This document shows positions 1 to 46,627 of a stretch of 46,627 nucleotides of DNA, piece after piece (within the stretch, counting starts at the first letter, position 1; every line of letters begins with the position of its first letter). The stretch spans positions 520-47,146 of the forward strand of contig PLXG01000087.1 in the NCBI GenBank assembly GCA_003153195.1. The letters run 5' to 3'. This DNA is from Myxococcales bacterium (lineage in GTDB: Bacteria; Myxococcota_A; Polyangia; Palsa-1104). The notes beneath the pieces were generated by a model. That model did no database searches. It was not told the origin of the DNA and saw nothing but the letters and a program-made list of their open reading frames with translations. The translations under genes and the position numbers were made by a program.

Positions 1-1116
1 AACGTCGAAGAGGCGATGTCGGGCGTGAAGGGCGAAAACACGGTCAAGGTCATCGGTCCCGATCTGCGGGTCAATGAGAACAAAGCCGATGACATCGTAG
101 ACGTCATGAAGGGCATCAAAGGCGTCGAGGATCTGGGCATGTTCCATTCGCTCGGTCAGCCGAACGTGCGCATTACACCCGATCGCGTGCAGTGCGGACG
201 CTACGGCTTGAACGTCGGCGATGTCGAGTCGGTGGTGCAGGCGGCCATTGGCGGACAGGCGGTCACGCAGGTGTACGAAGGCGAGAAGCATTTCGATCTC
301 ACCGTGCGCTGGAAGCCGCAGTTCCGAAAAGATCTGCAGACGATTCGCAACCTCTTGGTGTCGACGCCCGACGGTGCGCAAGTGCCGCTGGCGCAGCTGG
401 CCAATGTGGTAGAGGAGGAGGGACCCTCGCTGGTATACCGCGAAGACAACCGACGCTACACGCCGGTGAAGTTCTCGGTGCGCGGTCGCGATCTGGCGTC
501 GACCATCGCCGAGGCGCAGCAGAAGATCGGCGATAAGATCAAGCTGCCTTACGACACGCATCTGGAATGGGCCGGCGAGATCAATCAGCTCAACGAGACC
601 ACCGGACGTCTGATGATCATCATTCCGCTGACGCTGCTGCTCATCTCGTTCTTGGTTTATTCGTCGGTGAAGAACTGGAAGGACATGCTGATCGTGCTGG
701 GCGGAATTCCGGTCGCGTGCGCTGGTGGAATTTTGGCGCTGATCGTGACCGGCACGCACTTCTCGATCTCGGCGGCGATGGGATTCATCTCCATTTTCGG
801 CATCGCCATTCAGGACGCGCTCATCGTCGTGACCTACACGCAGGGATTGTGGAACGAAGGACATGATTGCGAAGGCGGAGCCAAGTTGGCAGCAGAACGT
901 CGTCTTCGCCCAGTGCTCATGACCACCTTCGTCGCCATGCTGGGGCTATTCCCAGCCGCGCTCTCGTCGGGAATCGGCTCGGAGACACAAAAGCCACTGG
1001 CGACCGTGGTCATCGGTGGCGCGCTCATCCTAGCCATTCTGCCGCGCTTGCTTCAGCCGGCGCTGCTGGCTTTAGTTCACAAAAACGACGAACGTTTCAA
1101 AACAGCAAAGTCGTAG
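1..1116 (+). CDS. CusA/CzcA-type heavy-metal RND efflux pump, C-terminal part (5' end outside window)
   Basis: The reading frame is open from base 1, so the gene starts upstream of the window. About 371 codons remain: the second periplasmic porter/docking region (residues ~1-195), then a block of transmembrane helices (about 204-226, 229-252, 256-283, 299-324, 333-357). The motif RLRPVLMTTFVAMLGLFPAA and the following PLATVVIGG are hallmarks of the HME-RND family (CusA, CzcA, SilA), inner-membrane proton antiporters that export Cu/Ag or Zn/Co/Cd through a tripartite complex. The subfamily and metal cannot be decided because the proton-relay helix lies outside the window. The usual membrane-fusion and outer-membrane partners are not downstream, so they would have to be upstream. 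The stop codon abuts the start of the next gene. Confidence 0.9.
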   Translation, partial: NVEEAMSGVKGENTVKVIGPDLRVNENKADDIVDVMKGIKGVEDLGMFHSLGQPNVRITPDRVQCGRYGLNVGDVESVVQAAIGGQAVTQVYEGEKHFDLTVRWKPQFRKDLQTIRNLLVSTPDGAQVPLAQLANVVEEEGPSLVYREDNRRYTPVKFSVRGRDLASTIAEAQQKIGDKIKLPYDTHLEWAGEINQLNETTGRLMIIIPLTLLLISFLVYSSVKNWKDMLIVLGGIPVACAGGILALIVTGTHFSISAAMGFISIFGIAIQDALIVVTYTQGLWNEGHDCEGGAKLAAERRLRPVLMTTFVAMLGLFPAALSSGIGSETQKPLATVVIGGALILAILPRLLQPALLALVHKNDERFKTAKS

Positions 1117-1551
1117 ATGTCGTCGCCACCCATTCCACTCGGACTTCGTCATGTCGCTCTAGTCGTGTCAGACCTAGCGGCCGCCGAGCAGTTTTATGTC
1201 GGACTATTGGGCTTTTCCGTTGAGTGGCGCCCCGATCCAGACAACTTGTACTTGCGCCTCGGCGCTGACAACTTGGCGCTGCACCGCTATCAGCAGAAAA
1301 GTGGCACCGACGGTGAGCTCGACGAGCACGCCTTTCGCGAGCGGCGCGGCCAGCATCTCGAGCACATCGGAATCGTAGTTCGTCTGCCCGACGATGTGGA
1401 TAGTTGGGCCTCGCACCTTAAGCAAGCAGGCGCTCAAATGCTGAGCGAGCCGCGCACCCATCGCGACGGCGCTCGTAGCTTTTATTGCAAAGATCCCGAC
1501 GGGAATGCCGTACAGATTCTTTTTCATCCACCCATTTCGAGTCAGACGTAA
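1117..1551 (+). CDS. VOC (glyoxalase/dioxygenase) superfamily protein
   Basis: 144 aa. The ATG follows the stop of the RND gene with no gap, so the two are probably co-transcribed and coupled. The protein has two beta-alpha-beta-beta-beta halves typical of vicinal oxygen chelate proteins. The first half opens with LRHVALVVSDLAAAEQFYVG; the second opens with LEHIGIVV and ends FYCKDPDGNAVQILFHP. Candidate metal ligands are the His in LRHVALVV, the His in LEHIG and a Glu or Gln near the C-terminus (family knowledge; only the residues are visible). Members include glyoxalase I, dioxygenases and antibiotic-binding proteins. The substrate cannot be assigned from sequence. Its place directly behind a metal efflux gene may be incidental. 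Confidence 0.8.
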   Translation: MSSPPIPLGLRHVALVVSDLAAAEQFYVGLLGFSVEWRPDPDNLYLRLGADNLALHRYQQKSGTDGELDEHAFRERRGQHLEHIGIVVRLPDDVDSWASHLKQAGAQMLSEPRTHRDGARSFYCKDPDGNAVQILFHPPISSQT

Positions 1552-1596
1552 CGCCTTCGCCTTTGCGTGCATTCGGTCGCCTGCTAACCTTCCTCG

Positions 1597-4143
1597 GTGC
1601 TGTCGGTTCGGTGGGCGGTTCTCGCTTTATGCATAAGCGGGAGCGCGCGCGCGCAGTCGGGTGGATTCATTGCGCCTAAGCTCAAAACCAAAGTAGAGGC
1701 GAAGTATCCGACGGCTGCCATGGCGGAAGGACTTTCCGGTGAAGTGGGGCTGGAGTTCGACGTCGACGAAGACGGACGGGTTGCCAACGTCGTCGTAAAA
1801 ACATCGGCGGGACATGGTTTCGACGAGGCTGCGACCGCCGCGGCGAAGCAGTTCATCTTTGAGCCAGGCACACACGAAGGCGCGCCGGTGTCGGTGCATA
1901 TCAGCTACTCCTATCGATTCACGCTCAAAGAGGTGCCCAAGCCGGTGGTCGATCGAAAGGTCGTCCAGGTGGGTCGCTTGGAAGGGTTCACGCTCCTCCG
2001 CGGGACGCGAGAGCCGATCGCCGGCGCGCACGTAATCGCGGTCGATGAAAGTGGCGTCTCCCATGACGTGGCGGTCGACGCGCGCGGACATTTTCTGCTG
2101 GCGGTTCCGGCTGGCAAGGCACACGTGGTGGTGAGCGGTGGCCGCGCCAAACGCTTCTCCACCGACGAGCAGATTCGTGCCGGCGAGTCGCTCAAGGTGA
2201 ACTACTTCATCGAGCCGACTCAGTACGGACGCTACGAGTCGACGGTGCGCGGGCAAATCAATCGCGAGGAGATCTCGCGCAAGACCTTCAGCACCGAAGA
2301 GCTGATGAAGATGCCGGGATCGTTCGGCGATGCGTTGCGCGCCATCGAGAATTTTCCTGGCGTGGCGCGGGCACCGTTCAACTCGGGGTTGATCATCGTT
2401 CGCGGCGGCAAGCCCACCGACAGCCGCGTGTTCATGGGCGGCGCGGAGGTGCCGCAGCTTTATCACTTCGCTGGGCTCACCTCGGTGGTGCCCACCGCGC
2501 TCATCGATCACATCGACTTCATGCCGGGAAATTTCAGCGTGCGTTACGGCCGCGCCATCGCCGGCGCGATCGATCTCGAGCTGCGCGAGCCCAAACGAGA
2601 TCGCTGGCACGGCGAGCTCGAGACCAACGTCTTCGACACCGGCTTCATGGTGGAAGGGCCGGTGGGCCAGGGCTCGCTGGCATTCGGCGCGCGACGCAGT
2701 TACATCGATGCGCTCATCGGGCTTCTTCCGGCCAGCGCGCTCAAGTTCGCCACCGCGCCGGTCTACTACGACTATCAAGCGGTGTTCGACTATCCGCTGT
2801 GGGGCGGAAAAATTCGCGTGTCGGTGCTCGGATCCGACGACGAGCTCAAGTTGGTGATCACCAAGCCGAACGACATCGATCCGTCGTTCACCGATTTCGG
2901 AACGCACATCTACTATCACAAGGCGCAGATTCGTTACACCAAGCGATTCGGCAATTGGCAATTCTTGGCGCAGAACGCGAGTGGTGTCACCAGCCAGAGC
3001 GGAGCGCTTGGCACCGCGCTCAACTACAATGTGTTTTCGGTGAACAGTGATTTCCGCGTCGAGGCGCGCTATCAAAAGTCGCCCAAGTGGAAGTTGCTGA
3101 TCGGACTCGACACGCAATATGCGCACGTCGATTTGGGCGCACTTTTGCCGTCGCCCCCGCGCGAAGGCGAAGTGCCCACGCCGCTGTCTCTGGCGACCAA
3201 ACAGCGCGTGGACGAAATCCTCGACGTGGGAAACATTGGCGCCTACGCCGAGCTGACCTGGAAGCCGAACGAGCGAATCACTGTTACGCCCGGGCTGCGA
3301 TTCGACTATTTCTCTGCGCTGCAGCACACGGCGTTCAATCCGCGAATGACCGCGCAGTTTCGTGTTTCACCCATCACCTGGATCAAAGCTGGGCTCGGCC
3401 TCTACTCGCAAGATCCGCAGCCACCCGACTACGATCCGCACTACGGAAATCCAAATGTTCGTCCGGAGTCGGCGATCCACTCGTCGCTCGGCGTCGAGCA
3501 GGGAATTCTGCCGGGCCTCTCGCTGGAGGTGACCGGCTTTTACAAATATCTCTACGATCTGGTCGCGCCCTCGACGCAATCCGTGCTGCGCAACGACGCA
3601 ACCGTTCCAGAAAATGTGGCGTCGACGGGAATTGGGCGGATTTACGGCGGAGAGTTCTCGTTGCGCCAAGCGATCTCGAAGCGCTTCTTCGGGATGCTCA
3701 GCTACACGGTCATGCGCTCGGAGCGCAAAGATTGCTCCGCCTGCGCCTGGCGACTGTTCGACTACGATCAGACGCATGTGTTCGTGGCGGTGCTGCACGC
3801 CTATCTGCCGCGCGGATGGGAAGCCGGTTTTCGATTTCGCTACGTGACGGGATTTCCTTACACTGCGGCGGCAGGCGGATTCTACGACGCCGACTCGGAT
3901 GTCTTTTCGCCGGCGCACGGGCCGGTCAATACGGCGCGCCTCGACTCTTATCAATCGCTCGATTTGCGCGTCGACAAGACCTTTTTGTTCAAACGCTGGT
4001 TGCTCAAGCTCTATCTCGATGTGTCGAACGTCTACAATCACGCCAATCCGGAGATCACGCAGTTCAGCTACGACTACACCAAGAATCAGGCGGTGACGGG
4101 GTTGCCGATCATCCCGTCATTCGGAATTCGCGGCGAGTTCTAG
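1597..4143 (+). CDS. TonB-dependent receptor with an N-terminal TonB C-terminal-like domain
   Basis: 848 aa, GTG start, chosen because it gives a signal peptide (MLSVRWAVLALCISGSARA, cleaved before QSGG). Residues ~25-110 match the TonB C-terminal (energy-transducer) fold: AKYPTAAMAEGLSGEVGLEF, then DEDGRVANVVV, then a GFDEAATAA / FEPGTHEGAPV stretch. Residues ~125-215 look like a carboxypeptidase regulatory-like beta domain. A plug follows (~230-335, with IIVRGGKPTDSRVFMGGAEV and YGRAIAGAIDLE), then an outer-membrane barrel to the C-terminal Phe. The ligand is unknown; siderophore, metal chelate or glycan uptake is possible. The N-terminal domain normally belongs to the TonB protein itself, so its fusion to the receptor is unusual. 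No exbB, exbD or tonB gene is adjacent. Confidence 0.85.
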   Translation: MLSVRWAVLALCISGSARAQSGGFIAPKLKTKVEAKYPTAAMAEGLSGEVGLEFDVDEDGRVANVVVKTSAGHGFDEAATAAAKQFIFEPGTHEGAPVSVHISYSYRFTLKEVPKPVVDRKVVQVGRLEGFTLLRGTREPIAGAHVIAVDESGVSHDVAVDARGHFLLAVPAGKAHVVVSGGRAKRFSTDEQIRAGESLKVNYFIEPTQYGRYESTVRGQINREEISRKTFSTEELMKMPGSFGDALRAIENFPGVARAPFNSGLIIVRGGKPTDSRVFMGGAEVPQLYHFAGLTSVVPTALIDHIDFMPGNFSVRYGRAIAGAIDLELREPKRDRWHGELETNVFDTGFMVEGPVGQGSLAFGARRSYIDALIGLLPASALKFATAPVYYDYQAVFDYPLWGGKIRVSVLGSDDELKLVITKPNDIDPSFTDFGTHIYYHKAQIRYTKRFGNWQFLAQNASGVTSQSGALGTALNYNVFSVNSDFRVEARYQKSPKWKLLIGLDTQYAHVDLGALLPSPPREGEVPTPLSLATKQRVDEILDVGNIGAYAELTWKPNERITVTPGLRFDYFSALQHTAFNPRMTAQFRVSPITWIKAGLGLYSQDPQPPDYDPHYGNPNVRPESAIHSSLGVEQGILPGLSLEVTGFYKYLYDLVAPSTQSVLRNDATVPENVASTGIGRIYGGEFSLRQAISKRFFGMLSYTVMRSERKDCSACAWRLFDYDQTHVFVAVLHAYLPRGWEAGFRFRYVTGFPYTAAAGGFYDADSDVFSPAHGPVNTARLDSYQSLDLRVDKTFLFKRWLLKLYLDVSNVYNHANPEITQFSYDYTKNQAVTGLPIIPSFGIRGEF

Positions 4144-4525
4144 TATGGCGAACGGGGCCTCGAACCTTGTGCGGCGAACGGGTCCTGCCCCGTGTTTGTA
4201 TTTGCTCTCTCGGGGTACGCGACTTTAGGCGCCGGCTTCGCCGTCGCGCTGGTCGCTCGCAGCACTATCGTGCTGCGCTTGGTCGGCGTTTGTTCGCTTC
4301 GCTTACCGCTCCGCGCGCCTCGGTCGCGGTTCTACGGCTGGCATCGCCGCTCGCCGCACCACGGTGCGGCACTTGGTCGGCTGGCGTTCGCTGCGCTCAC
4401 CGCTTCGCGCGCCTCGGTCGGACGGCGAGCGCCTTCGAAACGCCCCCGAGCTCGGCAAATACAAACACGGGTTACCCGTTCGTCGACATGGTTCTTCGCG
4501 CACGCAAATTTGCTACACTCACTTT
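4144..4525. repeat. Gene-free inverted-repeat element with internal ~90 bp imperfect duplication
   Basis: This 382 bp gap holds no convincing gene. A 17 bp perfect inverted repeat, cccgtgtttgtatttgc, lies at 4189-4205 and 4455-4471. It extends outward (cgaacgggt 4175-4183 with acccgttcg 4474-4482) and inward (ctcgggg 4209-4215 with ccccgag 4444-4450), giving imperfect arms of about 40 bp bounding 4175-4482. The interior carries an imperfect direct repeat: about 4256-4326 resembles 4349-4418, sharing the cttggtcgg and cgcgcctcggtcg cores. Each copy begins with a small hairpin (cgcagcactatcgtgctgcg and cgccgcaccacggtgcggc). gcgaacggg also occurs just outside at 4148-4156. It has no transposase and could be a MITE-like or structured-RNA element. 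Confidence 0.65.
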
Positions 4526-5308
4526 GTGCGTTTGTTCGCAATTGTCGTCGCGCTAACTCTGACCGCGTGTGTGCATCGGATTGAGGAGCGTTGCGCTGAT
4601 TGTTTGGTGCTGGATGCTCGGCATCCTTATTTGAAGCCGCTTAAGGCGGGGACGAAGACTCTTTTTTTTCTCATTCCTGGTGGACTTGGTTGGGGATGGG
4701 AGTGGGATGATACTGTCGCCAAGCTGGCGAAGACGCCGGGGGTCGACTTCGTGACCTTTTGGTGGGATCCGTGGGGGAGCTTGGATCGCGCGGCGCAAGA
4801 GATGCGCGAAAGATTGAACACTACTTTTCAGCAATTGCCGCCGAGCGTGACGGAGGTGGTGGTGGTGGCGCACTCCGCCGGCGGATTGGTGGGGGCCTAC
4901 GGTGTCTCGGGATTGCACGTGCCAGCCGGACGTCGGGTCAAGCTGGTCACCATTGGTGCGCCGTTCGCTGGAATCATGGGACCGCCAATGTCGATCGACG
5001 ATCCGGTGCGCTCGCCGCTGCTCATGGCGGTGATGGGAACATTTCGCAACTATCCGCCGCCGACGCCGGGCATCGAGGTGGTCGAGTACGTGACCTCTTA
5101 TCCGAGCGATCCGGTGATGCAGAAACGTTGGGGGCACGAGGTCGCGCCATCTGACGTCGGACCACGCGGCGCGCAGCGCATCGAGCTCGATCAGAAGATG
5201 GACCACAACGACGCGGTGTCGCGCGTCATGGATCGCCTAATCGAAGACGCTACGAAGACGAAACCTTCGCCGACGAAACCGCCCCTGACACCGACAGATC
5301 TTCCCTAG
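4526..5308 (+). CDS. Lipoprotein alpha/beta-hydrolase (putative lipase/esterase)
   Basis: 260 aa from GTG 4526. This start gives a lipoprotein signal, MRLFAIVVALTLTAC, with lipobox LTAC; longer readings extend into the repeat element and have no protein-like content. The hydrolase core has a nucleophile elbow VVVAHSAGGLVGAYG with Ser117 (A-H-S-A-G, a GXSXG variant). It is preceded by an oxyanion-type turn FFLIPGGLGWGWEW and followed by late His227 in DHNDAV, a possible catalytic His. The protein would be anchored in the inner or outer membrane, facing the periplasm or surface. The substrate is unknown. The last 59 bases overlap the 3' end of the convergent membrane-protein gene. No clear Shine-Dalgarno sequence precedes the GTG. 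Confidence 0.75.
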   Translation: MRLFAIVVALTLTACVHRIEERCADCLVLDARHPYLKPLKAGTKTLFFLIPGGLGWGWEWDDTVAKLAKTPGVDFVTFWWDPWGSLDRAAQEMRERLNTTFQQLPPSVTEVVVVAHSAGGLVGAYGVSGLHVPAGRRVKLVTIGAPFAGIMGPPMSIDDPVRSPLLMAVMGTFRNYPPPTPGIEVVEYVTSYPSDPVMQKRWGHEVAPSDVGPRGAQRIELDQKMDHNDAVSRVMDRLIEDATKTKPSPTKPPLTPTDLP

Positions 5309-5816
5309 GCGACATCGGCTGGGCGAAGCAGAGCTTGACGTGAAACAGCGCCACTGCTGCGCCGGGAATCACCATGCACCAGCCGAGCGCTGCGAGGGGA
5401 AGCGGAACGGAGTTGAGCTGAGCCGGCGCCACAAAATCACCGAGCGCGGTGTTGGCAAAGAATACTCCGATGAATCCGGCGCGGAACGCGCTCATGGCAA
5501 AGTGCATGGCGTACTCCGCCGAGGTCACGCCACCAAGATCGCGCCGAGAATCGTTTTCGCACAGCACGTCGCCGAGCTCGATGCCGAAGGTGGTGATCGA
5601 GAGAATCGCTACCGCCAAAAGCCAGATCCCCGACGGGCGCACGCAAAACATGAGGTAGGTCTGAGGCACGAACAAGCAGATGTTGGCGGTGTGATAGAGA
5701 TGCTCGCGACGTGACGCGAGACGACGATGAAGTTGGTATTTGTAGGTGTGGAAATAGAGGCTGTCGGTGGACGCCACGACGGAGAAGAGCAGCAGTAAGA
5801 CCGCGGCCAAAATCAT
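5250..5816 (-). CDS. Small integral membrane protein of unknown function
   Basis: 188 aa from the ATG at 5816, chosen because the protein then begins with a hydrophobic helix, MILAAVLLLLFSVVAS; the longer reading adds 30 unlikely residues. Four or five membrane segments are visible (about residues 2-20, 55-72, 80-95, 125-145, 150-170). After the first helix is a His/Tyr-rich segment, YFHTYKYQLHRR, followed by REHLYHT, and later ELGDVLCEND and AEYAMH. This spacing of His and acidic residues could bind a metal, but I do not recognise a named family. The 3' end overlaps the convergent hydrolase gene by 59 bp. No strong ribosome binding site is visible. Confidence 0.65.
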   Translation of the reverse strand: MILAAVLLLLFSVVASTDSLYFHTYKYQLHRRLASRREHLYHTANICLFVPQTYLMFCVRPSGIWLLAVAILSITTFGIELGDVLCENDSRRDLGGVTSAEYAMHFAMSAFRAGFIGVFFANTALGDFVAPAQLNSVPLPLAALGWCMVIPGAAVALFHVKLCFAQPMSPREDLSVSGAVSSAKVSSS

Positions 5817-5862
5817 CGAGGAAAAACTATCACACTCCGGCAGTTTGCGAACAGTTCCTCTC

Positions 5863-5891
5863 TTGCCTAAAGGGGCACGCGGTTCTACACC
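5863..5891 (+). promoter_or_regulatory. Possible sigma-70-like promoter
   Basis: ttgcct at 5863-5868 and tacacc at 5886-5891 are separated by 17 bp, a good -35/-10 spacing upstream of the short plus-strand gene that follows. The match to consensus is only moderate and the site lies in the leader of the divergent membrane-protein gene. Confidence 0.25.
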
Positions 5892-5933
5892 ATTTGCCAT
5901 GCCCAAGAAGAGCGTGAGCGGCGCGCGGCCAAA

Positions 5934-6176
5934 GTGCTGGCGTTCGACGACGCGGTGACCGAGGCGGTGGAAAAATTGAAGGCGCGCGGGCTCACCAGTC
6001 CGTACCTGCGTGTGTTCGTGGTGGCGCGCTTCAATCCGCTGCGCTTCATGAAGGGCGAGCCGCCGCCATTCGACGAGCTGCTCGACACCATGACCAAACG
6101 TGCGCGCGGCATGGACGCAGGCAAAATCCGAACCGAGGACGTGGCGCGATGGGGCGGTGCCGCCGACGGCGAGTGA
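5934..6176 (+). CDS. Small conserved-looking protein, function unknown (start uncertain, possible frameshift)
   Basis: 80 aa if GTG 5934 is the start. The open frame continues upstream to 5871 and encodes a plausible charged N-terminus (EERERRAAK) ahead of VLAFDDAVTEAVEKLKARG, then SPYLRVFVVARFNPLRFMKG and a helical C-terminus with ITED-like acidic turns. No ATG exists in this frame. The nearest ATG (5899) is in another frame, and adding one base near 5909 would join it to give MPKKERERRAAK. The gene may therefore use ATT 5892 or GTG 5934, or it may have lost one base. Similar short proteins in related bacteria are, from memory, sometimes labelled ParB-like; I see no ParB motif and leave it unassigned. 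Confidence 0.55.
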   Translation: MLAFDDAVTEAVEKLKARGLTSPYLRVFVVARFNPLRFMKGEPPPFDELLDTMTKRARGMDAGKIRTEDVARWGGAADGE

Positions 6177-6197
6177 CCAGAGCGCATCTGACGCGCT

Positions 6198-7163
6198 CTA
6201 GAAAAAATCGACCCCAATTCCCGCTTCCAGGTTGAACCACCCCGGCGGCGTCGAGATCGTCACTTGAGATCCCGTCACGTGGATGTGGTCGGTAATGAAC
6301 ATGGCTGACACGGACGGCATCACAAAGAGCGAGAAGCGTTTCGCGAAAACCCACTGACCGCGAACCGCGAGCCAGGCGGCGGGCTCGAGATAAAGGCTCG
6401 AATCGTTTTGCGTGTAGCCGCTGGTGCGCGCGCGTAAAATTTCCAGAGAAATTCCCGCGAGAATCGCCACTCCACTTTTTCCATAGGACGTGATCGACAC
6501 CTGCGCGAAGCCGGTCACCGGGATGCGCCGAATCGCGATGGTACCGCCACCGCCCGCCTGTGAATATTCGCTCGAGACTCCCGCTGAGACGCCGATTCCT
6601 GCGTGATTGCCAAAGCCAACGACCACGGTCGCGCTTCCCTGGCCGACGACGGAGGGAGCTTCGTGAAGTGCCACCGCGGCACCTCCCGACAGCCACCCCG
6701 ATAAGTGCGGCGCTCGTCGCGGACCCTGTGCGGTAGCAGACCGTGGCGTCGAAGCGACGGGTGTCGGGACAGGTTGAACCGGCGGAATGGGCGCCGCGGG
6801 GGGAACCAGTTTGGGCACATTCGGTTCGAGCGATGGCAGCTCTCGAATCCAGCTGTCGACGACGAACGCCAGCGTGTCCGCAATGTGCTCGCAGTCAGAC
6901 GACCGGATCGGAAACGCCCGTTGAAATTCTCCACGAACCGGATCAGAGAGTGTGAGCACAAGTGGCTGGTTCGGTTTTCGTTCGACTTTCAGTCGAAGGC
7001 TTGGCTCATCCTCGGCGAAGATCTCGGCGCCAAATCGTCTCTGTATGGCGGTCCGGAATTGGGACTCGGAAGGACACGGCGCGTCCTCCATCTCGAGCCT
7101 GAGGGTGAACCCGAACGACGCTGCCGGCCACCCCAAGGACAGCAGAATGAGCAGTGTCCTCAC
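6198..7163 (-). CDS. Module A: secreted two-cysteine domain plus outer-membrane beta-barrel-like protein
   Basis: 321 aa, GTG start, with signal peptide MRTLLILLSLGWPAASFG. An N-terminal periplasmic domain (~20-110) carries two cysteines, in APCPSESQF and SSDCEHIADTLAFVVD. Proline-rich residues ~118-140 form a linker. The remainder is Gly-rich alternating beta structure ending in Phe (GVDFF), typical of an outer-membrane barrel. The same plan recurs at 29952-30896 and 34793-35803, each next to a sigma/anti-sigma pair and a large lipoprotein. Here it is divergent from the lipoprotein gene across 86 bp. It belongs to no family I recognise. A role as surface partner or channel for the lipoprotein is inference. 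Confidence 0.75.
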   Translation of the reverse strand: MRTLLILLSLGWPAASFGFTLRLEMEDAPCPSESQFRTAIQRRFGAEIFAEDEPSLRLKVERKPNQPLVLTLSDPVRGEFQRAFPIRSSDCEHIADTLAFVVDSWIRELPSLEPNVPKLVPPAAPIPPVQPVPTPVASTPRSATAQGPRRAPHLSGWLSGGAAVALHEAPSVVGQGSATVVVGFGNHAGIGVSAGVSSEYSQAGGGGTIAIRRIPVTGFAQVSITSYGKSGVAILAGISLEILRARTSGYTQNDSSLYLEPAAWLAVRGQWVFAKRFSLFVMPSVSAMFITDHIHVTGSQVTISTPPGWFNLEAGIGVDFF

Positions 7164-7249
7164 GTCGGCGAAACTGACAGAACCGTAGTACTATGTAAAC
7201 AGGAAGAAAATTCTTTGAAGCTTCTGTCGTCTACCTGGACTGACCTTTC
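7164..7249. promoter_or_regulatory. Divergent promoter region of module A
   Basis: This 86 bp region separates the oppositely transcribed barrel and lipoprotein genes and must hold both promoters. It is AT-richer than its surroundings and contains tatgtaaa at 7192-7199. The same 8-mer occurs at 35883-35890, upstream of the module C barrel. No certain -35/-10 pair was identified. Confidence 0.4.
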
Positions 7250-9664
7250 ATGGAAGTATCCAAGATGAGAGCCTCAGTCCTCCGTGCATACGCCGCCCTG
7301 ATCCTATCTGCGCCAACGGTGGGCTGCGTACGAAATGATTCGCTCGGCCATCAAGCGGATATGTCCATCCTCGGTACGACCAGCGGTGACATGACGCCGG
7401 ATTACTCTGGTCTGGACGTCGAGCCGAGTGCGCTGCAGACCATTTCGGTGGCGGCCGGATCGACCCTGCCGACCGTGGGGCCGTACACCGCGACTCTACT
7501 GGGAACGTCGATTGCTGTGCGCTGGAGTGTCGATCGAGGCGACATCGGATCGATCGATATCGGCGAGACCGCGACCGCAAACTTTACGCCGCGCGGAACC
7601 ACCGGCGGATTGGTGACCATCCTCGCCGCTCTCGGCAGCACGACCATCAAACGGCAGGTAATGGTGAAGCTGACGACTGCACCGCAAAATGGATACGTGA
7701 GCAACACCGCCGAGCAAGCGCAAGTTCCGTCTAGCGCGGCCGCGCTCGCGCAAGGTGGCGGCGTGGGCGGCGTAGGCGGTGAAGGGCTTGGCGTCGCCGT
7801 CACCGATGGGAGCACCCTCACTGCGCTCGGAGCTCCTGCGGAAAACGGCAGCGCACAGCATCTGACGTTCCTCTATCCTTACGATAAGACCGTCTGGCCG
7901 CGCGGCATGCTCGCACCGCTTCTGATGTGGAAATGGGATAGCGGTGATGCGGACGCGATCAAGATCGATCTGTCGACCAGCAGTGGCTCGTTCACCTGGT
8001 CGGGAACCTTTGGACGTCCTGCGATCTTGCAAACGACGGGTGGAAGTTTTATCCGCCATCCCATTCCGCAAGATGTGTGGGACATGGCGACCAACTCCGC
8101 CGGTGGAACGACACCCGACGGCAAGCCCGACAAGCTCAGCCTCAAGCTTACCATCGCCAAGTCAGGTCAAGCCTACGGCCCAGTGGCAGAAACCTGGGCC
8201 GTGGCTCCTGCGCGCCTCACCGGCTCTGTCTACTACAGCGCCTATGGTTCGGGAACCGTGCGCAACGGTCTCGACAAAGATACCGCGGGCAACTGGGTGG
8301 GGGCGGCGATCCTCGGCATTCGATCGGGTGCCACCGCGCCCAAGGTCATTGTCGGACAAGATACTCCCGGGGCGGAGAGCGGATGCGTGGACTGTCACGT
8401 CGTGGCTGCGCGCGGCCGCTGGCTGATCGCACAACAGACCGGTGCGGAACAGGGCAGCGATCTGCAGAGCTTCGCCTATGATCTCCAAGCCGCGGATATC
8501 CAAGGATCTCGGCACGCACTGCCGCCAGACGGAACGTTTGCCTGGGCGGCAATGCTCAAGGATGCTTCGTACGTGCTCACCAACACCGTCGAGCCCGCCA
8601 ATACCGCCATTCTGACCGCCACCACCAGCTCGTTTTGGAGTTTTGGATCGAGCGCGGGTCCTCAGGCGGCAACGGCGAGCGGCCTGCCGAGCTCGATTTC
8701 GGCGGGCTACCCCATCTTCTCTCCCGACGATCGCTTTGTTGCCTACATCGATGCGACCGGAAACCCGAACGTCGGCGGTGGCCCGCTGACGGTGGGAAAT
8801 TTCGACGAGAGTTCGAGAACGTTCTCCAACCTACAAGCAATTCATTCCGCGCCGATGGGCGACAAGATCGGATATCCCGCGTTTCTTCCCGACGACAGCG
8901 GAATCGTGTTCGAGACCGGACTTCGTGCCAGCCAGTGCGATCCACAGATGGTCACCCGCTGCGGCGCTCGTGGTGAGTTGTGGTGGATCAACATGAGCGG
9001 TACGCCGACCGCGGTGACGCTCGATGCGCTCAACGGAAAGAGCGGTAACGCCGTCTACCTCCCGCTCGGGCCGAACAATCATGGCACCGGCGCGACGTCC
9101 GAATCTCCCACCAGCTCGTATAGTGAATCTGGCCTCGATGACACGACGCTCAACTATGAGCCCACGGTTCTGCCGATCGTGGCGGGCGGTTATGCTTGGG
9201 TGGTGTTTACCAGTCGTCGGCTCTACGGCAATCAAGCAACCGCGCTGCCGTGGAAAGGAAGTGATCCAACGCAGTACGACACCACCAGCTTTACTCAAGT
9301 ACCGACGAAAAAACTTTGGGTGGCCGCCATCAATCTCGGCGCTGCGCCGGGCTCCGATCCGAGCTCACCGGCTTTTTATCTGCCGGCGCAAGAGCTCATG
9401 GCGGGCAACTCGCGCGGCTACTGGGTTTTGGATCCGTGTCAGGGCGACGGCAATCGCTGCGACACGGGCGATCAGTGTTGCGGCGGATGTTGTCAGCCAA
9501 ATGGCACCGGCGGTGCGCTCATCTGTCAGAGTCCGCCACCCGACGGGCACTGCTCCTCGGTTGCGAACTGTTCCGGCGTTCAGGAACAATGTACGACGTC
9601 GGCGGACTGCTGTGATTCCTCGAATGTCTGTGCCGGTGGATTCTGTGCATACGTCATTGAGTAG
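7250..9664 (+). CDS. Module A: large CXXCH lipoprotein with Ig-like, propeller and 14-cysteine tail
   Basis: 804 aa. The signal peptide ends in a weak lipobox (APTVGC). Domains in order: the conserved box DYSGLDVEPSALQT (~residues 46-60); an Ig-like beta domain with RWSVDRGDIGSID and later TTIKRQVMVKL (~60-145); a Gly-rich linker; a beta-rich region; one c-type heme motif CVDCH at 379-383 followed by VAARGRWLIAQ; and TolB/PD40-type repeats (FSPDDRFVAYID, FLPDDSGIVFET). The tail from Cys730 to the C-terminus has 14 cysteines (DPC, QCC, GCC, DCC and others), knottin- or Dickkopf-like. It has close paralogues at 26100-28559 and 31065-33434. Probably surface-exposed and disulfide-stabilised. Function unknown; electron transfer, redox sensing or ligand binding are possible. 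It is followed 23 bp later by the sigma gene. Confidence 0.85.
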   Translation: MEVSKMRASVLRAYAALILSAPTVGCVRNDSLGHQADMSILGTTSGDMTPDYSGLDVEPSALQTISVAAGSTLPTVGPYTATLLGTSIAVRWSVDRGDIGSIDIGETATANFTPRGTTGGLVTILAALGSTTIKRQVMVKLTTAPQNGYVSNTAEQAQVPSSAAALAQGGGVGGVGGEGLGVAVTDGSTLTALGAPAENGSAQHLTFLYPYDKTVWPRGMLAPLLMWKWDSGDADAIKIDLSTSSGSFTWSGTFGRPAILQTTGGSFIRHPIPQDVWDMATNSAGGTTPDGKPDKLSLKLTIAKSGQAYGPVAETWAVAPARLTGSVYYSAYGSGTVRNGLDKDTAGNWVGAAILGIRSGATAPKVIVGQDTPGAESGCVDCHVVAARGRWLIAQQTGAEQGSDLQSFAYDLQAADIQGSRHALPPDGTFAWAAMLKDASYVLTNTVEPANTAILTATTSSFWSFGSSAGPQAATASGLPSSISAGYPIFSPDDRFVAYIDATGNPNVGGGPLTVGNFDESSRTFSNLQAIHSAPMGDKIGYPAFLPDDSGIVFETGLRASQCDPQMVTRCGARGELWWINMSGTPTAVTLDALNGKSGNAVYLPLGPNNHGTGATSESPTSSYSESGLDDTTLNYEPTVLPIVAGGYAWVVFTSRRLYGNQATALPWKGSDPTQYDTTSFTQVPTKKLWVAAINLGAAPGSDPSSPAFYLPAQELMAGNSRGYWVLDPCQGDGNRCDTGDQCCGGCCQPNGTGGALICQSPPPDGHCSSVANCSGVQEQCTTSADCCDSSNVCAGGFCAYVIE

Positions 9665-9687
9665 CGCGTGTAATTTTTGACGCTGCC

Positions 9688-10284
9688 ATGGTTTGCCTGG
9701 ACCGATGGGAAGTGGAGACCGTATTCGACATGCTGCCGTCGCCGGAAAGCCGCGAATCGTTGATGGTGGCCTCCGAGCCGACTTCGCTCGATCTGCGCCG
9801 GCTCTATGATGAGTATCGAGATCTGGTGCGCCGCGCCGTGATCCGTTTGGGCGGCCCGAGACAGGACGCCGAGGATCTGATCCACGAGGTTTTCGTGATC
9901 GCTGCCGCTCGACTCGGCACCTTTCGCGGAGAGAGTCAGCCTTCGACCTGGCTCTACGGCATCTGTGTAAAGGTGGTTTGTCATGCGCGACGCAAAGAGC
10001 GTTGGCTCGGACTCTTTCAGCGCGGCGAGACGCCCGAGCTGCCTACCTATGATTCGCCGCATCGCCATTTCGAGCAGCGTGAAGCGGCGGAGATCTGCTA
10101 TCGAATCCTGAATCAGCTCTCCGAAAAGAAACGTACGGTATTCGTTTTATTTGAGCTCGAACAGCTCACGGGTGAAGAGATCGCCATCGCGCTCGACTGT
10201 CCGCTCAAGACGGTGTGGACGCGACTGCATCACGCCCGAAAGGAATTCGTCCAACACCTCGAACGAAGCGGAGTGCGATCGTGA
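9688..10284 (+). CDS. Module A: ECF-type RNA polymerase sigma factor
   Basis: 198 aa. Region sigma-2 is at ~35-100 (YDEYRDLVRRAVIRLGG, AEDLIHEVFVIAA, TWLYGICVKVV). Region sigma-4 is at ~125-190 (LNQLSEKKRTVFVLFELEQL, GEEIAIALDCPLKTVWTRLH, ARKEF). There is no sigma-1 or sigma-3, as expected for ECF factors. The ATG 9688 start is tentative; the Met residues at 15 and 26 are closer to the conserved domain. The stop overlaps the GTG of the FecR-TPR gene (GTGA), which implies translational coupling with its regulator. It probably directs transcription of module A genes (inference). The paralogues in modules B and C are shorter at the N-terminus. Confidence 0.9.
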   Translation: MVCLDRWEVETVFDMLPSPESRESLMVASEPTSLDLRRLYDEYRDLVRRAVIRLGGPRQDAEDLIHEVFVIAAARLGTFRGESQPSTWLYGICVKVVCHARRKERWLGLFQRGETPELPTYDSPHRHFEQREAAEICYRILNQLSEKKRTVFVLFELEQLTGEEIAIALDCPLKTVWTRLHHARKEFVQHLERSGVRS

Positions 10285-11435
10285 ACGAACTTCCCTCTAA
10301 TGCGGCCGAGCTGGTGGCGAATGCGCGCAAGGTCACCGAGCCCACCACCGCCGAGGACGCGCGCCTTTGGCAACGACTTTCACGTGGCGGGGCGAAGCGA
10401 TCGCGATCGCGCTGGCGAACGCGGGCGTGGATCGGAGGCGCTCTCACGGCAGCCAGCGCGCTCACCTGTTTGGTGCTCGTCTGGCGAAATCGCGTCGACC
10501 GAAACGTGGGAATGTTGTCGATCGAGCTCGGTGAAATCGGGCGCATCGAAGTATCGCGAGGAGCGAGCTATCGAATCCCGAGAGACGAACGCACGGGGGA
10601 GATTCAGCCGAAGCTCTTTTTAAATTCCGGCGAGGTGGTGGCGTTGATTCTACCTCGTTCGTCAAAGGATCCATTCGCGGTGGAGACTCCTGCCTTACGG
10701 GTGACCGTGATGGGGACCAAGTTCATGGTCCAAGCCGACCGAGATTTCTCCCGGGTGGTCGTCGAAGATGGGCGAGTGCTGGTCGAGGGAAAGGCGGGCG
10801 GAACCGTGCTCATTTCCACTGGCCAAGCGATCGATTCGAACGACGCACGGTTGTCTTCGCCGCCTCCTGCGAATCTCGCTCCGCCGGCGGTGCGAGAAAA
10901 TGTCAAAGAGGTGACCGTCAAACGACCGCTCGCGGCGGCGAGTACACTCGGAGCGGAGAACGAGCTCTATCGCGAGGCGATTGCCGCGCGGGATCAGGGA
11001 AACTCCGCTCGCGCGCTTTCGCTGTTTCGCACCTACGAGAGAACGTTTCCCAGTGGAGTTCTTCGGGTCGATGCGTCGCGGGCCATCCTGGAGCTGCTGA
11101 TGGCCGACAAACATTTAAGCGAAGCGGTCACCCGCGCTCGGCTGCATCTGTCCCGATATTCGGACGATCCGCGGAGAGCCGAGATCTCGTTGGCGCTCGG
11201 TCAGCTCGAACGTAGTGAGCGACATGATCTGAAAGCGGCGCTGCGCGCGTTTCAGCTGGCGCTCGATTCCGCTCCTTCGCGGCGTGTCACCGACGAAGTC
11301 CTGTTCCAAAAAGGGACCTGCGAGCAGGCTTTGGGTCTGAGCTCCAAGGCCACTTGGCAGCGCTATCGAGCTGAGTTTCCTCAGGGGATTCACGTCAGCG
11401 AAGTAGAAGCGCTCTGGCGTTCGGGCAAATATTAA
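10281..11435 (+). CDS. Module A: FecR-domain, TPR-containing anti-sigma regulator
   Basis: 384 aa from GTG 10281, chosen for the GTGA overlap with the sigma stop. Residues 1-47 are cytoplasmic and Arg-rich near the membrane. One transmembrane helix spans ~49-69 ([19 protein letters not shown]). A periplasmic FecR-type domain spans ~77-190 ([43 protein letters not shown]). TPR-like helices fill ~225-384 ([15 protein letters not shown] and repeats). FecR proteins hold or activate their ECF partner in response to an outer-membrane signal, which fits this operon. Modules B and C have shorter partners lacking the FecR domain but keeping the TPR-like end. The stop overlaps the convergent pgi stop by 4 bp. 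Confidence 0.85.
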
Positions 11436-13012
11436 ATCGAGTAGAGCGCGTCGAATGGCGTCTGACCGGGGCGGCGCGTGAGATGATGGTCGACGTTGGC
11501 CACCGCATGCTCGAGGATCTTGAACACAGTTTCGATTTCGTCGAGGGCGCCGATCGATTCGGCAATCGCCGACGCCGTAAAGGTCTGACCTTTTCCTTTT
11601 GCGAGTAGCGCGAAAATTTTCCCCTGCAGCATCAGCACTTCAGTAGCGGCCTTCTTTCCCGCTTCCACTCCCGGCTGATGATAGGCATTGATGTTCACCA
11701 GCGACGCGTAAAATCCGACCGCTCGCTCGTAGAGCGCGATGAGGACGCCGATCGATCTCGGGCTCACTCGATCGATGGTAAGCGTAATCGAATCGCGATC
11801 GCCTTCGTAGAGTGCGCGCCGCGTGCCTAACAAAAATCCGAGAAGATAGTCGCCGGCGGTGGCGCCACCTTCGAGATCGGGTGAGCTTCCTTCGCGATCG
11901 CGCAGTACTTCGACAAAGGTGACGAAGAAGTTGTTTACGCCATCACGCAGTTGCTGAACATAGGCGTGCTGATCGGTCGAGCCTTTGTTGCCGTAGACCG
12001 CGATGCCTTGATGGACCACTTTCCCGTCAAGATCCTTCTCTTTTCCCAGCGACTCCATCACCAACTGTTGCAAGTAGCGCGAGAAGAGCTCCAGGCGATC
12101 TTTATACGGCAAGATCACCATGTCCTTCTGCCCACGACCTTTGCCGATGAAGTGCCACATGAGCGCCAGCAGCGCGGCGGGATTTTTGCGCGTCTCATGA
12201 CGTCGAGTCACCTCGTCACAGGCCGCGGCGCCGGCGAGCATCTCGTCGATGTCGATACCTTGCAGCGCGGCCGGGAGCAGTCCCACCGCCGACAGCTCGG
12301 AGGTGCGTCCGCCGACCCAATCCCACATTGGGAAACGCTTGATCCATTTTTCTTTTTCGGCGTGCTTGTCGAGCTCCGAGCCGGCGCCGGTCACTGCCAC
12401 TACGTGGCGCGCAAAAGTGAGACCGGCCCGGGAGTAGGCCGCGGCCGCTTCCATCATTCCATTGCGGGTCTCTTTGGTGCCGCCCGACTTAGAAATCACG
12501 ATGGTCAGCGTCTGATCGAGCGCGCCTTCGAGATGTGCGAGCGTGCGATCGAATCCATCCGGATCGGTATTGTCGAAAAAGAAGACGCGCATGCGTTCCT
12601 TGGCTGCGCCGAGCGCCGAGGCGATCCATTCAGGGCCGAGCGCCGATCCGCCGATTCCGATCACCAGCAGATTGAGAAAATGATCGCGCTCTCCGCGCAC
12701 GCGACCGGCGTGCACATCGGCTGCGAACCGCTTGATCGACGCCCAGGTGTCATCGACGGCGCGCTTGATCTCCGCGTTTGGCGCACGCGAAGAATCGCGC
12801 AGCCAGTAGTGTCCGACCATGCGCTTCTCATCTGGATTGGCGATGGCGCCTTTTTCCAGCGCGTCCATCTGCTGAAACGCGCGCTGCATCGCCGGCTCCA
12901 TCTCGGCAAAAAAATCGTCGCCGAAACGCACGCGGCTGACGTCGATCGAGAGGCCTATCGACGGTTGAATGTTCAAGTACTCGCGATAGCGGTCCCACAG
13001 TGCGCGTGACAT
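11432..13012 (-). CDS. pgi: Glucose-6-phosphate isomerase
   Basis: 526 aa. Interconverts glucose-6-phosphate and fructose-6-phosphate in the cytoplasm. The SIS-fold phosphate-binding loops are visible: [19 protein letters not shown] and [17 protein letters not shown]. Also present are the [15 protein letters not shown] segment and the family signature [15 protein letters not shown], with His where many enzymes have Asp or Asn; as I recall, this form is found in cyanobacterial/plastid-type enzymes. A C-terminal helical extension of about 70 residues follows ([14 protein letters not shown]). It is monocistronic, read toward module A with a 4 bp tail overlap. Confidence 0.95.
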
Positions 13013-13185
13013 GGAGCTCCTCGACGTTGCGAGATGATAGGCGCGCGAACTGGCAGATGCAATCGGTGCCTCAGTGCTCGGGAAGCGGAAGTAGCTCGTT
13101 GATCAGCGTGGCAAGATGCGTTTGCATGCGAAGGAGCGCATCGCGGAGGTCGCGCTCGAGGTCGTCCGCCCTTCCGACTGACCTT

Positions 13186-13695
13186 CTACTTATCGCTCAC
13201 CTTCGCAACAGCTTCTTTGATCGTCGTCGCGCTCGGCGAGACGTTTACGTCGTGGTCGTAATCTTGAACGGTGAACCCGAGCCGCACCTTGCCTTTGGGC
13301 CCGATCACCTCGGAGCCTTCGTGACCGCCGGCGACGATCGCGAGCCACGAGATCGGCGCAAATTTCCAGCTCAACTTTCCGGCGAACAGCGGATGCTTGC
13401 CCACCCACGGTGGATCGGTCGGATCGCGACTGTCGGTGCCAAAGAACGCGGCGCCGCCGTCCGCGCCGATTTCATGGTGCCCGCCCACACCCACGCGAAC
13501 GCGCAGCGCTCCACCTCCGCCCTCACCGTCCCAACCGGCTCCGCCTCCACCTCCGGTCACGGTCACCGAGACCTGTTTCGCCTTCAGCGTTTCAGCAGTT
13601 TCGGAAAAGTGAAAAGGGATGATGGGCGCCATTGGCGAACAGCCAGCGAACGCGATCAATACGGCGAAGCGAAGTTGGGCCACGCGAAAGCCCAC
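13186..13695 (-). CDS. Small Gly-rich lipoprotein, function unknown
   Basis: 169 aa, GTG start. A short signal peptide ends in a lipobox-like FAGC (VLIAFAGCSP). The mature part has a Gly-rich run (VTGGGGGAGWDGEGGGG), then alternating beta strands (ALRVRVGVGGHHEI, GKLSWKFAPISWLAIVAGG, KVRLGFTV). It looks like a small beta protein or barrel-like surface lipoprotein. No named family is recognised. The start could also be the second GTG, four codons downstream. It is divergent from the Lhr-type helicase gene, with about 130 bp between them. Confidence 0.6.
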   Translation of the reverse strand: MGFRVAQLRFAVLIAFAGCSPMAPIIPFHFSETAETLKAKQVSVTVTGGGGGAGWDGEGGGGALRVRVGVGGHHEIGADGGAAFFGTDSRDPTDPPWVGKHPLFAGKLSWKFAPISWLAIVAGGHEGSEVIGPKGKVRLGFTVQDYDHDVNVSPSATTIKEAVAKVSDK

Positions 13696-13825
13696 AGCAA
13701 AGTGAATGCCAGCATCGATTTCAATTGGTTAGGCATCGTAAGCGGGCGCAACTGCGACATCGTTGTCGTGCACATAAAGATCAAAATCGATCATGCCTGC
13801 GCGGATTATCAGTATACTTGCGACG

Positions 13826-18022
<4,197 letters not shown>

Positions 18023-18050
18023 GGAAGCGTTTTGGCGATCACGTCAGCCA

Positions 18051-18066
18051 TTGTAAAGATTTGTAA
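18051..18066. promoter_or_regulatory. Direct repeat TTGTAA x2 upstream of crtE
   Basis: ttgtaa occurs at 18051-18056 and again at 18061-18066, exactly 10 bp apart (one helical turn), in the only gap before the carotenoid gene crtE. This arrangement suits a regulator bound on one face of the DNA. No regulator gene is nearby and the site is unconfirmed. Confidence 0.3.
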
Positions 18067-18127
18067 CTTTCGTCTTCCAAAGGCAGGTTCGTTTATGGCA
18101 AATTCTTCTCACTGAATCGGGGGATTC

Positions 18128-19033
18128 GTGTCGCAGTTGGCGGCTCCGAACGCGGGCCTGAACCCTGCAGTAAAGATTCTCAGTGACGGGCAAGCCTTCG
18201 TCGAGGAGTGGCTCCGTCGCGTTCTTCCCGCCTGTGAAACTCCGCCGGCGCGCTTGCATCAAGCCATGCACGACGCGGTCTTTCCCGGTGGTCGACGCGC
18301 CCGACCGCTTCTTTGTCGATTGATCGCCGAGCGATACGACGGAGGCGACAGTGAGCTGGTCGGTCGAATGTCGGCCGCGGTTGAGCTGGTTCACTGCGCG
18401 TCCTTGGTTCAAGACGATCTGCCCTGCTTTGACGACGCGGAGATGCGTCGCGGTCGGCCCGCTTGTCATGTCGTATACGGACAGGCCACCGCCATCTTGG
18501 TTGGCGACGCACTTTTGACCTTGGCGTTTGAAACTCTCTCCAATGTCCCGTCGCGGCTGGGGACGGTTGCGTTTCGTCTGATCGGACTGCTCACCTCGGC
18601 GACCGGTTCCTCCAACGGCGTGATCGGCGGACAGGCGCTCGAGCTCGAGCCGCTTCCGATCGAGATTGGGCACTATCATCGGCACAAGACCGCGGCGCTG
18701 TTTCGCGCGGCGGCAGCGGGCGGCGCGATCTGTTGTGGCGCTGAGAACGATGTCGCCAGGTGGGCGCGCCTCGGCGAGCTGATTGGCTGCGCGCTGCAGA
18801 TCCGCGACGATCTCGACGATGTGACCGGACATCAGACCGATTTAGGAAAGCCGATTGGCCGCGACGCGGCGCTCGGTCGTCCCAACATGGCGCTGCGGGG
18901 CAGCCCCGAAGAGGCACACGCCATGCGCAAGGCGCTGCTCGACGGAGTGCGAGAGCTGCTTGGTCCGGCTACGCCCGGTTCCGAAGCGCTGCATCTGCTC
19001 ATCGAAGAAGTAACTCGTCCGTCGCGCGTCTGA
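18128..19033 (+). CDS. crtE: Geranylgeranyl/polyprenyl diphosphate synthase
   Basis: 301 aa, GTG start preceded by a strong gggggatt Shine-Dalgarno. Trans-prenyltransferase of the IspA/CrtE type: first Asp-rich motif DDLPCFDDAEMRRG begins at D96, second motif IRDDLDD at D227, with GGRRARPLL near residue 60 and HYHRHKTAALFRAA before the second motif. It condenses IPP with allylic diphosphates in the cytoplasm. The neighbouring phytoene synthase implies geranylgeranyl diphosphate (C20) as product, although farnesyl diphosphate synthase activity cannot be excluded by sequence alone. It converges on the cyclase gene with a 14 bp gap, so the pathway is on two transcripts. Confidence 0.88.
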   Translation: MSQLAAPNAGLNPAVKILSDGQAFVEEWLRRVLPACETPPARLHQAMHDAVFPGGRRARPLLCRLIAERYDGGDSELVGRMSAAVELVHCASLVQDDLPCFDDAEMRRGRPACHVVYGQATAILVGDALLTLAFETLSNVPSRLGTVAFRLIGLLTSATGSSNGVIGGQALELEPLPIEIGHYHRHKTAALFRAAAAGGAICCGAENDVARWARLGELIGCALQIRDDLDDVTGHQTDLGKPIGRDAALGRPNMALRGSPEEAHAMRKALLDGVRELLGPATPGSEALHLLIEEVTRPSRV

Positions 19034-19047
19034 TCGCGAGCTGCGTG

Positions 19048-20481
19048 CTACGGCGCGCGTCGCCACTTCTTGAACGCCAGCTTAGTGAGTCGAGCCGACC
19101 AGCTGGCCAGCTCGCCGGCGCCGAGATTGCGAAACACCTGCTGGTAAATGTCGCCGTGTCGCGCGGCGGTGCGGCGCATGAAGGTGATGAACTCGGTGAA
19201 GCCGATCTCATCGCGAATGAATGCAGCGAAGCTGTCTTCGCCCATCTCGCTCAAGGTCGAAAACGCGACGTCGAGAAGCCGGTTGATCTCATTTGAGTCG
19301 TCGCCGGCGCGGTTCAGCATCATGAGGGTGAGCCCGCCCATCACGCCGAGGCCGGCTGGCTCGCTCCACACCGACGCCAAAGATCGGCGGGCGAGCGTAT
19401 TTTTTTTCAATCGATCGTGCAGCGCTTCGCTCACCGGCAGAAACGACCGGATCATCGAGCCGAAGCCGCAAAAGGTGAGCGGCGAATGGCGGCCGGCGGC
19501 GTCGCCGACCAGCACCACGCGATCGCAAGGTGAAGCGGTCATCGGCCGAAGCCGCGAGTACGCCGGGATGAAGCCGTAGGTGGGTTTGATCAGACGGGCG
19601 TCGCCCTCTTTGTAGCGGGCGCGAGTGGTGAAGAATCGTTCGTACAGCGACATCAGCGGTCTCGGGCCGAGCTGGTCCGGCTCACAATAATAAAAGAGAT
19701 AGGCAGTGAACCCACCCGGGCGGGGAAATCCTTCCCAGATATGCTGGCGACCTTCTTCGACGTCTTCGGTGGTCACCAGGATTTCGCCCACGCTCGAATC
19801 GACCGCCAGCGGATCGTCGCCCTCGCGTAATCCTTTCAGCACGCCACCCACCGTCGGGCAGGAGAGATCGAACGCCGCGTGGGGTGAGGCAGCGCCCATC
19901 GCATCGATGAGCAGGCGCGCGGTGAAGGTGCGCTCTCCCGCGCGCACTTCGATTGCGCTCTTTCCGATTCGATACGAATTCAGTGGATGATGATCGAGCA
20001 AGGTCGCATTCGCGGACTCAGCGAGCGTGCGCAATTTTGTGAGCAGCGTCTCGGCATCGACGACGCAGTCGAGCACGTGGCGCACCGGATAGGTTCCGCC
20101 GCCATGCCAGCGAACGATCCCGCGCGCGTACTCCTGCTCGACGAGCGCGTCCACTTCGTTCGGCAAGAACAGTCCCGACCGAGCCAGTGGTTCGAGCTCG
20201 GCGCGGCTGATGTTCCATTCGCGATGGCCGCAGCCGATCTTGCGACGATCGAAGATGACCACCTTGAGGCCGCGTCGCGCCAAGATCGCGCCGTAGAGAA
20301 GGGATAGTCCGCCGCCAGCGATGGCGACGTCAAAGTCGGGACGCGCAGGATCTCCGGCCGCGCCGAGCTGCTGGTCATTTCGAAGCGGGCGCCGCTCGAC
20401 GTACGTTCGTTCCAGCTCTTCGATGTGCGCGAGCGCGTCGGGAAAGTCGCGCAGCGCGTTTTCAGTGCGCGGAAATCTCAC
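19048..20481 (-). CDS. cruA: CruA-type lycopene cyclase (FAD-dependent)
   Basis: 477 aa from GTG 20481, chosen because it overlaps the crtB stop (GTGA); longer readings run antisense through crtB. The Rossmann FAD site is FDVAIAGGGLSLLYGAILARRG at about residues 50-71. Next comes GCGHREWNISRAELEPL, resembling the EWNISR signature of CruA/CruP proteins of green sulfur bacteria and cyanobacteria. A second FAD motif is VVLVGDAAGRHSPLTFCGFG. CruA converts lycopene to gamma- or beta-carotene. It is distinct from the CrtY and CrtYcd cyclases usual in Proteobacteria and described in Myxococcus. Assignment rests on motif recall and position between carotenoid genes; another FAD-dependent carotenoid-modifying enzyme is possible. 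Confidence 0.75.
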   Translation of the reverse strand: MRFPRTENALRDFPDALAHIEELERTYVERRPLRNDQQLGAAGDPARPDFDVAIAGGGLSLLYGAILARRGLKVVIFDRRKIGCGHREWNISRAELEPLARSGLFLPNEVDALVEQEYARGIVRWHGGGTYPVRHVLDCVVDAETLLTKLRTLAESANATLLDHHPLNSYRIGKSAIEVRAGERTFTARLLIDAMGAASPHAAFDLSCPTVGGVLKGLREGDDPLAVDSSVGEILVTTEDVEEGRQHIWEGFPRPGGFTAYLFYYCEPDQLGPRPLMSLYERFFTTRARYKEGDARLIKPTYGFIPAYSRLRPMTASPCDRVVLVGDAAGRHSPLTFCGFGSMIRSFLPVSEALHDRLKKNTLARRSLASVWSEPAGLGVMGGLTLMMLNRAGDDSNEINRLLDVAFSTLSEMGEDSFAAFIRDEIGFTEFITFMRRTAARHGDIYQQVFRNLGAGELASWSARLTKLAFKKWRRAP

Positions 20482-21431
20482 GCTGGCAGGCCCACCGATC
20501 GAAGCAGAGGCGCAAGCGAGCTGTCGGCGGGACCGGCCGTGTCTGGCCGTTTGGTGGAGAATACCGCGGGCAGCGCGCGGCCCACCAGCACCAACTTTCC
20601 GCTCAGCGATACATAGGCGCGCGACCTCACTGAGTCGTGATCGTTTTTCGCGATCGCGCGTCCGATCGCCGAATAAATCTGCCGGCTGGAGGCGATGGCC
20701 AAGCGACAGGAGCGCGGCAACATCGGAATTCCGCCATCGGCCGCCCGATAGTGCGCGTCGGCGCGCGCCAGCAGCTGTTTGACCGCAGCTTTGGTGGGTG
20801 CGGTGGCCGCGCGTGCGTTGAGCAGCGTCGCTTTTTGCAATCCCACCGATTCGCAAAGCGTGCGCGGCAGATAGACTCGTCCGCGTGCCGCGTCTTCGCC
20901 GATGTCGCGCGCAATGTTGGTGAGCTGCATGGCGATGCCCAGATCAGCGGCGCGATAGTAGGCGCGATCGTCGGCTACTCCCATGACCTTGGTCATCATC
21001 AACCCGACGGTGGCGGCCACGCGAAAGCAATAGAGGAACAGATCGTCGTCAGTTTCGTAAACCTGATCGCGCGCGTCCATTTCCATTCCGTCGAGTAGTG
21101 CCGCCGGCAGCGCTTCGGGAATCGCATGCGCCTCGACCACTTTGGAAAATGCGCGATCAATTGGATGGTCGTCGGCGACTCCGCGGTAAACGCGCGTGAG
21201 ACGAAGACGTAGCTGCGCGACCTGTTCAAGTCCGTGGGTTCGCGTCTCGTCGACTGCGTCGTCGGCACGCCGGCAAAACGCGTAGAGTGCCCAAGCGGCC
21301 TGGCGAACTCGCGCGGGCAGAAGGAGCGAGGAGAGAAAGAAACTTTTGGAATGTTTCTGGATCCAAGCGCGGCAGGCCAGGCGATCTTCGCGCGCCAAGA
21401 TCAATACAGAAGTGGTGCTCGCGTCGCTCAT
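20478..21431 (-). CDS. crtB: Phytoene synthase
   Basis: 317 aa. Squalene/phytoene synthase fold: SKSFFLSSLLLPARVRQAAW, then the first Asp-rich motif CRRADDAVDE, YCFRVAATVGLMM, and the second motif NIARDIGEDAARGRVYLP. It joins two geranylgeranyl diphosphates into 15-cis-phytoene. The ATG overlaps the crtI stop (ATGA) and its stop overlaps the cyclase start, giving a tightly coupled crtI-crtB-cruA operon. The extra ~20 residues before the synthase core look unstructured. Confidence 0.92.
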   Translation of the reverse strand: MSDASTTSVLILAREDRLACRAWIQKHSKSFFLSSLLLPARVRQAAWALYAFCRRADDAVDETRTHGLEQVAQLRLRLTRVYRGVADDHPIDRAFSKVVEAHAIPEALPAALLDGMEMDARDQVYETDDDLFLYCFRVAATVGLMMTKVMGVADDRAYYRAADLGIAMQLTNIARDIGEDAARGRVYLPRTLCESVGLQKATLLNARAATAPTKAAVKQLLARADAHYRAADGGIPMLPRSCRLAIASSRQIYSAIGRAIAKNDHDSVRSRAYVSLSGKLVLVGRALPAVFSTKRPDTAGPADSSLAPLLRSVGLPA

Positions 21432-22978
21432 GCGTTGGCGTGGGTGCCGGCGATCGGATCGCGCGGATTGCCGGTCCCGGCGCGGTCGGCGATCAATCGG
21501 TCGACCACTTTTGCCGACGACAGGACGCCCGGCATTCCCGCACCTGGATGGGTTCCGGCGCCGACGATGTAGAGACCGTCGACGTCTTCCGATTTATTGT
21601 GAAAACGGAAGTAGGCCGATTGCGAGAGCGTCGGCTGTAGCGAGAATGCCGCGCCGTTGACCGAGCTGAGCTCATCGCGAAAAGTCTGCGGCGTGATGAA
21701 TCGACTGGTCACCAGATTTTCGCGCAGTCCGGGAATCACGGTGGCGTCGAGATATTCGAAGATGCGATCGCGATAGATCTCGCCTTGCGCTTCCCAGTCG
21801 GTGCCCGACTGCAGATGTGGAACGGGCGAGAGCACGTAGAAGGCTTCGCAACCGGCCGGCGCGATGCTGGCGTCGGTGCGGGTGGGGGCGTGCAAGTAGA
21901 GGCTGAAGTCGTCGGATAGAATTTTTTTCTCGAAGATGTCGTGCAAGAGCGGCTTGTACCTGGGCCCGAGCAGGATCGAATGGTGCGCTAACTCGGGATA
22001 GATCTTCTTGGTGCCGAAGTAGGCCACGAACAGGCTCATCGAGTAGCGCTGCTTGTCGACGCGCGCGTCGGTCCATTTGCTGCGCGCGCTCTCGGCGATA
22101 AGGTGCTTATAGGTGGCCGGTGCATCCGCGTTGGAGATGACGATCTCGGCGGGCAGGGTGGCTCCGCCCTTCAATCGAACGCCGGTTACCTTGGCGCGGC
22201 GCGCGCTTTTTTCGGTGAGAATCTCTTCGACTTCGCTCGAGCAGCGCAAGCTTCCGCCGAGCGAGACGAACAGCTCGACCAAGGCCTGCACGATCGCGCC
22301 GGTGCCGCCGCGCGCGTACCAAACGCCCCATTTGCGCTCGAGAAAGGCGATCAGCGAATAGATCGACGTGGTGGTGAACGGATTGCCGCCCACCAGCAGT
22401 GGATGAAACGACATGACCGTTCGCACCGACTCGTCGCGAATGTACTTGGAGACCAGCGCGTGCACCGACAGATGAGACTTGAGACGAATCATCTGCGGCA
22501 GGATTCTGACCATGTCGCTGAAATGCAAAAACGGAACGTCGGCGAGATCCTCGAACCCGACTTTGAAGATCTTTTCGGCTTCGGTGACGAATCGCGCATA
22601 GCCGTCAACGTCGCGCGGCTCAAACTTTCGCACCTCCTCGGCCATTCGATCGGCGTCGCCGGTGTAGTCGAACACCCGCCCGTCGTGAAAGCGCACGCGA
22701 TAAAATGGATCGACCGGCAGCAGCTCGACCGCCTCGTCCATGCGTCGTCCGGCGAGTGCGAACAGCTCTTCGAGCAGGATGGGCGCGGTGACCACGGTGG
22801 GTCCGCCATCGAAGGTGAAGCCGTCATCGCGATAGACGTAGGCCCGCCCGCCCGGCTGATCGCGCTTCTCCAGCAGCGTGACGTCGAAGCCGCGCGCGGC
22901 CAGGCGAATGGCGGCACCGAGCCCGCCAAACCCTGCGCCGATCACCACCACCTTCGGTTTCACCGGCGAAAGATGCAT
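21428..22978 (-). CDS. crtI: Phytoene desaturase (CrtI family)
   Basis: 516 aa. The FAD-binding N-terminus is VVVIGAGFGGLGAAIRLAARG, followed by LLEKRDQPGGRAYVY and FTFDGGPTVVTAP. The C-terminus has GLYIVGAGTHPGAGMPGVLSSA, the CrtI C-terminal signature. Members introduce 3-4 double bonds into phytoene to give neurosporene or lycopene; the cyclase downstream argues for lycopene. First gene of the crtI-crtB-cruA operon. A second possible start (GTG, six codons in) lies closer to the Rossmann strand. No clear Shine-Dalgarno precedes the ATG. Confidence 0.9.
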   Translation of the reverse strand: MHLSPVKPKVVVIGAGFGGLGAAIRLAARGFDVTLLEKRDQPGGRAYVYRDDGFTFDGGPTVVTAPILLEELFALAGRRMDEAVELLPVDPFYRVRFHDGRVFDYTGDADRMAEEVRKFEPRDVDGYARFVTEAEKIFKVGFEDLADVPFLHFSDMVRILPQMIRLKSHLSVHALVSKYIRDESVRTVMSFHPLLVGGNPFTTTSIYSLIAFLERKWGVWYARGGTGAIVQALVELFVSLGGSLRCSSEVEEILTEKSARRAKVTGVRLKGGATLPAEIVISNADAPATYKHLIAESARSKWTDARVDKQRYSMSLFVAYFGTKKIYPELAHHSILLGPRYKPLLHDIFEKKILSDDFSLYLHAPTRTDASIAPAGCEAFYVLSPVPHLQSGTDWEAQGEIYRDRIFEYLDATVIPGLRENLVTSRFITPQTFRDELSSVNGAAFSLQPTLSQSAYFRFHNKSEDVDGLYIVGAGTHPGAGMPGVLSSAKVVDRLIADRAGTGNPRDPIAGTHANA

Positions 22979-23140
22979 TAATGATAGAGATCCCGGCTAG
23001 AGAAATCGGAGGTCCCTCTCCAGGGGTAAGACCGCCTGATTTTGTTTGGGAATTTGATGTAAGCGCGCACTTTGTAGTGTTACGATTTGCGCGGTTAGGT
23101 CGAAAATCACATGTCTTTCAGTAACTTAAATAGGTAGAGA
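22979..23140. promoter_or_regulatory. Divergent control region between crtI operon and P450, with operator-like palindrome
   Basis: This 162 bp gap must promote both the crt operon (minus) and the P450 (plus). An operator-like interrupted palindrome is centred near 23073: gtaa 23059-23062 with ttac 23080-23083, enclosing cact 23068-23071, loop ttgt, and agtg 23076-23079. Also cgcgca 23064-23069 pairs with tgcgcg 23088-23093. The binding factor is unknown; a light- or redox-responsive regulator would fit carotenoid genes (inference). Confidence 0.4.
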
Positions 23141-24454
23141 GTGATCCCAGGGCCTTCCATCGTTTGGGCGCCGCTTGGCGCGATGCAGCTGCTCCGCGAT
23201 CCGCGTGTGTTCATCCGCGAGAACGCGGCCCGCTATGGCGACGTATGGCGCAGTCGAATTCCCGCCATCGGTCCAGGCAAGCGGTTGCGCGATCTGGTCT
23301 GGCTCATGGGACCCGAAGGTGCCGAGCGAATTTTGGCGCCGCAACATCGCGACGACTTCTCCTGGTACGGTGGCTACGGCTTCACCATGGAGCCGACTTT
23401 CGGCCGCGACATTCTCTTTCTGAGCGACGACACGCCCGGCTGCCCAGCGCACAAAGAGCGGCACCGCACGCTCAGCCCCGCCTTTCACCCGCGCACCGAT
23501 GGCGACTACCTTCCCGTAATCGAGTCGGTCGTAAAGTCGCACACGCGCAATTGGCGTCCAGGCACCCGAATCGATCTCCAGTGGGAGCTCAAGCGAATTG
23601 CCTTTCACGTGGTCGCCGCGCTGCTGCTCGGCGCAGAGGAGCGCGATCTCGACCAGCTCATGCACCTGTTCGAAGATCTTGGCGACGGTCTCTACTCGAT
23701 CTTGCGCGTGCGCCTGCCGGGTTTCGACTTCTATCGAGGACAGCGCGCTCGCGAAAAGCTGGCCGCCTATCTGCGCGAGAAGATCGCTGGGTACCGCTGC
23801 GCGCCCGAGCTGCCGCGCAACATGATTGGCTATCTCATGCGCTTCGGCGCCGAAGACGAGCGCGCGCTCTCCGACGAGACGTTGGTGGCCGAGATGCTGG
23901 CATTTCTCTTCGCCGGCTACGACACCACCGCCAGCATGCTCACCTCGTTCTTTGCGGCGGTGATTCCCCGCGCCGAAATTGTGCGAATCCTTCGCCAGGA
24001 AGCGAGCGAGCTGCGCTTCTCCGAGCTGCAATCGCAGCCGATGTTGGAAGCGACCCTGCTCGAGACCGAGCGACTCTTCCCGCCGCTCGTCTTCAGCATG
24101 CGTGGCGTGGAGCGCGACATTACGTTTCGGAATTTCACCATTGCCGCCGGTAGTCGCGTGGCCTATAGCGCTTGGCAGATAGGTCGCATGCCTTCGCTGT
24201 TCGAGCGCGCCGGCGAATTTTTGCCCGAGCGATTTTTCGACGACAAAAAAGCGCCGCCCTACAGCATTCTGGGATTTGGCGGCGGACCTCGCACCTGCAT
24301 CGGCAAACGATTTGCGTCGCTGGAGATGCGACTGGTGATCGCGCTACTCTTCAGATCGTTTTCATTTGGCCCGCAGTTCAACGCCGACGATGAGATGTTC
24401 TTCAATCCCACCATGCAGCGGCGACAGGGTCTGCGCATCGAGATCCGCGCATAA
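23141..24454 (+). CDS. Cytochrome P450, probable carotenoid-modifying
   Basis: 437 aa, GTG start preceded by aggtagagag. The P450 hallmarks are present: I-helix AGYDTTASMLTSFF, K-helix ETERLFPPL (ExxR), and heme-binding FGGGPRTCIGKRFA with Cys386 as the thiolate ligand. There is no N-terminal membrane anchor, so it is a soluble or peripheral enzyme; no ferredoxin or reductase is adjacent. Its divergent position next to crtI suggests ring hydroxylation or ketolation of the cyclic carotenoid, as described for Thermus CYP175A1, but the substrate is an inference from context. Confidence 0.9.
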   Translation: MIPGPSIVWAPLGAMQLLRDPRVFIRENAARYGDVWRSRIPAIGPGKRLRDLVWLMGPEGAERILAPQHRDDFSWYGGYGFTMEPTFGRDILFLSDDTPGCPAHKERHRTLSPAFHPRTDGDYLPVIESVVKSHTRNWRPGTRIDLQWELKRIAFHVVAALLLGAEERDLDQLMHLFEDLGDGLYSILRVRLPGFDFYRGQRAREKLAAYLREKIAGYRCAPELPRNMIGYLMRFGAEDERALSDETLVAEMLAFLFAGYDTTASMLTSFFAAVIPRAEIVRILRQEASELRFSELQSQPMLEATLLETERLFPPLVFSMRGVERDITFRNFTIAAGSRVAYSAWQIGRMPSLFERAGEFLPERFFDDKKAPPYSILGFGGGPRTCIGKRFASLEMRLVIALLFRSFSFGPQFNADDEMFFNPTMQRRQGLRIEIRA

Positions 24455-24471
24455 GTGTTATAGTCCGGCCC

Positions 24472-25194
24472 ATGCGAAATTTAGCTGTTCTGATGGTTGC
24501 TACTTTGTTCGCCTGCGGTGGCGCGTCGACCTCGGTCGATGCGTCGGGCATTTCTGTCGATGGGGCAGGCGATGGAGCGGTCGACGGGGCGGTCGATGCG
24601 TCGGGCGATTTGTCGTCGACTTCATATTATCTTCCCACCGGATTTCAGCTCGCACCTTTTTTGTCTTCGACTCCAGTCTACGAGTTCACGTCGGCGTCGC
24701 CGGCCACCGATGCGGGTAAGGATTACTTCGCGGTCCTCGAAACCGATGTCGGACGAATCGTGTTTGATCTTTACGAGACGCAGACTCCCATCACCGTCAA
24801 CTCGTTCGTGTTTCTGGCCCGCAATCACTTCTTCGACGGTCAGGCGTTCCATCGGGTGATCAATGGCTTCGTGGCGCAGGGTGGCGATCCCAATTCGCTC
24901 GACCCCGACAGCTCGTCATGGGGCCTGGGCGGGCCGGGCTACATGTTCGGGACTGAAATCGTGAGCAGTCTCCAGTTCGACAGCGCCGGCGTGGTTGGGA
25001 TGGCGCGAGGGTCGAGCATGAACTCGAATGGCTCGCAGTTCTTCATCACGCTGGCCGCCGCCCACAGCCTCGACGGGCAGTACACGGTATTTGCCAAAGT
25101 GACCGAGGGCGCCGATCTCTTTTCGCAGATCGTGCGCGGCGAACCGCCCGACAACCCCACTCGAATGACGCGGGTCTACATCATCTACAAGTGA
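24472..25194 (+). CDS. Lipoprotein cyclophilin-type peptidyl-prolyl cis-trans isomerase
   Basis: 240 aa with lipobox LFAC (MRNLAVLMVATLFAC). A low-complexity Asp/Ala/Gly linker with VDG/VDA repeats (~residues 22-45) tethers a cyclophilin domain (~80-238): ETDVGRIVFDLYE, TPITVNSFVFLARN, FFDGQAFHRVINGFVAQGGD, GVVGMARGSSMNSNGSQFFI and LDGQYTVFAKV. Active-site residues FHR and QFFI are conserved, so isomerase activity on periplasmic or surface proteins is likely. The PIG-L gene starts one base after its stop, so they form an operon. Confidence 0.9.
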   Translation: MRNLAVLMVATLFACGGASTSVDASGISVDGAGDGAVDGAVDASGDLSSTSYYLPTGFQLAPFLSSTPVYEFTSASPATDAGKDYFAVLETDVGRIVFDLYETQTPITVNSFVFLARNHFFDGQAFHRVINGFVAQGGDPNSLDPDSSSWGLGGPGYMFGTEIVSSLQFDSAGVVGMARGSSMNSNGSQFFITLAAAHSLDGQYTVFAKVTEGADLFSQIVRGEPPDNPTRMTRVYIIYK

Positions 25195-25195
25195 C

Positions 25196-26077
25196 TTGAG
25201 CGGCGTTCTCTATATTTCGCCGCACGCGGATGACGTGGCATTTTCGGCAGCCGCACAGATCACCCGTGATGTCGCGGCGAACAAGCGAGTCGCGGTACTC
25301 ACGCTCTTCGGAACTCCCCAAGGATCGGGTCCGTTCGACGATCAAGCCACTCGTTCGGCGGAAGACGATGCATTCGCGTCGCAAATGCGAATCGAAAAGC
25401 TCCCCGGCGGAGGCTGGCTCGACGCGATCGCGCGCGATCCGCGTTACCGATCTCCGCGCCGGGTCTTTCAGCCGTTCGATGAGTACGCGCTGGCGGACGA
25501 GATCGCCGGCCGGTTGCAAGCGATCGTCGATGGCGGCTTCGAGCAGATCGTCGCGCCGCTCGGAATCGGTGGTCACGTCGACCATCAGATCGCGCACGCG
25601 GCCGTACAAAAGCTGACGCGTGTCGAACGCATATTTTACGAAGACACGCCCTATGTGCTGACATGCCATCAGCTTCCACGACGACTTCACAGACTCGGCT
25701 TTCGCGCTCTCCCGTCGTCCGATCCCACCTTGGCCCGAAGTGGCCGGTGGAGCGAGCTGGCTGCCACGGCGCGTGCCTGGAATCGATCGCCGTTCGTGCG
25801 CGGCGAGACCAGTCCGCTCTCTCGTCCATTCGCGGTCGCTACCATCGTGTGGCCCGATCGTCGCTCGCCTGCCATTCCCAGCCCCGATGCGCCAGTCGCT
25901 CAGTCGGAGTGGATTTCGGATTCTCATCACGCCAAGTTGTCTGCCATCGCCACCTACCAGAGCCAGTGGCCGCTCTTCTTTCCCAAGTTGGAAGATTGGA
26001 AAAGCGAGCTCGCCGAATACGCGCGCGCACAAGGTTACACGGAGCTCGGTGAACGCCGTTGGCGGTTACCGCGTTAG
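25196..26077 (+). CDS. PIG-L / LmbE family zinc deacetylase
   Basis: 293 aa from TTG 25196, one base after the cyclophilin stop; no ATG or GTG gives a complete N-terminus. The metal-binding SPHADDVAFS motif (His10, Asp12, Asp13; family PHxDD) and GGHVDHQIAH (His127, Asp129, His130) are both present, so the enzyme looks active. PIG-L proteins remove N-acetyl groups from GlcNAc-type sugars or conjugates (e.g. bacillithiol, mycothiol, glycolipids). The ~130-residue C-terminal part is less conserved. There is no signal peptide, so it is probably cytoplasmic. The substrate is unknown. Confidence 0.85.
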   Translation: MSGVLYISPHADDVAFSAAAQITRDVAANKRVAVLTLFGTPQGSGPFDDQATRSAEDDAFASQMRIEKLPGGGWLDAIARDPRYRSPRRVFQPFDEYALADEIAGRLQAIVDGGFEQIVAPLGIGGHVDHQIAHAAVQKLTRVERIFYEDTPYVLTCHQLPRRLHRLGFRALPSSDPTLARSGRWSELAATARAWNRSPFVRGETSPLSRPFAVATIVWPDRRSPAIPSPDAPVAQSEWISDSHHAKLSAIATYQSQWPLFFPKLEDWKSELAEYARAQGYTELGERRWRLPR

Positions 26078-26080
26078 ACG

Positions 26081-26097
26081 ACGGCGGCGAGCGCCGT
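26081..26097. terminator. Weak hairpin between convergent genes
   Basis: acggcg (26081-26086) pairs with cgccgt (26092-26097) across a 5-base loop in the short gap between PIG-L and the module B lipoprotein. There is no T-tract on either side, so intrinsic termination is uncertain. Confidence 0.3.
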
Positions 26098-26099
26098 GG

Positions 26100-28559
26100 T
26101 CAATTGATCGTTTGAGCGCAGAAGCCGTTCACGCAGGTGTTCGACGGTTCGCAACAGTCGGCCGATGTCACACATTTCTCCTGTGCCTGCGAGCAGTTCG
26201 CCACAGCTGAGCAGTGTCCGTCGGGAGGCGGACTCTGACAGATGAGCGCACCGCCCGCGCCGTTTGGCTGACAACATCCGCCGCAGCACTGATCGCCGGT
26301 GTCGCAGGAATTGCCGTCCGATTGGCAGGGATCGAGCGCCCAAAATCCACGCGAATTTCCCGTCAGAATTTCCTGCGCCGGCAAGTAGAACGCCGGGAAG
26401 CTGGGGTCGGCGTCGGCCGATCCGCCCAAGCTCACCGCTGCCACCCACAACTTCTTGGTGGTGGCCTTCGATAGATCGGTGATGTCGTAGCGCTGCGGAT
26501 CGCTCTGCCACGGTGTGGCGGTGAGTTGGTTCCCGTACGCCCGACGACTGGTGAAGACGATCCAGGCGTAGCCGCCGGAGACGATCGGCAAAATGGTGGG
26601 CTCATAGTTGAGCGTCGTATCGTCCCAGCCGGCTTCGTTGTATTGCGTGCCCTCATATCCTCCGTCGCCGGTCCGCACGATCCCATGGTCGTTGCCGCTG
26701 ACCGGAAGGTATGAACTGGATCCATTTTTGCCGTTGAGCGCGTCGAGCTGAACCGCTGTCGGGCTCGCTCCACCGAGCTTGAGCCACGAAATCTCGCCGC
26801 GCGTGCCCTGTCGCGTCGTCATGACGATGTCTCGATTGCTGTCGCGCAGCTGAGTCTCGAAAACGATGCCGCTGTTGTCGGGCAGGAAAACGGGAAATCC
26901 GATTCGTTGTCCGATTCCTGGCGACAGCAGCGCCTGAAAGTTCGAGAACTGAGGGCTGGGAGTCGCGACGTAGTGGCCGACCATGAGCGGTCCCTGAAGA
27001 TTGTTAGTTTTTCCCGACACGTCGACGTAAGCGATCAAACTGTCGTCGGGAGAGAACGAAGGATGGGCCACACCCACGCCGCCCGGAAAGCCGGAATTGG
27101 TGATCATTTGGGGATTCAAAGCGAACTGCCAGAAGGCGCTCACCGCCGAGCCGGATCCAGCATTGGTCGGATCCGAGGGATTGTCCGAGTCGAGCTCCAC
27201 GGCGTTGCCGACGGCGTAAGAACCATCGCTCACCATTCCGGCCCAGGCGAATGTTCCGTCAGGTGTGAGTTGCTTTTCGGAAGACATCACGTTCGAGACC
27301 TTCAAATCGTATGCGTAGCTGTAGTTGGGATTGCCGCCACTGATCGATCCGTTCGATTTGTCGTACTCGGCCTGTACGATGAGTCGCTGCCCGCGCGAGG
27401 CCACCACGTGACAGGTGCGACATCCCTTGTCGCTGGTGGGGTGACCGTTCACGTCGAGATCACTGTCCGCACCGACGACCAGCGTAGGCTTGGTTTGGCC
27501 CGAGCGAATGCCGAGAACCGCTGCGCCGAAGTAATGTCCGGCGGTATCCGGTGTGACGAAATTCTTTACGAGCTGCGTGCCGTAGGAGTTGTAATAGACG
27601 GTGCCGGTCAGGCGGGCCGGTGCGACGGTCCAGGTTTCGGTGAGCGGTCCATAAGCTTGGCCGGCTCTCGCCAGGGTGAGCTTGACGGTGAGCTTGTCGA
27701 TTGTTCCGTCGGGAGTGGGACCGCCGGAAGAGTTGGTCGCCGCTTCCCACACATCCTGCGGGATTGGATGGCGAATGAACTTTCCGCTGGTCTGCGCCAA
27801 GATCGCGGGTCTGCCAAACGTGCCCGACCAAGTGAACGAGCCCGAGGTGGTCGACAGATCGATCTTGATGGCATCGGCGTCGCCGGTGTCCCAATTCCAC
27901 ATCAGGAGCGGGGCGATCATGCCGCGCGGCCAAGCGGTTTTGTCGTATGGATAGAGAAACGAAAGATGGAGTGAGGCGCCATCTCCGGTCGGACTTTCGA
28001 GGGCGGTCATCACGCTCGGATCGGAAACTGCGATGCCTAGTCCCTCGCCGCCGACACCGCCGACGCCACCGAGTCCGTCACCTTTGCTCAGTCCGTCGAC
28101 ATTGGCAGGAACCTGCGGCTGCTCGGATGCGACGCTGGTATCGACTCCGTTTTGCGGACCGGCGGTGATCTTGACCATCACTTGGCGTTTGATGGTGGCG
28201 CCGCCGATCGATGCGATCACGGTCACCAGGCCACCCACCTTTCCGTTGGCGGTGAATGTCGCCGATGAAACCTGGCCGGAATCGATGGTCCCGATGTCGC
28301 CGCGGTCGACCGTCCAGCGCACCAAGATGGGCGTGCCCAGCAGCGTGGCCATGAAGGCCTGCGATGTTTGCGCCGGATAGTTGAGGGTTTGCAGATCGCT
28401 CGGCTCGACGTCGAGACCGCTGTAGTCCATGGCCATGTCGCCAGTGTCGATCCCCACCTGCGCCATGTCCGGCAACGAATTCTGACGACCGGCCGAGAAG
28501 GGCTCGTGGCATCCGCTGAGCATCAACATCATCAGTACGCGTCCGACCCTTGTTCTCAT
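26100..28559 (-). CDS. Module B: large CXXCH lipoprotein with Ig-like, propeller and 14-cysteine tail
   Basis: 819 aa, ATG preceded by agggggac. The signal peptide MRTRVGRVLMMLMLSGC has lipobox LSGC. It has the same architecture as the module A protein: DYSGLDVEPSDLQT box; Ig-like domain (VRWTVDRGDIGTIDSG, TIKRQVMVKI); Gly-rich linker (GDGLGGVGGVGGEGLG); c-type heme motif CRTCH at 380-384 followed by VASRGQRLIVQ; PD40-type repeats (FSPDDSLIAYVD, FLPDNSGIVFET); and a tail of 14 cysteines spaced as in A, ending GFCAQTIN. Last gene of the barrel-sigma-partner-lipoprotein operon, 30 bp after the TPR partner. Convergent with the PIG-L gene. Confidence 0.85.
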   Translation of the reverse strand: MRTRVGRVLMMLMLSGCHEPFSAGRQNSLPDMAQVGIDTGDMAMDYSGLDVEPSDLQTLNYPAQTSQAFMATLLGTPILVRWTVDRGDIGTIDSGQVSSATFTANGKVGGLVTVIASIGGATIKRQVMVKITAGPQNGVDTSVASEQPQVPANVDGLSKGDGLGGVGGVGGEGLGIAVSDPSVMTALESPTGDGASLHLSFLYPYDKTAWPRGMIAPLLMWNWDTGDADAIKIDLSTTSGSFTWSGTFGRPAILAQTSGKFIRHPIPQDVWEAATNSSGGPTPDGTIDKLTVKLTLARAGQAYGPLTETWTVAPARLTGTVYYNSYGTQLVKNFVTPDTAGHYFGAAVLGIRSGQTKPTLVVGADSDLDVNGHPTSDKGCRTCHVVASRGQRLIVQAEYDKSNGSISGGNPNYSYAYDLKVSNVMSSEKQLTPDGTFAWAGMVSDGSYAVGNAVELDSDNPSDPTNAGSGSAVSAFWQFALNPQMITNSGFPGGVGVAHPSFSPDDSLIAYVDVSGKTNNLQGPLMVGHYVATPSPQFSNFQALLSPGIGQRIGFPVFLPDNSGIVFETQLRDSNRDIVMTTRQGTRGEISWLKLGGASPTAVQLDALNGKNGSSSYLPVSGNDHGIVRTGDGGYEGTQYNEAGWDDTTLNYEPTILPIVSGGYAWIVFTSRRAYGNQLTATPWQSDPQRYDITDLSKATTKKLWVAAVSLGGSADADPSFPAFYLPAQEILTGNSRGFWALDPCQSDGNSCDTGDQCCGGCCQPNGAGGALICQSPPPDGHCSAVANCSQAQEKCVTSADCCEPSNTCVNGFCAQTIN

Positions 28560-28589
28560 TTTCGTCCCCCTGTGATCGAACCGAGAGCG

Positions 28590-29315
28590 TTAGTGTGAAA
28601 ACTGTTGTTGTGCCTGTCGGGCGGTTTCGCGAAAACGTCCGTGCGGATAGCGATCGAGATATCGCTTGGCCAAGATCAGCGCTCTCTCATCGTGTTTCAC
28701 CACTGCCGTTTCGATCTGCAGCGAGAGCGCCTCTTCCAACAGCGCACCCTTCGGATAGCGACGCAGATACTCGGCGAGGAGTGCGTTCGAACGAACCGGA
28801 TCGTGGTCATGGCGCAGTGCTTTCATCGCCGCCAGCACACCCGCCATCTCCTCGGGATTGATCGCTTTGGCCTTTGCCGTCGGTTTGCTCGCATGGATCT
28901 TCGGGCGAATGGTCGGAGCAACTCCTGTCGACTGCTTTGCTTCGACCGGCGATTCGGCCTCGGCCTCGACCATGGCCCCGGCATGAGCGGCCACTTCATT
29001 GTCGGACAACTTGGGCGCGGGCGCGCTCGGCGCGGGTGTCGTCACCTTTGCGGCTGGCGCGACCGTCTTGGGCGAATGGAGGTATCGCCCAATCATCGCC
29101 GACGCAAATCCCACCGAGGCGATGATTCCGACCGTGGCGAATACCAGGCGGAGCCGAGCGCGAGGGACAGCCCGCGCGCCCTTCGAGTCGCTCGCCGAAA
29201 GAATCGCCTGCCGTCGTTCATTCGACGGACTCCGAGCCGGTGCTCGACGCAGAAGTTTGGCCAGCTCGTCCCCGGATTCTTCGCTCTTTGGCTCGTCATC
29301 GCGTAGCGGTCGCAT
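28590..29315 (-). CDS. Module B: one-TM TPR-like partner, putative anti-sigma factor
   Basis: 241 aa. A cytoplasmic N-terminus of ~55 residues is followed by a transmembrane helix at ~57-77 (LVFATVGIIASVGFASAMIG). A Pro/Ala-rich periplasmic linker follows (~80-150). The C-terminal ~85-residue TPR-like segment contains MKALRHDHDP, LLAEYLRRYPKGALLEEAL and YLDRYPHGRFR. It has no zinc-binding HXXXCXXC motif and no FecR domain. The ATG overlaps the sigma stop by one base (TGATG), the usual arrangement of a sigma factor and its regulator, so anti-sigma function is inferred from position and topology. The closest relative is the module C protein. Confidence 0.7.
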   Translation of the reverse strand: MRPLRDDEPKSEESGDELAKLLRRAPARSPSNERRQAILSASDSKGARAVPRARLRLVFATVGIIASVGFASAMIGRYLHSPKTVAPAAKVTTPAPSAPAPKLSDNEVAAHAGAMVEAEAESPVEAKQSTGVAPTIRPKIHASKPTAKAKAINPEEMAGVLAAMKALRHDHDPVRSNALLAEYLRRYPKGALLEEALSLQIETAVVKHDERALILAKRYLDRYPHGRFRETARQAQQQFSH

Positions 29316-29917
29316 CAGATCTTCCCCGCATTTCGAAATAGGAGGAGGCGCTCGGTCAACTCGGCCCGCGCGTGACGAATCCGCGACCAGACGGTGGCGA
29401 GCGGAATTTCTTCCAGCGCGGCGATCTCTTCGCCGGAATATCCTTCCAGCTCGAACAGCACGAAGGCCACGCGCTTTTTGGGATTCACGCCTTCGAGCAG
29501 ATGGCGCACCAATCGACTGGCGTCCTTTTCGTCGAGAAGCTCGTAGGGTGTGCGCCGCATGTCTTCGATCTGCTCGAGCTCGACATTGCGCGGTCGCAGA
29601 AAAAATTTACGAAACCAGGCGCGCCGGCGGTGATCGCTGGCGGTGTTCTGGGTGATCTTGTAAAGCCAGCCGAACAAATTCTGTCCGTCGAACTTGGGCA
29701 GATCGCGTCGGACCACCACGAAGATTTCTTGGGCCAGATCTTCTGCTTCCGACTCAGGAATGCCGAGCGCGAACAGCCAGCGCGTGACTTCGCGAAACCA
29801 TTTCTGGTATAGCGTAGAAAATTCTCGTTCGTCGGTATCTGCCACGTCGGCTCTGTCCACGGACTCAAAGGGGCGCGCCTCCGCGTCAATCCATTGAATC
29901 TCTGCTCCCGCTGGCAT
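29315..29917 (-). CDS. Module B: ECF-type RNA polymerase sigma factor
   Basis: 200 aa. Sigma-2 is at ~33-95 (LYQKWFREVTRWLFALGIP, AEDLAQEIFVVVRRDLPKF, FGWLYKITQNTASDHRRR). Sigma-4 is at ~135-190 (KRVAFVLFELEGYSGEEIAAL, PLATVWSRIRHARAEL). It is clearly paralogous to the module C factor (same APDHRRR-like helix and GYxxEEIAxLE) and more distant from module A. Its stop overlaps the start of the one-TM partner. It probably controls its own operon (inference). Confidence 0.9.
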   Translation of the reverse strand: MPAGAEIQWIDAEARPFESVDRADVADTDEREFSTLYQKWFREVTRWLFALGIPESEAEDLAQEIFVVVRRDLPKFDGQNLFGWLYKITQNTASDHRRRAWFRKFFLRPRNVELEQIEDMRRTPYELLDEKDASRLVRHLLEGVNPKKRVAFVLFELEGYSGEEIAALEEIPLATVWSRIRHARAELTERLLLFRNAGKI

Positions 29918-29951
29918 CGTATCCGTACATGGGAGCTCGCGCCTCTCAGCA

Positions 29952-30896
29952 TCAAAAAATCTTGATGGCCATTCCGATTAAACCGCCCAGCCAGACGATG
30001 GGAGTTTTCCCAATGGTTTGATAGTCTTGAGCTGAGGTCTCGACGGTTATGGCGATCGGGCTGGGAAAAATCAGCGACTGAAAGGAGATAAACGGCGCGA
30101 TTCGGCCGAACCAGATCTTCGCCGAGAGCGCCAGCCGCAGCCCCCATTCGAGGCGCGTGCTGCTGTTTTGCGTGGCCAGCTCTTTGCCCGCCAAAAGGTC
30201 CACCATCATGGCCACGCCGGCATCTGCTTCGAGCTCGAGGCGGTGGAGGCGAAGCGCCCCGCGAACACCGAGATCCAACGGAACGCGGGTCAGTTCAACC
30301 TTGATGTCAGACAAATTGAAATCGACGGGCGAGCTGCCGATCACGCCGAGCGTGAGCCCAACTTGCGGAAGTCCGAAGTTGACGCGCACCGCGCCACCGC
30401 CGGAAAGGCTGCTCTTCGCGTTCGGAGCGCCATCGATGAATCCAGCGGCTTCGATTTCCAGTGAAAGGCGCCGGTCGGGGGGCGGGGCCGGAGGCTTGGG
30501 TGGAGGCGGCTTGGCTGCCGGCGGCGGTGCAGGCGAGGTGAAGACCGGCGGTTCGATCAAGAGCACGATGAAGACGGTGGCGGCACGTGCGCGATCTTCG
30601 CAGCTGCGCGTCTCGTCGACGAACTCGCGCGCATCGGCGCCGACGGCGATCTTGTAGCTCGGCCCCTCGTCGGAGACGCGAACCGCGATTCCATCTTCAG
30701 CCGCGCTGGTATCCGCCTGATGTTCCGAGAACGCTTGATTGAGCGCGAGCGTGAGCTGGGCGGGTGAAGGGCAGGCGGTCTCTTCGCCGAGAACGTGCAC
30801 GGACGGCGCGGCGTGAGCGAGTGCGCTCATCAGGCCGAAGACGGCGACGAGGGGAAGGCTTCCTCTCGAGCGAGATCGAATTGTTGATCGAATCAC
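29952..30896 (-). CDS. Module B: secreted two-cysteine domain plus outer-membrane beta-barrel-like protein
   Basis: 314 aa from GTG 30896, which overlaps the TGA of the upstream mini-ORF. The signal peptide is MIRSTIRSRSRGSLPLVAVF through ALAHA. The N-terminal domain has two cysteines (TACPSPAQL and RSCEDRARAATVFIVL). A proline-rich linker follows (~residues 118-142, with PPPPKPPAPPP). The barrel-like region ends in Phe (AIKIF), a typical outer-membrane insertion signal. First intact gene of module B; the sigma gene begins 34 bp downstream. Function unknown. Confidence 0.75.
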   Translation of the reverse strand: MIRSTIRSRSRGSLPLVAVFGLMSALAHAAPSVHVLGEETACPSPAQLTLALNQAFSEHQADTSAAEDGIAVRVSDEGPSYKIAVGADAREFVDETRSCEDRARAATVFIVLLIEPPVFTSPAPPPAAKPPPPKPPAPPPDRRLSLEIEAAGFIDGAPNAKSSLSGGGAVRVNFGLPQVGLTLGVIGSSPVDFNLSDIKVELTRVPLDLGVRGALRLHRLELEADAGVAMMVDLLAGKELATQNSSTRLEWGLRLALSAKIWFGRIAPFISFQSLIFPSPIAITVETSAQDYQTIGKTPIVWLGGLIGMAIKIF

Positions 30897-31009
30897 GTCC
30901 GACTAGTTGATGGTCTGTGCGCAGAAACCGTATGGTTCGCGGTCGGGTTACAGGCGGTCGCCAAGACTAGAAAAGTCGCCAGGCAGCGAAGGTGAGTCAT
31001 CTTTCCCAT
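30893..31009 (-). pseudogene. Fossil of a further module lipoprotein gene / 38-codon mini-lipoprotein ORF
   Basis: Reading leftward from ATG 31009 (or 31000) is a 38-codon ORF whose start is a lipoprotein signal peptide, MTHLRCLATFLVLATAC, followed by about 18 residues. Its TGA overlaps the module B barrel GTG. In another frame, the stretch around 30903-30929 encodes GFCAQTIN and a stop, exactly the C-terminus of the module B lipoprotein (codons differ). The simplest reading is an internally deleted copy: a signal-peptide 5' end joined out of frame to the 3' end of a module lipoprotein gene. It may still be translated and coupled to the barrel gene. Confidence 0.6.
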
Positions 31010-31064
31010 GACACCCCAAGTAATGGGCGGAATCAAGGTTCGCTGGGACGTACGCGGCCCGCTC

Positions 31065-33434
31065 TTAGTTGATGACCTGCGCGCAGAAGCCGTTCACGCA
31101 CTGGTTGGTCCCATCGCAGCAGTCGGCGGTGGTGACGCACTTCTCTTGCACGCCTGAACAACCGGAGACCGCAGAGCAATGTCCGTCGGGCGGAGGGCTT
31201 TGGCAGATGAGCGCACCGGCATTTCCATTTGGCTGACAGCAGCCTCCACAGCATTGGTCGCCGGTGTCGCACGAGTTGCCGTCGCCCTGACAGGGATCGA
31301 GCGCCCAAAATGCGCGGGAGTTGCCGGCGAGAAGCTCTTGCGCCGGCAAATAGAAGGCGGGGAAGCTCGGATCGGCGTCGGCCGATCCGCCCAGGCTGAT
31401 CGCGGCGACCCACAACTTTTTCGTCGTCGCGAGGTTGATGTCGGTGATGTCGTACTGACGCCCGTCGCTCTTCCATGGGAAGCTGGTGAGCATGTTGCCG
31501 TACATGCGGCGACTGGTGAAGACCATCCAGGCGTATCCACCGGTGAGCACCGGTGCAATCGTGCCTTCGTAGTTGAGGGTGGTGTCGTCGAAGGTATCGG
31601 CTTGCCCGTACTCTGGATCACCGGTCTGTCCGATTCCGTGGTTCATCGCAGCGATGGGTAGATAGGTCGCCGCTCCGCTCTTCCCGTTGACTGCGTCGAG
31701 CAAGACCGGCGCGGTGGCGCCGCTCTTGATCCACCAGAACTCGCTGCGCGCTCCGTTGGTCGTCGTCATCGTCGAGATGCCGCTGCCCGCGCGGACCTCT
31801 GAAGTGAAAATCACGCCGCTGTTGTCCGGCAGGAATGCCGGAAATCCGATCTTGGTTCCCGCCGGGGGCGTATAAACGGTCTGCGGCGTACCGAACATCT
31901 TGGCGCTCTTGTCGTACGACGCGACTACCAGTGGACCGGTCGGGTTGGTGGAGTGTCCGGTCGAATCGATGTAGGCGACGTATTTGTCATCCGGTGAGAA
32001 CGACGGATAGGCCGCCGATAGCGTCGACAACAGACCGTAGTTGGTCATCGGCTGAATCTGCGCGCCGAACTCCCAGAATCCGCTGGTCTGCCCGCTGATG
32101 CTTGGAGCCTGACTGGTCGGATTGGCGGTGTTTCCGAGCGCGTACGAGCCGTCGCTGACCATGCCGGCCCAAGCAAAAGTTCCATCGGGCTGCATCGGGA
32201 CCGCCGACGCTGGAACATTGGCCGCGCTGAGATCGTACGCGTAGCTGGAGTAGTAGTCGTTTCCCGATTGAGCGATCAGCCAGCGGCCCTTCGACGCGAC
32301 CGTATGGCAGACACGACAGCCGCCGTTGTTGCAGCTTCCGCCCGGCGTGCAACTGGCCGTACCGACGACGACCTTGGGAGCTGAGTCGCCCAAATGAATT
32401 CCCATGATCGCCGCGCCGAAGTAGTGGCCCATTGGATCGGGTGTGCTGAAGTTCAAGATCTGTTGCGTGCCGTAGGTGTTGTAGTAGACCGCGCCGGTGA
32501 GACGGGCACGTGCAACGCCCCATGTTTCGCTGATCGGTCCATAGGCCACGCCGGCTTTGGAGATGGTGAGCTTGACGGTCAGCTTGTCCTGCTTTCCGTC
32601 GGGCGTGAGGCCGCCGGCGGAATTGGTGGCCATGTCCCAAACGTCTTGCGGAATCGGATGACGAATGAAATTACCAGCGGTGCTTCCTAAAATGGTCGGC
32701 TTGCCGAAGGTGCCAGTCCAAGTAAACGAACCTGAGGTGGTCGACAGATCGATCTTGGCCGCATCGGCGTCGCCGGTGTCCCACTTCCACATGAGCAGTG
32801 GCGCCAGCATGCCGCGCGGCCAAACGGTTTTGTCGTACGGATAGAGGAAGCTCAAGTGTTGCGCGCTGCCGTCGGAGGTGGGGGTTGCGAGCGCCGAGAT
32901 GGTCGGTGCATCGGAGACCGCTACACCGAGGCCTTCGCCGCCGACTCCGCCGACACCACCGCCGGTCTTGATGGATGCGACCGTGGTGGGAACCTGGTTC
33001 ATCTCGCTTGGGTTGAATCCGTTTTGCGGCGTGGTGGTGAGCTTGACCATCACCTGACGCTTGATGGTGGTGCCGCCGATGGACCCGATTACGGTCACCA
33101 GACCGCCGGTGGATCCGCGCGGCGCGAAAGTCGCCGTCGAAGTTGTGCCGGTGTCGATGGTGCCCACGTCACCGCGATCGACCGACCAGCGCAGCAAGAT
33201 GGGCGTGCCGAGCAGCGTGGCCATGTACGCCACCGTCGGTGTGGCGCCTCCCGCTGCGACGGTGATCGTCTGTAGATCGGCGGGTTCGATGTCGAGCCCG
33301 GTGTAGTCCATCAGCATGTCGCCGGTGGCCATGTCCACAGCCGGCGCGTTGGTCATATCGTCGGCCATTCGACCAAGATTGACTTTGCATCCGACCAGTG
33401 AGACCAGCGCCAAATAGATCCAATTTCGCGTCAT
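31065..33434 (-). CDS. Module C: large CXXCH lipoprotein with Ig-like, propeller and 14-cysteine tail
   Basis: 789 aa from ATG 33434, chosen for the aaaggagc ribosome site just upstream and the signal peptide MTRNWIYLALVSLVGC (lipobox LVGC); a longer reading adds 16 residues. Architecture as in A and B: DYTGLDIEPADLQT box; Ig-like domain (LRWSVDRGDVGTIDTG, TIKRQVMVKL); Gly linker; c-type heme motif CRVCH starting at Cys373, followed by VASKGRWLIAQ; PD40-type repeats (FSPDDKYVAYID, FLPDNSGVIFTS); and 14 C-terminal cysteines ending GFCAQVIN. An extra TASCTPGGSCNNGG stretch just before the heme motif adds two cysteines not seen in A or B. Last gene of module C. Confidence 0.85.
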   Translation of the reverse strand: MTRNWIYLALVSLVGCKVNLGRMADDMTNAPAVDMATGDMLMDYTGLDIEPADLQTITVAAGGATPTVAYMATLLGTPILLRWSVDRGDVGTIDTGTTSTATFAPRGSTGGLVTVIGSIGGTTIKRQVMVKLTTTPQNGFNPSEMNQVPTTVASIKTGGGVGGVGGEGLGVAVSDAPTISALATPTSDGSAQHLSFLYPYDKTVWPRGMLAPLLMWKWDTGDADAAKIDLSTTSGSFTWTGTFGKPTILGSTAGNFIRHPIPQDVWDMATNSAGGLTPDGKQDKLTVKLTISKAGVAYGPISETWGVARARLTGAVYYNTYGTQQILNFSTPDPMGHYFGAAIMGIHLGDSAPKVVVGTASCTPGGSCNNGGCRVCHTVASKGRWLIAQSGNDYYSSYAYDLSAANVPASAVPMQPDGTFAWAGMVSDGSYALGNTANPTSQAPSISGQTSGFWEFGAQIQPMTNYGLLSTLSAAYPSFSPDDKYVAYIDSTGHSTNPTGPLVVASYDKSAKMFGTPQTVYTPPAGTKIGFPAFLPDNSGVIFTSEVRAGSGISTMTTTNGARSEFWWIKSGATAPVLLDAVNGKSGAATYLPIAAMNHGIGQTGDPEYGQADTFDDTTLNYEGTIAPVLTGGYAWMVFTSRRMYGNMLTSFPWKSDGRQYDITDINLATTKKLWVAAISLGGSADADPSFPAFYLPAQELLAGNSRAFWALDPCQGDGNSCDTGDQCCGGCCQPNGNAGALICQSPPPDGHCSAVSGCSGVQEKCVTTADCCDGTNQCVNGFCAQVIN

Positions 33435-33478
33435 ACCGAAAGCTCCTTTGTGAAACGTAGAGGGCGATCCCATGACGT

Positions 33479-34186
33479 TCAATTTCCAGCCCGCTTGATT
33501 GCGTTTTCAGCCACAGAGCGAAAACGTCCCGACGGAAATTTGCGTAAATATCGCGTGGCCAGCGCAGAGGTGTTCGGATCTTTGCGCAGTGCCGACGCTT
33601 CGATTCCATACGCCAGCGCTTCTTCGAACAGCGCGCCGCGCGGAAAGCGATGGAGATAGCGCTCAAACTGCTCGCCCGCCTTCAACGGATCGTGATCGAC
33701 GCGCAGCGACTTGAGGCCGGACATGAGCAACTTTGATTCCTCTGCCGTCGGACCTTTGGGTTTGGCAGCGTGTGGAGCTTTGTTCGGGCGCGTGGCAACT
33801 TGCGCTGCTTCAGAAGGCGCCGCCGGTTGCGGTATCGCCGGCTCCGCTGCGACTGGAGCCGCCGCAATCCTCGGTGCAGCGATCGGCGCGGCTGCGATCG
33901 GCGCGGTATTCGCAATCGTTGGTATGACTTGCGAAGAGCGATTCATGCGCTCGTGCACAATCGCCGCCGCGGCGATCGAGATCAGCGCGAACACCATCGC
34001 CGCCGCCATCACCGGACGCATCATGAAAGCGACGCGCGATCTCGGAGAAGGATTGAGGAGCAGGCTGGCGCGCACGCGCCGTTCGGCGATCCCGTTCGGA
34101 TCGAGCGGCTCTGCCGACGACAGAATCTTCGCGCAGTTCACTTCGATCGGATCTTGTGACGCCTTCTGATCTCTTAAGCGATTCAT
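33479..34186 (-). CDS. Module C: one-TM TPR-like partner, putative anti-sigma factor
   Basis: 235 aa. Cytoplasmic N-terminus ~52 residues; transmembrane helix ~56-78 (RPVMAAAMVFALISIAAAAI); Ala/Pro-rich periplasmic linker (APIAAPRIAAAPVAAEPA); C-terminal TPR-like segment LKSLRVDHDPLKAGEQFERY with FPRGALFEEALAYGIEA and YLRKFPSGRFR, colinear with the module B partner. No FecR domain and no zinc anti-sigma motif. The ATG overlaps the sigma stop (ATGA). The anti-sigma role is inferred from coupling and topology. Confidence 0.7.
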   Translation of the reverse strand: MNRLRDQKASQDPIEVNCAKILSSAEPLDPNGIAERRVRASLLLNPSPRSRVAFMMRPVMAAAMVFALISIAAAAIVHERMNRSSQVIPTIANTAPIAAAPIAAPRIAAAPVAAEPAIPQPAAPSEAAQVATRPNKAPHAAKPKGPTAEESKLLMSGLKSLRVDHDPLKAGEQFERYLHRFPRGALFEEALAYGIEASALRKDPNTSALATRYLRKFPSGRFRSVAENAIKRAGN

Positions 34187-34758
34187 GTTGCCTTCCCGCG
34201 CGATAGTTTCGCGACGAGCTCGTAAAATTCTTTTCGAGCGTGATGTAAGCGAGTGCGAACGGTCGCCACCGGAATTCCTTCCAGCTCAGCGATCTCTTCG
34301 GTGGTGTACCCTTCGATCTCGAACAGGGCGAAGGCGCGCCGGCGCTTTTCGCTCATCTGGTCGAGCAGACGATGAAGAATCTGCCTGGCCTGCTTGGTCT
34401 CGAGCAGGTCGCTGGCCAGCACGCGCGAAATCGAAGACGAGTCTTCCAGCGGCTCCGATTTGGAGAACAGATTGCGGAACCACGACCGGCGGCGGTGATC
34501 GCTGGCCGTGTTCGAGGTGATTCGATAGATCCAGCCGCCTAGATTGGCTCCGTCAAAGCTTCCGAGCTTGCGTCTTATAATGATGAAGACTTCTTGGGCG
34601 ATGTCCTCTAGCTCCGAATCGGGGGTCCCGCAGGCCCGCAGCCAATGGAGCACACGCCTGAACCAAGCGTCATAAATATCTGTAAATACAAGCATATCGT
34701 GGTCGGAGGGTTCTGCCACCCACAACCTTCCGGTTAATTCTTGGAGGCCCTCGACCAT
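34183..34758 (-). CDS. Module C: ECF-type RNA polymerase sigma factor
   Basis: 191 aa. Sigma-2 is at ~25-90 (IYDAWFRRVLHWLRACGTP, LEDIAQEVFIIIRRKLGSF, GGWIYRITSNTASDHRRR). Sigma-4 is at ~130-185 (KRRAFALFEIEGYTTEEIAEL, PVATVRTRLHHARKEF). Close paralogue of the module B factor. Upstream leaders of B and C share cccatgt about 12-18 bases before the ATG, probably inherited from duplication. The stop overlaps the start of the TPR partner. No zinc-type or redox-type sigma extensions are visible. Confidence 0.9.
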   Translation of the reverse strand: MVEGLQELTGRLWVAEPSDHDMLVFTDIYDAWFRRVLHWLRACGTPDSELEDIAQEVFIIIRRKLGSFDGANLGGWIYRITSNTASDHRRRSWFRNLFSKSEPLEDSSSISRVLASDLLETKQARQILHRLLDQMSEKRRRAFALFEIEGYTTEEIAELEGIPVATVRTRLHHARKEFYELVAKLSRGKAT

Positions 34759-34792
34759 TGTACCTGAACATGGGTAGGTAGGCCTTAAACGT

Positions 34793-35803
34793 TCAATGTA
34801 ATCGGACCGAAAATCCGAGATTCGCGCCGATCCAGCAAACCGGTAAATTACCTATATGTCCGGTAGGTTGGAGCTCGAGAGATTCGGGCTGCGGCGAAAT
34901 GAAGGTTTGAATTCCGATAAATGGGGCGATTTTCGGATGAACCCAAAATGCGAGCTGCGCGGCCAGCCGAAGGCCGAAGTCGGCGGTGGTCTGCTGGTGC
35001 GCGATGATTCCACCGCTCGCGTCGGACACCACCAGGTTGACCGCAAACCCGAGCTCACCGGAAAACTCGACAATTCTTCCGCGTACCCGCGCGCGTAGCG
35101 ACAGATCGAGCGGAATCCGCGTGATCTTGGCGTGAACCTGCGGAAAATTGAGCGTCACCGTCGAGAGTCCAGTTACGCCCAAGCTGGCGGCCAGATATTT
35201 TCCGCCCAAAAGCGCGCGGATTTCACCCCCACCGGCATAGAGACTGTTGTTCGGACTTTGGCGGGGCGCGGAGTCGAACAGGCCAGCGAATTCGAGTCGA
35301 GCGTCCACCCGGCTGCGCGTTTTTGGCGGTGGCGCCGGCGGTGGTGGGGGCGGCGGTGGCGGTGCAGGTGGTGGCGTCGGTTCGGGCAAGCCGAGAGAGG
35401 GCGGAAACAGGGTCGCTTCGATGAAGACCGCGGTGGTTCGAGTGCGCTCGTCGCAGTCGCGGCCCAAATCGTCGAATTCGCGCGAAACCGGCGCGTCGGT
35501 GTAGGCCAGCGCGACACGAAAGCGCGTACCGAGGTCGTCGATGCGAATGCGGGCAACCGCATCGTTCGTCGTCACCTCGCCCGTGACACCCTTCTCGTCG
35601 GTGGCCGCTCCGCTGTCGGCATCGAGCGCAATGAGTCGCACGTTCGGTAAAAGTGGCGCCAACGCGGCCGACACCGAGGCGGCGGTTGGGCATCCGTTGG
35701 CGCTCACTATTCGCAGCTCGGCCGGAGGTGCGGCCCACGCGCGCGCGGGCAGCGCCAGGAGAAGTAGCCAAAAAATGCGCGAACGGGGACGGGGCGGCAA
35801 CAC
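34793..35803 (-). CDS. Module C: secreted two-cysteine domain plus outer-membrane beta-barrel-like protein
   Basis: 336 aa from GTG 35803, chosen because the signal peptide (PRSRIFWLLLLALPARAWA) then lies near the N-terminus; TTG 35800 or a GTG further upstream are alternatives. The two-cysteine N-terminal domain (NGCPTAASV and GRDCDERTRTTAVFIE) is followed by a very proline-rich linker (PTPPPAPPPPPPPPPAPPP), then barrel-like strands (LEFAGLF, EIRALLGGKYLAASLGV, GELGFAVNLVV, FGLRLAAQLAFWV). Unlike A and B it ends in His (SVRLH), not Phe. First gene of module C; divergent from speA. Confidence 0.72.
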   Translation of the reverse strand: MLPPRPRSRIFWLLLLALPARAWAAPPAELRIVSANGCPTAASVSAALAPLLPNVRLIALDADSGAATDEKGVTGEVTTNDAVARIRIDDLGTRFRVALAYTDAPVSREFDDLGRDCDERTRTTAVFIEATLFPPSLGLPEPTPPPAPPPPPPPPPAPPPKTRSRVDARLEFAGLFDSAPRQSPNNSLYAGGGEIRALLGGKYLAASLGVTGLSTVTLNFPQVHAKITRIPLDLSLRARVRGRIVEFSGELGFAVNLVVSDASGGIIAHQQTTADFGLRLAAQLAFWVHPKIAPFIGIQTFISPQPESLELQPTGHIGNLPVCWIGANLGFSVRLH

Positions 35804-35922
35804 GCCATCAAACCACGGGCGGCCAACCGTCACAACATCGCGAGACGAACTTGCCAGATTTCGGTAGAGCTTGTGTGGAAAATATGTAAATTGTCCGCAG
35901 TTCTCGGAGGGAAGACAGCACG

Positions 35923-37851
<1,929 letters not shown>

Positions 37852-38048
37852 GGGGTCACTCCATTAGGGGGGAACCTTCTTTAATCACTAAGCTATTTTT
37901 CAACACCGCGAAAACCCATTCCTCACCGTCGGTAAGACCCTCGAAGGCGTCGCGCATCCTATGAAAACCAACGTCCGCATTCGGGTTTTCGCGGTGTGCC
38001 AAAAACGTCCCATGATCTCCAGTGATTAACTGATAGGTGAGTGACCCC
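37852..38048. repeat. MITE-like imperfect palindromic element (~197 bp)
   Basis: It starts directly at the speA stop. The ends are inverted: ggggtcactc (37852-37861) with gagtgacccc (38039-38048). A second pair is ttaatcact (37881-37889) with agtgattaa (38021-38029). A third is a 14 bp perfect pair, caccgcgaaaaccc (37904-37917) with gggttttcgcggtg (37983-37996). The interior is open in the minus frame and reads protein-like (TYQLITGDHGTFLAHREN) but has no start of its own. ggggtca-type ends recall non-autonomous elements mobilised by REP-associated transposases. The RNA would fold into a long hairpin and may also end speA transcription. Confidence 0.6.
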
Positions 38049-38071
38049 TCCTTCCGTGGTAGAAACCCTTC

Positions 38072-38944
38072 ATGAGTGGCGTAAAAGTAGAACGGTTCAG
38101 CGAGCCCACCGTCTTTCTGCACGGGCTCAAGACCCTGCGTCAGTCGGGGCTCACGCCGCGCGGCATGCTGTTTTTGGCGCTCTCTTCCGACGGCGCGGTT
38201 CACCTCGGCATTCCGGAAGATCCGGAAAAGATCACCCAGGTGAAAGTCGGCGAAAAGTTGGCGCTGGTCTGGCCGAATGAAGGCCGCTATTTTCATTTCG
38301 ACTCGGTGCACCGGCTGCCGGGAAATTTCGTGTTGTGGAACGGCGACCGTCGCTTAAAAGATCCCGGCACTGCCAACGAGATCGTCAACATCGTCTCGTC
38401 ATTCTTAAAGGGCGGCAGCGCGCGCAACGTGCTCTTCGGTTGCACTCCGCATCAAGGCGGCAGTTGGCTTTCCGACGGCACCAACGTGGTGGCGCTACAC
38501 GAGCTCGGCGTGGTCGACGTAGTTCCGGTCGCGCAGGGATTGTTCGCGCGCAAGGTCATGGACCGGCGGCTGTTCTATTTGCCGTTTTCCAGCTTGGCGT
38601 CGACCGGTCGCGTCGACGGATTTCAGCCGGTCTTCGAGTCGCCGCTCGGCAATGTGCTGGTGCTCGAGCGCCGCGTGATCGGCGATCGTTTGGTCATGTC
38701 CTGCCAAGGCGGGCTCATCGAAGTCGACGTGTCGGACGTGCCGCGTGTGTCCGAATGCGCGCGTGCAACCACCAACGGATCGCTGGCGGTGGTGGGCCGC
38801 ATCGACGGAGGCGCGTTCGCCGTAACCTCGGGCAAGCCACAACCATGGGGACTCGACGAGCTTCGGCCGGCACTTCTGGTCGGCGGTGACGGCTTCACGC
38901 TGGTCGATTTAGGCCGCGCGCTGCAAGCCAGACCGATCGCCTAA
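38072..38944 (+). CDS. Hypothetical protein, beta-rich
   Basis: 290 aa, not recognised. No signal peptide and no membrane segment, so probably cytoplasmic. Predominantly short beta strands separated by turns (RGMLFLALSSDGAVHLGIP, KLALVWPNEGRYFHFD, NVVALHELGVVDVVPV, NVLVLERRVIGDRLVMSC, GSLAVVGRIDGGAFAV), suggesting a propeller- or sandwich-like fold rather than an enzyme with an obvious catalytic motif. No catalytic motif is visible. It stands alone between the palindromic element and the convergent Hsp70 operon. The upstream sequence lacks a clear Shine-Dalgarno, so the start is fair but not certain. Confidence 0.7.
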   Translation: MSGVKVERFSEPTVFLHGLKTLRQSGLTPRGMLFLALSSDGAVHLGIPEDPEKITQVKVGEKLALVWPNEGRYFHFDSVHRLPGNFVLWNGDRRLKDPGTANEIVNIVSSFLKGGSARNVLFGCTPHQGGSWLSDGTNVVALHELGVVDVVPVAQGLFARKVMDRRLFYLPFSSLASTGRVDGFQPVFESPLGNVLVLERRVIGDRLVMSCQGGLIEVDVSDVPRVSECARATTNGSLAVVGRIDGGAFAVTSGKPQPWGLDELRPALLVGGDGFTLVDLGRALQARPIA

Positions 38945-38965
38945 CATCATTTCGATCGCTCGCGC

Positions 38966-41671
38966 TCAGCTCGGCGCGTTCTCTTGTTCTGCCAGTCGCA
39001 ACCCCGACGGCAGCGCTTCGCCGAACGCCAACTTCTCGTCGCGGGCTTCACGCGGCACCGGCTCCAGCACCGATCGCGCCATCCGTTCGCCGTCCTTGCT
39101 CTTGCGCAGTCGCTCAGCCAATTTGCGCCGAAGTGATTCGTCGAGATCGCGTGCGCGATCCCCCGACGCGCGTCCGATCTCTGCAGCCGCCAGCGCAAAG
39201 TTGTCGTTCGACCAATCGAGCGCCAAAATCTGTTCCAGCCAACGCTCCGCCTTCGAGCGCAGCACCACATCTTCCGTCGGACCGTAGAGCGGTACGCGCG
39301 CGGCCAAGCGTCCGAGCGCCCACATCGCCTGTTCCGGCGCTCGCTTTTTCTCCAGCTGTTGAATGAGCACGTCGCCGAGCTCGATCTTTTGCCGCGCGGT
39401 GAGTCGCTCCATGCTGGCCACACAGCGCCACATCTCTGCCGACTCTTGCGTGCTCGGAGTTTTTCGCTCGGCGCGTCGAGCGAAGGTCGGCAAAAAGTGT
39501 GGCGCGATGCGCTTGAACAGCTCTTCCTGCTGCGTCTTGGTCAGTCCGCCCGAAATCCGCCGCCACAGAATCCACCACTCGAGCCGGCAAGGATCATCTT
39601 TGTCATGAACCAGTCCGAGATTGAAGAGGCGCCAGGTCTCTTTCACCCGCCAATCGTCGAGCGGATAGCCGAAGCCCGGCCGCAGTGTGTAACCGACCAA
39701 ATTCATCCAGCGCGCTTCGTGCGCCGCCGTCTTGCCGCGTCCACCGCGCAGATCTTTGAGCGGCTCCCAAAGACCGCGCAGCACGGTCATCGACCAGGAA
39801 TCCTTGGGACCCAAAAGCGATTGCAACGCCTTCATGACGCCGGCGGGATCGCCCTCTCCTTTGCCGTAGAGACTGCGCAGAAGGACGATCGCTTCGTCCA
39901 ACTTTTCGACGTTCTGATGGGATGGGGCCGGCTCCTCGACGCGCGCGTCATCGCGTAGATCGAAGTTGAGCTTCCAGCGATCACTCTCGTTTCCCGTCGA
40001 GCGCGCCACACATTCGAGCTCGAGTGTTCCCACTTCGGTCAAGCGCGCGCGCACGTTTACCGAAAGGGTTGCGTCCTGCGAAGTGCGCGAAAAGCGAACT
40101 ACGGTATAGACCGGCGGCAGCTCGACCAGCACGCCTTCATCGACGGTGATGAGCGCGCCGGCCTGATCGCCCATCCGCTCCGACGAAGAAAAGAGTCGAA
40201 AACGAACCGGCCGATTGGTGAGCAGCTCGAGCGGATGTTGCGAGAGCTCGACGGAAGCGCCCTCTTCGAAACCGCGCGGCGTGATGCACATCGTGGTGAC
40301 TCCGCCCGGGTTCACTTGAGCGGTGTCGAGGCCGAGATAATAGGCGCGTGCTGCACCGCCGGCGATGCGCAGCGCAGCGCCATGACGCGCGAGCCCGTAG
40401 TAGGCGGCGCCGCGAGCCACCGCTAGATCGAGCGCGGCACTCTCGAGCACCTTCGGCGTGGCGCCCAACCAACTGGCGAGCACTTCGAGAATACGCGCGC
40501 GAATCGACGACGAATTGAGCACGCCGCCGTTCCAAAGTATCGCCGTTGGACGCGCTGCGTGCGAACGTAAAAATGCTGCCGCATGGCGGGTAATTCCCGG
40601 CTCGGCCGCGTACGGAAGGCCGAACTCCTGAAGGCCGGTGCGAGCTCGAGTGGGCGTGGCGCTCTCGTCGACACGCGGAAAAAATCCATCGAGCACCAGT
40701 GCTTCGACGTCACTGCGGGTGATCTCCGCGTGTAGCGCGCCGCCGATCAGCTTGGAGCTGCGTCCGGCCACGGTGATGCTCCAACTGTCACGCGTAGCGT
40801 CGCCGAGCAGTCGCTCTTTTCCGACGCGACAGGCCTGCACCAATGCCTGAAAACTGTGCGGATCGAGCTTGCGTCCCAGTCGCTCTTCAACCTGGCGAGC
40901 GATCGCCAGATCCATGTTGTCACCGCCGAGCAGCAGGTGATCGCCGACGGCCGTGCGATCAAAAACCGGGCGCCCTTGCGCATCGGGCTGTCGCACCGAG
41001 ATGAGCGAAAAATCGGTGGTGCCGCCGCCCACGTCGAAGACCAGCACCGTGTCGCCCGGCGAAAGATGGTTTTGCCAATAGTTCGCATGATCGGCGAGCC
41101 AGGAATAGAACGCCGCTTGCGGCTCTTCGAGGAGGATCGGCTTGAGACCGACTTCAGCCGCGGCCTTGAGCGTGAGCTCGCGCGCCACTTCGTCGAAAGA
41201 GGCCGGCACGCACAGCACCACCTCCTGTTCGGTCAGCGACTGCCCGGTTTTGTGATGCCAAGCTTCGGACAGGTGTCGCAGGTACGCGGCCGATGCTGCC
41301 ACCGGCGAGATTCGCTTGATCTCGGCACTCTCTGCTTCGCCCCACGGCAAAATGGCCGCCAGGCGATTGACGTGCGGATGGCAGAGCCACGACTTGGCTG
41401 ACGAGACCATGCGCGCCGGAACTTGCGAGCCTTGCTGTCGCGCGAATTCTCCCACCAGGTTACGACTGGGCGCGCCGAACGGCAGCGCGATCGCACTTTC
41501 GGGCAGCTCGTGCTCGCCGCTCAAATAGAGAAACGAAGGTAGCGTCGGCCGCTCACTCACTTCGCCGGCAGAGACCAGCTGCAAGATCGGATCGACTTCG
41601 ATCAATCGCGCGCCAAGCTCGGTGTGAGCCAGCGCGGAGTTGGTCGTGCCGAGGTCGATTCCGACGATCAT
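38966..41671 (-). CDS. Hsp70-like chaperone with long C-terminal extension (DUF3731-type)
   Basis: 901 aa. The ATPase domain begins at residue 1: MIVGIDLGTTNSALAH (phosphate 1), VLCVPASFDEVARELTLKAA, EEPQAAFYSWL, VLVFDVGGGTTDFSLISV (phosphate 2), GGDNMDLAIARQ and WNGGVLNSS. A short beta region follows. The last ~330 residues form an Arg/Leu-rich helical domain (e.g. FGYPLDDWRVKETWRLFN) that matches my recollection of DUF3731 in place of a normal DnaK lid. Third gene of the operon, 10 bp after the 587 aa Hsp70. The client is unknown; no J-protein or GrpE is adjacent. Confidence 0.85.
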   Translation of the reverse strand: MIVGIDLGTTNSALAHTELGARLIEVDPILQLVSAGEVSERPTLPSFLYLSGEHELPESAIALPFGAPSRNLVGEFARQQGSQVPARMVSSAKSWLCHPHVNRLAAILPWGEAESAEIKRISPVAASAAYLRHLSEAWHHKTGQSLTEQEVVLCVPASFDEVARELTLKAAAEVGLKPILLEEPQAAFYSWLADHANYWQNHLSPGDTVLVFDVGGGTTDFSLISVRQPDAQGRPVFDRTAVGDHLLLGGDNMDLAIARQVEERLGRKLDPHSFQALVQACRVGKERLLGDATRDSWSITVAGRSSKLIGGALHAEITRSDVEALVLDGFFPRVDESATPTRARTGLQEFGLPYAAEPGITRHAAAFLRSHAARPTAILWNGGVLNSSSIRARILEVLASWLGATPKVLESAALDLAVARGAAYYGLARHGAALRIAGGAARAYYLGLDTAQVNPGGVTTMCITPRGFEEGASVELSQHPLELLTNRPVRFRLFSSSERMGDQAGALITVDEGVLVELPPVYTVVRFSRTSQDATLSVNVRARLTEVGTLELECVARSTGNESDRWKLNFDLRDDARVEEPAPSHQNVEKLDEAIVLLRSLYGKGEGDPAGVMKALQSLLGPKDSWSMTVLRGLWEPLKDLRGGRGKTAAHEARWMNLVGYTLRPGFGYPLDDWRVKETWRLFNLGLVHDKDDPCRLEWWILWRRISGGLTKTQQEELFKRIAPHFLPTFARRAERKTPSTQESAEMWRCVASMERLTARQKIELGDVLIQQLEKKRAPEQAMWALGRLAARVPLYGPTEDVVLRSKAERWLEQILALDWSNDNFALAAAEIGRASGDRARDLDESLRRKLAERLRKSKDGERMARSVLEPVPREARDEKLAFGEALPSGLRLAEQENAPS

Positions 41672-41681
41672 CGCTTAACGC

Positions 41682-43445
41682 TCAGGATGCTTCGCGCACG
41701 TTGTATTCGAGCTTCCAGCGCCGCGCCGCGCCGCCCACTTCTTCGCACCAGAGCTCCAGCGTGCCCAGCTCGGTCACACGCGAATGAAGCTTCACCGGCA
41801 CCACATTTCCGGCGCCCGACTCCCCATTTTCGCCCAGCGTCGTGGCAACCGGCGCGAGCTCGGTCATTCGATCGTCGACTTCCTCCACCAGATTTCCCAC
41901 CCGATCATCTTTGCGCTGTGACGACGCAAGAAAGCGAAATTCGGCCGATTCTCCGACGACCAGACCAAACTCGCGATCGGCGACTTCGCTTTCCGATCCC
42001 TCTTCCATTCCGAACGGAGCGACGCAAAGCGCCTTGAGCGGTGGCGTCATTCCTGGAATAGCCGGCATCGACGATTCGATTCCGACATAATACGCGCGGG
42101 CGGTGCCACCACGAATTCTGACGCCGCGCCCGCGACGAACCAATCCGTAGTAGGCGGCGCCTTGCGCAACCGCGAGATCGAAATCGGTACCGGACAAAAG
42201 TTTGAGCGGCTGGCCGTTCCAACTGCTGAGTGTGTCGGTGACGCGTTTGCGCAGCGGCTCGCCTTTCATGACGCCGCCGTTGAACAAGACCGCGGTCGGC
42301 TGACGATGCGCGCCCACGAACTGCGCCAAGTGTCGCGTAATACCGGCGTCGCTGGCGAACGGAAGGCCGAGCTCGCGAAATCCAACCCGCGCCGCTTTGG
42401 CTGGTCGCGCAGCGCGATCACAGATGGGAAAAAATCCGTCGACCAAGATCGCTTCCAGCTCGCTCTTCTTGAGCTCGGTCTTGATCGATCCGCCGATGAC
42501 TTTTGAGCCGCGGCCGAGGATGACCACCGGCGCCACTTCGAGATTTTTCTCCAGCAGATCTTCTTTGGCCTGGCGGCACGAATGAACTAGCGCGGCGAAT
42601 TGCCAGTTGTCGAGCTTCGACCCCTGACTTTCGACGCGAACGCGAATGTTGTGCGCCAGCGCCAAGTCCATGTTGTCGCCGCCGAGCAGAATGTGATCGC
42701 CGACCGCCACGCGCTCGAGCTGCAGATTGCCTTCCGCTTCACTCACCGCGATGAGAGAGAAGTCGGTGGTGCCGCCGCCCACGTCGCACACCAACACTAC
42801 ATCTCCGACGGAGAGATCGCGTCGCCAACCCTCTGCCGAACGACCGAGCCAAGCGTAAAACGCGGCTTGCGGCTCTTCGAGCAATGTCACGTGCATCAGT
42901 CCGGCCAGCTGCGCTGCCCGCACCGTGAGCTCGCGCGCCACTGCATCGAACGACGCCGGCACGGTGAGAAACACCTCTTGATCGGCTAGCTTGGCGCCGA
43001 ATTTGTCGAAGGCGAAATCCCATGCGTTGCGAATGTGCTCGAGATAGCGCGCCGAGGCTTGCTCGGGCGAAATCTTCTGCACTTCATCCGGTGCTTGCCA
43101 CGGCAAGATTGGAGCTGATCGATCGACACCCGAATGGCACAGCCAACTCTTGGCGGAACTGACCAGCCGCATCGGCACTTTCCAACCGTGATCGCGTGCG
43201 AAGGTTCCGGCAAAAGATCGCTGAGTCTGATTCCACGGTAACGACAGCGCCAGCGCAGAAAATTCGGTTTCCGACGGCAAATACAAAAACGAAGGGAGGG
43301 TGGAGCGCGCCTCGGTGGTGCTGGCCGCGATCAGCTGCGGAATCTGAAACAGTTGAATCCGCGCGGACGGATCTTGTGTGTCGACATAGGCCACCGCCGA
43401 GTTGGTGGTGCCGAGATCGATCCCGACGACGAATTGACTGCTCAT
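41682..43445 (-). CDS. Hsp70-like protein, short form
   Basis: 587 aa from ATG 43445, which overlaps the DUF2760 stop (ATGA); a longer reading adds 26 unlikely residues. Hsp70 ATPase motifs: FVVGIDLGTTNSAVAYVD, FLTVPASFDAVARELTVRAA, EEPQAAFYAWLG, VLVCDVGGGTTDFSLIAV, GGDNMDLALAHN and FNGGVMKGE. After the nucleotide-binding domain there is only ~170 residues of beta-rich sequence and no alpha-helical lid. It parallels the downstream 901 aa protein domain by domain, so the two probably arose by duplication and may act as a pair. Confidence 0.87.
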   Translation of the reverse strand: MSSQFVVGIDLGTTNSAVAYVDTQDPSARIQLFQIPQLIAASTTEARSTLPSFLYLPSETEFSALALSLPWNQTQRSFAGTFARDHGWKVPMRLVSSAKSWLCHSGVDRSAPILPWQAPDEVQKISPEQASARYLEHIRNAWDFAFDKFGAKLADQEVFLTVPASFDAVARELTVRAAQLAGLMHVTLLEEPQAAFYAWLGRSAEGWRRDLSVGDVVLVCDVGGGTTDFSLIAVSEAEGNLQLERVAVGDHILLGGDNMDLALAHNIRVRVESQGSKLDNWQFAALVHSCRQAKEDLLEKNLEVAPVVILGRGSKVIGGSIKTELKKSELEAILVDGFFPICDRAARPAKAARVGFRELGLPFASDAGITRHLAQFVGAHRQPTAVLFNGGVMKGEPLRKRVTDTLSSWNGQPLKLLSGTDFDLAVAQGAAYYGLVRRGRGVRIRGGTARAYYVGIESSMPAIPGMTPPLKALCVAPFGMEEGSESEVADREFGLVVGESAEFRFLASSQRKDDRVGNLVEEVDDRMTELAPVATTLGENGESGAGNVVPVKLHSRVTELGTLELWCEEVGGAARRWKLEYNVREAS

Positions 43446-44002
43446 AGCTCGACTTCCGCCGGCGTCACCACCATTGGATCGGTCGCGGTCGAAACCGGAA
43501 GCGAGACCTTGGTGGTGCGCCATCCGTGATGGCGAAGTGTTCCAGAAAATGGCGGTTCGCCGACCACGTTACCAACCAATCGAATACGCGCCGGATCGAA
43601 ACCGGCGTCGACGCGCACGCGCGCATTTTCCGCGTCTTTGAGAACGGGCTCGAGCGGTAGGTGCTCCGCGAGCGCGCGCTTGCAGCCGCGATGAATGTCG
43701 CGCACTGCCGCGCCGATTTGCGCGTCGGCATAGCCGTCGATCTCTTCCTGCAAGAAGTCGAGCAGCCGGCCCTCGCGCTGAAAGAGCGCCAGAAGTTGCA
43801 CTGCGCCCCCGGTCGAATCCTTCGTCGGCTCTTTGACGGTCATCGGTGCGGGCGCCGCCATCGGCTGCGTCTTGGCGATCTCGATCGGCACGGCGGGCGC
43901 CGTGGGCGGCTCGGCCGCGGGCAAAAGTCGCAGCGCATCGGCCGGTAGTCGACCGGCAAAAAGAACCGAAAAGAAGCAGCGAAGGGCGAGGAAAAATCGC
44001 AT
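43442..44002 (-). CDS. DUF2760 domain protein
   Basis: 186 aa from ATG 44002, at the hydrophobic N-terminus MRFFLALRCFFSVLFAG; the longer reading adds 12 residues. An Ala/Pro-rich linker (~residues 25-60) precedes the DUF2760 core: AVQLLALFQREGRLLDFLQE, YADAQIGAAVRDIHRGCKRA, RLVGNVVGEPPFSGTLRHHG and the C-terminal PAEVEL. Molecular function is undescribed to my knowledge. First gene of a coupled operon with two Hsp70-like genes, an association I recall from other bacteria, suggesting it works with them. The N-terminus could be a membrane anchor. Confidence 0.85.
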   Translation of the reverse strand: MRFFLALRCFFSVLFAGRLPADALRLLPAAEPPTAPAVPIEIAKTQPMAAPAPMTVKEPTKDSTGGAVQLLALFQREGRLLDFLQEEIDGYADAQIGAAVRDIHRGCKRALAEHLPLEPVLKDAENARVRVDAGFDPARIRLVGNVVGEPPFSGTLRHHGWRTTKVSLPVSTATDPMVVTPAEVEL

Positions 44003-44279
44003 TGCCGTTGGCGTAGTCCGGCGAGGACGGCATGTCAAGGCTTGTACCGGGAATCAAAAAGAAAAAAGTCCGCCGACCCCGTTACTGCCCGGCAATCGGC
44101 GGACCTATGAATGAGCGCGGCTTTCGAGATGGGTTAGAGCAAGGCGCGTGCCCCGACTAAGTGGTTGGGATCCCGTCGATCGAGTGGCTAAAGGCGCTTC
44201 AAACGGGGACTTCAGACCGGGACGACTGACCGTATTTCCGCTCGACACGGCGGCACAGGCCGAATAGCTTAGACCCTGC
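44003..44279. other. Gene-free gap with terminator-like hairpin
   Basis: 277 bp separate the minus-strand Hsp70 operon from the plus-strand HAD gene. No open frame here looks like protein. The left part carries the A-tract and hairpin described separately. The right part (44105-44279) is GC-rich with short repeats such as taagtggttggg and gagtggctaaag. It must contain promoters for both flanking genes and could encode a small minus-strand RNA ending at the hairpin. Confidence 0.4.
44055..44104 (-). terminator. Intrinsic terminator-like hairpin with T-tract, minus strand
   Basis: gtccgccga (44068-44076) pairs perfectly with tcggcggac (44096-44104). On the minus strand the stem is followed by ttttttcttttt, the expected U-tract (44055-44067). 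No minus-strand gene lies immediately upstream of it, so it may end read-through from the methyltransferase gene or a small RNA. Confidence 0.6.
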
Positions 44280-44987
44280 ATGGTCTTAGCCGATCCGTTG
44301 CGCCGAGCACTCGATTTAGCACGACAATTTGGTTCCCGCGGGGTCGCGGTATTCGATCTCGACTCGACGCTGCTCGACAACAAGCCGAGACAAGCGCGGA
44401 TCTTGCGAGAGTTCGGTGCGGCCGAAAAAGTGGCGGCGCTGGCGAACATGACGCCAACGCACTGGAGCAGCTGGGATCTGAAGGACGCCATGCGCAATGC
44501 CGGCGTAGCAGCGGATGTGGTCGAACGTCTGGCGCCGCAGGCCAAAGAATTTTGGCGGCAGAAGTTCTTCACCAGTGAATATTGCGCCCTCGACGACGCG
44601 ATCCCCGGTGCGGTCGATTTTGTCAGACAAGTTGCCGAGAGCGGAGTGGTGGTCGCGTACTGTACCGGCCGGCATGAGCCGATGCGCGAAGGGTCGATCG
44701 CGTCGTTCAAGCGACTTGGTTTTCCCGTTCCCGGCGTTGCCACCCATCTGCTCATGAAGCCGCAGATCGAGACCAGCGATGATGATTGGAAGGAGACGGC
44801 GTACGACCAACTGCGCCGCCTCGGCTATGTCTTCGCAATTTTCGACAACGAACCGACGCACGTGAACGGCTACCGCAACGCATTTCCCGACGCGCTCGTC
44901 GTCCACCTGGACACCGATCACTCCGGCCGCGACGTAAATGTCCTTCCCGGAATCCTCTCCGTCAAAGATTTCAGCTCACCCTCCTAG
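44280..44987 (+). CDS. HAD superfamily hydrolase/phosphatase
   Basis: 235 aa. Motif I is VAVFDLDSTLLDNKPR, with D26 the likely nucleophile and D28 the acid/base. Motif II is VVVAYCTGRHEP (Thr). A lysine, probably in KPQIETSD, serves motif III, and the late motif IV is FAIFDNEPTHVNGY. A helical cap (~35-105) lies between motifs I and II, as in subclass I HADs. A cytoplasmic phosphatase; the substrate is not predictable. The start is tentative because the upstream region lacks a clear ribosome site. Convergent with the methyltransferase gene. Confidence 0.82.
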   Translation: MVLADPLRRALDLARQFGSRGVAVFDLDSTLLDNKPRQARILREFGAAEKVAALANMTPTHWSSWDLKDAMRNAGVAADVVERLAPQAKEFWRQKFFTSEYCALDDAIPGAVDFVRQVAESGVVVAYCTGRHEPMREGSIASFKRLGFPVPGVATHLLMKPQIETSDDDWKETAYDQLRRLGYVFAIFDNEPTHVNGYRNAFPDALVVHLDTDHSGRDVNVLPGILSVKDFSSPS

Positions 44988-45024
44988 GTCGTAACTCTTA
45001 AGAAGATCTATGCTTTTGGGGGCA

Positions 45025-45076
45025 ACCGCGCGATCTGCGGTTTGGCCCGTCGGCAATCTTGCAAAACGCGCGGTTA
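45025..45076. repeat. Overlapping inverted repeats between convergent genes
   Basis: aaccgcgc (45025-45032) can pair with gcgcggtt (45069-45076), or its first part aaccgc (45025-45030) can pair with the nearer gcggtt (45038-45043), so two alternative hairpins are possible. There is no clear T-tract. They may limit read-through between the convergent HAD and methyltransferase genes. Confidence 0.3.
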
Positions 45077-45134
45077 CCTTGAAAATAAATGGGAAATTAG
45101 GTGGTTGCGAAGGTGGAGAGTGAGCTGATTGCTG

Positions 45135-46496
45135 CTAGACCCGAACGGCGGCGACGGTGATCTCTTCGCGATCGTGATAGAGCTGCCGCGTTCTCAGGCT
45201 CTTCCATCCGCCCAGCTCGAGAATTTCCCGGACGCGAAATAGATTCTCCGCTTTTTTTCGCATCGGCATCTTGATGTTGGCAATGAGCATGCGCGCCCAT
45301 CGGTTGCGCGCCCATTTGCCGAGCAGCGCGGCTGCCTCGAGCGGACGAAACGCCATGTCGCAGAACAGCCAATCTACCGGATCGTCCTCGGGCGGCTCGA
45401 AACGAAATGCATCGCCGCGCACATGCTCGAGACCTTTTCGATTGCGCAGATCGGGCGCCAAGTCGCCGGGGTCGATGGCGATTACGCGCGCACGTTTTTG
45501 TAGTAGGACCCAAGTCCAGCCGCCGGGCGCCGCGCCGAGATCGACGCACAATTCGTTCGGCTCGGGCTCGCGATTGAGCCAAACAAACGCTTCGAGCAAT
45601 TTCATTGCCGCGCGCGACGGTGCAGCGTCGGGAAAGTGAACGCGCAATCGTCCGCCGGGTGCCAGGCTCGGCGCATCTCGCGCCGGAATCACGCCGAGCG
45701 CGCCACGATCTTTCGCGAACAGACAGAGTTGAGCGTAGAAACCGTTTTCGTCGAGCGCGGCGCGTGCGGTCGGAACGCGAAGCGCCGCCAGATCGGGACG
45801 TGCGTAGGAGAGCTGCGCAAACAGCGCTTCTTCCAGCTTGGCAGCCTGCGCCGAAAAGCGATTGGTATCGTCGTGGTCGGGTACCCAAACATCGAGCGCC
45901 CAAGGACGCGGCCCGCGCGCGAGGTGCGTGTTCAATTGTTTGACCAGGGCGTTGGCGGCGTGACCTGCGTCGTGCACCAGTGCGCCGACTTTGAATCCTT
46001 GGCGTGCAAAGGTGAGATCGGGCGAACCCTCGTCGGCAGCGACCAACGAAGGACCCGCGACGCGCGCGATCACCGGCTTTTTAGCGAACGCGAGCTCTTC
46101 GATCAGATCGATCTCCGCTTCTGCGCGCGTGGTCCAGAGCCACTCGCCGGGCCGAACTTCCGACGGAGCTTGCACTTCGACTGCCGGGAAAGCGCGACGT
46201 GGTGGAGTGACGATCGGCGTGTGCTGCGGACGCACGCGCGATTTTTTGCGATCAAATTGCTGCGGACCTTTGCGATCGAATTGCTGTGGGCCTTTGCGAT
46301 TAAAAGGATTCGGACCTTTGAACGCCTTTGGTTCTGAAAAAGGCTTGGGGCCTTTGAACGCCTTCGGTCCTGCAAAAGACTTGGGACCCTTGAAGGTCTT
46401 TGGCGGACCCTTGCGATCGCCCGGCCGGCCGCCCCGATTTCCTTCACGGCGATCGGCGGTGCGTGGACCTTTGCTGTTTCGCTCCCGCCTGCTCAT
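45135..46496 (-). CDS. RlmM-like (FtsJ-fold) rRNA 2'-O-methyltransferase with repetitive N-terminus
   Basis: 453 aa. The C-terminal ~160 residues are a Rossmann methyltransferase: SAM motif VDLGAAPGGWTWVL (Asp319-Gly), a second acidic strand IAIDPGDLAPDL, DWLFCDMAFRP, and the catalytic Lys409 in ANIKMPM, as in FtsJ and RlmM 2'-O-methyltransferases. RlmM modifies C2498 of 23S rRNA; the middle THUMP-like region (~140-290) supports that group over RlmE. The first ~100 residues are basic low-complexity repeats (GPKxFKGPKxF and KGPQQFDR twice), absent from typical family members as I know them. Divergent from the next gene across 39 bp. Confidence 0.82.
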   Translation of the reverse strand: MSRRERNSKGPRTADRREGNRGGRPGDRKGPPKTFKGPKSFAGPKAFKGPKPFSEPKAFKGPNPFNRKGPQQFDRKGPQQFDRKKSRVRPQHTPIVTPPRRAFPAVEVQAPSEVRPGEWLWTTRAEAEIDLIEELAFAKKPVIARVAGPSLVAADEGSPDLTFARQGFKVGALVHDAGHAANALVKQLNTHLARGPRPWALDVWVPDHDDTNRFSAQAAKLEEALFAQLSYARPDLAALRVPTARAALDENGFYAQLCLFAKDRGALGVIPARDAPSLAPGGRLRVHFPDAAPSRAAMKLLEAFVWLNREPEPNELCVDLGAAPGGWTWVLLQKRARVIAIDPGDLAPDLRNRKGLEHVRGDAFRFEPPEDDPVDWLFCDMAFRPLEAAALLGKWARNRWARMLIANIKMPMRKKAENLFRVREILELGGWKSLRTRQLYHDREEITVAAVRV

Positions 46497-46535
46497 GCGC
46501 GAACCATATCATTTCGTGATAGAAGGCTCGCGACA

Positions 46536-46627
46536 ATGGCTGGATGGCGCAATCTCCCGCGTTTGGGCGTCGGCATCTCCGCGGAGCCAGGTTCGGCGCG
46601 CGCCGGCATCGATCCCAGCACGCTCGA
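46536..46627 (+). CDS. Start of a further gene, possibly MNIO/DUF692-like (cut by window end)
   Basis: ATG 46536 opens a frame that runs off the window after 30 codons: MAGWRNLPRLGVGISAEPGS and on, with no stop. The LPRLGVGIS opening resembles the N-termini of DUF692/MNIO (multinuclear iron enzyme) proteins, but this fragment is too short to decide. It is divergent from the methyltransferase gene. Confidence 0.4.
   Translation, partial: MAGWRNLPRLGVGISAEPGSARAGIDPSTL

Follow-up and report, generated by a model that had tools for sequence, protein, structure and literature searches.

Putative monoheme lipoproteins and their association with sigma/regulator/barrel cassettes in a myxobacterial genome bin

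Lipoprotein genes and their neighbours

The window, by which we mean the whole stretch of 46,627 nucleotides analysed, carries three paralogous lipoprotein genes. An earlier note, made from the sequence alone, had placed three such open reading frames here, and translation confirmed their positions. Every one of the three adjoins genes for an ECF sigma factor, a single-TM, TPR-like regulator and an outer-membrane barrel protein predicted to have eight strands, a cassette absent from that note's account. The features are as follows.

6198-7163, - strand (divergent): barrel protein of cassette 1; N-terminal domain and predicted outer-membrane beta-barrel (HMM, alignment, fold of a homologue)
7250-9664, + strand: lipoprotein copy 1, 804 aa; signal/lipobox followed by an Ig-like domain, a propeller (CVDCH at residue 379) and a 14-Cys tail
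8384-8398, + strand: codons of CVDCH, residues 379-383, at the start of the first PD40 repeat
9437-9646, + strand: 14-Cys tail (residues 730-799), made of two tandem C-C-CC-C-C units and the extra pair C747/C768
9688-10284, + strand: ECF sigma factor of cassette 1 (Sigma70_r2 47.1 bits, Sigma70_r4_2 51.8 bits)
10215-11435, + strand: probable membrane anti-sigma of cassette 1; N-terminal region, TM, FecR domain (PF04773, 44.6 bits), TPR/YbgF-like C-terminus
26100-28559, - strand: lipoprotein copy 2, 819 aa; CRTCH at residue ~380, 14-Cys tail
28590-29315, - strand: probable membrane anti-sigma of cassette 2; TM and TPR-like, no FecR domain, no Pfam match
29315-29917, - strand: ECF sigma factor of cassette 2 (Pfam profile)
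29952-30896, - strand: barrel protein of cassette 2 (HMM, alignment)
31065-33434, - strand: lipoprotein copy 3, 789 aa counted from ATG; CRVCH at residue ~373, 14-Cys tail
33479-34186, - strand: probable membrane anti-sigma of cassette 3; TM and TPR-like, no FecR domain
34183-34758, - strand: ECF sigma factor of cassette 3; overlaps the regulator gene by 4 bases
34793-35929, - strand: barrel protein of cassette 3; N-domain joined by a Pro-rich linker to eight long strands (AlphaFold2; Foldseek NspA/OmpA/OmpX)

Pairwise identity among the three lipoproteins is about 60% (60-61% between copy 1 and copies 2 and 3). The copy number of three holds for the window but not for the genome, a draft metagenome bin of 5.56 Mb in 511 contigs and 72% complete, which has about 12 copies; two of these, L050 and L051, appear to be damaged or to result from incomplete assembly. 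Other Polyangia (Myxococcota) also have relatives, among them Sorangium cellulosum and a Byssovorax bin. One relative genome (G024; L063-L066 and L071-L075) holds at least nine free-standing members of the family, two of them with CX3CH.

Lipoboxes, read by eye on the translations, are TVGC in copy 1 (imperfect at -3), LSGC in copy 2 and LVGC in copy 3. The proteins have the signal peptide and lipobox cysteine of bacterial lipoproteins, and the cysteine (column 26) is present in all 33 rows of the alignment that reach that column. They are exported proteins, probably of the outer membrane, that would be exposed at the cell surface. Searches of Pfam, NCBIfam and PDB sequences assigned the window lipoproteins to no family.

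The CXXCH site, the propeller and the cysteine tail

There is a single CXXCH in each window protein (CVDCH, CRTCH and CRVCH), and its location at residue ~373-380 in all three paralogues, as claimed earlier, was borne out by translations and alignment. None of the 37 aligned homologues lacks either cysteine or the histidine; 35 have them as CXXCH and two (L071 and L074) as CX3CH. The invariance of C379, C382 and H383, where most other positions vary, indicates conservation beyond chance. The genome also encodes cytochrome c assembly proteins (PF01578, three matches over cut-off). The earlier claim of one conserved heme site is thus well supported by motif invariance, export and maturation genes as far as a c-type site is concerned, and we infer that the lipoprotein is covalently loaded with heme. 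With a CXXCH conserved in homologues and maturation proteins in the genome, it would count as a monoheme c-type cytochrome in the broad sense. The class I cytochrome c fold (PF00034) had no match in the window proteins and reached E 0.043, below cut-off, in one relative.

The motif might instead hold no heme, its cysteines forming a structural or redox disulfide, or a metal site with the histidine, that braces the first propeller repeat. The CX3CH of two relatives fits such a role, as does the placement of the motif within a repeat whose blade could be braced by a disulfide, and in hydrazine synthase alpha the CXXCH histidine binds zinc even though the site carries heme (PMC12607021). The histidine, however, is as invariant as both cysteines, and a disulfide alone needs no histidine; the protein is, moreover, exported in an organism with cytochrome c assembly genes. 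We therefore regard a heme-free site as unlikely.

No suitable histidine or methionine column besides H383 was found in the 37-protein alignment that could supply a conserved sixth heme ligand; the only other His/Met-rich column, 706 (78%), is serine in the window protein. Tyrosines 209, 328, 329 and 659 are invariant. Given the lack of a conserved sixth ligand, plain electron transfer is somewhat less likely than ligand binding or chemistry of the peroxidase type. The redox or ligand-binding function suggested previously is plausible with a shift of emphasis: the heme would most likely bind a small ligand or an oxidant, for instance peroxide, O2 or NO, and not merely pass electrons.

The CXXCH sits in the first of a series of PD40 repeats and is in register with those that follow; in L055, successive repeats read TCIGCHVVSHDGTTLAVAF, QDSGFMALTPDGSMIAWGQ, GLAVHPDFSPDGTKLVFGL and EANAYPAFSPDANWVVYQS. 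In the first repeat PxFSPDG is replaced by CHxVSxDG, the CH taking the place of the residues before the SPDG turn. Because of this register, the VA(A/S)(R/K)G-R after the motif, which the earlier note had taken as a special signature, is nothing other than the rest of a PD40 repeat. With the Pfam model (PF07676, cut-off 20.9 bits) the three window proteins gave no match, 11.2 bits and no match, respectively, whereas six relatives scored over the cut-off, including L055 (32.3 bits), L069 (31.6), L052 (29.4) and L081 (28.1); the proposed PD40 propeller is thus recognized in relatives and falls below cut-off in the window copies themselves.

With a ten-sequence alignment as input, AlphaFold2 modelled the lipoprotein at modest confidence (pLDDT 59.7, pTM 0.55). 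The N-domain, which is all beta, is fairly confident (mature residues 31-117, block pLDDT mostly 75-88), the core is beta-rich at middling confidence and the tail region is of low confidence. Foldseek matched the model to propeller and Ig-domain proteins with low TM-scores, and the fold is therefore backed only in outline. For the Ig-like domain, the all-beta segment and the Foldseek Ig matches are joined by a sub-threshold Big_2 match in one relative; together they make the domain a candidate rather than an assignment. The predicted architecture would run from an N-terminal Ig-like domain, through a PD40-type propeller with the CXXCH heme site fused onto the SxDG turn of its first repeat, to a tandem cystine-knot-like tail.

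Two known groups invite comparison. The lipoprotein shares PxFSPDG-type repeats with PD40/TolB-type beta-propellers, and its sequence profile reached only TolB, weakly (E 0.007), but its first repeat carries a CXXCH and its predicted propeller lies between the Ig-like domain and the tail. Like the alpha subunit of hydrazine synthase (PF18582), it would be a beta-propeller protein with a CXXCH heme motif, but its predicted heme site is inside a propeller repeat, whereas the hydrazine synthase heme is in a separate middle domain (PMC12758564). Membership of the hydrazine synthase family was rejected: PF18582 matches none of the lipoproteins and only two other genes in the genome. These lie on contig C509 (15267-15551 and 10209-10469, both - strand, in frames of 788 and 1001 aa) and score over the cut-off, in a myxobacterial bin and hence outside the anammox bacteria. 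No published description of a c-heme built into a propeller repeat, with PD40 and CXXCH together, was found in the open-licence literature.

The 14 C-terminal cysteines noted before, in the same order in all three paralogues, were confirmed in an alignment of the tail. In copy 1 they are residues 730, 737, 743, 744, 747, 748, 759, 768, 774, 781, 787, 788, 794 and 799. Twelve of them make up a core of two tandem six-cysteine units in nearly all homologues, each with the C-C-CC-C-C framework of an inhibitor cystine knot and framework VI/VII spacing; L081 has no cysteine tail. C747 and C768 occur jointly in the window copies, L050, L052 and L053, and both are missing in nearly all others, a pattern of joint gain and loss that suggests that they pair with each other. 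The tandem units, their spacing and the joint loss of the extra pair all argue for a knottin-like tail, in which the remaining disulfides would pair I-IV, II-V and III-VI within each unit, as in a cystine knot. Cysteine order and approximate spacing are those of knottins (conotoxin framework VI/VII; Toxin_19 and Dickkopf_N in Pfam), here in two tandem units. In contrast to knottins, the tail is part of a large bacterial lipoprotein, shows no sign of toxicity and stays below the cut-off of Pfam knottin models in window proteins and relatives (Toxin_19, 18.5 against 23.2 bits in L055).

Cassette linkage and exchange of the lipoprotein

One of the three window regulators (10215-11435) has a FecR domain; the other two match no family. 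The barrel proteins are secreted and about 320-380 aa long; two cysteines lie in the N-domain, which a Pro-rich linker joins to a C-terminal part resembling a barrel. An AlphaFold2 model, at low confidence (46), has eight long strands, and Foldseek matched it to NspA, OmpA, Ail and OmpX with probability 1.00. No TonB-receptor match was found in the window barrel proteins.

HMMs built from the window proteins located the same cassette beside L050, L052, L054, L055 and L056, and a more divergent one at L081. Nine of the 11 copies with assessable flanks, window copies included, are linked to a cassette; L049 and L053 have none, and L051 is truncated where its contig ends. Of about 40 region-4 sigma genes in the genome, some 14 belong to such cassettes. 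The sigma/regulator/barrel cassette itself is common in Polyangia. None was found near the lipoprotein homologues of other genomes, where the free-standing relatives have unrelated, differing neighbours and share none.

This restriction of the linkage to one genome, with relatives elsewhere unlinked, would be expected if the association were an accident of a duplication-prone lineage and had no regulatory meaning, and lipoprotein divergence is indeed incongruent with that of the core (see below). Accident is nevertheless improbable in our judgement. On our own estimate that some 5% of genes lie no more than three genes away from one of the ~40 sigma genes, nine of 11 is very unlikely to arise by chance. 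In the lipoprotein tree the linked copies are also spread over several separate branches, their cores are of two types, and the slot after the regulator is often filled by a lipoprotein in cassettes that carry other genes.

In those other cassettes the slot frequently holds a lipobox gene of another family. Within this genome the alternatives include a small Cys-rich lipoprotein (L080), an FG-GAP-like protein that is rich in cysteine (L077) and a propeller of sialidase-like type (L082), the last two named from our reading of the sequence rather than from a profile match; in other genomes they include the lipoproteins L115, L122 and L132.

Among nine complete cassettes, the identities of sigma factor, regulator and barrel are strongly correlated (Mantel r 0.81-0.86, p 0.0002 to 0.0004), whereas lipoprotein divergence is uncorrelated with any of them (r -0.06 to 0.06). 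Copy 1 sits beside a core of the FecR type and copies 2 and 3 do not, despite their 60-61% identity to copy 1, and L055 and L056 have lipoproteins 57% identical beside different cores. Such mismatches, and the several tree branches, imply that the lipoprotein was placed beside these cores repeatedly or was exchanged between cores. At the level of sequence comparison, these data show that the three-gene core diverges as a unit and that the lipoprotein is swapped-in cargo.

The same data bear on whether the lipoprotein is the sensor of the system, its heme or propeller detecting an extracellular ligand or oxidant and the barrel relaying the signal to the anti-sigma, much as RcsF signals through outer-membrane proteins. 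Genetic linkage would be the same, and a heme with no fixed sixth ligand suits sensing. A dedicated sensor, however, should co-diverge with the barrel and regulator that it touches, and the Mantel r is about 0; other cassettes, moreover, have unrelated lipoproteins. The absence of co-divergence with the core favours output over a dedicated sensor, a role that we consider doubtful, although a conserved docking surface on the lipoprotein could still permit sensing.

A proposed signalling scheme

The reading that we prefer, with a probability of roughly 0.55, is that the protein is a surface monoheme c-type lipoprotein and, in this genome, mostly cargo and likely output of a cell-surface-signalling cassette of a non-TonB kind. 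By analogy with FecA-FecR-FecI and FoxA-FoxR-FoxI (PMC11637429), we propose that contact between the periplasmic N-domain of the barrel and the periplasmic TPR/FecR part of the single-pass anti-sigma would control sigma release. A surface event would free the ECF sigma factor from the anti-sigma, and the freed factor would drive transcription of the cassette, lipoprotein included; the anti-sigma activity, the direction of signalling, the target genes and the regulation are all put forward on this analogy. Several results count against this scheme: the lipoprotein stands alone outside this genome, two of three window regulators have no FecR domain, model confidence is modest for the lipoprotein and low for the barrel, the bin is 72% complete, and there is no shared promoter motif. 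Upstream of 29 barrel genes no shared promoter was found, canonical GGAAC/GTC ECF promoters being absent. A dyad, CGCGC-N16-CGTC, in six of the 29 upstream regions was put down to chance; its positions are scattered and often inside genes, and it occurs throughout the contigs.

The cassette resembles FecI-FecR-FecA type signalling (e.g. FoxI-FoxR-FoxA, PMC11637429) in its ECF sigma factor, its single-pass regulator with a periplasmic part (a FecR domain in cassette 1), its outer-membrane barrel with an N-terminal periplasmic domain and the presence of surface protein genes in the same cluster. It differs in that the barrel is predicted to be eight-stranded and of OmpA/OmpX size rather than a TonB-dependent receptor, the regulator has TPR repeats and often no FecR domain, and the cargo is a swappable lipoprotein. 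The transducer feature of the TonB-dependent kind was looked for and not found, so that the cassette would work like cell-surface signalling but is not a member of that kind.

Known FecR-type cell-surface signalling via ECF sigma factors depends on TonB-dependent receptors. A conserved cassette that uses a small barrel in their place, with interchangeable surface lipoproteins, would, if true, widen this paradigm. It would also offer a testable means by which predatory soil bacteria could adjust the redox or ligand-binding proteins on their surface. We found no published description of the cassette in myxobacteria in the open-licence literature. The modular signalling cassette is a stronger finding than the functional guess of the earlier note. 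More tentatively, and on balance doubtfully, the cassette may be a Polyangia-wide, TonB-independent one, expanded in one genome, whose swappable slot controls many alternative surface lipoproteins (nine of them c-heme propellers), so that the repertoire of surface heme proteins would be changed cue by cue.

Beside another sigma/regulator/barrel cassette, at L084:3859-5706, lies a lipoprotein with a YncE-like propeller and two CXXCH motifs (cytochrome-c-peroxidase-like C-terminus). Elsewhere in the window, one ORF at 1597-4143 (+ strand) has a TonB C-terminal domain (PF03544, residues 35-110) followed by the plug and barrel of a TonB-dependent receptor, an unusual order. Adjoining phytoene/squalene synthase, amine-oxidase/desaturase-like flavoprotein and P450 genes at 20478-24454 are possibly a carotenoid cluster, and a tandem pair of diverged HSP70/DnaK-like genes, one of which has DUF3731, occupies 38966-43523 (- strand).

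Follow-up and report, generated by a model that had tools for sequence, protein, structure and literature searches.

Pseudogenes and gene remnants that arise by internal deletion are a known general kind of bacterial sequence. A second described arrangement is the pair of genes joined by termination-reinitiation, which, according to PMC10666635, favours 4-nt overlaps between an upstream stop and a downstream start, and for which the last 15 nt of the upstream gene can suffice. For the regulatory clusters that surround the stub described below, our literature search returned no title describing them.

The locus lies in the window, by which we mean the whole stretch of DNA that was analysed (46,627 nt). 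It comes from contig C18 of the draft genome of a myxobacterial relative, which comprises 5.56 Mb in 511 contigs and is 71.7% complete. Two four-gene clusters, modules C and B, stand here on the minus strand with identical gene order: a barrel-like protein, an ECF sigma factor, an anti-sigma-like protein and a lipoprotein, the cargo. The stub lies between the two modules, within the 172 nt that separate the stop of the module C lipoprotein gene (lipC) from the end of a small open reading frame (ORF). In the order in which they are read on the minus strand, the features are:

From 35929, minus strand: module C barrel-like predicted protein.
34758-34183, minus strand: module C ECF sigma factor.
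34186-33479, minus strand: module C anti-sigma-like protein.
31065..33482, minus strand: lipoprotein C (lipC), the intact module C cargo, ending NGFCAQVIN; likely start ATG 33434.
30932..31064, minus strand: spacer from the lipC stop to the tail remnant, 133 nt, with no detectable DNA relation to 17 candidate sources.
30893..31009, minus strand: 38-codon ORF with a lipoprotein signal peptide and lipobox LATA-C, from ATG 31009 to TGA 30893.
30903..30931, minus strand: remnant of a lipoprotein 3' end, (N)GFCAQTIN-stop, 29 nt, in the frame of barrel B.
29952..30896, minus strand: module B barrel (putatively barrel-like, predicted to be secreted), with its GTG start just 3' of the remnant.
29315..29917, minus strand: module B ECF sigma factor.
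28590..29315, minus strand: module B putative anti-sigma protein, so named for its position and a hydrophobic stretch.
26100..28559, minus strand: lipoprotein B (lipB), the intact module B cargo, ending NGFCAQTIN.

Neither the barrel-like nor the anti-sigma-like proteins had a Pfam match, and both names are putative. A structure model of barrel B built from two sequences reached a mean pLDDT of 45.7, too poor to confirm a barrel. The model of lipoprotein C (pLDDT 80.7) gave loose matches to beta-propeller-type PDB entries, for example TolB, which are uninformative on the stub. Both lipC and lipB encode beta-propeller-like proteins with Cys-rich tails and no Pfam match, and each has one CxxCH motif, which we take to be a possible haem c site. 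Most of the named records with the same lipoprotein family belong to Myxococcota. Three further features of the window were seen in passing. The longest ORF for barrel C overlaps a divergent gene that starts at 35923 (window 35923-35929), and the actual start codon of barrel C probably lies downstream of the one that opens this ORF. At 38966-43523, on the minus strand, two adjacent related genes, presumably Hsp70-like, share repeats of 49-85 nt with 73-82% identity. Three tandem 36-nt repeats stand at 46302-46409, near the start of the minus-strand ORF 45135-46496.

A preliminary description of this DNA had reported the small signal-peptide ORF and, out of frame behind it, a GFCAQTIN-stop matching the protein end of lipB in different codons, just upstream of the module B barrel; the sequence bears out each of these points. 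The 38-codon ORF translates as MGKMTHLRCLATFLVLATAC-NPTANHTVSAHRPSTSRT. The tail, GGT TTC TGC GCA CAG ACC ATC AAC TAG (30929-30903, minus strand), begins 80 nt after ATG 31009, out of frame with the small ORF, and runs in the same direction as the barrel gene, with its stop 6 nt before the barrel B GTG. Its eight residues are identical to those that end lipB, with five of the eight codons changed, all synonymously, and a different stop codon; the lipC end differs from it by one residue (GFCAQVIN). Over the 29 nt of DNA, the tail is identical to lipC at 24 positions and to lipB at 22, the same number at which lipB and lipC agree with each other (22/29), and in 118 kb of own-genome DNA, searched on both strands, no unrelated site exceeded 21/29.

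Whereas 0 of 5000 dinucleotide shuffles equalled the local alignment of the spacer with the lipC tail, and 0 of 5000 that with the lipB tail, the scores of the other lipoprotein tails were reached by shuffles (lipA in 3455 of 5000, C301 in 11, C161 in 603 and C397 in 1877), so the likeness is to B and C. Across the whole 5.56-Mb genome, a degenerate tail pattern with up to two mismatches matched four places, namely the lipB, lipC and C161 lipoprotein tails and the stub site, and the reversed control pattern matched none. A 47-residue lipB tail query found 12 places in the genome, ten of them known lipoprotein tails and the remaining two at E 0.65 and 5.1. The tail belongs to the lipB/lipC lipoprotein family. 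As a separate observation, a family member on C397 of the same genome (L006 88-2430) is interrupted by a single in-frame TAG, which separates the Cys-rich tail from the rest, and is possibly a second decaying copy.

Lipobox ORFs were called by a G+LPP-like rule with an ATG start. None of 5000 shuffles of the spacer contained one, and 23 of 3818 real 172-nt segments of the own genome did, mostly in true genes. Six own-genome loci, taken on both strands, held ten distinct ATG lipobox ORFs, and only the 38-codon ORF and two others (20 and 21 codons) were shorter than 100 codons. The start-site duplex energy of the small ORF is -5.3 at ATG 31009 and -6.0 at ATG 31000, compared with -6.2 to -10.9 for the eight lipoprotein starts measured (ATG 33434 being used for lipC, whose longer TTG start scores -4.5); the random background has its median at -2.1 and its 5% quantile at -6.2. 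Because a lipobox ORF is here far above chance expectation and its start energies come near those of lipoprotein starts, a genuine gene start is favoured. The own genome yielded no significant second copy of the small ORF protein (next best E 0.49). No sigma-70 promoter was found at the stub, the only Rfam match in a search for structured RNA there, at 17.7 bits and E 0.99, fell below the gathering score of 55, and a terminator search gave one weak 5-pair hairpin, which lies within the signal-peptide part.

Comparison of the signal-peptide part with known lipoprotein 5' ends and flanks detected no DNA homology in any of the 17 candidate stretches. As a control, the 75-nt signal-peptide parts of intact family members were compared, and these were also unalignable in six of six pairs; the missing 5' homology is therefore uninformative rather than negative. 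When 133 nt were compared, one of the six family pairs stood out: just 5 of 500 shuffles scored as well as lipC-lipB. A lipoprotein start on C477 matches the signal-peptide part, but for just 17 nt (a match equalled in 31 of 2000 shuffles), and the protein that begins there shows no GFCAQTIN-type tail in the sequence in view. Nor does the spacer resemble the sequence downstream of lipB, an alignment that 97 of 500 shuffles matched in score. The junction has no long repeat other than the tail, and the surrounding 20-kb piece contains no N. The gap between start and tail is too short for the interior of a gene of about 800 codons.

A lipoprotein-type start and a lipoprotein-type tail both occur here, in the fitting order, orientation and place. 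On two other contigs of the same genome, intact lipoprotein genes that belong to other families stand directly upstream of a module barrel, with the lipoprotein stop 2 nt before the GTG on C364 and 14 nt before the barrel on C202. This arrangement was seen for 2 of the 22 barrels examined, several of which are cut by contig ends. Given the position of the tail and these two precedents, a lost lipoprotein gene next to barrel B is the best reading, and we consider it probable, somewhat above an even chance, that the stub represents the two ends of a third lipB/lipC-family lipoprotein gene that formerly stood directly upstream of barrel B and whose interior has been deleted.

We infer that start and tail come from one gene and that deletion removed its middle, the loss amounting to about 2.3 kb on the assumption of a full-length family member. 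Such a third gene would have been in the same transcription unit as the module B barrel and directly 5' of it. What survives of this gene would be the ribosome-binding region, start codon and signal peptide (31009-30950) and the last nine codons, including the stop (30929-30903). The middle would have been removed by one or more deletions with a net length of 1 mod 3, leaving the ends out of frame, and the stub would now make at most a 38-residue vestigial lipoprotein, probably with no retained function. That a short insertion between start and tail shifted the frame was also considered, but this idea was dropped, since one 1 mod 3 deletion explains the same. The tail has only synonymous changes relative to lipB, as would be the case if the copy had remained under protein-level selection after parting from lipB.

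The preliminary description had gone further and had taken the remnant for the fossil of a whole module in an array of module copies. The lipoprotein-family remnant itself stands, but the 172-nt spacer holds no convincing remains of the other three genes (barrel, sigma and anti-sigma), and a whole-module fossil is unsupported. When 100 module proteins were compared with the spacer by tblastn, lipoprotein tails matched at E 0.64 to 3.1; the matches to other proteins were interior, 38-48% identical, in mixed frames and at E 0.73 or worse, and were taken as noise. This search has little power for very short remains, with the true tail itself reaching only E 0.64.

Trees of 19 sigma and 19 barrel proteins speak against a simple tandem array of module copies. 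Module B groups with the modules on C319 and C161 (sigma trio 98/97; barrels of B and C319 98/89), and module C groups elsewhere, with modest support. In constraint tests chosen after the trees had been seen, placing B and C together was rejected for the barrels (AU p 0.028), which are thus not sisters, and was not rejected for the sigma factors (p 0.064). The lipoproteins of B and C, in contrast, pair as sisters with support of 94/89, which falls slightly short of a firm branch. Sister lipoproteins beside non-sister barrels would fit independent duplication of lipoprotein genes at this locus. Cargo and regulator genes appear to have had different histories, and where that is so, neighbouring lipoprotein copies need not mean module copies. 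The loss of a lipoprotein gene, and not of a module, is indicated. A simple tandem duplication of module C into B was considered as well, and is disfavoured by the trees and the spacer comparison.

Alternatively, the tail may be the only piece of a lipoprotein gene that was ever present at this site. Its last 29 nt could have arrived together with module B, as the margin of a duplicated or translocated segment, the ORF in front of them being unrelated, either by chance or as a separate small gene. A 3' fragment of this sort does occur on contig C160 of G002, a genome of the same family and another genus, where the last ~90 nt of an anti-sigma-like gene were tandemly duplicated together with the cargo lipoprotein gene, leaving a 3' anti-sigma-like fragment before the second lipoprotein. 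The grouping of the module B barrel and sigma factor with those of C319 and C161, not with module C, also means that module B may have been moved. Yet on such an origin a 133-nt spacer must also hold an unrelated ATG lipobox ORF that has a fair ribosome-binding region, which is rare by chance, and the spacer lacks the homology to the sequence downstream of lipB that a simple tandem duplication predicts, although decay could have erased it and this second point is weak evidence. On balance we regard a tail-only origin as unlikely. The G002 duplication lies on the reverse strand of L163, at about 7015-7640, and its second lipoprotein has ~268 codons and its first ~109.

The 38-codon ORF could instead have been kept by selection, as a small lipoprotein or as a leader that feeds barrel B through termination-reinitiation. 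Its TGA and the barrel B GTG share the classic 4-nt overlap (GTGA), and barrel B has no Shine-Dalgarno match (duplex +1.0) where the start of the small ORF is fair. However, with an A at the start of barrel codon 2, the GTGA overlap follows for whatever ORF is read in that frame, and weak starts are common among barrels without such an ORF (C267 +1.0, C202 -1.1, C161 -1.4). The GC3 of the ORF, 0.61, is below that of lipC, lipB and barB (0.72-0.77), and conservation was seen in no relative. We therefore find selective retention rather improbable. It is more doubtful still that the stub of a dead gene has been kept as a translational coupler, its out-of-frame ORF ending on the barrel B start and so keeping barrel B translated. 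Chance similarity or a metagenome assembly artefact is very improbable, for although the genome is a 511-contig draft at 71.7% completeness, the genome-wide specificity of the tail, the alignment and lipobox shuffles, the lack of N and the lack of a long junction repeat all stand against it, and chance similarity we reject.

Of the 14 genomes of the order, 8 have barrel homologues, and the own genome has 15 matches. The order barrel, sigma, anti-sigma-like was found in 18 clusters from four genomes (11 in G000, three each in G002 and G008, and one in G004). The 11 own-genome clusters are on C18 (two), C161, C206, C319, C143, C202, C267, C500, C154 and C326; they are often followed by lipoproteins of different families, and we read this side observation as a multiplied regulatory cluster with exchangeable cargo. 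The lipoprotein family is more widespread: within the class, 67 of 317 genomes have a match with an E-value no higher than 1e-100, with three candidates scored per genome. None of 39 family loci from a wider set of contigs had a barrel match in up to 10 kb of flank. No related genome with the module C / module B junction was found among the searched loci. As the remnant of a lost lipoprotein gene, the stub is by itself ordinary gene decay. In its setting, it suggests that cargo lipoprotein genes come and go independently of the sigma, anti-sigma-like and barrel genes, and such independent turnover would help to account for why so many clusters of this lineage differ in their cargo.

How does the stub compare with known systems? 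With the termination-reinitiation pairs of PMC10666635 it shares a 4-nt overlap, the GTGA of the small ORF and barrel B, but no conservation of the stub ORF was seen and its translation is hypothetical. The fragment on C160 of G002 comes from the same kind of cluster and is likewise a short 3' end of an upstream gene placed before a downstream gene; there, the duplicated DNA still aligns over ~250 nt, whereas the stub has no flanking homology and its tail is preceded by a gene start. Compared with pseudogenes formed by internal deletion, the stub keeps only about 20 codons of the start and 9 of the end (29 nt at the 3' end), and the unity of the two ends is something we deduce. With such pseudogenes it shares recognisable ends, a broken frame and a retained position in the operon.
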